This document shows, in pieces, positions 1-64,000 of a stretch of DNA of 64,000 nucleotides. The notes beneath the pieces were generated by a model. That model was given only the letters and a program-made list of their open reading frames with translations, did no database searches and had not been told where the DNA came from. The translations under genes were made by a program, and so were the position numbers. Source of the stretch: Paramacrobiotus metropolitanus (taxonomy: Eukaryota; Tardigrada; Eutardigrada; Parachela; Macrobiotidae); the NCBI RefSeq assembly GCF_019649055.1, contig NW_026570255.1:496001-560000 (forward strand), written 5' to 3'. Numbering within the stretch: position 1 is the first letter of the stretch; every line of letters begins with the position of its first letter.

Positions 1-620
1 GCCAAAACTGCTAGGGCAACCGCTCAGTGTGGCAGTAAAGAAAAATTCATCGTGAACGCTTTCATCCTTGGTTTGTGCGGTTATTTGAATCGGTTGGTGG
101 TTCGAAAATTTAATGTTAAATAAAATTATCAAATGGCATACGCAAAAGGAACAGCGTCCCTTGCGCGTGGTTCGAACAGAGAAGCGCCGGCTTGCGCAGT
201 ACGCTTTAAAACGAAGAATTTACGCGTACAGCGCTAATGCGGCAGCCGCGCTGTGGAACTTCTCTTCCCTGTTTTAGCGAAGAGCGGAGCTGTAGCGACT
301 GTCGGTTCAGCGTGATTCAACGTTATCGATTAGCCGGCATCGGTTCCGTGAAACGTGAAGAAACGAGCATAAGGAGCCTGTCGCAGCAGCCTTCATTACC
401 AATGATGTAAAGTGCTCATTACGATTACATGCTGTTTTGACGATTCCCGGCGACAGTTCTATCCAGGGCACTTTTCCCGGTAATCAAAGAACCTCGTCGA
501 AAAGCGCGGCAGTTTTCCTCATACAACCCGGAACAATACAGCCCCTGCGTGACGCATGCACGGCACATTTTTCCAGGCGAGAAAACCGTCATAACCCATT
601 GGAATCCAGCGTGAAGAAAA

Positions 621-1019
621 TTGCGGTACAAATTGCCGGCATTTAATCAGTTTCCCGGCTTTCCGCCAGTGCTTCAGCTTCAACGTTGGTTTTTAATCAA
701 ACAGCGGCAGGAAATGAGCGAGTGTGAAGGCGCCACCAGGCGCTGGTCAGTTGAGTGTAAGCAATGCGCGACGATTGTTTTTCTATGCTCGATCCAGTGT
801 GTTGTACGTCCTGTGTGCGTAGCGCCCTATCAATCTGCCGGGCCGCGGATCGATCGCCGGGATAATGAGCAGCGCCCGTTGTATTCCCCGGTTCACTTGA
901 CAGACTTCCCCGGCAATCGACTGTCGACGTGCAGTGAACCGTGCACCGGTTCGGAGAGCAACAAAAGCCCGCCGCTGAAAACGCTGTTTCCGCTGCTGCT
1001 GTTTCTGCTGCACGTGTAG
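621..1019 (+). CDS. Hypothetical short ORF with a GPI-anchor-like tail
   Basis: This is an open frame with an internal ATG at 714. It contains a hydrophobic stretch near the start (IVFLCSIQCVV), a Cys/Pro-containing middle, and an end of the form small/polar residues followed by LFPLLLFLLHV and stop, which looks like a GPI-attachment signal. I do not recognise a family. It could be the last exon of a small surface protein whose first exon lies further left or outside the window. The opposite strand is also open over part of it, so the call is weak. Confidence 0.27.
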   Translation: MRYKLPAFNQFPGFPPVLQLQRWFLIKQRQEMSECEGATRRWSVECKQCATIVFLCSIQCVVRPVCVAPYQSAGPRIDRRDNEQRPLYSPVHLTDFPGNRLSTCSEPCTGSESNKSPPLKTLFPLLLFLLHV

Positions 1020-1542
1020 AAGGATATTTATGCCGTTGTGCTGTCTTCTATCATGGATTGATTTTGTGCTAAATGAGCGGCTGGATTAAGCGGCTACTTG
1101 ATGGTAATTCACTTCCTAATTGAGTGGTGCTTATTTCGGCATTGATAGCGCGTTTTGTTAATCACGCGTTGGTGTCTTTATTGCGCCTGAGTCTGTGATT
1201 ATATTACAGCAATCGATACTGTCGATATCGACGATTAATCCAGACTTAATTCCGTATTGATTACTTTACAACAATTTGCACGCATTGCTTCGCAAATTAA
1301 TTTATGGTTTTCTGCTTAATTTTTTCCCTTGAACAGCGTTTTAGAAATCTGCCGGTTTTGCCCAGCTAACGAGCAAAGCGAGCGGAGGAGGTTATTTTTA
1401 TTTGGATGCACGTTTTATCGTAAATTGCGAACGAGCCGACGTTTTTGAACCGCAGTTTTTTTACAAGCGGTCGCTCGAATTGTGACAGACATTTTACGGA
1501 ATCTGCATCGCTGGTTGGCTGGCTAATTAATCCGGCATCATC

Positions 1543-3264
1543 ATGCCGTACCTGGTGATCAGCTGTCAGTCACTGGCGGACTGGTCCAGCGCCCAGTACA
1601 CCGTCGTCGGCAATGCCAGCTCCAATCGCGCGCTGATGATTTATCTGGACGCCAGGATAGATTATAAAACGGAGAATTATCAGCGCTATGCTTTCTATTT
1701 CGTTAATAGTGGACCGCGCGAAGTCTTGGACAGGCTCGAGGTAATAATTTTCTTTTTATAACTGCTGGAAAAGTATAAAATCATAATTTGGCTTCCTGAG
1801 CCGAGCCGAGTAAAATCCCTGATATTCTGCAAAAGATTCACTAAAAGTCCAAAAAATATAAAATTACCGAAAAATAACTTCGATGAATAAATTATTATAC
1901 ATTTGCACTTTGTACCCGGTGCATAAAAAATATTATATTCATATTGAGTCAGCAAAAGTTTAGATGTACCAGCATTAGCAAATCATGTACGTATCATAGT
2001 AATCGCGATAAATATCGTAACGCTAATAAGGAATAATAGAAATAATTAAGGAATAATAGAAATTTAAATAAGGAATAATAGAAATAATTAAGGAATACTA
2101 GAAATTTAAATAAGGAATAATAGAAATAATTACAATTATTTAATTAAAAAAATGCAAAACTGAGCGCTATAATCAAGCAAATTCAAGGTAACGAAAAGAA
2201 GCTTAACCGTAAAACATCTAAGATAAATTTTTATCGTGTTGCATTGCTGTTAACCCAGTATTAATTCTGTGCCCTTCTAACTATTAAAAATAGCCATCAA
2301 TTTAAATAAGGAATAATAGAAATAATTACAATTATTTAATTAAAAAAATGCAAAACTGAGCGCTATAATCAAGCAAATTCAAGGTAACGAAAAGAAGCTT
2401 AACCGTAAAACATCTAAGATAAATTTTTATCGTGTTGCATTGCTGTTAACCCAGTATTAATTCTGTGCCCTTCTAACTATTAAAAATAGCCATCATGATC
2501 GACCGGAGCGTAGCGAAGGTCCTCTATTTCAAGAGAAATACTTTCGTTGATTTCTGTCCGTTACGAAAGGTCGTTACGAAAGGTTGTTACGAAAGGTTGT
2601 TACGAGCCATTTCCAAAGAGTAAGTCGTTATGTTGCTAAGTCGTTTTGCAAAATAATATTAAATTTTATTATTCCACATATATACATATAGTAAAGTACT
2701 CTGACAGATCAAAATAATAATTAAGTTTGTAATAAATTACTGTATTAAAGTGTACAGTATTATACATGCTATACTCAAAGGAAATGCTGCGCTCCGGTCT
2801 GCCAAATGCACGCCAACGTGCATTTTTCCTAGTAGCAATAAAACAATGCGAGAAAACAATAAATACAAATAATAAATAGCGATAATTAATAATATTAAAA
2901 TAATAATAATAAATACTGACAAAAAGAAATGAATACACGTAAATGAATAAAATACTGTAAGTGAGGACAGAGACAAAAGTACTGGCATAAAACTGGTTCT
3001 GGTTAACTAAATGATACCTGTTATCAAAATTCGAATGCAGTATATTTACACTTATTTTTTAAGGTGATCGGCTACCGGGTGGTGTGTATGGCGTCCGCCT
3101 GCGTCAGTATGCGGCACGACGCCAACAACGTTCTAGAGTACACCTGGACGCTGCACGGACCGCCCTTCGATCCGGCCAGCGTCTACAAGAAGGAACCGCA
3201 GTCGGCGCCCCCGGCCCCCTCCAACGGAACCCCCGCCCCGCCCACCACAACGAAAAAGCAGTAA
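1543..3264 (+). CDS. GCHFR: GTP cyclohydrolase 1 feedback regulatory protein (GFRP) homologue, two exons
   Basis: Exons are 1543-1740 and 3064-3264, joined in phase 0: the donor is GAG|gtaata and the acceptor is ttttttaag|GTG. The 132-residue product starts MPYLVIS, like vertebrate GFRP, and keeps the core features: VLDRLE followed by a GYRVVCMASACVSM segment matching the family's VLDKLE...GFRVLSMTG strand. GFRP is a small pentameric regulator that binds GTP cyclohydrolase I and mediates phenylalanine activation and tetrahydrobiopterin inhibition. The family is about 84 residues long; here residues beyond about 100 form an extra Pro/Ala/Lys-rich tail that ends in a Thr/Lys run. The 1.3-kb intron is AT-rich and holds a perfect duplication. 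An AATAAA lies at 3300. Identification rests on remembered family sequence. Confidence 0.83.
2105..2495. repeat. Perfect 195-bp tandem duplication in the GFRP intron
   Basis: Positions 2105-2299 are repeated at 2301-2495 (period 196) with no difference that I could see, so the duplication is recent. It is preceded at about 2021-2125 by short alternating repeats of an aaggaataatagaa motif, and followed at 2560-2605 by three and a half copies of a 13-bp unit built on gttacgaaagg. Confidence 0.9.
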
Positions 3265-4614
3265 CCCTTCCGGAGATTATTTCTTTAATTTTAAAAAATA
3301 ATAAATAACAAAAGCAATAAGTACGCCAATTTATTTACATTTAATTTAATTAAAAAATTTTAATTATTTATTACATTTAATTTTTAATTTATTTATTTTA
3401 ATTCTTTATTTTATTTTGGTAATTTTAAATAACTGTATTTAATATAATTTAATTTATTTGGTTTTGGTTTAATTTATTGTGACGCTGAAACAATGCAGCC
3501 CGCTTAATTTCTGTGTACAGAGAAATGTCTATCGATCGCCGGTTGAATTATTCTGATCGGGTTTACTTTGAGTATTTGTTGGCAAATACGATAACCGGTG
3601 CGTATCGTGGCATTTGTCCATGGCCGCGGCAATATACGTAATCAAATTAGCATAAAACGTTTGCTGTCGGGCGAATACATCTATGGAGGACATACAAACG
3701 GTTTCAATGGGATATTGGTACGCGGCTATTGATCGCCACCGCGCACGGCGTGTCAACACCATTACGCCGGCACAACTGGATACAATAAGCTGCCATTTCC
3801 CGGCGGTAATCACCGGTTGTGGCCCGTTGAGATTGGGCACGTCGATGCGCATTTTTACCCTTTGAGCGCTTTCCTAATTGCGTCTTTTTCTTCTTTGATA
3901 TCATTCAATTTTTACACAAAAGCGCTTCCTTTGCGCAGAATTTCATGCTACATATTTTTCACAAACTTGCATTTTTTCCATGTTATTTTAGCTTTGTAAT
4001 TTATTCAAATTTAAAGCGAAGTGCTAATAAAATTTCAAATTTTCTACAATACTTTCTAAAATAATTATAATGCTAAATAATAATTTTCAGTTTGTTATAG
4101 TTAAGATCAAGTAATTGTACTTATTATAGTTAAAAGGCTTCCAAGTTGTTTATTAAAATAGTTAAATATAATTTTCGAAAAACGTTGTTTAATTTTTTAA
4201 AATACCTAAATTCGTACCTAGATCCACAAGTTTGTAAAGTTAATACCAGCCGAATTTGATTAAAGTAGCAAAATAAATAAATGAAGCTATATAAAGTGGT
4301 GGAGACTAAAATGAAAACAATGTTGTAAATAAATTCATGTACAGTTTTACTTATTTCTGTAAGATGTTACTTAAATCAAAACAAAAGTTACTCTGACAAT
4401 TAACTTTTATTCTGATTACAACTCCTAAAGTATACAACTCCCAGATTGTCACTCGTTAGTAGGTCTTCAATAACTTTCCCAATATACATAATTATCCATC
4501 ACAGAAAGGTTTATGAAACCGGCGTTTCTTGGCGAATTGATAGCAGATTTTTTCTGTCATTTTTTAACTGAAACCGCAATGAATAAACAATTCATCAAAC
4601 TTTATCAAACTTCA
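3265..4614. other. AT-rich intergenic stretch, nothing recognised
   Basis: Long A/T runs follow the GFRP stop. Short open frames on both strands at 3529-3865 overlap each other and show no splice signals or family resemblance that would justify a call. Confidence 0.6.
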
Positions 4615-4977
4615 TTAAGCGTCAGTATCCCCTGTCAAAGACGCAGCGCGATCAAGTGACGCTCGACGAAGACGCATATCCAACGTTGCGGCATAAAACG
4701 CCGGCTGACGCTCCAACTGACATATGTTCTTGTTTGGACATGACAAGAAGGATGGCCGTTTAGTTACACTTGAGACAGAGCGCGCGCGCATTGTTGATAT
4801 TCCATTTCCGCTGATTAGCCGGGGAAACACTTGAGTTTGCCCATGGACAACAGTACACGTCGGCAGCACCGGCACTTCAAGTGCGACCATCATTAGCGGC
4901 AACAACATAACGCTCGCGCTGTACGTCCAGCCAGGCGAGCCAGCAAAGTGCACCCTTTGGTCACAACTCGCAAACAT
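4615..4977 (-). CDS. Hypothetical secreted protein, single exon
   Basis: A 120-codon frame. An internal ATG at 4912 would give a product beginning MLLPLMMVALEVPVLPTC, a plausible signal peptide, followed by a basic, Ser/Arg-rich tail with few cysteines. I recognise no family. The frame is open over its whole length but has no supporting splice site or neighbour evidence, so it could be a chance frame. Confidence 0.3.
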   Translation of the reverse strand: MFASCDQRVHFAGSPGWTYSASVMLLPLMMVALEVPVLPTCTVVHGQTQVFPRLISGNGISTMRARSVSSVTKRPSFLSCPNKNICQLERQPAFYAATLDMRLRRASLDRAASLTGDTDA

Positions 4978-5273
4978 GCTTCTTATTGAGTTCGATATTT
5001 TCCGTTAAAGGATTCAGTGAAGTGAGTCGTTGTACACGATTTTCTTCGTCTTTGGCAAATCATAATCATGGCATTTTGGGTGACCTACCACCCGATTCCG
5101 ATCGGCACACATGGAGATACCAGTTAAGGACTTACACCATGTCTTTCTAAGACTTCAGGTTTCTTAACTTTTCAAAGGTTGAGTTTCTTATAATTTCTTT
5201 GGTTTTCTTGGATTTGCTTAGGTTATTCTTACCACTACCGACGCCTGCCGAAACAAAAATTATGAAGGTGTGG

Positions 5274-5620
5274 TTAAGGGATGTGGGCCAGTACATGGTG
5301 CCAGATTCGTGTACATGCACGAAAACCTACACTTTCGCGCACTCCCACATACATTTTTGTTTCGGTTTATGACGTTTTGTAGCCAGATGATTTGTATACA
5401 CTGGCGTGAAAACCGTTTGTGCGCGCAACATCCGGTTCGGGAGTTATGGCTGTTAGAAAATTCCGAAAAGTTTAAATGCGTTCAGGTGTACCAAAAGTCT
5501 CATTATAGACCGATCTCCCTCAAATTTTGCACGTAAATGCACATATCCATGAAGAACGTTTTTACACCGCTCCACTATTATAGCATGTTTTCAAATTTGA
5601 AACGAGTTGTACATTAATAA
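5274..5620. mobile_element. Half copy of the TTAA fold-back element
   Basis: TTAAGGGA at 5274 opens a roughly 330-bp stretch clearly homologous to one arm of the palindromic element at 18907-19571, including the shared segment around 5405-5450 (gaaaaccgtttgtgcgcgc). The second arm is absent. The open frame across it has counterparts in both other copies and is a by-product of the repeat, not a gene. Confidence 0.7.
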
Positions 5621-5752
5621 AGTTGCAGAGAAATCGCATGACTACGCTTCCGCATCCGAATCCATAATTTTGCTTTAAAAAATAAAACAAACTCTCCACG
5701 AAGCCGATCCCTTTATCGAGGCAAGAAACCATCTGTACAGAGCACACTAGAA

Positions 5753-6869
5753 TCAAACATTGGTCCAAATGAAATCCGCCACGAAATTCGCCTCCGCCCC
5801 CAACGCTTCCCCTTCCTTCCCGGGCGGGACCATCCGCGCTAGATAACTGGCCAGCGTCTGCGTGATCACCGTGCTCAACACCCAGTACGTCCGTACCGCC
5901 GCGATCACCAGCGCGATATTCGTCACAATCAGCAACTGCACGATGACCACGAGTGTGGAGAGTAGTGCGATGCTCTCGCTATATATCGCCTGTTCCGCGG
6001 GGGTCCGCGGGATCTCCGTGGGTTGGGTGTCGCAGAGGATGAGGAAGATGTAGGCGCTGAGAAGTCCGGCAAAGATGGAACAGCTGCCGGTGGAGAACAC
6101 CGAGCGTTTGACGAAGCGACAGCAGATGACCTTGCTCCAGTTGCGGTGCACGAAGAAGCCGGCGGCGATGGTGAAGACGGCGGTGACCACGGTGTAGATG
6201 CCCAGGATCAGCGCGAGGAGGAAGACGAGGTCGAAGCCGAACCAGTAGAGAGCTGCCGTACACAAGCGCCGAATTAGGCAACGGTTTGATTTAAGCTGTA
6301 TTTGAATCCAGTCAATAAATTAAGGCGTACCACAACAATAACAAATAAGCGTGTACGATTAATAAAAACGATCGCGTTGCATTATTGAGATTGAAAAACG
6401 ATTAATTAATAAAAAAGTGCACACCGAAGACTATTTTGGCCTTTGCTATAATAAAACCGTATTGCAGTTGCAAAAGCCGAGAAACATTGACTGTGGCGGA
6501 AAATCTGAAAATACCTTTTCCTGAAATAATTCTTTGCGGCAGAGAAAAAAGAAAAACACTTGCTGGATTTCCTTCCGTCGAAAGGCTGCAGTACAGTATT
6601 ATAGGTTGTCAGAAAAAAATTTTGTAGAAAGAAATTTTGTTAGTCAACGGATACAAGGAAAATAATGTTGAAAAAATTTCTGTTCAAGGTAAAAACGAAT
6701 CACATCTTTCACATGTAAAATAGCTGCGGGAAATTTTGTAGTATATGCTAGAATTTTCCGCCAGTTGTAACTTACAAAGTCCGCTGAGAATCATCATTGA
6801 CAAAGCACATCCAAACTGGATAAATCCCGCAGCAATAAGCGGCGAGGGATCTCGCGGATCAGGAGCCAT
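5753..6869 (-). CDS. Four-transmembrane protein, MS4A/tetraspan-like topology, two exons
   Basis: Exon 1 is 6776-6869 and exon 2 is 5753-6252. The donor is canonical GTAAGT after CTT T, the acceptor is tacggcag, and the phase is 1 on both sides. The product is 197 residues. Four hydrophobic segments are visible: residues about 10-31 (PLIAAGFIQFGCALSMM...), about 35-66, about 85-105 (IFAGLLSAYIFLILC) and about 123-152. N- and C-termini are short and polar, and the C-terminal tail is acidic/aromatic. The topology suits MS4A- or claudin-like tetraspan proteins but I see no diagnostic signature, so only membrane localisation is asserted. The 523-bp intron carries no recognisable element. Confidence 0.68.
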
Positions 6870-7894
6870 GGGCCACAGTCACGCAAGTCTAGTTACTAAG
6901 CGGCGCGTTGTTCTCGTAGAAGAACAGCGCGTAATAACTCGTCGGTCAGATGTCAAGGTAGGGATAAATTTTGTATATGCTCGTACTGCTGTGTTATACT
7001 CAGTTCTGCGAAAAAATCTTCGTTACGTTGATCCTCAGTTACGCACATTAATTCGCGGAGTAAATACATTAAAATTAATTACCAAATATTCAGCACAAAT
7101 GGTGTGCTGAAGATCTTAGGCTGATTTTGAAGGGACAGATTGCGTAGCGTATACTCATATCGTATCTGTAGTACCGATGGCAGATACCGACAGATGGAGA
7201 CCTACCATGATATCATAATTATTATTGAATAAGTAGGAATAGTGATCAAGTTCATGGTGCATATTTAATGCGCTTGGTGAAGTTATTAATGTTCAGTTAC
7301 TTATCAGTTTAGTCACCGTGATTAGTTTTGCTTATTGATGCGCCACTCACCGATAAGAACTGGAGCAGCCTGATAAAGCTGTTTCTGTAAAGGAAGCTGT
7401 TTCCGCATCGTTAATAAAACGCGCTGCGAGTATTTTTTTCAAAACTTCAACGCGTACGGACGACGGATGACTACGGACGACCTGCTGAACTATCTAAAAA
7501 ATTTATTTCTTTCTTATGACGATTCTTTTTCATACTGCGATGTCACTGTTTATAGTTTCACGCGTTTTTATTTCAAAACTTCACTTAAACACGTTTTAAG
7601 AACATATATACTTCACTTATACACGTTTTAAGAACACTGTTTATATAGGTTTCACGAAGCTTCAAGTAATAAAATATCGCGATAATTTTCGAAGGGTTTT
7701 CGATCTTTTTTTTCGCATTCAACTACGCAGAAATGAGTACTTAACATGGGGAGTTTCCATGAAAAGAAAACGGGGCGAGGCACAATCATTGCGAGCATTA
7801 TACACGGGAAACAGCGATCCCCATTATCCGACGCCACCATCGAGAGAAATGAATTTATCAACAACAACCAACACAGCCAGCAAGAGCTCGTCAC
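6870..7894. other. Intergenic; a short direct repeat only
   Basis: There is no supported gene. A 27-bp sequence (acttcactt...taagaaca) at 7578-7604 recurs at 7610-7636 with one mismatch. Otherwise nothing stands out. Confidence 0.6.
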
Positions 7895-8143
7895 TTAGCC
7901 GCGGAATGGCGGATGCGTTCCACTGTACGGCGCCCGTCGTCCGCGCTGCACCGCTTCATAATATCCATAGCCCGCGTCGTCGTAGGCTGGCTGGGGCATC
8001 TGGCGTGCGTAGTTCATATCCATGGCGTAGGCGTACTGCTCCTGCGGCTGCTCGAAGACGATGGGACGGATCGGGCGGTAGAAGGCCTGCACGCTGGCTA
8101 GAGCCAGTAGGACGACCAGGACGCTTACATGCAAGGCAGCCAT
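7895..8143 (-). CDS. Secreted short peptide precursor (neuropeptide-like)
   Basis: An 82-residue intact frame whose ATG at 8143 has a fair context (aaaacgATGG). Residues 1-20 (MAALHVSVLVVLLALASVQA) form a textbook signal peptide ending in a clear AxA-type site (VQA|F). The mature part begins FYRPIRPIVFEQPQ, then a Tyr/Met/Gln/Pro-rich middle with DAGYGYYEAVQ, then a basic site GRR at about 68-70 and a short Pro/Gly tail ending PPFRG. A secreted short precursor with one dibasic site preceded by Gly fits an amidated-peptide precursor, but a structural or cuticular peptide is equally possible. I recognise no named family. Confidence 0.6.
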   Translation of the reverse strand: MAALHVSVLVVLLALASVQAFYRPIRPIVFEQPQEQYAYAMDMNYARQMPQPAYDDAGYGYYEAVQRGRRAPYSGTHPPFRG

Positions 8144-10039
8144 CGTTTTACAGGTAGAAAATCAAAGGTCAAAAGTAAACAGCAATTTGTGGCAGTGTCA
8201 AATTGATGAGTGACTGCGTTGCTGGGTGAGAACACTTCTTTATGTGACTGTACAGTTGCCGGGCAGTTATGCACGACGTACAAAGAATACGTACTGGAAG
8301 TCTGGAAATAAACGAGAAAATTGAAGACGTATTACGGTAATGTGGCCATTAGTGGCTTTGTGCACAGTAAGTATAAGTATGCTAATGCTTATTAACAGTC
8401 AACAGTCATTAGTCAAAGAAGACTTAATGTACTGTACTGTATTTCTTTCCCTATTGACGTACTCGTACTCGTACTCGTACTGTACTCGTACAAAACATTA
8501 TGCACTGTAATTACAGTAATAATATTATATACCACTACTGGGTAAGCGTACATCGCATAAAATACACTTGCAAATGGAATCCCCAAACACTATCAAAGAT
8601 ACTTCAAGCTTTTAGTTGCCGTACTGATTATACTCGCACCTTTTATTAATCAGCGTAGCTTACGTTTTCCAGCAAAAGACAGATGCAATCAGCGATTCAA
8701 TAACACTGGATTAATACGGTGCAATAAAGCCCCTGCAACCAGAATTCACAATCATTGACTCATAAAGCTTTACGGTAATCCATTCCGCAAACCTGGAAAG
8801 AAAAGCAGAAAAAAACTGCATCGTAGAAGAATAAGAATCGGAGATATGATAAATAGATAAGGAAGCTATCAAGAAAATTAAGACAAAGCAAAATTAAGCA
8901 CATAAGGAATTTCTACGCAAACCTGAGGAAACTTGGGAAGACGTTAAAAACCAATTAGATGTCAGCAGACGGATACGGTATCGCCGTTGGACGTTGGGAC
9001 ACATCGGTTTGGGACCATACTGCTTAGAGCGTTTTCACTGTGCAACATTCTGCCGCCTGACATTGCGGCTAAATGTGGCACAATCCAAATGCTCTCGAAG
9101 CACAAGACAACTCGCCGCAAAAGATTTCCACACGCTTAGTTTCTAAAGTTTTTTTTTTTATGTTTTCCAAGTTTCTGGTTTCTGGTACTGTTTCTGTTTT
9201 CTGGTTTTCTTTTTTTTTGCTTTAGTTTGATTTTGTTCCTTAAAGTTTTTTAGATTTTTACATACTTAACTGAGTTGATGTCAAACGGAACTACAGAGCG
9301 ATCAGCGTCTGCTGTGCAAGTAAACAGTGTCCCTTCACGACAGGCATAATCGGTCTACAGAGATGCAGTCCCGTGACCGTGTCCTTGCTTGCTGCAGCGT
9401 AGAAACCTGCAGTATGTTCTTTTACCGAAAGTGATATTATTGAAAACATCTTCATCAGCACGCACTCTCATCAGATGCCACCCACACTCTCTGCTCCGAT
9501 TCCATACACCGTAAACATGTTGTAACGGTTTCCAGAAAATGTACCTGTAGGATGGCTGTATCGACCCATTCGCTTCTCTGCCGGCTTCCAAGGGGGCACA
9601 ACCTGTTTAATAGAAATGTCAGAAAATACAACAATGATCAATTACAATTACATGGGCCAAAGTTATTGAATTTTAATAGTTACTCTAATGACAATTGATA
9701 AGATCGGTTATACTTGATTAAATCTGATAACTGAGATTTTGCTGGTACCACTTACACACTTTTCGTTCAGCTGTTTAGTTTTACTAATACTCCACTAATT
9801 CCTGGTGTTTCCCGGCCTCGGTGGCATTGACAATCCGGCACTGCGGTCACGAGGAGTAATTTTCGTGTAAACCAGTTTCCAAAGCGCTGATAGTACTCTG
9901 TAGAACAACATTCAAGACTTTCGCATTAAAGCGGCTGCAGGAGTTGTTTACCGATAATGCTGCAGCGGATCCGATCCAAAAATTCAGTCCGCTGATGTTT
10001 CGCTGTGACCTTCTTTATAGTATGGCATGACGGGAAATG
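8144..10039. other. Intergenic; GTACTC microsatellite and T-rich tracts
   Basis: A (gtactc)n-like microsatellite lies at about 8457-8491. A T/C-rich low-complexity tract at 9140-9260, with repeated tttctggtttctgg, resembles the reverse strand of the low-complexity introns in the F-box cluster. Open frames at 9291-9600 on the minus strand look protein-like, but the only splice pair would need a 19-base intron. Confidence 0.5.
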
Positions 10040-10957
10040 CTATAAATGCGACGATTGCATTATTGATGTTATCATCGCATTTACTGCACATCCTGTCGTT
10101 GTTACAAGCCGACATCGCTTTTCCCGGTGGAAGCGGTGGTCTTTCCATATTACCTGCTGGTGGCACTTCATCCATGGATGATCGTCTGGATGAAACACAC
10201 AGTGGATTTTGTGCTTGCACTAGTCACACAAAAACTGAAACTGGAAAAGGGATTTAATCACAATAACATCTTTTGACTGAAGTGAATGAGCGAGATGGGA
10301 AAGTTTAATTAGGCAAAGAGGGATAGCTGAGCTCGTGCTAGTTTAACATCGTCAAATGTCAACCATCAAGAAACCGTTGTGTGGCACAGCGGCAGCGATG
10401 TCCTCTCCGTTGACTTCAATAGAAACTAAGGCTTTCGTCGCATTTTCAACGGAGCTTTCCAGCCATCGTTCCAAACGACCGACAAAGTAATTAATTTCGA
10501 GTACAACAGTTGCGCCCACCGTTATCGGCGGTAGGCACGCAGAATCGATCGATTTCCCGTTCTTAACTGATACTTCACGGTTCATATTCTTGTACCTGAG
10601 GGTCATTTGCAAATCCTTCATCTAATATTCGCAAGATTATTAATTTAATATAGTCATGAGCTTTTCCAGGCCAAACAGCCATATCATCGTAACAATCACG
10701 GTGACGAGCATCTTATAAAACCAAACGACGCTCTTTATCTTTTGCAAAGTTTACTTGGTTGCCGCATCCATTAACTAATTCTGCGTTTTAACTTTTACGG
10801 ATTCGACAAAAATTAAAAAAAAAACGTTTTCTGCCACTTTGCTTACCGATGAAACCGGGTAAGTCAACGAAGACCATAATATTATCAAGCTAAATAATAA
10901 TCGTGCTTGCTGAAAGTTGTGAATTTCTTTCTTAAAAGTGCAGAAAAGGAGTGCCAT
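10040..10957 (-). CDS. Unidentified secreted Cys/His-rich protein, three exons
   Basis: Exons are 10847-10957, 10364-10621 and 10040-10219, all joined in phase 0. The first donor is TCG|GTAAGC with acceptor gaatattag; the second donor is a weaker ATG|GTTGAC with acceptor tgtgactag. The product is 182 residues. Exon 1 supplies a basic start and a hydrophobic signal-anchor (ARLLFSLIILWSSL). Exon 2 is a mixed domain with one Cys. Exon 3 is dense in Cys, His and Lys (CKHKIHCVF, KCHQQVIWKDH), suggesting disulphides or metal binding. A second frame is also open in exon 3, so its reading frame is the least certain part. No family recognised. Confidence 0.45.
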
Positions 10958-10998
10958 AGTGGTGCCAGAAAGGAAGCATAGGAAAGTAAAGCTGGACG

Positions 10999-11120
10999 TT
11001 AATTAAAGTCACTGCTGTTCGGCTGCATCATGGTCCGGTTGTCGAATAGCCCGGGACAGCCGGTGTCTCCCGAATTATCTTCCCGGCGGTGCCAGAAAAA
11101 GAACGCCACCGGCCCGCCAT
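10999..11120 (-). pseudogene. Relic last exon of a third GR-like receptor copy
   Basis: On the minus strand this reads AFFFWHRRE...GCPGLFDNRT and ends at a stop at 10999. That is clearly homologous to exon 4 of the two receptors at 13316 and 16188 (AFFFWDRREGY...DCPGxFGNRT). The upstream part of the exon is degraded and no matching exons 1-3 are found between here and 13.3 kb. It marks a third member of the tandem family that has been lost. Confidence 0.7.
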
Positions 11121-11569
11121 CGTAAGCAGACCAGTCATTTATAAAGGCAGCGTAACTGAGTTAACTAGCCAAATACTTAATGAACATACAGCACTGATAT
11201 GCACATACAGTATGCAGTATTTATGCATTACCATCTTGTACCGTAATTTCTTTCACATTAACACAGCGACAAATACAAATTCACGGTTTACGCCAAATGT
11301 CGTACTCCATATATCAGGCGCTTCACGCCACGTTATTTGCGTTCTACGTACATGCTTTTGGCATCGCCGGTACATGCCAAATGTCGATCTAAATTATGAG
11401 TTTTCGGCGTAAATTAAGTAAATTTTAAAAAGTAAGCTTTTCTCCTTTATAATTATCCTCATTCTTGAGAATAGTGAATTTGTCATTGTAATAGTCGTAA
11501 TGTAGTTGCAGGCGCTCGTAGCGCAATTTTCGCGCTAAATCCGGGCTATCTATACCTTCACGATAGAAA

Positions 11570-11941
11570 TCACGGGACAAGCTTGTACATCATATTATTA
11601 CGAACGATATAAACCGTAAAGTGTTGCCACACATTGAGCTGATGACGCCGCACGAAATCTTTATAAATGAAGTGGGCCAACCGGTGCCATCTATCGTACT
11701 CCGTAAAACCCACTTGAAACCGGCACCAGCTGACTAAAAAAATTGCGTCGACGCAAGCTGAAAACTCCGAAATATCCAGAACCATCGAAATCATTTCCAA
11801 TAACGGGTACGTTTGTTTTGGAGTGGCTATCCCGAAAGCAGAATTATAATCGGCTTTCAGGAATGCAGACACAAGAATACGGCTAAAAATTGCATCGTAT
11901 CGCTCAGAAACGATGGCACCAGTACACTGCTTTTTAGCCAA
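11570..11941 (-). CDS. Hypothetical ORF, possible exon
   Basis: A 123-codon open frame without an ATG at its start, preceded by a usable acceptor (aaaaagcag|TG). Composition is protein-like (aromatic and basic residues, e.g. FVRRHQLNVWQHFTVY), with one weakly hydrophobic patch. I find no donor partner and no family. It does not align with the GR-like exons next to it. Confidence 0.25.
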   Translation of the reverse strand: MAKKQCTGAIVSERYDAIFSRILVSAFLKADYNSAFGIATPKQTYPLLEMISMVLDISEFSACVDAIFLVSWCRFQVGFTEYDRWHRLAHFIYKDFVRRHQLNVWQHFTVYIVRNNMMYKLVP

Positions 11942-12095
11942 TCGTGCATATTCGTGGACCGGAACGCTTATTCTCGGCTGCTTGGAAAGGTATATAAGCT
12001 TCGCAATCTCATGTGATTGGCATCATCCTTCAAAAATATTGTACATGTACAGTACTACAATTTGACGTAGAGTTTTCGCCATAACTAGTTTCGTC

Positions 12096-12573
12096 ATGAA
12101 TTCAACAACTATTACGATTTTGACCATTGGTCTCCTGGTTTCCTGCATGGTAAGCTTTAAAAGCTTCAGTAATCGATGTGACCGTTTTGTAGCGTGCTTG
12201 TTTTTTATTATACGTAGTGGTTGATGCCAGCTGACGCGAGAAGCCACCGGAAGCACCCTGACCATCGTGGCAAACATCCAGGTAGCGTACAACCATATAG
12301 CCACGCTCTTTCGCAGTTCCTGGTGGTATCTGCTTGAACAAGCACTCCTTTAAAAAAACTGGATGGGTTTAAATTCGAAGTACCACTTTATATTTTGCAG
12401 AAGCTCATGGCTACGACAACGGCTCCAGTGGAAAAGGCAATGGGAAGGCGGAGAGCGGCATGAGTGGTCCCAAAGATAAGGACGAAGTCAAGGAGTACAG
12501 CAATGTGAAGAATAAACAGCATACCGCGACCCGCGGCCGTGACGATCCCGATAGTCGGTATGGTGAAAGCTAA
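12096..12573 (+). CDS. Secreted Gly/Lys-rich hydrophilic peptide, three exons
   Basis: Exons are 12096-12149, 12218-12281 and 12401-12573. The donors are ATG|GTAAGC and CAG|GTAGCG; the acceptors are tttattatacgtag and tattttgcag; phases 0 and 1 agree. The 96-residue product has a signal peptide split by intron 1, with probable cleavage after PADA. The mature part is entirely hydrophilic: His/Arg/Lys at first (RSHRKHPDHRGKH), then Gly/Ser/Asn/Lys (GYDNGSSGKGNGKAE), and a charged end. No cysteines and no hydrophobic core suggest an intrinsically disordered secreted peptide. An AATAAA lies at 12793. Function unknown. Confidence 0.65.
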
Positions 12574-13315
12574 ATCCTCCCGTCAAATCACCATGCATGC
12601 TTGCAACTACTACTCTACAAATCCGCTATACTTCTATGGTTAAATCAAACCGGGTACTTGTGTCTTGGAGTTGGATCAGAAGTAACTGCTAGTTTGCGTC
12701 GTTTCGCCATTTTTATCGGTCTCCGTTGAACTGTCTAACGTTTAAGAAGATTTTTGCAGTCACTGATGTAAATATCCTGGCCGTAGCTCTTAATAAAAGC
12801 CTGTCTAGAAATAATCAGTTAAATTAGACTTGAATCTGTTTACGTATTAGTATCCACATTCGTCTGTCCGCTTCCACCTCTCATATACTCGTACATTTTC
12901 CGGCTTCTTTTCGGTCGTGCAACTGCGTAAATTCGACAATAATATGCACCTAAGTGTGAGTCCAGTTGGCAAGTATAAATTGCATATTGCGCACATACAA
13001 AGCGCCAAATAAGCTTTACTTATTCCCAGTTTGATTATTAACACTTTGTATAACCATCAGATTGCGTATTGGCGTCAAGAAAAGTTTCTGTGATGCCGGG
13101 TTAGGTAAAATTTATTGTGCTTTGGAAGGAACATCATAATATTGTTGTGCGTGGCATATTCGTATGTACACGCCTGTGCGGTGCCATGTAGAATGCTGGA
13201 TTACTTAAGCGTTTCCCGAATGTGCAACACTGCAGTATTGTGAGAATTTAAAAGCTGTATACACAGTAGACAGAATTGTGAGAATTTAAAAATGTAAAGT
13301 TGATTTTCATATAAA
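12574..13315. other. Intergenic, nothing recognised beyond a poly(A) signal
   Basis: AATAAA at 12793-12798 probably serves the secreted-peptide gene upstream. The remainder shows no gene or repeat that I can support. Confidence 0.5.
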
Positions 13316-15039
13316 CTAATTCGTGACTACCGAGCTGTTAGACTGGGTTGCTGTCCGATTGCCGAAGAACCCGGGACAGTCACCGCCGCCCGTGTATCCT
13401 TCGCGGCGATCCCAGAAGAAGAAAGCTGTCATCACTACCAATCCAGCAATCTGCAACGGCCGCCATTATCTAAGAGCTTATGAAAGGTATCACGCAGCAA
13501 TGATGTAACAATTATTGGCGTCGGACCGCTTCGATGATTCGGGGTGATCAAAACTTCAAGGGTAAAATCGTTCTTTGCCACAATCGGAACTCGGTGCGCT
13601 CAGTTTAGTTTATGGTTATACAGATTTGCACGTACCGTGAAGATGACGGCGCGTCGTACTGTCACCATTCGGAAGGCGTAAAACTCGCCCTGACAGTGAC
13701 TCTTTGCAGCCGCAACCACCCTTCGCATGGCCGCAACCCGGCCCTTGCGCGACATTACGCTACAGCCAGTTGTCGGGTATGGTGCCTGTCAAAGTTCCCA
13801 GATGAAACTGATAAACGGAGATGTACCAGCGCGGTAGCATACAGCATATGCTCAAGCATAGTTCTTTGTCATATACATTTACTGTATCTTTTTACTTAAA
13901 AAGCCAACGTAACGCCATCTCAGATGGCGTTTCGCCCGCACTTTTTAAGTATGATGATTGCATTACCCTCTCCGTAATCGCGCACCCATTATCGCTTGGC
14001 TGGGATGGTATGTAGACGTCCTCCTGGTGCATGCGGATGCAGTCGGCCAACAATCGACGGGATATCTTCACAATGTTGTCGTTCTGCCAAACAAACAAGC
14101 CAAGTGATTAAAGAGACAGTTACGGGGATTTTGGCTCCATTCGCCGTTAGAAAAGGTCACTCTCGTAACAGCACATACCGTTTTAGTCGCTCTGTCGACC
14201 AGAACGATCGCAACCAGCACCATGTACACGTGCAGCAGATTATGAGCGCCAAATGTCGCGGCGAAGCAGGAATCTTTAAAGCTATCCATATCCAGCATCA
14301 TGACCGCCACCGTGGAGATCAGCGAATACACGGTCGATAGGCAGATCAACAGTACCGGCAAGCCGACACACGTCTCCATTTTTCTGTGGACAGTTCCCAG
14401 TTTCTCCAAATCCATTTCATAGCGGAGGACCAGCGGTAACAGTTCCGTGACGGTCATTAGTGACAGGCGCTTTGAAAGACCCTCCAATCCTTCTAATAAG
14501 CTCTTCAGGGCTCCGATAAAATTGCAAAAAACGATCGTCATGCAGGCGAAAGTGCCGGTGATGATTATGCCGTTAACGCCTTGCATCACCACCACCCACA
14601 CATCCAGCAGCACGCTCGGTACATCGAAGAATGCATAGCGCATCACGGACCAGTCAGAGAAACTGGCCACGATGGACTGGATGCACAGTCCGCAATACGC
14701 TATAAGCAGGACGCCGGGTGGGAGCAGTGTCGTGGCCAGCGTCCGCCCGAGGTGCCGGCGAGGAAACCCGCTTCGTAGTGTTCGGTAGATGGTCCACTGC
14801 TGACGACGGAACAATACCCACACGGCTACAATGAGGAACGCGATGCTGGAGGTTATTTGCGAGAAGGTGGTGATCATGAAAAACAGGACCGGGTTATATT
14901 TGTAGCGGGCACACTGCAGATAATAGTCGGCTGAATCATTGAGGAAAAAGTCCAGCCAGTCGATACCGGTAATCAGCGCGTGTGCACTGAGCAGTAGGAC
15001 ACGAAGTATTACACAGAAGGTGGAAGCAACGGAGGCCAT
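13316..15039 (-). CDS. GR-like 7TM receptor, tandem copy 2, four exons
   Basis: Exons are 14179-15039, 13967-14083, 13636-13785 and 13316-13450, all phase 0, with donors GTATGT, GTAATG, GTACGT and pyrimidine-rich cag acceptors. The product is 420 residues. Seven hydrophobic segments are visible: six in exon 1 (about residues 8-30, 48-76, 104-128, 145-175, 224-248 and 265-284) and the seventh formed across the exon 3/4 junction (AVIFT|IAGLVVMTAFFFW). The late phase-0 introns and the arrangement in which helix 7 sits on its own short exon recall insect-type gustatory receptors, which have an intracellular N-terminus. A longer loop rich in Asp/His/Pro lies in exon 2. The C-tail is Gly/Cys-rich with an NRT site. 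Likely a chemosensory cation channel or receptor; the ligand cannot be guessed. Confidence 0.8.
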
Positions 15040-15239
15040 GATTTGTCTTGCGGATCGGTCAAAGTAGGCTTAAATAAACGAGCACTGCTACGGTTTGGTA
15101 ATAGTAAAATTCCGACGCATTAGTCAGTAAATGCAGGTCGCCCTCGACAGATTCGTCTTAAAATCCAACTCTTCTCTTTATCTGTGTTTAGACACATTGA
15201 CATGAGAAACTAACTGAACGAGGGCAGAAATAATAAGAC

Positions 15240-15480
15240 TACGTTTTTAGCGCACATTTCCCGGCTGATAGTTTTTCTGTTGGCAGATAGATTGCATGTA
15301 CCCAGGCATAATTTCCGGTTGTCTGCATTCCTCAGAAATGCAGAATGTAAATACATGGTTTAATGGCATAAGAGCCACTCTCTTCTTATATGAGTTTCTG
15401 CGAGTCTTTATGATTTTCCTAGAGCCATTTTTCAATCGGCTTTTTATGCAGCGCGAGGTACGCCGGAAGTAAACCGAGTT
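15240..15480. repeat. Upstream flank duplicated with the GR-like genes (copy near gene 2)
   Basis: This stretch, containing aggcataatttccggttg, aligns with 18430-18660, so the duplication unit of the receptors includes more than 400 bp of 5' sequence. The rest of 15040-16187 holds no gene that I can support. Confidence 0.7.
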
Positions 15481-16187
15481 ATCAAATGATTAAAGAGCTA
15501 GCACAGAGAGATACCGGTAACTTAATACTGTGATTCTACAGCAGGAGAATATGTGATTAGGCTGCTCAAATTACAATATTTGAAGAGCGGATTCGCTGTA
15601 CAAACGCGTTTTATTTCTACGCAAAATACGCCTTATCAGTTTACCAAATCTTTAGAAAGCGTTTCCTGATTATAAGCTGTACTGGCCTTCGTCAGAGGAC
15701 GCTGATTGTTTTTTCAAGTGAATAACCTCAAACGTTCGAACGCTAACAGCAACTTCATTCAGAAGCATACTAAAAGCCGCACTATGTAATTAATTTACGG
15801 TTTTCACCGATCTCCTTTAAATTTGATGTGTCAACGCATATAACTATGAAGATCGTGCAGTTCCAGACTTTCCGCCGGACATTTAGGACGTCCGGACGTT
15901 TCGGAAAGTTGCACATGGTAACGGGTGAGTCCGCACCAATAAGTGCTTCGTGCAACATCCTGTTCAGTTGTAGTTAACTTTTATTGGTTCTAAACGTGGT
16001 CCTATGCCTAGCACTTTGTACAGCACTTTACATTTCGGTAAACCGCTCACTAGCATGAATCTCTTCCATAAAGATTGTCGTGGAATCCAATAATCATGCT
16101 TCTGTACAACAGAAGGCTGTAAGTTTTAGAGAACTTAGCACTAGACAGTAGTGCTGTATGCCATGCAAAGGTAAGCTCCAACATTAA

Positions 16188-18022
16188 CTATAAATGCTTG
16201 ACTTCCGTATTGTTTGACGGCGTCCCTGTCCGATTGCCGAAGAGCCCGGGACAGTCGCCGGCGCCCGAGTAGCCTTCGCGGCGATCCCAGAAGAAGAAGG
16301 CGGCCATCATCACCAAACCAGCAATCTGTAACGCCCCATTATCAGAGCATACGGTTATGCAGTTCGCCATACATTGACAAAGAACCAATTATTTTTGTTT
16401 AAATGTTTCGATTATTCGGCCAGCAGACCAAAACTTCATTGGTAAAATCCCTCTCCGCCGCATTACTATAAAATCTGTGCGCTCAGCCTATATTGTTACA
16501 CAGATTCGAGCATACCGTAAAGATGACGCCGCGTCGTACTGTCACCATACGGAAAGCGTAAAATTCGCTGTGACAATGACCTTTTGCAGCGGCCACCACC
16601 CTGCGCATTACCGAGACCCGGCCTTTGCGCGACGTCACGCTGCAGTCCGTTGTCGGGTAGGGCGCCTGCCAAAACTCACAAATTAAAATGACAAACAGAG
16701 AGGTACCAGCGCGGTGGAATACATTACACGTCCAGCATAATTTTTGTTAAGTAAAGTGCGGTGAAAATTATTCCGCTCTACTCTGTAAATGATCACACCC
16801 GTTTACGTTCTTAGTACAGTATGATGATTGCGTTACCTTTTCCGTTATCTGCCCTTTCCACCCATTACTGCTTGGCGGAGATGGTATGTGGACGTCTTCC
16901 TGGTGCAGTCGGATGCAGTCGGCCAATAGTTCACGTGATGTCTTCACAATGTCGTCGTTCTGCGTTAGCATAACAAGGAACTCGATTAATTTAGCAGTTA
17001 TCACATCGAATCAAATTGCCAGTTCTTCATTTACTCTCAGTTTCATATTTATGTTTATTTATTTTAAGCTGCTAAATTTTTTATTCTATGCCGGTATTTA
17101 AGAAACAGTCTATCTCGTTCCATCAAACACCAACCTTTTTAGTCGCGGTGTCGACCAGTACAATCAAGACCAGGAGCATGTAAACGTGAAGCACATTGTG
17201 AGTGCCATACACAGCGTAAAAGTCGGGATCTTTAGAGGTATCCAGCATTATAATCGCCACCGTGGAAACCAACGAATACACGGTCGATAAGCAGGTCAAC
17301 AGCAGCGGCAAGCCGATACAAGTCTCCATTTTTCTGTGGATCGCTCCCAGTATTTCCAAATCCGCTTCATATCGGCGTACGAACGGTAGCAGTTCCGTGA
17401 CGGACATTAGTGACAGGCGCTGCGAAAGACTGTTCAGACTGTCTAATAAGTTCTTCCCGGCCTCGATAAAATTGCAAAAAATAACCGTAATGCAGGCGAA
17501 ACTTGCGTAGAAGATCGTGCTGTTAACGCCCTGTATTAAAACCATCCATACGTCCAGCAACACCGTTGGTATGTTGAAGAATGCATATCGGACCGCGGAC
17601 CAGTTAGAGAGATCGTCCACAAGGGACTTGAAGCCCAACCCGCAGAACGCTGTCAGCACGACGCCAGCTGGGCACAGGATCGCGGCCAGCGCCCGCCCCA
17701 GGTGGCGGCCAGCAATCGCCGAATGGAAATCGGTGGGGTCGCTACAAAACTCGCTGCGTAGTGTCCGGTAGATGGTCCACTGCTGACGACGGAAAACTAA
17801 CCAGACGGTCAGAACGAGAAAGGCGATACTGGAGGTGATTTGCGAGAAGGTGCTGGAAATAATAAATAAAACAGGGTTGTATTTGTAGCGGGCGCATTCA
17901 CGGGAGTAGTCTGCTGAATCATTGAGGAAAAAATCCAGCCAGTCGACACCGGTAATCAGCGCGTGTCCACTGAGCAAAAGCACACGCAATATTGAACGCC
18001 ATGTGGAAACATATGAGGTCAT
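16188..18022 (-). CDS. GR-like 7TM receptor, tandem copy 1, four exons
   Basis: Exons are 17135-18022, 16837-16959, 16516-16665 and 16188-16325, all phase 0. Donors are AAG|GTTGGT, AAG|GTAACG and ACG|GTATGC. The product is 432 residues. It is a close paralogue of the receptor at 13316-15039: the same start motif (ALITGxDWLDFFLNDSAD), the same WTIYRTLRS loop, and nearly identical exon 3 (APYPTTxCSV, GRVxxMRRVVAAAK) and exon 4 (IAGLVMMAAFFFWDRREGY). It carries a nine-residue insertion after FRTLRSEF-type sequence in the second intracellular loop. All seven hydrophobic segments are retained and there is no lesion, so it is presumably functional. The intron between exons 1 and 2 (16960-17134) is AT-rich. 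Confidence 0.8.
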
Positions 18023-18273
18023 GGTTTGTTGGGAAGCGCAAATAGCCGTGCGTGCAGCGTGCAGATTAGTTAAAGGAAGGATTGGGAAAGCCAGCTGGCA
18101 ACAGGAAATTGCACTGTTCCTGACTGTCTAAGCATTGGCATTGTCAAATCAATTCAGGCCGCCTCGACAGATTCGAATAATGTCGGTGGAGATCGTTAAA
18201 GTTTGGGACAGCGCAAAATGTTCGCTGCAGAAAAATGTCAAGCTACATTAATTCGTTTTCCCCGGAAAGTACT

Positions 18274-18350
18274 TGAACAGATTGAACAGATTAAACAGAT
18301 TAAACAGATAACAGATAACAGATAGACAGATTGAACAGTTAAACAGATTG
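18274..18350. repeat. Microsatellite based on acagatt(g/a)a
   Basis: About eight imperfect units of a 10-bp acagattgaa/acagattaaa motif with interposed acagata units. Confidence 0.85.
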
Positions 18351-18429
18351 AAATGGAATAAATGTTGTGCGCAAAATGGATTGATGGGGCTATATTTTAC
18401 AGAGCAGATTTTCTGGGTGCTGTTTTTTC

Positions 18430-18660
18430 TGTCGGAAGATAAAGTTGCTTATAGGCAGGCATAATTTCCGGTTGCCCGGCATCCTAAGAATTTCAGAATG
18501 TCAGTACAACACTTTTCGTGGCATAATGAGCCACGCACTCTGTATTTACGATTCTGTGAGCATTTGTGTTCACTGAGTAGCGTTTGAGCCGTTTTTTATG
18601 CTTCCCGAAACTGTTTAACTTCCGAGACACACCGGAAATCAAACAGAGGTGTCGAATGAA
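18430..18660. repeat. Upstream flank duplicated with the GR-like genes (copy near gene 1)
   Basis: Homologous to 15240-15480 upstream of the neighbouring receptor, with roughly two thirds of positions matching by eye. It may include shared promoter sequence. No gene in 18023-18906. Confidence 0.7.
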
Positions 18661-18906
18661 TACTGTGGTGGTGCTGCCAGGTACCGGTAAGTTGTTAACG
18701 TGCTTGCACAACAGGGAATGTTTTATTCAGTTGCTCAGGTTACAGTATTTGAAAATTGGACGCACGTTCTGTGTACCACAGGCACAGCCTTTCAGGTGCT
18801 CAACGCATGATACACTTTATCGAGCCTTATAAAGCGTTTCCTGCATACAGGCTGCAGTTGCCGTATCAGAGATATTACCGCAACAACGATTCGCTGTTTT
18901 CCAACC

Positions 18907-19571
18907 TTAAGGGAAGTGGTCCGGTACATGGTACCAAATTCGTGTACATGCACGAAATCTTTCCCTTTCGCGCACTCCCAAACCCTTTTTTCTTTTGTTT
19001 TATGACATCCTGTAGCCAGATGATTTGTATGCACAGGCGAGAAAACCGTTTGTGCGCGCAACATCCGGTTCGGGAGTTATGGCACTTAGAAAATTCCAAA
19101 AAGTTTAAATGCATTCAGGTGTCCCAAAAGTCTCATTATGGACCGATCTCCTTCAAATTTTGCACGTAAATGCACATGGCCATGAAGATCGTTTTTATAC
19201 CGATCCGGTTTTCCATGATTTTTTTCCAGTTTTAAAATGAATTTTAAAATTTGAAAAACATGCTAGAACAGTGGATCGGTGTAAAAACGATCTTCATGGC
19301 CATTTGCATTTACATGCAAAATTTGATAGAATTTGGTTCGTAATGAGACTTTTGGTACACCTGAATGCATTTAAACTTTTTGGAATTTTCTAAGAGTCAT
19401 AACTACCGAACCGGATGTGGCGCGCACAAGCGGTTTTCACGCCTGTGTGTACAAATCATCTGGCTACAGAATGTCATAAAACAAGAGAGAGAAGGGTTGG
19501 GAGTGCGCGAAAGTGAAATATTTCCTGCATGTACACAATTTTGGTACCATGTCCCGGGCCACTTCCCTTAA
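18907..19571. mobile_element. TTAA-flanked palindromic (fold-back) element, 665 bp
   Basis: The element opens with TTAAGGGAAGTGG and closes with CCACTTCCCTTAA. The two arms (about 18907-19220 and 19245-19571) are inverted copies of one roughly 315-bp sequence around a short A/T-rich loop. TTAA at both ends is the target duplication typical of piggyBac-type transposons, which suggests a non-autonomous derivative, but no transposase is present and the family assignment is inference. Frames open on both strands are shared with the other copies and do not represent a gene. Confidence 0.82.
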
Positions 19572-20400
19572 AACCAACCGTTTTCATTAGAAGCAACTGA
19601 GATACAAAAGTCTTGGACATAAACGGGAACTTTCGCTTCTAATTTTGAGAAGCGAAGGAAATGTTAATTTTAATTATACACGTTAACTAACATCGTTGAT
19701 AATACTAATTCAAACAATTAACTTCAAGAAACCGTCATTTCAGATTTCGAGCAAAAGCCTGTACAGGAGAGCGGTAGTCAATTGCAAGTCAGTAACCACT
19801 CAGTTTTGAACGGCAGATTAACTTCTTCTTTAGAAAAACATCACATTCCCGTTGGAAAGTTACTTTTCGGTGTGAGGCAGGAAACGGCAGCGCACGTTTT
19901 ATTCACTGTTGGTGTAATTAGTTGGAAAAATATCACTGGAAACATGTTAGCAAACAACACTTCACTGCATATTCAGTCGCCGGGTAATACATGCGCCAGG
20001 TGCCGTTAGTGAATAACCATGTCAAGTACGAGTGCCGCACTCCACTCGTATTCACACACCGGCGTAACACGATCCCGGCACAGACCTTGCCGGTGTACTC
20101 TCATTATCAACAGCCGACAAAATAACCAGCCAACATTGCGTCCGTATACACACACGCCACGGATTAATTTATTGCCGATTATTATTGCTCCCTGAACGCG
20201 TGTATACCGTACACGTTATTCTCGGCCGATCAGCCTTAAATCATCCACGTGAGCGATTACCGTACCGCGACAGGATTTCCGGTCGCGCGCGGCGGTGTTG
20301 TCAAGCGGAGATTACAATCATGCAGCTGCTCGGTAAGCAGTAAAAACCGCCCATTAAACGCCCCAATCGACCGGTTTGCGGGGGCTTTTAATTTCACTTA
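19572..20400. other. Upstream region of the chitin-binding gene
   Basis: No supported gene. A tiny upstream ATG at 20321 (ATGCAGCTGCTCG followed by gtaagc) precedes the real start and could be a leader ORF or an untranslated first exon. Confidence 0.4.
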
Positions 20401-22311
20401 ATGATCGCCGCTTTACACCTTTTCATGCCGGTTGCAGGATTCTTCATTTTACTTGTGGATTTATTCAGTTTATTTCTTCATGGAGCGTCGGCGTTTCGAC
20501 CGGCGTTTGGACCAGTGCATACTTCACGACAGGTACGGCGTTTTTATTTTACCATCAAGAAATTCCACTATTTTTTTTATTTCACTCAAATAATAATCTA
20601 ATCACTATGAATTTCTGTAATCATATTTTAATATTTTAAATAATTTAATAAATTACTCTGTATGAATCCGATAAAAATGATTTTAAAAGTGAATGCGTTT
20701 TAATGTAGCGAGTAACGTGATATGTCGTGTTACCTGTAAAGTCGCTAAAGTGCTCAACACAATCCTTGTCTCTGTAAATGGTCAAGGATTGCCGCCGAAC
20801 CGTATCGGTTTTCTGTTTTTGAATGCATAGTAATTTCCGCTTTAATTAAGTACTTACGATTTTCTTATATTATTATTGCCGGAATCAATGTGAACTTGTT
20901 TATGCATTTTTGTCGTTCATAATTCGTGGTTGTCTTTAACGAAAATCAGGATGTGTAAATTGTGTGCAAGAAAAATTTGTTAAATTTTGAGCACAGAAAA
21001 AGCCCGCCGTAAGCTTAAAATTTCTGTTCTTTATTTTTTTCTTCGTAATTTAATCGACTACAATCTTCCATATTATTATTAGCGGCAAGATTTGTGGCTG
21101 CTGAATAACAGTTTGGTACGCAAATTAATTTTTACGATTCGTATTTATTCATTAATTAAATAATCTTTTATTTATTTACTTCTGTTTTTATTTATTTATA
21201 TGTAAATTTTTATCTTGTTTTTATTTAGTTTCTCTTTTGTAAGTGTGACTGTAATAACAAAACAGGTCTCTCATTATATTTCTCTTTATAGAAGCGTCTT
21301 TCCGTGTTGAGTATCGTGTACCGCAAAGCTAACCACACCACCGAAACCCCCAACCATCTCCCCCACTCTCCCAGCAGCATCGACCGTCCCTCCACCATGT
21401 CCCCCACCACCGCCACCCCGCCGCCGCCCTCGTCTCGGCTGACCATCGCCCCCTCCGAACTGACCTCCACCATCGCGAAATTACGCACCACGCGCGCCCC
21501 CTTTTCCTCGCGCGCCCCACCGGCGGCCCCCATCGAGCCCCACCTGGCCTTCAGCCCCGGCGACCACGCCCGATTGTACCCACTAACACCCAAGCTGATC
21601 GAAGGGGGTGCCGCCATCCCGGCGGCCTTCCTGCCCTACTTCCCCAACACCGACAAGGTCACGCTGACGTTCCTCCCGGGGAACCCCAAGGACGCTGGGA
21701 TTGGGGTTGCGTCCCCAGGCACCAAGGACCCCGTCCCGCGAACACCCTTCGGAAGTCCGGAGGCCCCGCGGGAGGTGGCGCCACCGGCAAACGGTTTCCC
21801 GCGACCGCCGCCAGAGACACCAGGAACTTCAAAGGACCGCGGCGCCCGTCCGTCCTTCGACCGGGAGGTAGCGCCGCCGGCCGACAGCTTCCCGCGGACC
21901 CCGGAGATCCCGCCGACCTCCACGGCCCCCAGTCTCCAGGCCCGGCTCCACGTCAACACCGAGCGGAAGCATAAAGTAGTCGTGACGACCACCACCACTA
22001 TGGCGCCGGCGGAGTGGTCCCCGCTGGGTCCGGCGCTCAACCAGGTCGTCACCGGGATCCCGGCCAACCACAGCTGCAACGGACGCATCGGGTACTTTGC
22101 GGATCCGGGTGCGGCCTGCGACCTGTTTTTATACTGCGACCAGTTCGGGCGCTCCTTCCGCTTCCTGTGTCCGCAGGGGACGCAGTTCAATTCGCGGCTG
22201 TGTCTGTGCGATATGCACAGCCGCTGCGGGAGTCGCACTGGCACCGTCAACAATTTCGCCCAGATGCACAGTGCGCCGTCTATGAGCGATCCGTGTCCGC
22301 CGCTGACGTGA
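20401..22311 (+). CDS. Secreted chitin-binding (peritrophin/CBM14-type) protein, two exons
   Basis: Exons are 20401-20532 and 21292-22311, phase 0, donor CAG|GTACGG, acceptor tctctttatag. The product is 383 residues. Exon 1 encodes a signal peptide (hydrophobic VAGFFILLVDLFSLFL, likely cleavage after ASA). Residues about 45-290 are a Pro/Thr/Ser-rich, low-complexity linker with VVVTTTTTM near its end, as in mucin-like cuticle proteins. A single type-2 chitin-binding domain occupies about 303-355, with the cysteine spacing C-x(14)-C-x(5)-C-x(9)-C-x(10)-C and the aromatic signature FLYCDQFGR. Such proteins bind chitin in cuticle or peritrophic matrix. The domain is C-terminal and solitary. Exon 2 is GC-rich compared with its AT-rich surroundings. 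Confidence 0.85.
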
Positions 22312-22787
22312 AGCATGTAGTACGTTTATAATGTTCTTAGTTTGAAATCGGGGGTTTGTTGTTGTTGGTTTCGTGGATGTTTTTCCGTTGAATACATAAC
22401 AGGCGTGTTGCACCACCGAGCGAATTAGTAGTACTTTTTTTGTTCGTGTAACATTACTGAGTACCAACCAGGACAGAAGGTCACGTGACAATTAAACTTA
22501 AACATTAAAAAACTTTTTTCAAATTTAAATCAGACTTGAAACAGATGTTCTAGAAAAACATTGAAAGTATGAAAACAGTTTTAAAACAGTAGCATCCTGT
22601 TGAAAGACGACTTCTGTAGTATACTGCTTCGTCTTTGTCCACATTTGCAGCCGCTCGCCTCTTTTTTGCACCTTAACCGTTTAACAGCATGGTACGACCT
22701 TTTTTTCCGGAAGCAACAGTTTTTAATTATTAGTCTAATCCATCACAAACCGCACGATATCGGAGTACAGAACCTATCGCCTTTGAA

Positions 22788-23026
22788 GCGCCCAGTATTG
22801 CAACTACAGTTGAATTGTACTTCCGGCGTCAACCGCCCAGTGCGGCAAATACAGTTGAATTCTACTTCCGGCGTCAACCGCCCAGTGTGGCAAATACAGT
22901 TGAATTTAACTTCCGGCGTCAACCGCCCAGTGTGGCACTTACTGTAGAATAAACTTCCGGTGTCAACCGCCCGTGTTGTCAATACAATCAAATTTTACTT
23001 CCGGCGTCAACCGACCAGTGTATTGA
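22788..23026 (-). repeat. Outpost of the 45-bp satellite in inverted orientation
   Basis: About five diverged units of the satellite that fills 27218-31779 lie here on the opposite strand (cttccggcgtcaaccgccc recurs every 45 bp). Divergence between units is much greater than inside the main array, so this cluster is older or no longer homogenised. Confidence 0.9.
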
Positions 23027-23393
23027 GTTGGCGGTTCGAGATTAAATACTTTTAATGATTAAAACTTATCTGTTAGTAAAAACTAATTATTTCTAATAAA
23101 ACTAATTATTAGTTCTCAAATGGGTCTAAGCAGTATTAACTTTAGCTTCCAGTAGCCGAAACGTTAAACTTTAAAGTTGGCCGGGACACAAGAAAAGTCG
23201 AAGTATTCCATAGAATTTGCTCAGAAATTATCTAAAATAGACATTTTTTTAAATCACGTACCGTAAGCAAAGTAATTTATATGTAGTTCAGTTCTTCCGT
23301 ATTATTAAAACAACCATATTAAAACAATAATTAACTTCATAGAAAGAATGAACTAAGCCGCTCCGCTATGTTTCGATATAGATAATAGAAGCA

Positions 23394-23420
23394 AGTACTA
23401 CTGTACTACTCAGTAGTACT
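23394..23420. repeat. Short perfect hairpin
   Basis: AGTACTACTG and CAGTAGTACT form a 10-bp stem around a 7-base loop. Its role is unknown. The rest of 22312-24320 holds no gene that I can support. Confidence 0.6.
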
Positions 23421-24900
23421 ACGTATGCTCACTCCCCGATCAGCATAGCTTTATAGAGGAAGTGTTTTTCTTAATTTGTTATGAATGATGTTCTGTTTGG
23501 GCACTTACCAGGCCACCTCGCCATACGTAAAGCTTTAGAATAGTCCCCTAGTATGCTAAAAAAATATTTTCATCTGTCAAGGTCAGTGGCCGGAGCGCGA
23601 GACTGATTACTAATCAAGTTTTTACGCAGTACGTAGTACTAATACTGTCTATTTATTATAGTGCAGGCAATGTGTAGCACAGGGTTTTTTTTTTACTTTA
23701 TCTGTATGGTTTTGCGGACATTGCAACTGCAGTATCCGCATATCCTTTGAGTTATCTCGTTCCGACATTTTTGAAGAGCACGACACGCGAACGGAGAACT
23801 TTTAGAAAATTTTGGTGCTGACTCATTCATAAGCACAAGCGCACAATCAGATTTTTGTTTACAAATTATTGTCCGACGAAAAAATGTTTTTTTCAAGCAT
23901 ACTAAGGTAATATTCTGCGTTTTAATGAAAAACGAGATTGTTCTGAATCTGGAGCCGGAAATTGTGCCCTGGTTAGTTTGTGTTCGTGTTATCATACTTT
24001 TTATTGATATTGTATGTACTTATTCACACTTGATTATTTTGGCAAATGTCTGATGCTTTAACAATAATGTGGCTACACGCCATCTTTAACACTGCCGCAT
24101 TGCCTTCTTTAACTTAGACTACTAGGGTAGTATTCAAACTGTGACCTCATGTTATTATGATTCTGTAAAAAAACAGGCGCCTCACTCAAGATGATCAGTC
24201 ACGTATCGCCGTACCGGTACGTATATCATAGCTCCCGCTTGAATAGTGCCGAAATCCTCTTAATTTGTAGTTGTGAACTTGTGATGAGATAGTTATACGG
24301 TACATCAGCTGGCAAACTCAATGATAGTACAGATAAAAGTGTGCTTTTTGTTGATATTGTATAATAAATTAAATACCGTTTCTTGTTGTGGGATTTTGCT
24401 GGTGATCTGGTCGGGAATTAGAGGTACCAACCGATCTCTTATTCATAAACCAGGCCTTCACAACATTGTTGATCGTTCATTCGATTCTAGTCAATCTTTG
24501 CAATTTAACTATGAATAATCAAACTTACCAGGGCACATTTTCCGGGTCCAAATTTAGAAAAAATTCTCGTCTTTGGCAGAAATGTATTCTGTAGTGTAGA
24601 TCCAGTGCATAATTTAAAATATAATTTCGGCCTTTGGATGGAGATATCAAGCACCAGTGTTGGCCCGTTTTTTGACGGTACCGGAAAATTACGGGAAAGT
24701 CTCCCGTTCCGTTACCCGTTTCCGTAGAAAAATGGGAACGGGTCAGACGTCTTACGGAACGGAACCGGCCGGGAACTGAACGGCTGTTCTTACGGGAAAA
24801 TTTCCGTTCCCGTTTCCGTTGATAAAAAAATTTACAAATGAAAATTACGAAATCACAGTCATGTTATGAATTTACGATTGCTTAATGGCTGATGTAGTTA

Positions 24901-25065
24901 GGGTGGGTCTCAGATTGGAAGCGAATCTAGAGATGATACAGCAGTTCCCACCTCGCGAGGTGCCTTCGCGTACCGTATCTGTAGGCGCGGTCACTGCAAA
25001 CAGCCACCTCGGACGGTTAAGCAACCGTACCATAGCGAGATTCGCGTCGAATCTGAGGCCCACCC
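24901..25065. mobile_element. Harbinger-like MITE, 165 bp, nested in the hAT element
   Basis: Inverted ends GGGTGGGTCTCAGATT and AATCTGAGGCCCACCC are flanked by TTA on both sides (24898-24900 and 25066-25068). A 3-bp TWA target duplication and GG-starting ends fit PIF/Harbinger. No coding content; being nested, it is younger than the hAT insertion. Confidence 0.75.
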
Positions 25066-25436
25066 TTAGCATTTACGGTAAGTGATAACTGTACGCAAGT
25101 ATTAGTAAACCATGTACACTGAAGCTGGCTGAAATTGTAGGGGCTGAAAAACCCGAGCTTTTTACATGTTAGCAACCCGGTATCTTCTGCTTTATATAAT
25201 TAAAATAATTAAAATAATTGTGATACTAGTACAAACCGATTCAATGAAAACTAAAATTGTTGAAACTAGTAGAATGCATGTAAGATTCGCCTCGCACACC
25301 GTCCTCTTCCTGTTGATCCTTTTGTGTTTGTTTGAACATTTTTTGGTATTTATCAGTTTATGGATCATCAGATGTGACAGGGCAAGTTTTTACTACGAAA
25401 TGTAGTGATCTCTGTAGGTAATTTTAATTTTGTTAG

Positions 25437-25892
25437 GAAGTGAGCAAAATATGAGAAAATCGAAGTATTTAGTCTGCTCATTAAAAGCTGTTCGTGGCCG
25501 CAAGATTTTAATTTTGCTGTACATTGTCTTCTGGATACTGTTCATTTCTGCACCAGAGTTTGCTCGGGGTCTACTAATCAATATTATCAGGTCCGTCGCG
25601 AGGGAAAAAACGGAGGGAAAAAAACGAGAAAATGGTGCGCCGGGAGCTAGCGTAATTGGCGCTGGCTCAAAAAAATCGAACTGGCGTTGGCGCTTTGGCT
25701 GGCGCACCGAAAATAACAATAGAAAAGCGTAGAAAAGTGCGTTTTTTGAGCCGCTTTTCTACTATTTTTTTAAATTTTTGAGCCATTTTCGAGCTGGCGC
25801 GCGACCGCGCGCTCACCCTATCATCGGACTTCGCGACGGCCCTGAATATTATTATCCGTGCAAGCCCACTGTTGATTGCCTTTTACAAGCAG
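25437..25892 (+). pseudogene. Membrane-protein exon split by a hAT MITE
   Basis: An acceptor (aattttgttag) opens a frame with a basic start (MRKSKYLVCSLK) and one strong hydrophobic helix (ILILLYIVFWILFIS). The frame runs into the MITE at 25588. Immediately after the MITE's second target-site copy the same frame resumes at 25853 for 13 codons to a donor (AAGCAG|GTTTTG). The insert plus duplicated target is 265 bp, not a multiple of three, so the exon is broken unless the MITE is spliced out. A further hydrophobic frame lies upstream at 25280-25400. The helix pattern faintly suggests a tetraspan protein. All of this lies inside the larger hAT element. Confidence 0.45.
25588..25844. mobile_element. 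hAT MITE, 257 bp, second nested insertion
   Basis: Ends CAGGTCCGTCGCGA and TCGCGACGGCCCTG are inverted repeats with one mismatch. An exact 8-bp duplication AATATTAT flanks them (25580-25587 and 25845-25852). The interior is partly palindromic (gaaaagcg...cgcttttc). Its ends differ from those of the enclosing hAT, so it belongs to a separate family. Confidence 0.87.
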
Positions 25893-26289
25893 GTTTTGAA
25901 ATTACAGTAATAATAGTATACCTAAACTAAAACCGCGGAAAAATTTTTTTGTAATTTTTCATTTCAAATTTTTTTGAAAAATTTTAAAAACGGGCGCCGG
26001 GCCGGGAAACGGCGGCGTTTTGGTAAACGGTACGGTAAACGGGACGGGAAGGCCGGCTAACGGGACGGTAACGGGCCGGGAGCCGAAATTTTGAAACGGG
26101 CCAACGCTGTCAAGCACATTGCGCGTCTGAAAAAAGGTGAGCTCTACACTTTTGACTGAGGCGTTTGAGTAAATTGTTGAACTGACAAGTGAGTAAATCT
26201 GCGTTGAGTGAACTGCTGAGTTATTGAATTTGTGAACGTGTGGTTCAAAAAATTGATTTGTGGTAAATGTACGTTTTTCCGTTCCTCAG

Positions 26290-26481
26290 GAATCTGTAGC
26301 GGATTGCATTGCCCATTTGACGAACTGGGTCGACTCCGGAAGCGCAGCGGGCTTATTTTTGCTTGGTTTTTGGGTTTTGCCTATGTTGTTCCTGTCTAAA
26401 TTTCTGCATTTTAAAGCAGCACATCAGACGATAATTAATTGTATTGTTTATTATTTCGTTTTTGCTGTAATGTTTGTGTAA
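26290..26481 (+). CDS. Possible last exon of a membrane protein
   Basis: A strong acceptor (ttttccgttcctcag) opens a 63-codon frame to a stop. It contains two hydrophobic helices (GLFLLGFWVLPMLFL and IINCIVYYFVFAVMFV) preceded by a Cys/Trp-containing stretch (DCIAHLTNWVDSG). That arrangement is like the end of a tetraspanin large loop plus helix 4, but no CCG motif or matching upstream exons could be joined. It could be the tail of the broken gene inside the neighbouring hAT element. Confidence 0.33.
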   Translation, partial: ESVADCIAHLTNWVDSGSAAGLFLLGFWVLPMLFLSKFLHFKAAHQTIINCIVYYFVFAVMFV

Positions 26482-27217
26482 TTTTTTTATGCGTTGAATT
26501 GAAGTATGTGCAAAATTACGAGTAACGTGCGGCAAAAGTTACAATAAAATTCCTGACATTGATAAAGCAAAAGTTCTGAGTGCAGTACATTAAAGCTTCT
26601 AAAAACGACTTCCAAAGTAAGTTGGAAATTATAAGTTCTACGCTAACTTTTACGGCACAAAAAGATACAGCCGCGGTTTAAAGATTATTACAAAAAAACT
26701 TATTCATTTTTACGAAGGTTATATTTTTTGCCCCGCCCGCCTTTGCAGCTTGAGCATCAGCACGTCAGTATGCGTCCTCGGACGCTATGAAGATGGTGCC
26801 AGTAGGCAGTAATCACTATGATGCCTCACGAAGGTGAAGAAAGATCGTTCCATGGAGTCGACTCCAAAAACAACCAAAGAAACTGTGACAAAATAACTTT
26901 ACTGCCATTAAAACTGACAAAAAATACGATACTGCCAATATCCAATTCTATCTAAAATCAGTTTGTAAATCTGTCAACTAAGTTTGAAGGGATTTTCACA
27001 AGAATATGCGGAAATTAGAGGCAGTCCGTTCAGCAAATATAAAGATAAAAAATCAAAATCGCTTTTTTTTAGATACGTACTTTTTATAATTTCTGATTTT
27101 CTACGCTTAGTGGAGTCGACTCCAGAATCTCTTATATAGCTTATAGCGTCTCAAAACCAGTCATCATACCTGTTGTAAATAGAACAACTGCGAATCATGG
27201 CAGTTTCTTCCAGCCGG

Positions 27218-30200
27218 ACACTGGGCGGTTGACGCCGGAAGTAGAATTCAACTGTAGCTGCCACACTGGGCGGTGGAGGCCGGAAGTAGAATTCAACTGT
27301 AGTTGCCACACTGGGCGGTTGACGCCGGAAGTAGAATTCAACTGTAGCTGCCACACTGGGCGGTGGAGGCCGGAAGTAGAATTCAACTGTAGTTGCCACA
27401 CTGGGCGGTTGACGCCGGAAGTAGAATTCAACTGTAGCTGCCACACTGGGCGGTGGAGGCCGGAAGTAGAATTCAACTGTAGTTGCCACACTGGGCGGTT
27501 GACGCCGGAAGTAGAATTCAACTGTAGCTGCCACACTGGGCGGTGGAGGCCGGAAGTAGAATTCAACTGTAGTTGCCACACTGGGCGGTTGACGCCGGAA
27601 GTAGAATTCAACTGTAGCTGCCACACTGGGCGGTGGAGGCCGGAAGTAGAATTCAACTGTAGTTGCCACACTGGGCGGTTGACGCCGGAAGTAGAATTCA
27701 ACTGTAGCTGCCACACTGGGCGGTGGAGGCCGGAAGTGGAATTCAACTGTAGTTGCCACACTGGGCGGTTGACGCCGGAATTAGAATTCAACTGTAGTTG
27801 TCACACTGGGCGGTGGAGGCCGGAAGTAGAATTCAACTGTAGTTGCCACACTGGGCAGTTGACGCCGGAAGTAGAATTCAACTGTAGTTGCCACACTGGG
27901 CGGTTGACGCCGGAAGTAGAATTCAACTGTAATTGCCACACTGGGCGGTGGAGGCCGGAAGTAGAATTCAACTGTAGTTGCCACACTGGGCGGTGGAGGC
28001 CGGAAGTAGAATTCAACTGTAGTTGCCACACTGGGCGGTGGAGGCCGGAAGTAGAATTCAACTGTAGTTGCAACACTGGGCGGTTGATGCCGGAAGTAGA
28101 ATTCAACTGTAATTGCCACACTGGGCGGTTGACGCCGGAAGTAGAATTCAACTGTAGTTGCCACACTGGGCAGTTGACGCCGGAAGTAGAATTCAACTGT
28201 AGTTGCCACACTGGGCGGTTGACGCCGGAAGTAGAATTCAACTGTAGCTGCCACACTGGGCGGTGGAGGCCGGAAGTGGAATTCAACTGTAGTTGCCACA
28301 CTGGCCGGTGGAGGCCGGAAGTAGAATTCAACTGTAGTTGCCACACTGGGCAGTTGACGCCGGAAGTAGAATTCAACTGTAGTTGCCACACTGGGCGGTT
28401 GACGCCGGAAGTAGAATTCAACTGTAGCTGCCACACTGGGCGGTGGAGGCCGGAAGTGGAATTCAACTGTAGTTGCCACACTGGGCGGTTGACGCCGGAA
28501 TTAGAATTCAACTGTAGTTGTCACACTGGGCGGTGGAGGCCGGAAGTAGAATTCAACTGTAGTTGCCACACTGGGCGGTGGAGGCCGGAAGTAGAATTCA
28601 ACTGTAGTTGCCACACTGGGCGGTGGAGGCCGGAAGTAGAATTCAACTGTAGTTGCCACACTGGGCGGTGGAGGCCGGAAGTAGAATTCAACTGTAGTTG
28701 CAACACTGGGCGGTTGATGCCGGAAGTAGAATTCAACTGTAATTGCCACACTGGGCGGTTGACGCCGGAAGTAGAATTCAACTGTAGTTGCCACACTGGG
28801 CAGTTGACGCCGGAAGTAGAATTCAACTGTAGTTGCCACACTGGGCGGTTGACGCCGGAAGTAGAATTCAACTGTAGCTGCCACACTGGGCGGTGGAGGC
28901 CGGAAGTGGAATTCAACTGTAGTTGCCACACTGGCCGGTGGAGGCCGGAAGTAGAATTCAACTGTAGTTGCCACACTGGGCGGTTGACGCCGGTGACTCC
29001 GGAAGTAGAATTCAGCTGTTGTTGCCATACGTGGCGGTTGACGCCGGAAGTAGAATTCAGCGGTAGTTGCCATACGTGGCGGTTGACGCCGGAAATAGAA
29101 TTCAGCTGTAGTTGCCATATGTGGCCGTTGACGCCGGAAGTAGAATTCAACTGTAGTTGCCACACTGGGCGGTTGACGCCGGAAGTAGAATTCAACTGTA
29201 GTTGCCACACGTGGCGGTTGACGCCGGAAGTAGAATTCAACAGTTGTTGCCACACTGGCCGGTGGAGGCCGGAAGTAGAATTCAACTGTAGTTGCCACAC
29301 TGGGCGGTTGACGCCGGTGACTCCGGAAGTAGAATTCAGCTGTTGTTGCCATACGTGGCGGTTGACGCCGGAAGTAGAATTCAGCGGTAGTTGCCATACG
29401 TGGCGGTTGACGCCGGAAATAGAATTCAGCTGTAGTTGCCATATGTGGCCGTTGACGCCGGAAGTAGAATTCAACTGTAGTTGCCACACTGGGCGGTTGA
29501 CGCCGGAAGTAGAATTCAACTGTAGTTGCCACACGTGGCGGTTGACGCCGGAAGTAGAATTCAACAGTTGTTGCCACACTGGGCGGTTGACGCCGGAAGT
29601 AGAATTCAACTGTAGTTGCCCCACGTGGCGGTTGACGCGGGAAGTAGAATTCAACAGTAGTTGCCACACTGGGCGGTTGACGCCGGAAGTAGAATTCAAC
29701 TGTAATTGCCACACTGGGCGGTTGACGCCGGAAGTAGAATTCAACTGTAGTTGCCACACGGTGCGGTTGACGCCGGAAGTAGAATTCAACAGTAGTTGCC
29801 ACACTGGGCGGTTGACGCCGGAAGTAGAATTCAACTGTAGTTGCCACACGTGGCGGTTGACGCCGGAAGTAGAATTCAACAATAGTTGCCACACTGGGCG
29901 GTTGACGCCGGAAGTAGAATTCAACTGTAATTGCCACACTGGGCGGTTGACGCCGGAAGTAGAATTCAACTGTAGTTGCCACACTGGGCAGTTGACGCCG
30001 GAAGTAGAATTCAACTGTAGTTGCCACACTGGGCGGTTGACGCCGGAAGTAGAATTCAACTGTAGCTGCCACACTGGGCGGTTGACGCCGGAAGTAGAAT
30101 TCAACTGTAGTTGCCACACGGTGCGGTTGACGCCGGAAGTAGAATTCAACAGTAGTTGCCACACTGGGCGGTTGACGCCGGAAGTAGAATTCAACTGTAA

Positions 30201-31779
30201 TTGCCACACTGGGCGGTTGACGCCGGAAGTAGAATTCAACTGTAGTTGCCACACGGTGCGGTTGACGCCGGAAGTAGAATTCAACAGTAGTTGCCACACT
30301 GGGCGGTTGACGCCGGAAGTAGAATTCAACTGTAGTTGCCACACGGTGCGGTTGACGCCGGAAGTAGAATTCAACAGTAGTTGCCACACTGGGCGGTTGA
30401 CGCCGGAAGTAGAATTCAACTGTAGTTGCCACACGTGGCGGTTGACGCCGGAAGTAGAATTCAACTGTAGTTGCCACACTGGGCAGTTGACGCCGGAAGT
30501 AGAATTCAACTGTAGTTGCCACACTGGGCGGTTGACGCCGGAAGTAGAATTCAACTGTAGCTGCCACACTGGGCGGTGGAGGCCGGAAGTGGAATTCAAC
30601 TGTAGTTGCCACACTGGCCGGTGGAGGCCGGAAGTAGAATTCAACTGTAGTTGCCACACTGGGCGGTTGACGCCGGTGACTCCGGAAGTAGAATTCAGCT
30701 GTTGTTGCCATACGTGGCGGTTGACGCCGGAAGTAGAATTCAGCGGTAGTTGCCATACGTGGCGGTTGACGCCGGAAATAGAATTCAGCTGTAGTTGCCA
30801 TATGTGGCCGTTGACGCCGGAAGTAGAATTCAACTGTAGTTGCCACACTGGGCGGTTGACGCCGGAAGTAGAATTCAACTGTAGTTGCCACACGTGGCGG
30901 TTGACGCCGGAAGTAGAATTCAACAGTTGTTGCCACACTGGCCGGTGGAGGCCGGAAGTAGAATTCAACTGTAGTTGCCACACTGGGCGGTTGACGCCGG
31001 TGACTCCGGAAGTAGAATTCAGCTGTTGTTGCCATACGTGGCGGTTGACGCCGGAAATAGAATTCAGCTGTAGTTGCCATATGTGGCCGTTGACGCCGGA
31101 AGTAGAATTCAACTGTAGTTGCCACACTGGGCGGTTGACGCCGGAAGTAGAATTCAACTGTAGTTGCCACACGTGGCGGTTGACGCCGGAAGTAGAATTC
31201 AACAGTTGTTGCCACACTGGGCGGTTGACGCCGGAAGTAGAATTCAACTGTAGTTGCCCCACGTGGCGGTTGACGCGGGAAGTAGAATTCAACAGTAGTT
31301 GCCACACTGGGCGGTTGACGCCGGAAGTAGAATTCAACTGTAATTGCCACACTGGGCGGTTGACGCCGGAAGTAGAATTCAACTGTAGTTGCCACACGGT
31401 GCGGTTGACGCCGGAAGTAGAATTCAACAGTAGTTGCCACACTGGGCGGTTGACGCCGGAAGTAGAATTCAACTGTAGTTGCCACACGTGGCGGTTGACG
31501 CCGGAAGTAGAATTCAACAATAGTTGCCACACTGGGCGGTTGACGCCGGAAGTAGAATTCAACTGTAATTGCCACACTGGGCGGTTGACGCCGGAAGTAG
31601 AATTCAACTGTAGTTGCCACACGGGGCGGTTGACGCCGGAAGTAGAATTCAACAGTAGTTGCCACGCTGGGCGGTGGAGGCCGGAAGTAGAATTCAGCTG
31701 TAGTTGCCACACTGGGCGGTTGACGCCGGAAGTAGAATTCAACTGTAGTTGTCTTACTGGGTGGTTGACGCAGGAAGTG
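27218..31779 (+). repeat. 45-bp satellite array, about 101 units
   Basis: Each unit contains gccggaagtagaattcaac and therefore one EcoRI site. Two main variants differ at the junction (gcggttgacgcc or gcggtggaggcc); in the first 500 bp they alternate strictly, giving a 90-bp higher-order repeat. Later blocks carry cacgtggcgg, cggtgcgg and catatgtggcc variants and an occasional 9-bp insert (ggtgactcc). A block with the insert at 28980-29330 recurs with minor changes at about 30660-31010. Because 45 is divisible by three and the unit has no stop in three of the six frames, frames of more than 1000 codons run through it. A coding role is unlikely. Confidence 0.95.
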
Positions 31780-33078
31780 GGTGATGATACCTCGCTTTTA
31801 CGATTGGGGCGTCGACTAAATGAGCACTGAGCCTGACGATGCGGCGCTGGCCTTTGTATGGAATGCCGCAAAAAATCTGGACATGTCCAGCTAGAGTGCT
31901 GTCTACTTTCAAGTGGAATTCGTGTAAGTCAGTTGATCATCCCTCCTTACAGGTGATCAGACGCGGGGTTCAACCTTGATTCAACTTTTATTGTCCTGGC
32001 GGTATGCCCGCCTGATTGTAACCTGATCTTGTCGGTTCCAAACAGCGGCATTAAATGGCAGTCCGCCCAAACTTCGGTACTGGTTTTTTTGTAAGCAGTT
32101 AGATTCAGCCCTTATATATTGCTCGTAATCGATCAGCAGGCTAATAATATGTATTTCATAAACCAAGGCTTTATTTCTTCGATGTCACGAATACAATAAT
32201 TAACACATGCACGCAGTAGGACGGCTTGACCAATTGAACTTGCCACGTCACAAAGGAATGCTTCGCTTGGTATGTGTTGCTTTCCCCACCCCCGCTTGTT
32301 ATCGAAATATTTCTGAACTTTCTGTTGATCTCTCGTAAATTCTCAGAACATGCTACTACTTTAAATAGTCGCACAAAAAAATGGCCGTTACGTTGTCGCC
32401 GCAGTGAAATTCTGGATATGGAACCCAGGAAGTTAATTGGATGTACAATAATAATGCATAGTCGTTTCATTTGTCGTGTCGGCAATGAACTGCAAAGTGT
32501 TGTCCCACGTACGACCATGGAAGACGGTGGAAAGCCAAAACGCAGCGCAGTACACGGAGTGAACATAGTGCCAATGTCCTGATCACCTTTCCCTTTTAGC
32601 TTATTAATTTTTCATGTAAAGTTAAATGAGTTGTAAGGTGCAATTCCGAAAACACTTAAAGCAATGCTAATTTGCGACGTTCGTTGATTGTATTGTATTG
32701 ATTGTTCGCTCGTTGTATAGTGTTTTAACTAGGAACATTTGGGCTTTGGTTATTACCACGGAAATTACGAACCGCTACCCAGAATGTCTCGCTCAATGTT
32801 CCGCGTGCTTCGCTCATGCTGTAGTCCGGCGTCACCTGCGGCTGTATTTGTAAAATTATCAAATGGGACAATTGTAGATTTTAAACCCGAAAGCGGCTTT
32901 GAAACCCCTCAGTTCTGGTGTGAGTAACCACGCTCGTCAAACCAAGTGTTAAGCCTTGGCATAATTATCAACACCATGTCAAATACACGACGAGAAATTA
33001 CAACAATTAACAAGAAACAGCGTCACAACCACCAATTTTCTTATACTGTACATACAGCAATTGGGTTGTTCTTCGAAG
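31780..33078. other. Array flank and unassigned sequence
   Basis: No supported gene. Frames on both strands at 32171-32582 overlap. At 32733-32930 two plus-strand frames are open after an acceptor-like ttttaactag, and one ends at a GTGAGT donor (32922). Neither can be assigned to a family. Confidence 0.4.
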
Positions 33079-33212
33079 GTGTTCCAGCGCTATCCGGCTG
33101 CTGGGGAAGCCGCAACGCTAAAGGTCACACTTCCCGGGGTTTTGAGGTTTTGCCGTTTTGGAGCAGGAACAGCATCATACTCTGACAACTCGACCCCAAA
33201 CGGAGGATTTAT
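33079..33212 (+). CDS. Isolated exon candidate with an RYPxAG motif
   Basis: An acceptor (cttcgaag) opens a 44-codon frame beginning VFQRYPAAGEAATLK, ending at a strong donor (TTTAT|GTAAGT). RYPxAG recalls the segment of dipeptidyl-peptidase-type propellers (RYPkaG), but that is a short resemblance. A related, inverted, degraded copy lies at about 35275-35335. No partner exons were found, so it may be a relic. Confidence 0.25.
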
Positions 33213-33556
33213 GTAAGTGTCCACCGCTTCATGGTACTAGAACTCATCATGCGTGCTTAGTATGTACAGACATACTGCTTACAATGGCATGCGCCCTATT
33301 TTTCGGAAGTCCGCAAATTTCTGAAAAGTAGTTAAGTTTAATATTCCCTTTATTGAATGAAAATTCAAACGATGCTCTTAAAGCATCTCAACTGGAATTA
33401 CTTATACCGCGCTTCTAGGGAGCAATCGACTGTTCAGGTTGGAAAAGGACGCAAGGTCACGAATTAGCTATGATTACGATTACCAGAAGAGAGAAACACC
33501 AGTTGTAAGCTTATCCAGTTATCACTAGCCAGTTTCGCGGTGTGAATCATATATAC

Positions 33557-34165
33557 AAGGGAAGTAACACGATACATAGCACATTATTCGTGTACATCCA
33601 CGGGAACATTCGCTTTCGCGCACTTGCATTTGTATTTTAAAATTGTTTGTGACATTGTGTAGCCAAATGATTGCACAAACAGGCGATAACTCCGTTTGCG
33701 CACGCAACATCCGGTTGTGGAGTCGCGAGCGTTACAAAAAATTCCATAAGGTTTAAATACATTCAAGTGTACCGTTAAGCTGCATTATGGACCGACATTT
33801 TTTGCTAAGTTTTTCACAAAAACGCGCATCAGTTTGAAGATCGCAATTACACCGAACCACGGCCTCAATGTTTTAGGCAAAATTTAAAACGAATTTTAAC
33901 AAATTTAAAATCCATTTTACAATTTATAAAACAGAACGCATCTCTGATTCGGTGCAAGGACGATCTTGAGACTTACGCGCGCTTCTGTGTAAAATTTAAA
34001 GAACGCTTCGCGATCGTAAGGAGATTTCTGACAGGCCGGAATGGTTTTAAGCTTTTGAAAATTCTCATGCAACCATGACTTGCCAGCGACCGGAAGTTGC
34101 GCGTACAAACGGTTTTCACGCCAGTGCATGCATATCATTTGGTTACACAAGGCCATAATGAAATC
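33557..34165. mobile_element. Degenerate copy of the TTAA fold-back family
   Basis: Two inverted arms (about 33557-33790 and 33950-34165) share gcaacatccggttg, gaagatcg and the gcccaaatgatt-type segments with the intact element at 18907. Both arms are much diverged and the TTAA ends are not preserved. Confidence 0.65.
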
Positions 34166-34253
34166 TGGTGAGCAAATATGGAGTCATATACTTAAAGAGA
34201 GCAACATTAGTGACAAAATCGAAGTATGCGAAATGGCTAAAAATATCGATACG

Positions 34254-34481
34254 AGGATGCACGCAGTCGAATCGACAGTAAATTTTCTAAGCCAGGCCAA
34301 CCGACAACCACGCACACAAGCATATCATTTTTTCACATAACAGCCATCCGTGGAAGCGAGGTATCGTTTGCGCTGTATGCGTGTTACAGGTGACAACCAT
34401 CCGTGGATGGTTGCAGTATATGCACGGTTGTCGGTTGGTCTCGCTGAAAAAATTTACTGTCGGTTTGACTGCGTGCATCCT
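34254..34481. mobile_element. Short palindromic MITE, 228 bp
   Basis: Inverted arms of about 67 bp begin AGGATGCACGCAGTC and match at nearly nine of ten positions (cgacagtaaatttt and ccaaccgacaacc are shared). The interior carries two copies of ccatccgtgga. I could not recognise a target duplication, so the superfamily stays open. Confidence 0.72.
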
Positions 34482-37013
34482 GGTACCGTAAAACCGCTAT
34501 TACATTTAATGATTAAGCAATAATCAGCCGCTATGTGAAAAAAATAATGTACAAAACGAATTATGGACATAATAGTTCTACAATTCGAATATAAAATTAT
34601 TTGTGCATGTAATACTTTGCAGGGCTGCGCCAACAGCTTTATCGTTCTCAATGGGAAATCATACAGCTGTCCAGCGGGCACTTTTTCCTTGCCGTTCCTG
34701 CCCAAATAACGTTCGATGCAAGCAGCGTGGTAAGAACACATTCAACTTGTGAACTTGTGGCCCCGTCTCCCAAACTTCTGCAAAACTTACCGGTCTAAAT
34801 CGAGATCTACCTGCCCAGCAAAAACATTTCAGTTCTTGCTTTCTACACAATATAGTGCCATCTAGGGCAGGTACCGGGTCACTTTCTGTACCCTGAACTC
34901 TGAAGTCAATTAAACTCCTCCAAGATCTCCGATCTTGGAGACTGTGGGAAGTTGCGGCGAAAGCTCCCGTAAGCTCATCATTGACGTTGATCGACGCATA
35001 AAAGAAAAAATTAGGAGAAGCGTGCGCAACCGCATTTTTTGTGGCAGCGTATAAGTGTTAAAACAGAAATTCAGCGCGGAAATGCCGCTTCTGTTCTGGG
35101 AACTGTGGGTTGTTTAAAAGAGCCAGAAGAGTTGTATTTGTTCTTGCTATTGGATATTTGAGTTTAAATGTAAATGCTGTCTGCTTTGAAATACAAATAC
35201 AAATTTGAAATAAAGTTGATTAATGTTAACCGGCGATTGTTTGTTTAGGGCCTGTATGTGCAAGGATTTTTCAGTGCAGTCGGCGTGTCCTTTAAGGTTT
35301 CAGCTGCGCCCGCAACTGGGTAGCGTCTGGATACCATCAAAAACTCACGAACTGCGGACTGCACAGATATATCTGTACTGTAATAAAGGGCACCGGGTTC
35401 AAGCGTCCTGCATGGCTTTAATATTCGCCAAACATGACAGTTTCCAAAACGCTTAAGTTTTTTTATAACACTGGGCTCACGACCTTTTGCACTACTTTTC
35501 GCTACCACTTGAAGTATTTCGATTTTTATGATAATTATTTAGCCTTTTGTTAATTTTGTTACCGACCAGATTTGGACGTCCCGTATACCGGGTTATCTGC
35601 TCTTGATGTAAGAATAAGAAGACATTCATCTTTCTTTCAGTTCATAACTTTCCCGTACGGTTGTTAAATTCTGTTTACTGACAGGTGCCCAATGGAATCA
35701 ATTTATTTCCACCACAACTGTTGTTCTAATACTCTATATGCGCTAATAATCAATGAAGCTGAATAATTAATTTACTCATAAATAATCAAATTATCAAATT
35801 GCTTTTAAAATAAAAACTAACTTATTATTACATGTTTTGCATTAAATGATTCAAAATAAAACAGATCAAGAAATTAAATAAAAAATAAATCGAGCTCAAA
35901 TCTCAGGTTGTAAATTAATAATAATTAATTTTATTTAACCGCGTTGCGCTCAAATTTTGATTTTAAAAAATCCTAGTAAGCGAATTTCGATGATAACGAC
36001 ATCATTGGTTGTTAAATTATACATACACCATTGTTTTGTTTTTAATGTTTTTCATGTTGCTTTTATCCATTGTGGAGAAGGACTGTGAAAAAGATAGGGT
36101 TGAAATCATGATTTCATGCATTTCATATTTCATGTTTCATTTCATTTCATTTCATGATCATGCGGACCCTTCCGTGAAACGTGAAAAGGAAATGAAATGA
36201 AATGTGAAATGTAAGAAATCGTGAAATTGTGAAATCTTTTGAAATGCGATGATACCGCTTGAAATTAACGTGTTTCATACAATTTTCCGCAAAAAAATTA
36301 TAGAACCTGGCGCAGATTTGACTGCTTTTGGTGTAAACGCGATGTATCCATCGGCATTAGCGAGTTTCTAATGCGATCGTCGGGCACCCGCCGATGGCAA
36401 CACAAGAAGCGACACTGGTACTTATTAGTAAATCTTGCTTCGCTTTTTGCTTATAACAACTAGAGTAGGTACCCAAATTTTATGGACTTATGGCAAATAG
36501 GAAAATAAATCTTTTTGGACCGGTGCGTTTAACACAGTCATTGCATAATATCTGAAGATACAATAAAACCAAAAGCGCCAGGTTTCAACTCTTACTTACC
36601 GGTTTTGCGGTTGATCGTATTTTGTACTGTACTCTCGTATCGTTTTTTGTGAGTGGTGATAACCACTCACAAAGTGAGGTTTTGATTTCTGAATAAGGTT
36701 TTGATTTCGGATTTCTGAATAAAGTGAGATTTTGATTTCTGAATAAGGTGAGGTTTTGAGTTCTGAATAATATCTTGGAAACAAGCATTTGAAACAACCG
36801 GAAAAGTCATTAAAGTGTGATAATTAATATTATTAAAATAAAATTATTTTTTTAAATAATTTTATTTCACGTTTCATTTCATTTCCTTTCAAAACAGGGT
36901 TTGAACCTCATGAATTTCAATCCTAGAAAAAGGTACTTATAACAATACAAATCGTATGACAGTAAACAAAGGTCAAGCGTCTCGCGAACATTGCTGCAGC
37001 GTGGTTCGTCATG
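34482..37013. other. Intergenic, repeat-rich, no supported gene
   Basis: 36098-36245 is a quasi-palindrome of tttcat and atgaaa repeats. 36660-36790 has four imperfect copies of a roughly 25-30-bp unit (ttttgatttctgaataag). The minus-strand stretch at 34659-34850 has an acceptor and a GTAAGT donor around a short Cys-containing frame, but no continuation could be found. Confidence 0.5.
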
Positions 37014-38953
37014 TCAAGCACTGAGCTGGTCCACCAGCGCGCGATCCACGCGTTCAATCACAAAGCACATAAACCCGGTGAGCGATATGACGACCTATCG
37101 AAAGCTCATGTATTACTATACACCGTCATTGCTTTCGGCGACTTTCGTATATTTTACCGAAAACAGCGAGCGCCGATCGAAATCCAGCAAATAACCGGCG
37201 GAAAATATGAGCTTCTTGGCGTGGAAGCTTCGTAGGAATGTGTCATACAGATCCGCTTCTTCCACGGAGAACTGCCACTACAAGGAACATTCGCTAAAAA
37301 CATGTTGAAAAGTTTAGGATCTGTCGATGTTACCGCTATAGCCATCGCTTGTAACCTTTGTTGACCAGTCTCCTCTAAAAGCGCTGATATATCTTCTCCC
37401 TGTAATTTAGTCATCTTAATAGTGTATGCGTACATGAACCATTACGAAATAAATTATTCTGAATCGATTGGCTCAAACTCTGTGCAGCCGCTGTACGTTG
37501 TAGAAAATACATCCCACGGAGGAAACAATTCTCACTGGTGGTGACCTATGCGTCATATAACTATTCGTACAACTAAAAAACTGGAATTCGACCAGTCGGT
37601 CCCCGGTTCTTAAAGGAAATACGTACGTATGTACATTTATAGTACGCACATATGTATATAGGGGGAAAAACAAGTCTACTCGGCCCGTTTCCCTGTACTG
37701 CTGCCGTCACCCGCCGGGAGTGTGACGTTACGGCAATACATACGGTTAAATCAGGCGCGGTACATAAGCATCATGTTTAGCCACAACGTAAAATACCAGC
37801 CGGCTGACATCAGATGCACAATGGACTGGTTCGGCTAGACTTGTTTTTCCCCTTATATATATATATATATATGTACATTTCAGCACGTAATGTATACTTA
37901 CATATGCATATATACGTACATATGTACATTTGTGTGTATATGTACATTTTAAAGTATATTTCAACGTACAGTTTGACTGATCCGGATTGGTTCATACACC
38001 AGCAGCACCATCTGCATAATCCCCGCCACCAGCGTCATCAGGATCCGCCCACACCGGAACGCGTTCCCGCTGCTGGGAATGGCCGCCCACATACAGATCC
38101 ACGTCAGCGCCACCACCACCTCAAAGACCCCTGTTGTCAGATCAATGACAAAACGGGCGCGGAATGTCTGCTGTACGTTGTTCAGCGCGTCTTTTACTAG
38201 CTCGAACTCCTTGCGCAGTTGTTTCAGCTTCTCCGTCGGATTATCATTACTGCGCAAATCCAGGAGACGGTCGGCTAAAATCCTGGAAAACACGTTCACC
38301 GTGGCGCAGAGATGATGCTGCAGCAGACTCGTCTGTAGATTCAAGAAGCGGGAACACCCGAGAACAGAGTAAATTAAGGTCAGGAACGTCCAGCGCGGCA
38401 TCGTGAAGATCCCGTAATGGGAGGTGACGAAGACGGAGGTGCTGGTGTCCAGCGCGGAGCACAAGCACGGCACCACACAAATCAGGAGCGTCATTATGAA
38501 CACACCGTTGCGCAGCCGGTGCTGCGAGGGGAACACCCGCACCTCCAGTTTCCGGGCGACCTCCCGTACCATCGAGGTGCACGCCCGGATGTTGTGGAGG
38601 TGGGTCACGGCGAAGAAGGCGGTGAGGAGAGCGCGGAGGAGGACGATCTGGCTGCTGCAGAACCCGATGAGGACCAGGGCGGTATTGATGCGTCCGAACG
38701 CCGGGTCGCGGTTGTTGCGCTGTGAAAGGACCAGATCGGCGACGTCCAGGGAGAACGCCAAGGCCAATAACAAGGTCAGCAGGATTCCACCCATGCGGCC
38801 GATAGGCGATGGTCCAAATAAGCGGAGAATGCGTTCGCCCAGCAGGTTTAATTTTGGTTTGGGGATACGAGCGTCCGAGATCTTCATGTTAACGTTGGAG
38901 AAACGCATTCCATAAAATAACGCCAGACTGGGAGAATTTTGTTCCGTAAGCAA
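37014..38953 (-). CDS. Divergent GR-like 7TM receptor, four exons
   Basis: Exons are 37970-38953, 37334-37399, 37158-37277 and 37014-37094. All joins are phase 0 with donors GTACGT, GTAACA and GTAAAA and acceptors attacag, ccttgtag and ttcgatag. The product is 416 residues. Exon 1 encodes six hydrophobic segments, with a long loop before the fifth helix (LRSNDNPTEKLKQLRKEF). Exon 3 carries FSAGYLLDFDRRSLFS, close to the gustatory-receptor pattern before helix 7, and exon 4 supplies helix 7 (VVISLTGFMCFVI). The same exon plan as the pair at 13-18 kb shows common ancestry despite low sequence identity. One intron is only 56 bases. The first intron contains TA-rich microsatellites. An alternative start at an internal Met (residue 16 or 23) is possible. 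Confidence 0.74.
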
Positions 38954-39702
38954 CCGATGCGGAAGTAGCGTATCACATAATAAAGAAAAAAGTATTTAGT
39001 AAAGGATAGATCTTTGATTACCTCCAAAGAATTACGTTAAAAGTTGTTGGAACAGAGGATCAATTCGCACATGGACTGTTGTAAACATGTGCGGAAACAG
39101 ATCAGATCGTGAGTGAGTATGTTCCAGTGACGTTCCAGCGTGTGCCATGCCTGTGTTGACCTTGCGGTTATATGATCCGCTTAAGCGGCACAGCATCCAT
39201 TGCGTAAACGCTAACCTGACACATAGCACAGTGTTCCAGAGTAAACATCTACATATGACAATGTAAATTTCTTGTAATATCAGAAAGCGTATAGCTTCTG
39301 CCAGTGCTGTATCGACACTAATCCAAGTCCATTAATTTTGCCACGTTGGTGTTTCTTCCGTGCTTATAATTTTAACAATGTCTTTCGCGCATGCACTGTT
39401 TGCGTGTTAGCAACTCATGACGCTTCCGATCGGATTTCCTCTTTACGAAATTTATGGATGCCCCAATCCAACAAATTCATTTTCACTTCAGCATAGCCGT
39501 AATTCCAGACATTTCGGGCGTGCACTGTTAGCATTTGCAAAGAGTTAGAAAATGTGATTTGGCATGACATGGATGCATTTACAGAATGACACAAGAAGTC
39601 AGTGTGTAGGTTGGTTCAACAAAATTCCTCCTGTCTCTAATCCGTTGATGACTGTAGCGAACGGTCAGTCCCAGGTCATAGTGCAGTTGAATGGCGTGTT
39701 GG
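38954..39702. other. Intergenic module shared within the F-box array
   Basis: The stretch 39140-39260 (containing tatatgatccgctt and cagagtaaacat) recurs at 43858-43980 and 50850-50945. This shows that the tandem duplication unit of the F-box genes includes intergenic DNA. Confidence 0.7.
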
Positions 39703-42229
39703 TTATGGCACAGTACAATACAAGAGATACTGTGTCAGCCGTGTCAGCCGGTCCACATCGACCCAACGCAGCGGGTATTGTCCGGCTGCTGGAACCGGCT
39801 TCAAATACGTGACCTTTCTTCGGGGGTCGTTGGTCTGCCGAGCACGGACGATCTGCAAAGCGTTACACCCATCAACTAAACGTTACGCCGAGGAGTTCCA
39901 GCAACCAGCGAATAAAGAAAAGCGTATTAGAAAAGCGTAAAAAAGCTTACGTTGTCTCTAAGATCACTTTACGCTTTTTTTAATATCACTAGATCACCGG
40001 CATTACGTCGACCGTCACGAGCAACGACGGATAAATAAACCTAAGAAAACTTCAAAATCTGAATGAATTAAGAAGCAGAAGGATTCTAAAAATTCAAGAA
40101 ACGCTAAGAAAAATCTTAAAGCATATCGAAGTTTTTAATCCAGAAAAGTCAAGAAACGAAGAAAGTCAAACCCTAAGAAATCCAAAAACCTTAAAGTCAT
40201 CAAGAAACTCAAAGAAAACTTAAGAACCCAAAGATTACTCGAAAATGCAAGAAAACCAGGAAATCTTTACGAGCTAGGAACCTTGACTATTAAAATAATA
40301 AAAAGCATTAATGACGCCAAATCCTAAGGAAACCAATAAACCTTTAGAAAGCCGAAGAACCTTGAGAATCCAAAGGGAAAGCAAAAAATACACTAACTCT
40401 AATTCGTGGGTCGACATCGTGTTTGTTCGACTTAGTAACGTGCCGAGAAATTTCCATCCACAAGGTGGCGCTTCACTCTACTGATATGTCGCTTTACCTT
40501 CCGCAGCAATTCCCGAAGCCTGGCAGAGTGTTGTACCGTCTTATTGATAACACAGACCACTGTCTCCTTCTCCTCTTCATCCAGTCGCGGACAGCCTCTG
40601 CTAATCAAGCCCCACCAGTCTGCGACCCGCAGACGCCGGGGGCTGCGCATCCGTCCGAACGGGATGCGGTTGGTGATGGGCAGCCAGCCATCCGCCACCG
40701 ACCGGAAGATTGTGCAGGTGAAGTTCTTCACGGTAAGGGTACGACACACCGCCGCCAGCGAGTCAAATACGCGGTGGAGCGTGAGAATGTAATCCACGGC
40801 GCTATCTTCCAGAAAATGCACGCAGTTGATGTCCTTCAACACCAGATCCTCCGGAAACCACTCAGGGGCTCCTTGGATCAGTGCGTGCAGAAAACGCCCA
40901 TCACACAAGGGCAGATGATTCAGCCGCAGTTTCTCGGTGTCATCACCCTGAACTGGCGAACCCACAATAGCCACGGTGCGAGTACTCCAGCAGCGGTGTG
41001 CACACGCCACCGCCATGTACACATCGTCCACGGGACGGACTAAATCGCGTTTGGATGGGAACTGGATGTACAGCAGCTTTTTGACGGCGGCCGATGTGAG
41101 GAGGCGGTTCCAGATGGCGCACACCGCCCGCAGCCGGTACTGGTCAACGGTCGGCAGGCACTGCAAGGTCTCCGTCAGAATCTGCACGGGCAGAACGCGG
41201 AATGCGCGTCCATCATCCATAACCGGCGCAGGCAGCACCACCTCCAGCACGGGCGCCGTGGAGCGGCCGTCGCAGGCCAAAAAAAACATTCCACCATTTC
41301 ACTGAGGCCGGGCAACTGTCTTCAGAACTTGGCTTTGTCCCGTTTGTGGAAGTGGCGCTTGATGTAGCCGGAGTCACGGGTCGCAGGACGGATTTACTCT
41401 GCAATAGTGAACTGCATGAAGGTAACCCACTCAATCGTGTGCGGTGCTAGCGCAACGTAGTTCATTGAAAAGTGTACATAAAACAGACGATTCTCTGCAA
41501 TGAAGTTTTCCATATGGCGCAGTTCTATCAATTCGAGCAGTCCGTGGACCAAGGAAGCCATTGGGGCCGGGCATCGAATACGGTCGCGCGGAACGACGGT
41601 TCGGACGTCCCCGCCGGGCAAATGGATGGTGACCTAGGCGAACTGATTGTGCTGCCGGTCATACACGAGAACGGTAGCCGCGTGCCATTTCCACGGTTCC
41701 GAGGGACTGTGCTGCATCAACACCTCCACGGGATCCGCGATCCCTACAACCATCCACGCAGTATTGACTTTCTATGCACTGTTTCGATACACTGCTTCCA
41801 CTTGTAATAATAAATTCAGATTAAATTACAAGGAACCATTCTAGGCCTCGAATGCGCTTTTCTGAAACCAGACTGTGCCATCACGAAGCATAACGAGTGA
41901 AGAATTGCGACTTATAATGGCGATGACATGGTGCGAACAGAGATAAAGAATATAGTCACCAAGAAGAGTCGCTAAGGAGATTTTTACAAAGGGGTACCTT
42001 GATCGCCATAGAATCGGGAGCGCATAGGTCGAGGATAGGTGTAAGCGCTGACAGTCGCCCAGTACAAGAAAGCTTGATCCAGAGGGACCCACTCGTTCCT
42101 TCGATCCGCGCATCAAAAATCCACGAGCAGTCCGCTGCTGGACGCGGCAACTACCTTGCCGCACTGGAGCACTCCATCTCCTCCACGGACTTCCACAACA
42201 ATAGTAAAATCATCACTAGTTTTCGCCAT
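39703..42229 (-). pseudogene. Agenet-F-box gene, copy F (disabled)
   Basis: All four exons are still recognisable with splice sites: 41998-42229, 41478-41743, 40498-41398 and 39703-39852. Lesions: exon 1 has an in-frame TGA at 42113-42115 where paralogues have CGA (Arg); exon 2 has TAG at 41634-41636 where others have TGG; exon 3 has one extra base in a run of eight T (41279-41286), which shifts the frame just before the F-box; exon 4 has a small duplication that ends the frame early. The F-box (FRVLPVQILTETLQCLPTV) and downstream region are otherwise well kept, so inactivation is fairly recent. Intron 3 is filled with an A/AAG-rich (+ strand) low-complexity tract. Confidence 0.85.
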
Positions 42230-43005
42230 TGGTGGTTCCATTTAGCCACTGAATATGACCAGATTCACGAGTGTTGAACACTCGCAGTGCTCCTAACGGG
42301 AAACCTGCCGAAAAATAACTGGGAGGACGTCGTGGCGAAATTCTCAAGATACACTAGCACCGTGCGAAAAATTCGCCAGGACGACTGCTGTTAAGAAAGC
42401 AGAAAGGTGAGTATCGTATAAATCAGGAACCGGTAGACGATAGAACGCTATTAAAATTTACAGATCCGCGCCAACCAAAGCACCCGGATTTACAGTAGAT
42501 GGCAATCGTACATAGCTGCAGAGCGGTTCATTCCTGTTAGCTTCTTCTTCTCGTTCGCTTCGGCCACGCAAACGAGTAAAACTTTGGTTGTGTTTGAAGT
42601 TTGAACGTGTTTTCACCGCGTGACGATTCGGAAATGTGAATTGCACGAATTACACAACTACTTAATCGAATACATGGATACACTGAACGTTCGTAGTGAA
42701 TTTACAAAAATTTATTGTGTTTCATTCATATTACGTTTATTTTAGCATGCTTGATAAGATCGGTGCAGACATTCCGCCGTGCGCTGTTAGTAATAGAGGA
42801 AAGTTAGAAGATTCACGAACACATCGCTAGCCAGGCTGTACGCGACTGTGTCCTTCTTGTCGTAAAAAATCTGCAGCAAATAAATTAAATAAACTGCGAA
42901 CTTTCAGGAGAAAAACAACGGGACCTAAGACAAGAAAGCGGGAGTTCCGATGCAAAAATAACAGAACAAACAGACGTTTTAAGCGCATGGTAATGATTCA
43001 CCCGT

Positions 43006-43735
43006 TCACATTAGCGAAGCTAAAAACCGATTATTGCCGATTTTCCACAGACACCGTTTGAGTAGATCCATCCGCGTCTTCGAAAGTGATGGTAACCTCA
43101 CGGTGTCGTGCAGCGAACTCTGAAACCAGGAACAACTGATCGGATCAACATGTCCAACTGCGAAAGTTTTCCGTTGGATTCTTCTAAGCTCCCACCACAA
43201 CAGCTGGATGGTTTGGACTAATGCTTCTTCGCAATCCCACCACAACATAACCTTGACGATATTCTCAGTGCCCACTTGGAGTCTTGGACCTCGTAGGAAA
43301 CTATCGGAAAAATATACATAAAACGCAAACGAATTAAAATTGTAACACAAAGAAAATCAAGGATATAAATGATGAAAAGGTTATATAAACCGATGTCGTG
43401 TTTACCGCTATTTTCATTGCCGATCACTTGCGCCGGCGCTCCGGTTCCGCGATTCACAATCACACATCCTCCGGATAAATTGCTGGTGCATTGACCGATA
43501 ATATGGGCACTTCCGGCTTGTTACAGGAGACGTACGCAAAATCCGCATCAAACCTTACGCTTGAGCGGTCGCATACGTTTATCTTTGTCCTAAGCCGGTT
43601 TAGTCGCAAAACGATCAGCTGAACTGCGCTTCGGGCTCTGTTGACTCACGGTGACAGAGCGGTCCAGTTTCGTGATAACCGGACTGGAATGGCGGAATCA
43701 TCCGGGAATTCAACATCGGAGCCGGTGATCATCAT
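43006..43735 (-). CDS. Unidentified three-exon gene between F-box copies
   Basis: Exons are 43650-43735, 43464-43589 and 43006-43300. Donors are CACC|GTGAGT and GATGT|GTGATT, acceptors are aaccggcttag and tttttccgatag; both junctions are phase 2. The 168-residue product opens MMITGSDVEFPDDSAIPV and contains NVCDRSSVRFDADFAY, a junction region YPEDVFLRGPRLQVG, and a Trp-rich stretch (VMLWWDCEEALVQ, LLWWELRR). It shows no signal peptide or transmembrane helix and no similarity to the F-box family that I can see. A different frame is also open near the 3' end (VTITFEDADGSTQTV), so the C-terminus is uncertain and a further splice there is possible. Confidence 0.45.
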
Positions 43736-44385
43736 GTCGCACCGCTCCGCCAGCAATGATCTAGATCTAAAGCTGAGCTCCGCCGCGTGCGGCCACGCCA
43801 CGGGTTCCGCGCAGGTAGAGATGGCAACGCTCAGCCGGATTCGTTTTCAGCGGCGGGGTGTGCCATGCCTGTGTTTGCCTTGTTGTTATATGATCCGCTT
43901 TAGCGGCACAGCGTCGATTGCCTAAGCGATAACTTGACACTAAGGTACAGCGTCCCAGAGTAAACATATACATATGACATCGGTTGCAAATTTCTAATCA
44001 TATCAGAATGCGTACACCTTCTGCCGGTGTTGTATCGGCACTGATCCAAGTCCATTAAGTTTACCACGCTGGTGTTTTTTCCGTGTCTAAAGTTGTAACA
44101 ATGTTTTTCCGCGCAGTGGCGCATGTACGCTTGTGCCTCAGCCGCTCAGGACCCTTCCGATCGGATTCCTCCAAGAACTTTATGGATGCCAGTCCAACAA
44201 ATTATTTTCAGTTCAGTATAGCCTAAATTACATATATCTAGGGCGTACGCTGTTAGCATTGCGAAGCGTTAGAAGTTGTAGTATGACACGACATGAATGA
44301 ATTACAGAATGATACAACAAGTTAGTGTGTAGGTTAGTTCAACGATTCCGCCTGTCTCTAATCCGTTGTTGCCTCCAGTGGAAAA

Positions 44386-46866
44386 TTAGTCCCAGGTCAT
44401 AATGCAGTTGAATGGCGTGTTGGTTATGGCACAGTACAGGAGATACTGCGTCATTCGTGTCAGCCGGTCCACATCGACCCAACGCAGCGGGTATTGTCCT
44501 GCTGCTGGAGCCGGCTTCAAATACGTGACCTTTCTTCGGGGGTCGTTGGTCTGCCGTGCACGGACGATCTGCGAATTGAAGCGTTACACCCATCAACTGA
44601 CGCCGGGGAATTCCAGAAAACAGCGCGTAAAGAAAAGCGTATTAGAAAAAGCGTAAAAAATATTACGCTTTTTCTAACATCACTAGAGCACCGGCATTAC
44701 GTCGACCTAGACTGTTCGAGCGCCATAGGGCCGATCTCCACGAAATCGACCGCCGCGAGGGCTAATAAGCCTCAGAAAATTTCGAAATCTGAGTGAAATT
44801 AGGAAGCTGAAGAAATCTTCCAGAAACTCAAGAAACGCTAAAAAAGGTCTGAAAACAAATCGAAATTCTTAATCCAGAAAAATCGAGAAACCAAAAGAAA
44901 GATAAAACCCTAAGAAATCCAGAGAAACCCAAGAAATCATCAAGTCATCAAGAAGCTCAAACAAAACCAAAGAGCACAAAAACCGAAGAAAACTTAGAAA
45001 TGCAAGAAAACCAAGAAACCTAAGAAATCCTGCCAATCAAGGAACCCTAAGAAAGCTCTTTAAAAAAAATTCAATCGAAAAACATCGACGACGCCAAATC
45101 CAAAGAAATCCCCAAAAACCAATAAGCCTCGAGTAAGTCGAAAAACTTTAAGAAAGCCAAGGGAAACGCGGCGGTTCAGCACTACGCTACCTCGAACTCG
45201 TGACGGGTTGACACCGTGTGAATTCGACATCGTTACGTGGCCTGAAATTTCCGTCTACACAGTTACACAGTGATTCTATCTCGCTTTACCTTCTCCAGCA
45301 ATTCTCGAAGTCTGGCAAAATGCTGCGGCGTGTTGTTGATAACGAAGCCCACCTCATCCTTCTCTTCTTCATCCAGTCGCGGACAGCCTCTCCCAATCAA
45401 ACCCCACCAGTCCGCCATCCGTAGACGCCGATCGCTGCGCATCCGTCCGAACGGGATGTGAATGGTGATGGGCATCCGGCCATCCGCAACTGACTTGAAG
45501 ATCTGGCAGGTGAAGTTCTTCACGGTAAGCGTGTGGCAAACCGCCGCCAGCTGGTCAAAGACGCGATGTAGCGTGATGATGTAATCCACGTCATTATCTT
45601 TCAGAATATACTCGCAGTTGATGTCCTTCAACACTAGGTCCTGCGGGAATTTCTCGACGGCTCCATTGATCAGCGCGCGCAGAAAGAGCCCATCGCACAA
45701 AGGCAAATGATTCAGCCGCAGCTTCTCTTTGCAGTCATCCCGGACTGGCGAACCCACGATAGCCACCGTGCGCGTACTCCAGCAGCGATGTGCACAGGCC
45801 ACAGCAATGTAGACACTGCCAGGACGAATTTCATCGGATGTGGAGGGGAACTGGATGTGCAGCAAGTTCCTGAGAGCGGCCGATGTGAGGACGCGGTTCC
45901 AGCCGCTGCACACCGTCCACAAACGGCACTGATCAACCGTGGGCAGGGACTGTAGGATCTCCGTTAAGATCTCCACCGTCAGGAAGCGGATTACGCTGTC
46001 CTCGTTAAGAACCGGCGCGGGCACCACAACTACCCGAGCTGGTGACGGGGAGCGGCCGCCACAGGGCAGGAAAGCCGTCCACCATTTCTCCTTGGCCCGA
46101 TAACCGTTCTGGCGTTCTTGCTGCTTCCCGCTCGTGGGTGCAGCGCTCTCAACAGGGCGGAGCACGGATTTATTCTGCAACAGCAGCGTAATTGACCAGA
46201 TTATCATTTCCGGCACAGTAAAGGCAGTAAAGATGGTTTACGTAAAACAGATGGTTTTCTAAACTAAAGTTTTCCATGCGGCGCGCTTCCATCGTCTCGA
46301 GCAATCCGTTGGCCAAGGAAACCATTGAAGCCGGGCGGCGAATGCGGTTTCGAGGAACGACGGTTCTGATGAATCCGCCGGGCAAGAAGATGGCGACCCA
46401 GGCGAACTGACCGTGTTGCCGGTCGTAAACGAGGACGCCGGCTGGTTGCCATGTCCACGGCTCTGACGGACTGCGCTGCATCAGCACCTCCACGGGATCC
46501 GCGATCCCTATTACCATCAACATCATAAGAAATCGTTTCTGACTAATATACGCATTTGTCAGCCCTCTGTAACCGGCAAGGAGAAACCTTCGGGGACCTA
46601 AGTTAGCGCATGCCAAAGCAGCGTCGCTAACTACCTTGATCGCCATAGAATCGGGAGCGCCTCCGTCCAGAGTACGAGTAGGCACTAATATTAGCCCAGT
46701 AGAAGAGAGCTTGGTCAAGAGGAACCCATTCGTTCCGTCGGCCCGTGCAGCGAAAATCGACGCGAAGTCCGCTGCTGGACACAGCTACGACCTTGCCGCA
46801 CTGCTTCGCTCTATCTCCTCCACGGACTTCCACCACAACAGCGATGTCCTCTGGATTTGTCGCCAT
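44386..46866 (-). CDS. Agenet-F-box protein, copy E (intact)
   Basis: Exons are 46635-46866 (phase 1 out), 46242-46507, 45290-46174 and 44386-44568, giving 521 residues. Exon 1 encodes an Agenet/Tudor-like module (VVVEVRGGD, GKVVAVSSSGLRVDF, NEWVPLDQA). Exon 2 encodes a second one (VEVLMQRSPSEPWTW, FAWVAIFLPGG, VVPRNRIRRP); the pair aligns by eye with the tandem Agenet domains of FMRP/FXR. Exon 3 begins NKSVLRPV, carries an F-box (IRFLTVEILTEILQSLPTV, then DQCRLWTVCSGWN) and the conserved LRLNHLPLCDG and VKNFTCQIF blocks. Exon 4 has IVRARQTNDPRRKVTYLK. Likely an adaptor of an SCF ubiquitin ligase that reads a methylated or RNA-associated partner (inference). A 15-bp perfect hairpin lies in intron 3. 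Confidence 0.78.
44642..44677. repeat. Perfect 15-bp hairpin in intron 3 of copy E
   Basis: TTAGAAAAAGCGTAA and its exact complement are separated by a 6-base loop. A related, imperfect version is present at the matching place in copy F (about 39926-39975). Confidence 0.7.
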
Positions 46867-48257
46867 GGACGGTTCCAGTTGGCCACTTGACATAGGCATG
46901 CTGTCGTCTATTGGACACGTCACGTTACTCTCGAGGAGCCTGCCAAAAGTAACGGGGAAGACGACGCTGTGAGATAAATAACAAAGATGAATAGCAAAGC
47001 ACACCAACACTGCAATAAATTACTGTATTTGGACGTCCGTTAAGAAGTAAGCTCGAAGTGCCAATTTTGTGGAATATCCCATGCAACATGAAGTCGTACG
47101 TTAGTACTCGTACATATATACACGTTTCCTAAGCCACTCATAAAAAAGGACGCAGAATGGTTTTCAGAGTCAGTGTGATTCTATGCGCTGTAAGGGCGGG
47201 TTTACGACTTTACGTATAGCTATGAGCCTATAACTCCTGCCCATCTGACTTGCTATTCGCTGCATTTCAGCGGATTTTCACGCCCGCATTTTCAAGCTTC
47301 TTCAACGGATCTGCAGCACAGTTGCACCACCTGCTCGGTTTTTGGTGAGACGACAGCATCGTCAATAAAGTCCCTGTTTCCGAATCGTTCTGTCGAGGAT
47401 TCGTGTGGCGCCCGTAAGGCTCCACCTTATAGCGTTGTAAATAAGTTTAGCACGATACGATAAAGATGCTACGCTTTGTTTATGGATGTTTCCTTGCCAC
47501 CGTCTCCTCCTTGGGTCACGCACACGACAACACGAGTACACAACCAATTATTGCCTGAACTTGAGTTTAAACCTGGATGCTTCGCTATTCAATTGTTCCG
47601 TTTTACGGATGACAGTTAGTTCCAGAAGGGTTCATGAAAAATGCTAAACACAAAAAAGCGTAACAAATCACCGTACGACTGAGTCACAGCAACAACACTT
47701 CCTTTATCGCGAACACTACCTATTTTATTCAATAGCTAATCGAATACGTACCGAGATCCTCAAGATGCAATCTAAAGTCTCCTGCTTTTGTTCCTGTTTC
47801 TTGCTTTTGTCTATACGTACACTTTTTTTCCGGTGCTGTATCGGCGTTCATCCACGACCATTACAGATCAGTAATGTTTTGATAAATTACAGTAATTTCA
47901 CCATATCGGTCAGATTCTCGATGTTTCTTCAGTGATCAAATTTATATCAACCTTATAGCTGTGCCGCGATTCCGCGCATATGTTCAGTTTTGTTTGTTAG
48001 TAACCGATGACACTCGCATTTCCCCCGAAGTTTATGGATGTTAGTCCAACAAATTCCTTTTCAATTCAATGTAACCTTGATTACTGACTTTTACGCGGGC
48101 GCCGTTAGCATTAGTGAAGAGTTTTTAAATTGACATGACATGAATGCATTACGAGTACACATACAACAACTCAGTGCAGGTTAATTCAACAAAGTCCACC
48201 GGTCTCACGGTGTGGCTTCCAATGAAAAGCATGCTGGATGGGAAAAGATTAAGGAGG
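46867..48257. other. Intergenic between copies E and D
   Basis: No supported gene. The part nearest copy D (about 47820-48240) is shared with the other intergenic modules of the array (gtttatggatg...agtccaacaaat). Confidence 0.5.
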
Positions 48258-50545
48258 CTACGCGGTGGGCCAGGTCACAGTGCAGTTGAACGTCGTTCGG
48301 GAAATAGCACAGTACATGAGATACTGCGTTAGTCGTGTCAGCCGGTTGAAATCGACGAAACCCAGCTGTGCTACTGGAGACGGCTTCAGATACGTGATGC
48401 TCTTTCGAGTATCGTTGGTCTGCCACGCCCGGACGATCTGCAAAGCATTACACCCATCAGCTGAACGGTACGTCGAAATTGTGGCAAACGGCGCTACTGG
48501 AGATAAGTTTTACGCTTTCCCCAGAGCCATTTGGTCACCGGCAGGAATCCTAAGAAAAGTCGAAGAAGCAATCCAGAAACAACCTGGGACCCCAAACCAA
48601 AAGAAATCCAAAAAAAACCAAGAACCCTAAGGATGCCAACGAACGCTTAAAGAAAGAGAACGAACCCTTAAAGAAAGAGAAGGTTCAGCAAAACGGTAGC
48701 TGGACTTCGTGACGGGCCGACATCGTGTTTCGTCGACCAAGTGAGTAGTGACGATTTGAGAAATTTCCGCCGCCCTACCCTGTCCCACTCTATCGTTCCT
48801 TACCAGCCTCAACAATCCCCGAAGCCACTCAGAATGCTTTATCTTCTTTTTGATAAAGCCGGACACCACACTCTTCTGCCCTTCATTCAACAGCGGACAG
48901 CCTTCCTCAATCATGTTCCACCAATCCGCGACCGTCAGACGTCGATCCCAGCGCATCTGCCCGAACGGGATTTGAATAACGATTCGTACCCAGCCATCCT
49001 CATCACAATTGCAGATCTCGCAGGTGAAGTTCTTCACGGTTAGGATACCACAGATCGCCGCCAGCTGGTCAAATACCCGGTAGAGCGCGATGAGGAATCC
49101 ACGGCGTTAATTTCCAGAACATACATGCAGTTAATGTCCTTAATCACAATGTCCTCAGGGACCCTCGCGGAGTCGTCTTGGATCAGTGCACGACGCAGAA
49201 AGAGTCCATCACACAAAGGCAAATGGTTCAGCCGCAGTTTCGCCTCGGAACCACCCTGGACCGGCGAACCCACAATGGCCACGATGCGGATACTCCAGCA
49301 GCGATGTGCACAGGCCGCAGCGATGTACACACTGCCAGCGGACAAGGAGCAATCGCTTTTGGATGGGAACTGGATGTGCAGCAGGTTCCTGGCGGCGGCC
49401 GCTGTGAGGAGACGGTTCCAGACGGCGCACACCGCTCGCATTCGGCACTGATCAACGGTTGGCATAGAATACAAGGCCTCCGTCAGGATTTCCATGGGAA
49501 GGACGCGGAAGGCGCAGCCAGCGTCAAAAACCGGCGCTGGTGGTACAATTTCCAGCGTTGGTGGCACGAGTTCCAGCGCGGGTGACGTAGAGCGGCCGCC
49601 GCAGGCCAAGAACACCTTCCACCATTTTTCCGTGGCATCGCAACAGTCCGCCGGTTTCTGTTGCTTTCGGCCCGTGGGGTAGTACTGGCTTTCGCGGCCA
49701 CCACAGCACGGTTTTTCTCTGCAATAGTAAAATACGCTGCGTAACCAACCAAATTCTCTCCGACACACTTAGCCAGTTAGCCCAGTAAAGATTGTCGAAT
49801 GATTTACATAAAACAGACGATTTTCTTCAGTGAAGTTTTCCATATGGCGCAATTCAATCAGTTCGGGTAATCCGTAGGCCAGGGAAAACCATGGGAGCAG
49901 GGCATCTAATACGGTCGCGCGGGACGACGGTTCGGACGTCCCCGCCGGGTAAGCGGATGGCGACCCAGGCGAATTGATTGTCCTGCCGGTCATAAACGAG
50001 GACGGTGGCCGGATGCCATTTCCACGGCTCCGAGGGAGTGCGCTGCATCAGCACCTCCACGGGATCCGCGATCCCTACAACCATCCACGCAAAGTTGACT
50101 TTATGTGCATTGCTTAAAATGAATTAATAAATTCAGAATAAATTACAAGGAACCATTTCCAGCCTTGAATGCGCCTTTCTGGAACCAGACTGTGCCATCA
50201 CGAAGCATACAGAGCAGAAGAATTCTGCTTATAATGACCATGAAATGGCGTGATCAGCGTTAAAAATAATGTCACCAACAAGAGTCGCTAAGGAGACTTT
50301 TACAAAATGGTACCTTGATCGCCATAGAATCGGGAGCGCATAGGTCGAGGATAAGAGTAAGCACTGACATTCGCCCAGTACAAGGAAGCCTGATCCAGAA
50401 AAACCCACTCGTTCCGTCGGTCCGTGCATCGAAAATCCACGAGCAGTCCGCTGCTGGACGCAGCTACTACTTTGCCCCACTGGAGGACTCCATCTTCTCC
50501 ACGGACTTCCACAACAATAGTAAAATTATCTCCCGTCTTCGCCAT
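48258..50545 (-). pseudogene. Agenet-F-box gene, copy D (two frameshifts)
   Basis: Exons are 50314-50545, 49808-50074, 48804-49718 and 48258-48437, with all splice sites conserved. Exon 1 is intact (VVVEV replaced by IVVEVRGEDG, LVDFRCTDRRNEWVF). Exon 2 has one extra base in an A run (+ strand about 49884-49887), which shifts the frame after RIRCPAPMV. Exon 3 starts REKPCCGG instead of NKSVLRP, keeps the F-box (FRVLPMEILTEALYSMPTV), then loses one base near 49100 before the VKNFTCEI block. Exon 4 lacks a few codons compared with paralogues (LKPSPVAQLGFVDF). The two shifts do not compensate. A sequencing error could explain one lesion but hardly both. Confidence 0.8.
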
Positions 50546-51397
50546 TGACGGTTGCAACTGGCCACTGAACATGCGCAACTTGTCGTCTGTTGGGCACACG
50601 TAATGTTCCTGACGGGAAACCTACCGCAAGTAACTGAGGTTCTTTATGAAGTTATAACCCAATGTATAACAGCACTGTGCGAAATATTCGCCAAGACAGT
50701 TGCTATTAAGAAAGCATAATGGTGCTAAGATGGTTGCAAACCGCTCAAATACTGCAACCACTACACTGCTTAGACGAGAATAAAAATCGTATCCCTGCCA
50801 GACAGAGCACCTGGATATATCTGTAGATGCGATGGCGATGCCACGTCTTGTGGTCACATGATCCGCTTAAGAGGACAGAATCGATTGCCTGAACGATAAC
50901 TGGACAGTAGCCAGTAGGTATCCCAGAGTAAACATACACCTATGAGTCACCTGACGATCTTTGCAACTTTCTAATATCCTTGGAATGCTCACTGTGCGGC
51001 GGTACGCTATCTGCCGGCGCTGCATCGACACTGATCCCGGACCGATCATGTTACCATATGGTCAGATTCTCGGTGTTTCTTCAGTGGTTAAACTTTTAAC
51101 TTTTTGCTATTTTACGCAATAATCCCGCGCATTCTGCTGCTTTGTTTGCTAGTAACCCACGACGCTCGCATTTCCCCCCGAGGTTTATGGATGCAAGTCC
51201 AACAAATTTCTTTTCAATTCTATGTTACCTTGATTATAGACTTTTAGGCGGGCGCAGTTAGCATTTGAGAAGAGTTTGCAAAATTAGCATGAGAAGAATG
51301 CATTACAGAAACAACAAAGTTAGCGCTGGTTAGTCCAACAAAAGTTCGCCCGTCTCCTTAAGTTCCTTCAATGAAAGGTCCACGGGATGGAAGGAAG
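50546..51397. other. Intergenic between copies D and C
   Basis: Contains the shared intergenic module (50850-50945, catgatccgctta and cagagtaaacat). No gene that I can support. Confidence 0.5.
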
Positions 51398-53841
51398 TTA
51401 GGCAGGCCAAGTCACGGTGCTCTTGAACGGCGTGTGGGTAACGGCACAGTACACGAGATACTGCGTCAGCCGTGTCAGCCGGTCCACATCGACCAAACCC
51501 AGCGGGTGCTGTCCTGCGGCTGGAGCCGGCTTCAAATACGTGACCTTCTTTCGGGGGTCGTTAGTCTGCCGCGCACGAACGATCTGTGAAGCATTACACA
51601 TATTAACTCAACAGTACGTCTGAAACGAAGCGCACAGCGGCTTCGGCAATCGGTTTTACGCTTTCTGTTATATCGCTAGGCACACTGGCATTACGTCAGC
51701 GTAGGGCTGTTTCGATCCCACGAGGTTAGCCGAAAAAACCTTTAGAAAATTTGAAGTATGAGAAGCTTGAGGGAACTAAAGCTCAAGGAACATAAAACAT
51801 CAAGAAAACCTAAGAAAAGACCGGAAAAAGTCGTAGCCCAAAGAAATCGAGAAAACCCAGAGAAAGCCTAACAGCCGCAAGGAAACCTATAAAGAAACTT
51901 TAGGAAACTTAAAATTCTAAACAATTAAGAACCTGAAGAATCTGATGCCTAAGAAAACTCTGAAAAATCAAAAATCTCAAATTCAAAGAAAAACTCAAAA
52001 GCCGCAAACCCAAAGATGCGAGAAGAAATCCTAGAACCTTAAAGAAAACCGAAGACCACTATGAAACCACAAGGAAACACGACGGTTTTGCCCAACGCCA
52101 TCTCGATTTCGCCCGATTTAGTGACGTTCGAGAAATTGTCTTTACGAACTGGCGCGTTATAATTTCTTACTCTACCTTCCTTACCGTTCTCAACACTTCC
52201 CGAAACCTCTCAGAATGCTGTTGCCTCTTTTTGATAAAGCCGGACACCACAAGCTCCTGCTCTTTATCCAGCCGCGGACAGCCTTCCTCATTCATGTTCC
52301 ACCAGTCCGCGACCGTAAGACACCGCTCGCTGTGCATTCGTCCGAACGGGATGTGGTCCATGTGGATAGTGATTCGCACCCAGCCATCTTCCGTAGAATC
52401 GAAGATCTCGCAAGTGAAATTCTTCACAGTCAGCGTGTGGCAAATCGCCGCCAGCTTGTCAAAGACGCGGTGGAGTGTAATGATGTAATCCACAGCATTA
52501 TCTTCCAGAACATACATGCAGTTAATATCCTTAATCACGAGGTCCTCCGGGAACCTCTCGACGGCTCCTTGGATTAGCATAAGCAGGAAGCGTCCATCAC
52601 ACAATGGCAAGTAATTCAGTCGCAGTTTCTCCTCGAACCCACCCTGGACCGGCGAACCCACAACGGCCACAGTTCGGGTACTCCAGCAACGATGCGCACA
52701 GGCCACAGCGATGTAAACCCTGCCCGCGGACGATGAGCAATCGCTTTTGGATGGAAACTGGATGTGCAGTAGGTTCCTGGCGGCGGCCGCTGTGAGGAGG
52801 CGGTTCCAGACGACGCACACCGCCCGCACTCGGCACTGATCAACGGTTGGCAGCGAATACAAGGTCTCCGTTAGGATTTCTAACGGCAGGACGCGGAAGG
52901 CGCGGCCAGCGTCAAAAACCGGCGCAGGCAGCGCAGCCATCAGCGCTGGTGATGCGGAGCTGCCGCCGCAGGCCAAAAACACCTTCCACCATTTTTGCGT
53001 GGCCAAGCAACCGTCCGCAGGTTCCTGCTGCTTTCCGCTCGTGGGTGTAGTGCTGGCATTCGCGGCCGCCACAGGACGGAGCACGGATTTATTCTGCAAA
53101 AGACAAAACTCCCAATAATTCCACTCCGGTACATTAAGCGCAATGAAGATTCTTGAATGGTTTACATAAAACAGATGATTTTCCGCGGCATGGGAGCCTC
53201 CCATGCCGCGCAATTCCATCAGATGGAGCAATCCATAGTCCAAGGAAATCATGTGAGCACGGCGTCGAATGCGGTTGCGCGGAACGACGGTTCTGATGTC
53301 CTTGCCGGGCAAGTGGATTGCGACCCGGGCGAACTGACCGTGCTGCCGGTCGTAAACGAGGACGGAGCCCGGATGCCATTTCCACGGCTCATTGGAACTG
53401 CGCTGCATCAGCACCTCCACGGGGTCTGCGATTCCTACAACCATCCACTTAATATTGGCTTTCTCTGAATCATTCAAAGGCATGGAACCAAACTTATGAA
53501 AAATCAAAAGACCTGTCTCTCGATGCATACAGTGTGGAATAGGCGATAGTGCGTGTTAAGCACATGATGTCACCAGTGAACGTCGCTAAAGAGTTTGTCA
53601 AAATTTTACCTTGATCGCTGTAGAATCGGCTGCCCATTGGGCCAGAATAAGAGTAGGCACTGACAGGATCCCAGTACATGGAGGCTTGATCGAGAGGCAT
53701 CCACTCGTTCCGTCGGTCCGTGCAGCGAAAATCTCCGATCAGTCCGCTGCTGGACGCGGCTACTACTTTGCCGCACTGGGACACTCCATCCCCTCCACGA
53801 ACTTCCACAACAACAGCCAAAGCATCTCCAGTCTCCGCCAT
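51398..53841 (-). CDS. Agenet-F-box protein, copy C (intact, longest)
   Basis: Exons are 53610-53841, 53166-53434, 52185-53093 and 51398-51583. Phases are 1, 0 and 0; donors GTAAAA, GTAAAC, GTAAGG; acceptors gttgtag, ttctgcag-type and cttcacag. The product is 531 residues. First Agenet-like module: VVVEVRGGDGVSQCGKVV, with the charged DRRNEW replaced by DRRNEWMPLDQA. Second: VEVLMQRSSNEPWKW and IRTVVPRNRIRR. F-box: FRVLPLEILTETLYSLPTV with QCRVRAVCVVWN. The region after the F-box carries an extra two codons (ITIHMDHIPFGRM), and exon 2 has a local insertion (GMGGSHAAENHLFY) whose DNA is a small inverted duplication (catgggagcctcccatg). Intron 2 is also open in frame, so intron retention would not stop translation. 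Confidence 0.8.
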
Positions 53842-54480
53842 TGGCGGTTCCAGTTCGCCATTTGACGAGTAGATTCACGAGGAACACACGGATTGTTCCT
53901 CACGGGAAACTTGCCGACAATAACTGCGAGGACGTCGTTATGAATTCTCGCACATGGCACACTAGCACTGTGCGAAATATTCGCAAAGACGAATGCTGTT
54001 AAGCTAACGTTAACATAAAGGTGCTAGCACCGTTTCAATACAACAGGAACCGGTGACACGGTTAGACGTGACAAAAATTTTCATAAATCAGCGAGACAGA
54101 GCACTTGGATGTAGATGACGCCATGCCTTGATCGCGGCTCTTTCATATTTAAATCGTACTCGTACAATCTTGTCCGGTAATTTCCTTCCTTAGGGTACAA
54201 CTAGCGCGATGTCTGCGCCTAAAACGATGGTCACTTCACCACGTTTATAGGGTTGCCCAAATGCGCTCCGCAGTTAAATTGTCCATTACAGCACCGACTG
54301 TTTTCCAGCCACATTCCGCCAGGCAGTTACAGTACTACGATTCTCATTTACGATTAATTATCTTGCGTGCATCAGGCGACCACACATACCATGTGAACGC
54401 TAGCACTTTCAGTTTTCGCAAGAGGTGGGCATTGCCACCTGCTGTTCTGCCAACTTCTCCCTCGGTAGCGCACACGAGAA
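53842..54480. other. Intergenic between copy C and the relic
   Basis: No supported gene; shares scattered similarity with 5' flanks of the other copies. Confidence 0.4.
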
Positions 54481-54920
54481 TAACCGTTTTCTGCTTGAAC
54501 ATGGTTTGGAATTCGGACGTTGCGGTAAATACAACGTGCCAATCCAGTAGCGAAGCGCACAGGCTACAGTGACCTGACAATGCCCGCGGGAAATAAATCT
54601 GGAGAATCGAAATCAGCAGCGGATGGGAACTGGATGTGCACAAGACGTTTGGCAGCGGCCTCTAAGCAGGGCGCCATCCACTGGAAACCGAGAAGCTGCC
54701 GAAAAATGCACCGATGGGGGAATCGAACCCCGGCTACGTCGTTAGATCCGCGTAGGCAGTACCACTGCACCACGGCGCAATACGTGGAAATCCTTTGAAA
54801 GATTTTGTCGCTGTATGTGAGCCGCTTCTCTCCTCACAGGCCGATATAAGAGAACAGTTCCAGTCGGCGGCTCAACGGTGTGCAGACATTGCAAGGTCCC
54901 CGAGTCCGTGCTAGCAAATG
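54480..54920 (-). pseudogene. Relic exon 3 of a seventh Agenet-F-box copy
   Basis: Minus-strand fragments LQCLHTVEPPTGTVLL (about 54850-54905) and AAAKRLVHIQFPSAADF (about 54605-54660) match F-box and post-F-box blocks of the paralogues (LQCLPTVDQCRLRAV; AAARNLLHIQFPSKSD). A further fragment (VTVACALRYW, about 54535-54570) matches VYIAVACAHRCW. The pieces are out of frame with each other and a tRNA-like sequence lies between the first two. Confidence 0.75.
54707..54778 (-). tRNA. tRNA-like sequence, probably a pseudogene or SINE head
   Basis: The minus strand contains an A box (TGGTGCAGTGG) and a perfect B box (GGTTCGATTCC) at normal spacing in a 72-base unit. Ends GCGCCG...CGGTGC pair over six positions, and a GGGG/CCCC T-stem is formed. 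However, the anticodon stem CTACG/CGTAG encloses a 12-base loop rather than seven, and the seventh acceptor pair is mismatched, so I cannot assign an anticodon. It sits inside the F-box relic. Confidence 0.5.
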
Positions 54921-55172
54921 ATGACACTGTCGGTCGGGCTTCCCCACGGGATTTATTCATTTCCACAACAACCTTATTTGCCGTTCAGTTGAGCTTAATA
55001 ACAGACATTTAGGCGTGCGCTGTTAGCACTTGTAAAATTGTTAGATTTAAACTGACATGACACGAATGCATTACAAATAACAAGCAGGTTAATGCGGGTA
55101 ATGCAGGTTAATTCAACAAAAGTCCGCCGGTCTCACTTAGTTGCTTCCAGTTGAATGTCCGCGGGAAGAAAG

Positions 55173-57805
55173 TTAAGCAGCAGGCCAAGTCACAGTGCAG
55201 TTGAAGGTCGCCTTGGTTATTGCACAATACATGAGATTCTGCGCCAGTCGTGTCAGCCGGTTCACATCCACGAAATCCAGCGGGTGCGGTCCTGCTGGAG
55301 ACGGCTTCAAATACGTGACACTCTTCCGTGGATTGTTAGTCTGCCGTGCCCAGATAATCTGTGAATGTGTTACACTCGTTAACCGAACGCTGCATCAAAC
55401 TTGTGGCAACCAGCGCTGCTGGAGATTTATTTTGCGCTTTTCCTCATAGTGATGGCTCATCGACATTTTTTTTGTCCACTCACAAGTCGGCCACCACCAT
55501 GAGAGCCACGACTAAGAAAACTAGGAAGAAATTACTTAAGACTAACAAGCTTAAAAAAAACCTAAAAAAAGTGGGGAGCCACGAAAATAGCGATGGTTTA
55601 TTTATGCACTAGCTCGATGTCGTGACGGACAGACACATATTGGACGACTTTTTGTCGACGAATTGGCGTGACACCATCAAAAGGCACTACGTCGACGTAG
55701 ACTGCGTCGATTGCCCTAAGGGCGGGACCCCACGAAGCCGACCGTCAACAGGGCGAAGACAAAAAAGCCTCATGGACCGTAGGAAACTTATGAGTCTAAG
55801 AAACCTAAAAAATAAGAACTAAGAAACCTAAGACATCTGATAAATCAGAAACTTTCGAAAAGTGTGACCACCTAGAAAGCCTTAAGTCAAAGAACCGATG
55901 AAAATCACGAAAGCATAAGCAAGCTTAAGAAACCACAGAAAACTTTCAAAAATCATTAATCCATAAGGAGCCAAGGGGAACTACGACGGTTCTGCATACG
56001 CTAGCTCGGCTCTGTAATTTTTCGACTTAGCGACGTCAGCAAACGTCTGTCTTCGAAGTGGCGCGAAACCCTATGTCACTCTACCGTCTTTACCATTTTC
56101 AGGTTTTCCTGAAGTTCGGCAGAACATGAATGCCGTTTCCTGATCGCACAGCGCACCACTCCTTTCTGCTTGTCATTCAGCCGCGGACATCCTTGCTCAA
56201 TCATTCGCCACCAGCCGGTAAGCGTCAGACACCAGTCGCGCATCCGTCCAAACGGGATGCGGATGGTGAAGGGAACCCCGCCATCCAAAACCGACTGGAA
56301 GATCTCGCAGGTAAAGTTCTTCACGGTCAGCTTATCACCGACCGCCGCTAGGGAGTCAAACACTCGGTGGAACGTGACGATGTAATCTTTGGCTCTATCA
56401 TCAGGAATATACATGCAGTTAATGTCTTTCAGCACCAGATCCTTCGGGTAGTTGTTCATCAGCGCGCGCAGAAAGAGTCCATCACATAAAGGCAAATAAT
56501 TAATCGACAGTTTCTCGTTGCAGTTATCCCGGGCTGGCGAACCCACGATGCCCACTACGCCAGAACTCCAACAACGATGTGCACAGGCCACAGCGATGTA
56601 AACACTTCCGGCGGACGATGAGCATTCGCTTTTGGATGGGAAATGGATGTGCAGTAGGTTCCTGACGGCGGCCGCTGTGAGGAGGCGGTTCCAGCCGGTG
56701 CACACCGTCCGCAGCCGGCACTGGTCAACGGTCGGCAGGGAATACAAGGTCTCCGTAATAATTTCCACCGGCAGAACCCGGAATGCGCGGCCCTCGTCGA
56801 GAACTGGCGCCGGTGGCACAATTTTCAAAGCTGGGGAAGTGGAGCGGCCGCAGCAGGCCAAGAGACCCTTCCACCATGTTTCCGCGACCCGGCAACCGTC
56901 TTCGGGTCCGTGCTGCTTCACGCTCTTGGGTGTGGTGCTGGCTTTCGCGGCCGCCAAAGGGCTAAGCACCGTTTTATTCTGAAATAGTAAAATACATGCA
57001 GAAAAAAATATCCGCTCCGGCACATTAGGAGTGAATAGTGATAAAGATTGTGGAATGGCTTACATAAAACAGACGGTTTTCTAAATTGAAGGTTTCCATT
57101 TTGCGCTCTTCCACCAATTCAAGCAATCCGTAGGTCATGAGCACCTTTAAACCACACCGTCGAATACGGTCTCGCGGAACGACGGCTTTGACGTCCCTGC
57201 CGGACAAATGGAATTTGACCCAGGCGAACTGATTGTGCTGCCGGTCATAAACAAGGATGGTGGCCGGATGCCATTTCCAAGGCTCCGCGGGACTGTGCTG
57301 CATCAGCACCTCCACGGAATCCATGATCACTGCAACCATTAACGTAACAATGACTCTCTGTGCACTGTTTCCACTGTACTAAGGAATTCAGAATAAATTT
57401 CAAGGAACCATTTTCGGCTCTCTGGAAGCAACCTGTGCCATCGCGACGCACACAGAAATAGAAGAACTGCGAATTACGTGAAATGGTGCGAACGCAAGTA
57501 AAAGCTAATGTCACCAGCAGGCGTCGCTGAGGAGATTTTGTACAAAGTAGTACATTGGAAACAGTGCACAAACCTTGATCGGCATAGAACCTGGAGCGAG
57601 TCCATCGAGGATAAGAGTAAGCACTGACAGGATCCCAGTACATGGAAGCTTGGTCGAGAGGAACCCACTCGTTCCGTCGGTCCGTGCATCGAAAATCCAC
57701 GAGTAGTCCGCTGCTGGACGCGGCTACTACTTTGCCGCACTGGAATATTCCATCACGTCCACGAACTTCCACCACAACTGCGATGTCCTCCGGAATCTCC
57801 GCCAT
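55173..57805 (-). CDS. Agenet-F-box protein, copy B (intact)
   Basis: Exons are 57574-57805, 57064-57329, 56094-56978 and 55173-55358, giving 522 residues. The first donor is GTTTGT, the others GTAAGC and GTAAAG. First Agenet-like module: VVVEVRGRDGIFQCGKVV and DRRNEWVPLDQASMYW. Second: VEVLMQHSPAEPWKW, FAWVKFHLSGRD and VVPRDRIRRC. Exon 3: NKTVLSPLAAAKAST, then the F-box FRVLPVEIITETLYSLPTV and LRTVCTGWNRLLTAA. The following LSINYLPLCDGLFLRAL and VKNFTCEIFQSV blocks are kept, although a short deletion removes residues before PKDLVLKDINCMY. Exon 4: IIWARQTNNPRKSVTYLK. There is no lesion. An in-frame ATG twelve codons upstream of the chosen start also exists. Confidence 0.8.
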
Positions 57806-58568
57806 TGACGTTTCCCGTTGGCCGCTGAACATACGCAGATTGTCGCCTGTGGAGTACACCGCACACGGAATGTTCCTCCCGCGAAGCTTGCTGGAAATAA
57901 CGACGAGGACCCGTAGTGAAACCCTAACCCAAGGTACAGTACGCTAGCGAAATATTCGCCAAGACGGCTGCTGTCAAAAAAAGCACAAAAGTGCTAAGTT
58001 GGCTGAACTCCGTTAATCTACTGTGCAGCTGGAACCGATCCATGGCTACTGGCAAGACGTGATAAAATTTCATATCCCTGCCAGATAAAGCACCCGGATA
58101 TAGATGCCATGCTACGCCTTGTTCACGGCTATAATGCAATTTTATATTTAGATGATTTTAGATTGTACTCGCACCGCGCACGCAGCTGCAAAGAGGTTTA
58201 TTTGCGCGTGTTCCAGAAAGCATGCACTTTCTGTCGGTAATGTATATACACTAATCCATGTCCATTAATTGTACCACGAGTGATAAGAGTCTCGGTGTTC
58301 TTTCAGTGTTTAAAGTTTAAAGATCGGATGCAGGTCTCCGTCTGCGTGGTAGTAAACGATGACGTTGATCGAGCTTCTCCGCAGAATTTATTTATTTTCC
58401 CCCACAACATTATTTGCAGTTCAGTGTAGCCTTAACAACAAGTACTCAGCTGTGCGCTGTTAGCGATTGAGAATGTTAGATTTAAATTGACATGACACGA
58501 ATTCATTACAAGTAACAAGTTAATGAAAGTTAGTTCAATAAAAGTCCGCCGGTTTCCCTTAGCTGCTT
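57806..58568. other. Intergenic between copies B and A
   Basis: No supported gene; the segment adjacent to copy A (58370-58560) is shared with other 3' flanks of the array. Confidence 0.45.
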
Positions 58569-61078
58569 CTAGTTAGAGGTCCGCGGGATGGAAGGAAGCA
58601 ACGCAGTGGGCCAGGTGACATTGCAGGTGAATGGCGTGTTGGTTATGGCACAATACAGGAGATACGCCGTCAGTCGTGTCAGCCGGTTCACATCGACGAA
58701 ATCCAGGGCATTCTCTCCTGTCGGAAACGGCTTCAAATATGTGACACCCTTTCGGGGGTCGTTCGTCTGCCGCGCACGGATAATCTGCCAAGCGTTACAC
58801 CCGTCAAACACCCGGTATGTCAAACATATGTGGCAAGCAGCGCCGCTGGGAATGCGTTGTACGCTTTGACTCTCCACTTTCGTCGACGAAAACTATTCTA
58901 CGTCGAATAGGCAGGATGTCGACTCGTCACGAAGTCGTACTAGCGTTTTGCTAAACCGTCTTTAGTTTTGTTGAGTTTTCTTCAATTTCTTAGTTTTCTT
59001 AGGTACCTTGGTTACTTGAGCCATAGGTTTCTCAGCCGTGGCGCGAAGAAACGCTCAATAAACATAAAAACTTTCGTAAACTAAGACGACTAAGAACAAC
59101 CTAAGAGAATCGGGAAACCCTAGTAACAGCCGGAAAACGTAAACAGCCCTAATCAATTGATCGAAAACGGGGAATCGTTAACGAAATTAAAGAATTCTAG
59201 AAGACCCTACTAGGAACCTATGGCAGTTAAGGCAAACACTAGCTCCACTTCGCGACGAGTGAATACCGTGTTTGTTCGACTTGGCGACGATTCCGAAACT
59301 GCCGTGTACGAAATGGCGCGCCACTGCTTTATCTATCACTGTACCTTCCTAAGTAACGACCGAATCTTGACGGAATGCAATTTCCGCTTCCAGATCGCGC
59401 AGAACACCACCCGTTTCTGCTCCTCATCCAGCAGTGGACAGCCTTTCTCAATCATCTCCCACCAGTCAACGACCGTCGGACGCCAGTCGCGGCGCATCCG
59501 TCCGAACGGGATATGTATGGTGATCGGCAGCCGGACATCCTGAACCGACTGGAAGATCTCGCAAGTGAAGTTCTTGACGGTCAGCGTGTGACAAACCGCT
59601 GCCAGCTGGTCAAATACGCGCTGGAGTGTAAGGATGTAATCCACGGCAGTATCTTCCAGAACATACTGACAGTTAATGTTCTGCAACACCAGGTCGTGCG
59701 GGAACTTCTCGACGGCTCCTTCGATCAGCGTGTGCAGAAAGCGTCCATCACACAAGGGCAACTCGTTCAGTCGGAGTTTCTCCTGGGAATCACCCTGGAC
59801 TGGCGAACCCTTAACGGCCACCACGCGATTACTCCAGCAGCGATGTGCACAGGCCACAGCGATGTACACCGAGCACGGACCATCTAAATCGCTTTTGGAT
59901 GGGAACTCGATGTGCAGCAGACTTTGAACGGCGGTCGATTTGAGTAGACGGTTCCAGACGGTGCACACCGCGCGCAACCGGCACTGGTCAACGGTCGGCA
60001 GACACTGCAGGGTCTCCGTCAGGATCTCCATGGGAAGGAGGCGAAATGCTCTACCAGGAGCAGGCACCATACTTTTCGGCGCTGGTGATGTAGAGCGGCC
60101 GCAACAGGCCAGGAAAACCTTCCACCATTTTTTCGTGGCCAGATAATCGCCCGCGGGCCTTGGCTTCTTGTCCTTCGTGGAACAAGCGCTTGTTGTCTCC
60201 GCTGCCAAAGGCCGGAGCACCGATTCATTCTGAAAAAACAAGAAATAAATGTAACAAACCAATAATTCCCTTCTGGCACAGTAATCGCATAACTAATGTA
60301 CATAAAACTGAAGATTGTCCTTCACGTAGCCTGATTCCGGTATTTCGTGCAGTTTCCAGGACCAGGGAGCCATGACATTCGGGTGTCGGATACGGTCGAG
60401 GCGAACGATGCTTCTGACGTCGCCGCTGGACAAGTAGATGACGGCCAGACCGAACTGGCCGTACTGCCGATCATGGACGAGGAGGGTCGCCGGCTGCCAT
60501 GTCCACGGCTCCGACGGACTGCGCTGCATCAGCACCTCCACAGGATTCGCGATTTCTGCAACCATCAGCCTCATAAAGATATTATCCTGATGGTTTTGAA
60601 GAAATCCCGTTCTTTTCGTCACAAGAAAGGACTTTCTCTGCACCACTTCTGCTGTACTGATAAAAAATAAAGAATAAGCTACAAAAAACATTCTGAACTA
60701 AAAAGATGCCAAACCCAACCGATCGTCCATCCACGAAGCTGATACAGAATGGAAAAATGCGATGTAAATCCAATGTGAATTAATGCGTGCCAAGCCGTTA
60801 CTTCGTGTCACAAATACATGTCAGCAGGATGTTTTATCATGGTTACCTGGATCACCATAAAATCCAGAGCGCATCGGTCGATGCTGAGACTAAGAAGACT
60901 CAGAAGGTACGGACAAAAAAGCCTGATCAAAGGGAACCCATTCCTTTCGTCGGTCCGCGCATCGAAAATCCACGATGAGTCCGTTGCTGGACACGGCCAC
61001 CACACTGCCGCACTGGAGCACTCCATCGCCACCACGGACTTCCACAACCACAGCGGAATCCTCCCCATTCTTCGCCAT
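58569..61078 (-). pseudogene. Agenet-F-box gene, copy A (one nonsense codon)
   Basis: Exons are 60847-61078, 60302-60555, 59345-60229 and 58569-58784, with conserved phases and splice sites, 529 codons in all. The only clear lesion is an in-frame TAG at 60890-60892 in exon 1, at the position where paralogues read Tyr in SAYSY. Everything else is open: VVVEVRGGDGVLQCGSVV, VEVLMQRSPSEPWTWQPA, the F-box FRLLPMEILTETLQCLPTV, VKNFTCEIFQSV and IIRARQTNDPRKGVTYLK. The C-terminus is about ten residues longer than in the other copies. With a single lesion this could be a sequencing error, a polymorphism, or a gene bypassed by an alternative start, so the pseudogene label is provisional. Confidence 0.65.
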
Positions 61079-61746
61079 TGACGGTGTCCGTTTGTCACTT
61101 GACACCAGCACGTAATTGCACGTTGTAACTGTGACGACGTTGGTGTGAAATTCCAGCCACTGGTTGACTGTTCCCAGTCGTAGTCAAGCGACCGCGGTTA
61201 CGGGAACATGAAGGTTTTAAGAGTGTTGCACATCGATAAATTTAGCAGGAGCCTGTACACCACTAGAAGTGACGAGGATGTTTTGAAACGAATACGATTA
61301 TACGCTATACAAAGCTCCCGGATATAAAAGAGATGCTACGCTTTGGTCACGGCTATTTCACTGAGATAGTAACTACTTGTATTCAGCGTTGTAATCAGTC
61401 AGCGTTGTAATCGAACTTAGCGAAGCGATGGCTTTCTTAATTCAGAGCCATTTATTGCTATCTGTCGGTTACGAAAACCCGTTAATTTGGAGCCGGCCAA
61501 AGTGCCCTGGTAAAGAACAGTTCCGTACATGGCAGGAACAATAAGACCCAATTATGTATTTTTTTCGTTCGCAGTTATGCCGACTGGAGAAATCGATTTC
61601 GTTCTGCACATTAATTTTGTAAAGGTATCCCAAAATGTGTAGAACTACTCGGCGGCAACGTGGTGGAGAAGTGTTGCTGAATATCTCACGAAACCTCATC
61701 GAAAGTCAATCCGTCAGCGTTAGCCATCCAGAAAATTGCTTTAACG
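61079..61746. other. Intergenic, nothing recognised
   Basis: A single short minus-strand frame at 61469-61699 has no supporting signal. Confidence 0.5.
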
Positions 61747-63011
61747 TTACACGAATATGGCACTCTTATCCTGCGAAATATCCTTAATAATTCGCAGCTT
61801 TTGTAATAATTCATCGGCTTTTATCCTGTCTGGTTTGTCATCGAAGCAAAGCAGAATGCAATGCGCCAAATCGGTCGGGATGGACTCGTCAATGTACGGC
61901 ATCCATCCGTCCATTACCGCGGTCATGTATTCCGTCTCCGACATGTTGTTCGTATTTTTCACGCTTCCCGGCGTCTTAACAAGCCGTTTCTCCCGTCCGT
62001 CTAAAACGCAATCCATTAAATCCACAATAATGCAGCCCAAACTCCAAATGTCGGTTTCTCGTCCAACTGCTTCTCCGGGGAGTGGAACGCCACTAGTGCA
62101 GCGTGCCAATTCAGGAGACATGTACTGGTATGCTCCACCTGCTTCTCGAACGTCAGCACTGTTGGTGCTTTCTTGTTGGGTGTCTAGAAAATTATCCAGA
62201 CCACCAATCACGACTCTGCTTTCATTCCCTGTGGAATTTATCCACATATTTTTCGGGTTAAGATGTCCGTGCGTAAATGCAATTTCATCCCGGTGCAAAT
62301 AACTCAGTCCGTCGGCAATTTGGCCAGCATAGTTGATAGCTGTCTTATAATCGAGAGAACTTTGATGTACAACCGAAGCCAAATCTATAAACACAAAAAT
62401 TAACATTTAAAAAATATTGAAGGATTTGAAAAACATTCGTAAACGTGAACTTTTGTTAACATCTTCTTATAAATATGACGAAGAAGATAAAATACATGGC
62501 GATTATTTAACGTAACGTATACTTCTATAACATATGATAACATATATAAAATGAATTTCCCACATTTTTAAATTAAATTCAGTAAAGACTTTCATCCAGA
62601 TTTCACCGTATCGAAATTGTATAAATCCATTACCAGTGTGACGGTGATCGCAGCACTGGTTTTTTCGATGGTGACTTTATGGTACATCATCACATTATCA
62701 TGCTGTAAACGGACAAGGCGTCTAAATCTGCTACACCAGCTCGCCCAGGCGTTAGTACTCAAACAGTTTCCGCCGCTTCCCGGCAGCTCGATGATTTTAA
62801 TCGCCACGGTATCGTCTCCATCCAGTGCTGTGCTGCGTTGTACCACTCGGCCTTTGTACAACACTCCGCAGCGACCTCTTCCCATTCCGCACTGGCCTTT
62901 TCCTAGGAAATCCACGTAGGCATAATCGCAAGGGCAGTTCAGCGTGGTTTTATGGGCTTCGTCGACTGTGCAATATCTACACCAGACCATGGTACCAGAA
63001 TATTCCTCCAT
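61747..63011 (-). CDS. Protein kinase-like fold, predicted pseudokinase, two exons
   Basis: The 5' exon starts at ATG 63011 and runs to about 62605-62592; the 3' exon runs from an acceptor at about 62384 (gtgtttatag) to the stop at 61747. The exact junction is unresolved, because the best donor and acceptor differ in phase. Visible kinase features: a glycine-rich loop (DFLGKGQCGMGRGRCGV, residues 34-50), VAIK with Lys72, SPELA of the activation segment and DIWSLGCIIVDLMD. The catalytic loop reads HGHLNPKN, so the HRD aspartate and the following Lys are both replaced, and the DFG position reads GLD. The fold is kept while catalysis is probably lost. The short Cys-rich N-terminus (CRYC, CPC) is unusual. 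Overall pattern resembles STE/MAP3K-like kinases. Confidence 0.7.
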
Positions 63012-64000
63012 ATTGTTAGCATTTGTGGCAACAAAATGCCCAAATGGACTTGTGGATAAAAGTGTTCTGTGGAAATGTTACTGTAAGCGCAAGGAAGGGT
63101 GAGAGACTGAGAGATATTTCACGAAGTACCACCGCGATTCTCAGGCTTTACTGACAGCGTTGTGGAAAGCCGGAGTTGCACACTTGCAGCGGAATTGCTT
63201 GCACGCTGCAACTCGTTATCAGCCGATTGCACAAGATTTATAGAGATAAGGAACGCAGAGCGTTTACAGTTTGTAGTTGTAACTTGTACATACAACACCG
63301 GCTTCGCAACCTGCCTTGTAGTTGTAGCGTTAAAGAATATTTTCACACTTGCCGGATTCAAGCCTTCCACTCAATACAACTGGGGGTAGGATTACCTTTC
63401 CCTTCCCTTTGCTTTTGCCTTTTCACTTTGCCTATTTCAACTTCACCTTGCCTTTGCCGCCGCCATTACCTTACCGTTCTAATTCTGCTGTCATTGACGT
63501 GTTGCCTTACTATGCACAAAAAGTGCATGTCGGAATATAGCATCTCTATCATTTACGGTACTAACGAAAAAGAGGATTGGTGAAGTTGGACGCCGGTTAA
63601 CGACTTTCTTTATTGCACTCGGTTTATAATGTTAGCATTGACCTTTTAGTCAGTCAGAGCAGTAATAAAAGGAGAATCCACGAAGAAAAAAACTAATCTA
63701 TCCATTCAAAGTTAAAACAACAGCTCGGTTTATTAGAACGTCGGCTAATAAAAAACAAGAATTTTCCTGGCGGAAACCGTTGTACGTATGTACATTACCA
63801 GTACATTACATAAAAAACATATCCTTTAAGAAAACTACCGTAGGAAAATATATTTTTGTACGGATCGCTGGAAAATACCTGCTGGCTTTACATCGTCTAC
63901 CAGTCGTACTCGTAGTTGTTCACGTATTTTGCAATCAGAATAAACAAAGTAATCTGCGACAGATTCTCCACGCGAAAATCCTGCAACCCATCAAAACACC
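63012..64000. other. Window end; C/T-rich low complexity only
   Basis: 63390-63475 is a simple C/T-rich tract (cctttgcctttt). Open frames on both strands at 63119-63583 overlap it or each other and have no splice or family support. Confidence 0.5.

Follow-up and report, generated by a model that had tools for sequence, protein, structure and literature searches.

The minus strand of the window, the whole 64-kb stretch of DNA analysed here, carries six tandem gene copies (A to F) between positions 39665 and 61078. All six share a four-exon layout: two short exons, then a long exon with an F-box, then a conserved last exon. The distance from the ATG to the end of exon 1 is 232 nt in every copy, and the intron phases are 1, 0 and 0 in the intact copies B, D and E. 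Wherever splice sites were placed, donors start with GT and acceptors end with AG; the third donor of copy C could not be placed confidently. All four exons are open only in B (521 aa), D (531 aa) and E (522 aa), and the other three of the six copies are broken by stops or frameshifts. A first-pass annotation had described six tandem genes at 39703-61078, each encoding a protein. The six copies and their layout stand, and so does nearly the whole span, which leaves out only the final bases of exon 4 of copy A, but the claim of a protein from each gene fails for A, C and F. When B, D and E served as queries in a translated search, no seventh copy turned up within the window, and an extra copy suspected by eye between D and E was rejected on the same result.

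In copy B, exon 1 (46635..46866, minus strand as for all features below; ATG at 46866, donor GT, phase 1) encodes an FXR-type Tudor 1 and exon 2 (46242..46507) an FXR-type Tudor 2. Exon 3 (45290..46174) holds an F-box at 45881-45976, scoring 26.1 bits with Pfam, and a C-terminal region, and exon 4 (44386..44568) encodes the conserved C-terminus with the stop. Copy D has Tudor 1 at 53610..53841, Tudor 2 at 53166..53434, a third exon at 52185..53093 with a weak F-box at 52794-52889 and the C-terminal region, and a fourth exon at 51398..51583. Copy E repeats this order, with Tudor 1 at 57574..57805, Tudor 2 at 57064..57329, exon 3 at 56094..56978 (F-box at 56679-56774, 24.7 bits, plus the C-terminal region) and exon 4 at 55173..55358. 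The first two exons of B, D and E all match the family Tudor profile. Among the broken copies, A (39665..42229) is interrupted by stops in its first two exons and by frameshifts in its last two, with an F-box still recognisable at 41086-41193; frameshifts break exons 2 and 3 of C (48258..50545); and F (58569..61078) has a stop in exon 1, with exons 2-4 open and an F-box at 59936-60040.

Sequence profiles identify the two N-terminal modules as homologues of the tandem Tudor/Agenet domains found in FMRP/FXR. A family profile was built from the Tudor pairs of 32 relatives in the same genome, with FXR itself left out. Searched against 177,635 distinct PDB sequences, this profile returned FXR1, FMRP and FXR2 proteins as its top six matches, with a best E of 2.6e-6. 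These six are also the only matches at E < 0.005, and in the four printed PDB alignments the match runs co-linearly through both Tudor domains in order. Aligned with hhalign to FXR, the family Tudor part reaches a probability of 97.2 over 110 columns (96.5 over 112 columns in an earlier alignment); exon 2 alone is weak, at 18.7. A profile of this size was needed because smaller inputs fell short: PDB searches limited to alignments of window exons missed FXR (no match for A1, two chance matches for A4), and a four-member profile placed FXR1 first at an E of 0.91. The by-eye likeness to FMRP/FXR in the first-pass annotation is thereby supported, but its proposed Agenet search (PF05641) gave 0 matches genome-wide, a result that is uninformative because PF05641 also missed the genome's true FXR.

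Pfam profiles recognise individual members poorly. No Pfam Tudor or Agenet profile matches exon 1 in C and D or exon 2 in B and D, the window exons covered by the scan, although the resemblance does emerge with the family Tudor profile, and in the Pfam scan Tudor_FRX1 matches 2 of the 32 relatives, with a best E of 0.019. These weak matches, together with uL24m as the first non-FXR protein in the PDB search (E 0.0096), would fit convergence, with the modules being small barrels of a generic kind whose likeness to FXR arose independently. We consider this highly improbable, since FXR proteins account for every one of the six PDB matches under E 0.005, with both domains in order in the four alignments, and since two relatives exceed the curated Tudor_FRX1 cut-off of 25.9 bits. 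These two, L074 (30.5 bits) and L070 (27.3 bits), emerged when the five best non-FXR places for this profile were scanned singly.

Beyond the Tudor pair, the family departs from the FXR proteins. Among the scanned window exons and relatives, no KH1, KH2 or FXR C-terminal core exceeds its cut-off, and the F-box comes next instead; the sole KH-named match, KH_SLS1_2 in relative L013, is at chance level (12.4 bits against a cut-off of 27). A separate, canonical FXR in the same genome exceeds the cut-offs for KH0 and KH_1 and stays below that for the C-terminal core. A decayed KH0 between Tudor 2 and the F-box is no more than suggested, as the support for it shrinks once the genome's own FXR (L001) is kept out of the family set. 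In the set without this protein, the stretch after Tudor 2 still scores 18.4 against KH0 with hhalign, compared with at most 12.2 in 100 column shuffles, over only 22 columns and at a probability of 4.6. This suggests that the FXR homology may extend into the first part of KH0. To our knowledge, FXR tandem Tudor domains are otherwise confined to a few conserved RNA-binding proteins.

The F-box is the part that links proteins to a ubiquitin ligase. In a Pfam scan of copies A, B, D, E and F, the F-box check proposed in the first-pass annotation for exon 3 held for A, B, E and F and failed for D, which scores 17.8 bits against a cut-off of 20.5. The Pfam F-box also matches all 14 members of the family alignment A9, and Pfam F-box or F-box-like profiles exceed their cut-offs in relatives L013, L014, L017 and L019. 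The Tudor pair and F-box lie within a single frame at 13 loci, representing 10 distinct places, and shuffled frames gave 0 matches for either profile. The fusion is independent of splice guesses because several relatives carry both parts in one open frame, which bears out the joining proposed in the first-pass annotation. Its remark that no such combination had been described also agrees with the literature searched, where no fusion of an FXR-type Tudor pair with an F-box appears among the matches listed. Down the 150 scored Pfam F-box matches in the genome, 18 of 20 sampled loci have the Tudor pair upstream, the exceptions being L050 and L068. At the five best Tudor_FRX1 places, within the stretch fetched, F-box profiles match only L072 and L074, both partially, the latter with an F-box-like match about 3.3 kb downstream; L070, L071 and L073 have no such match. 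A split F-box-like motif can be seen by eye in L073.

The window cluster is a small piece of a genome-wide family, whose size is probably well above one hundred members; as a six-gene family, it was understated in the first-pass annotation. Genome searches scored 150 of 1080 F-box candidates, all of them over the Pfam cut-off, and 150 of 489 candidate relatives of exon 1, all at E ≤ 0.002. Purifying selection acts on all four exons: dN/dS ranges from 0.21 to 0.84 over exons and exon-3 segments and lies below 1 in every in-frame exon comparison. Of the exon-3 segments, the F-box gives the lowest value in five of six pairs, B-D being the exception. Gene death is frequent in the family. The three broken window copies and the stops in a number of genome matches could be taken to mean mostly dead sequence, spread by duplication and devoid of protein function, a reading made very improbable by the dN/dS values and by the many long open frames among the relatives. 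Family size, tandem arrays and broken copies point to a birth-and-death mode of evolution, as in the Caenorhabditis F-box families, within a family presumably confined to one lineage. A search for a tardigrade telomere repeat gave 0 matches, a result that is still compatible with that group.

The available text of PMC8665587 describes those F-box-FBA2 and F-box-FTH families as ranging from 39 to 1426 genes per species, often arranged in tandem and with high turnover, a likeness to the present family. They differ in carrying FBA2 or FTH after the F-box, neither of which is among the Pfam matches of the scanned window exons and relatives, and that portion of the source does not mention a Tudor pair. 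In C. elegans, SKR genes are reported to have expanded together with F-box genes (PMC12919956, as far as its available text goes), whereas Skp1 is represented here by only four matches over cut-off.

The first-pass annotation went further and raised the possibility of an adaptor family that would deliver methyl-marked or RNP targets to degradation. On the methyl-mark version, methylated lysine or arginine would be recognised by the Tudor pair, and the protein so marked would be destroyed by way of the F-box. Homology to FXR Tudors lends this some weight, as these are reported to bind methylated peptides weakly (PMC2970552) and RGG/RG proteins (PMC5430443), in the available parts of both papers. 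Several of the residues compared also persist: W79 in 31 of 32 relatives, E or D at position 105 in 29, F32 of Tudor 1 in 22 as well as in B, D and E, and an aromatic Tyr or Phe at position 80 in 18. In B, D and E themselves, V67 and W79 of the FMRP Tudor-2 pocket are kept. Several others are replaced, setting the window family apart from the FXR proteins and leaving the methyl-mark claim unsupported for the window genes: Y68 is Leu, Y96 is I/I/F, Y103 is I/I/V and E105 is T/T/A, with Q/H/H at position 80. Across the 32 relatives, Y68 is Leu in all, Y96 is changed in all (Val in 13, Trp in 11) and Y103 survives in 4. Nor does the genome's own FXR have Y96 or Y103. Against these losses, methyl reading coupled to destruction seems unlikely.

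The C-terminal region matches nothing known in searches with alignments A2 and A9. The top A2 match, F-box only protein 31 (E 0.23), lies over the F-box, and three matches to homoisocitrate dehydrogenase were dismissed as chance. The A9 search hit only the F-box parts of solved proteins, the best being FBXL3 (E 7.3e-4).

We consider it quite likely that the genes encode SCF substrate adaptors with an N-terminus derived from FXR and that the family evolves by birth and death. An FXR protein would have supplied Tudor 1, Tudor 2 and possibly the start of KH0. The predicted Skp1 binding and SCF activity would come from the F-box docking on Skp1 and Cul1, and the Tudor pair and conserved C-terminal region might hold the substrate or position the ligase, with either part a candidate for substrate recruitment. 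Points against the adaptor explanation include the sub-threshold F-box of D, the loss of half the window copies and the few Skp1 genes. The first and last of these would equally suit an F-box with a role outside SCF degradation, such as assembly with Skp1 alone or a scaffold; the low F-box dN/dS and the consistent Pfam matches (14/14 and 150/150) make that role improbable. Among known systems, the available text of PMC5688124 has SCF-Fbxo4 acting on Fxr1, likewise pairing an F-box protein with an FXR protein. There the FXR protein is a substrate in trans, whereas the present genes carry the FXR module as part of the F-box protein itself.

A more specific and unlikely version of the adaptor reading starts from the joining of an FXR N-terminus to an F-box, followed by multiplication into fast-turnover ligase adaptors whose Tudor pair serves as bait. 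Where intracellular parasites or viruses have evolved proteins that seize host FXR, these proteins would bind a copy instead and go to the ubiquitin ligase, and such genes, if the reading is true, would be an animal counterpart of the integrated decoys of plant immune receptors. The family also offers a second, separately built F-box expansion for comparison with Caenorhabditis, where the purpose of the expansion is still debated. With an FXR Tudor module heading most of the F-box genes sampled, the copies form a natural variant set in which the binding partners of FXR Tudor pairs, and the residues that count, could be sought.

This gene family joins an FXR-type Tudor pair to an F-box. For comparison, loci L001-L074 were taken from the genome, L001 being its own FXR gene, and in thirteen of them (L013, L014, L017, L018, L019, L023, L024, L025, L030, L036, L038, L039 and L040) the Tudor pair and the F-box share one open frame. 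These correspond to 10 distinct places, with L013/L038, L017/L023 and L019/L040 as duplicates. Pfam places an F-box or F-box-like domain over cut-off in L013, L014, L017 and L019, and matches nothing in L018.

A wider scan used a Tudor profile built from members of A8, an alignment of the Tudor pairs of 32 relatives without the genome's own FXR gene. Its F-box profile came from segments of window copies B, D, E and F and of L010, L013, L014, L017, L018, L019 and L021, loci that therefore match by construction. A downstream F-box on the same strand appears in 43 of the 49 loci scanned, or 39 of 44 distinct places, five being present twice; neither profile matched anything in shuffled frames of these 49 loci. 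The distinct loci without an F-box match are L001, the true FXR; L002, whose place, in the longer cut L074, shows a partial F-box-like match farther downstream; L015, cut short with a partial F-box-like match at its edge; L020, cut short with an F-box match immediately past its end; and L046.

Because many of these loci had been chosen with an F-box in the query, a second sampling started from F-box matches. It took 20 loci, about every seventh row from rows 1 to 134 of 150 scored matches, with about 2.2 kb upstream included and one row already used swapped for its neighbour; none is among the profile's sources. A same-strand Tudor match is present in 18 of the 20, while L050 and L068 have none on that strand, the 2.2 kb upstream included. 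Together with the single-frame loci, this supports the fusion proposed in the first-pass annotation. Since all 150 scored places of the genome F-box search (1080 first-look candidates) also pass the cut-off, the sample points to a family of well over a hundred members. Exons 1 and 2 have relatives in at least 150 places each (all of those scored, among 489 and 419 candidates), exon 3 has at least 116 matches (123 scored, among 566 candidates), and exon 4 has 37 matches among 38 candidates, the last few weak.

Loci L070-L074 make up a divergent branch and give the strongest Pfam matches to Tudor_FRX1 apart from FXR itself. Two of these five best places individually exceed the Pfam curated cut-off. 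In the stretches fetched, L072 and L074 match the F-box profile, both partially, and L070, L071 and L073 do not. The branch may lie close to the founding fusion, or may include unfused Tudor genes.

Within the 169.8 Mb, 533-contig assembly, the window holds six copies (A-F, minus strand, 39665-61078); with B, D and E as queries, a translated search turned up no seventh there. The copies were compared by aligning the minus strand, with exon borders set by GT-AG signals and the reading phase common to the copies, the third donor of copy C placed tentatively, and stops and frameshifts left uncorrected. The idea that all six genes encode a protein stands for B, D and E, open over four exons (521, 531 and 522 residues), but not for the others: stops interrupt exons 1 and 2 of A, whose exons 3 and 4 are frameshifted, C is frameshifted in exons 2 and 3, and exon 1 of F contains a stop. 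Among the five copies scanned (A, B, D, E and F), the predicted exon 3 F-box exceeds the Pfam cut-off in all except D, which falls under it. A conserved stretch some 200 residues long follows it, and then the last exon. Against solved proteins, a profile of 14 relatives aligns in its F-box parts only (best FBXL3, E 7.3e-4), and these relatives have no Pfam match in common outside the F-box.

The FMRP/FXR likeness claimed for exons 1-2 emerges at the level of the family, but not from Pfam, which has no Tudor match in the window exons run against it (exon 1 from C and D, exon 2 from B and D). Single relatives also match Tudor_FRX1 weakly (2 of 32, best E 0.019). Searched against 177,635 distinct PDB sequences, the A8 profile returns the FXR family in all top six places: FXR1 at 2.6e-6, four FMRP sequences at 1.7e-4 to 4.7e-4 and FXR2 at 9.8e-4, followed by uL24m at 0.0096; the four alignments shown span both Tudor domains. 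Profile-profile comparison with FXR gives a probability of 96.5 over 112 columns for A8 and 97.2 over 110 for a second alignment without the genome's own FXR; single window exons reach 74.8 over 39 columns (exon 1) and 18.7 over 54 (exon 2). In a small search set, profile A5, from nine relatives with the Tudor pair within one frame, gives E 8e-16 to 1e-9 for window exons 1 and 2, with two of their fragments at 3e-6 and 6e-6, and 1.2e-5 for the genome's own FXR. An unrooted tree over 144 columns has one long branch splitting the 32 relatives plus B, D and E from the three FXR sequences, a split read from the drawing, the monophyly line being False under the script's arbitrary root. We conclude that exons 1-2 are homologous to the FXR Tudor domains. 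Separately, the stretch of about 100 residues between Tudor 2 and the F-box in the 32 relatives begins in a way resembling the start of FXR KH0, with thin support over 22 columns.

Pocket positions were mapped through the FMRP alignment to the family profile; besides residues named in print, we take the FMRP pocket to include Y68, W80 and Y103. Across the 32 relatives, position 68 is Leu in all, W79 is unchanged in 31, Tyr or Phe occupies position 80 in 18 and Leu in 10, at position 96 there are 13 with Val, 11 with Trp and 8 with other residues, Y103 is unchanged in 4, position 105 is E or D in 29, and F32 of Tudor 1 is retained in 22. Copies B, D and E carry, in that order, F/F/F at 32, V/V/V at 67, L/L/L at 68, W/W/W at 79, Q/H/H at 80, I/I/F at 96, I/I/V at 103 and T/T/A at 105. 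The FXR1/FXR2 pocket is described, in its own numbering, as Y95, W97, V66 and E104 (PMC2970552), of which we take Y95, V66 and E104 to be FMRP Y96, V67 and E105; F32L and Y96L served as FMRP pocket mutations (PMC5430443). By this alignment, the window genes retain the FXR pocket only in part, so the suggested reading of methyl marks is not supported there. The genome's own FXR (L001, G000 C5:3433812) is canonical, with KH0 and KH_1; it too lacks tyrosines at FMRP positions 96 and 103.

By analogy with known families, the F-box would dock on Skp1, and the Tudor pair and C-terminal region would touch substrates or partners. Published links include the Caenorhabditis F-box families, which range from 39 to 1426 genes per species, often lie in tandem arrays and turn over at a high rate (PMC8665587), and SCF-Fbxo4, which directly targets Fxr1 as a substrate (PMC5688124). 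Some viral proteins bind the Agenet-like domain of FXR proteins (PMC13285845), which suggests, as a speculative reading, that an FXR Tudor pair in an F-box protein might act as bait, luring FXR-binding viral or parasite proteins to the ubiquitin ligase. Pairwise dN/dS, a simple count on few in-frame copies, some broken in other exons, is below 1 in every exon comparison: 0.33-0.47 in exon 1 (B, C, D, E), 0.53-0.84 in exon 2 and 0.35-0.46 in exon 3 (both B, D, E, F), and 0.21-0.76 in exon 4 (B, C, D, E, F). The F-box segment (0.21-0.37) is the lowest part of exon 3 in five of six pairs, the exception being B-D (C-terminal part 0.35 versus F-box 0.37). These values show conservation of the protein sequence and no more. 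In a sliding count on B, D and E, pN exceeds pS in no 30-codon window. The small number of Skp1 genes (four matches over cut-off) and dN/dS below 1 do not point to an arms race in the window copies.

Among the open-access papers listed on the fusion and on F-box expansion, none describes an FXR-type Tudor/Agenet pair fused to an F-box. For a 2025 paper dealing with F-box genes and the domains captured, a term search of the main text returned neither Tudor nor Agenet (PMC12062965).

Elsewhere in the window, three minus-strand open frames (14071-15069, 17126-18127 and 37964-38995) look multi-spanning and chemoreceptor-like by eye and have no Pfam match. A plus-strand open frame at 21292-22308 scores 21.9 bits for chitin-binding Peritrophin-A, just under the cut-off of 22.1. 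A protein kinase domain (61750-62406, minus strand; Pfam Pkinase 6.5e-13) adjoins copy F, and an array of a 45-base unit (27218-31778; 100.6 copies, 90% match) lies within a 1577-codon open frame.
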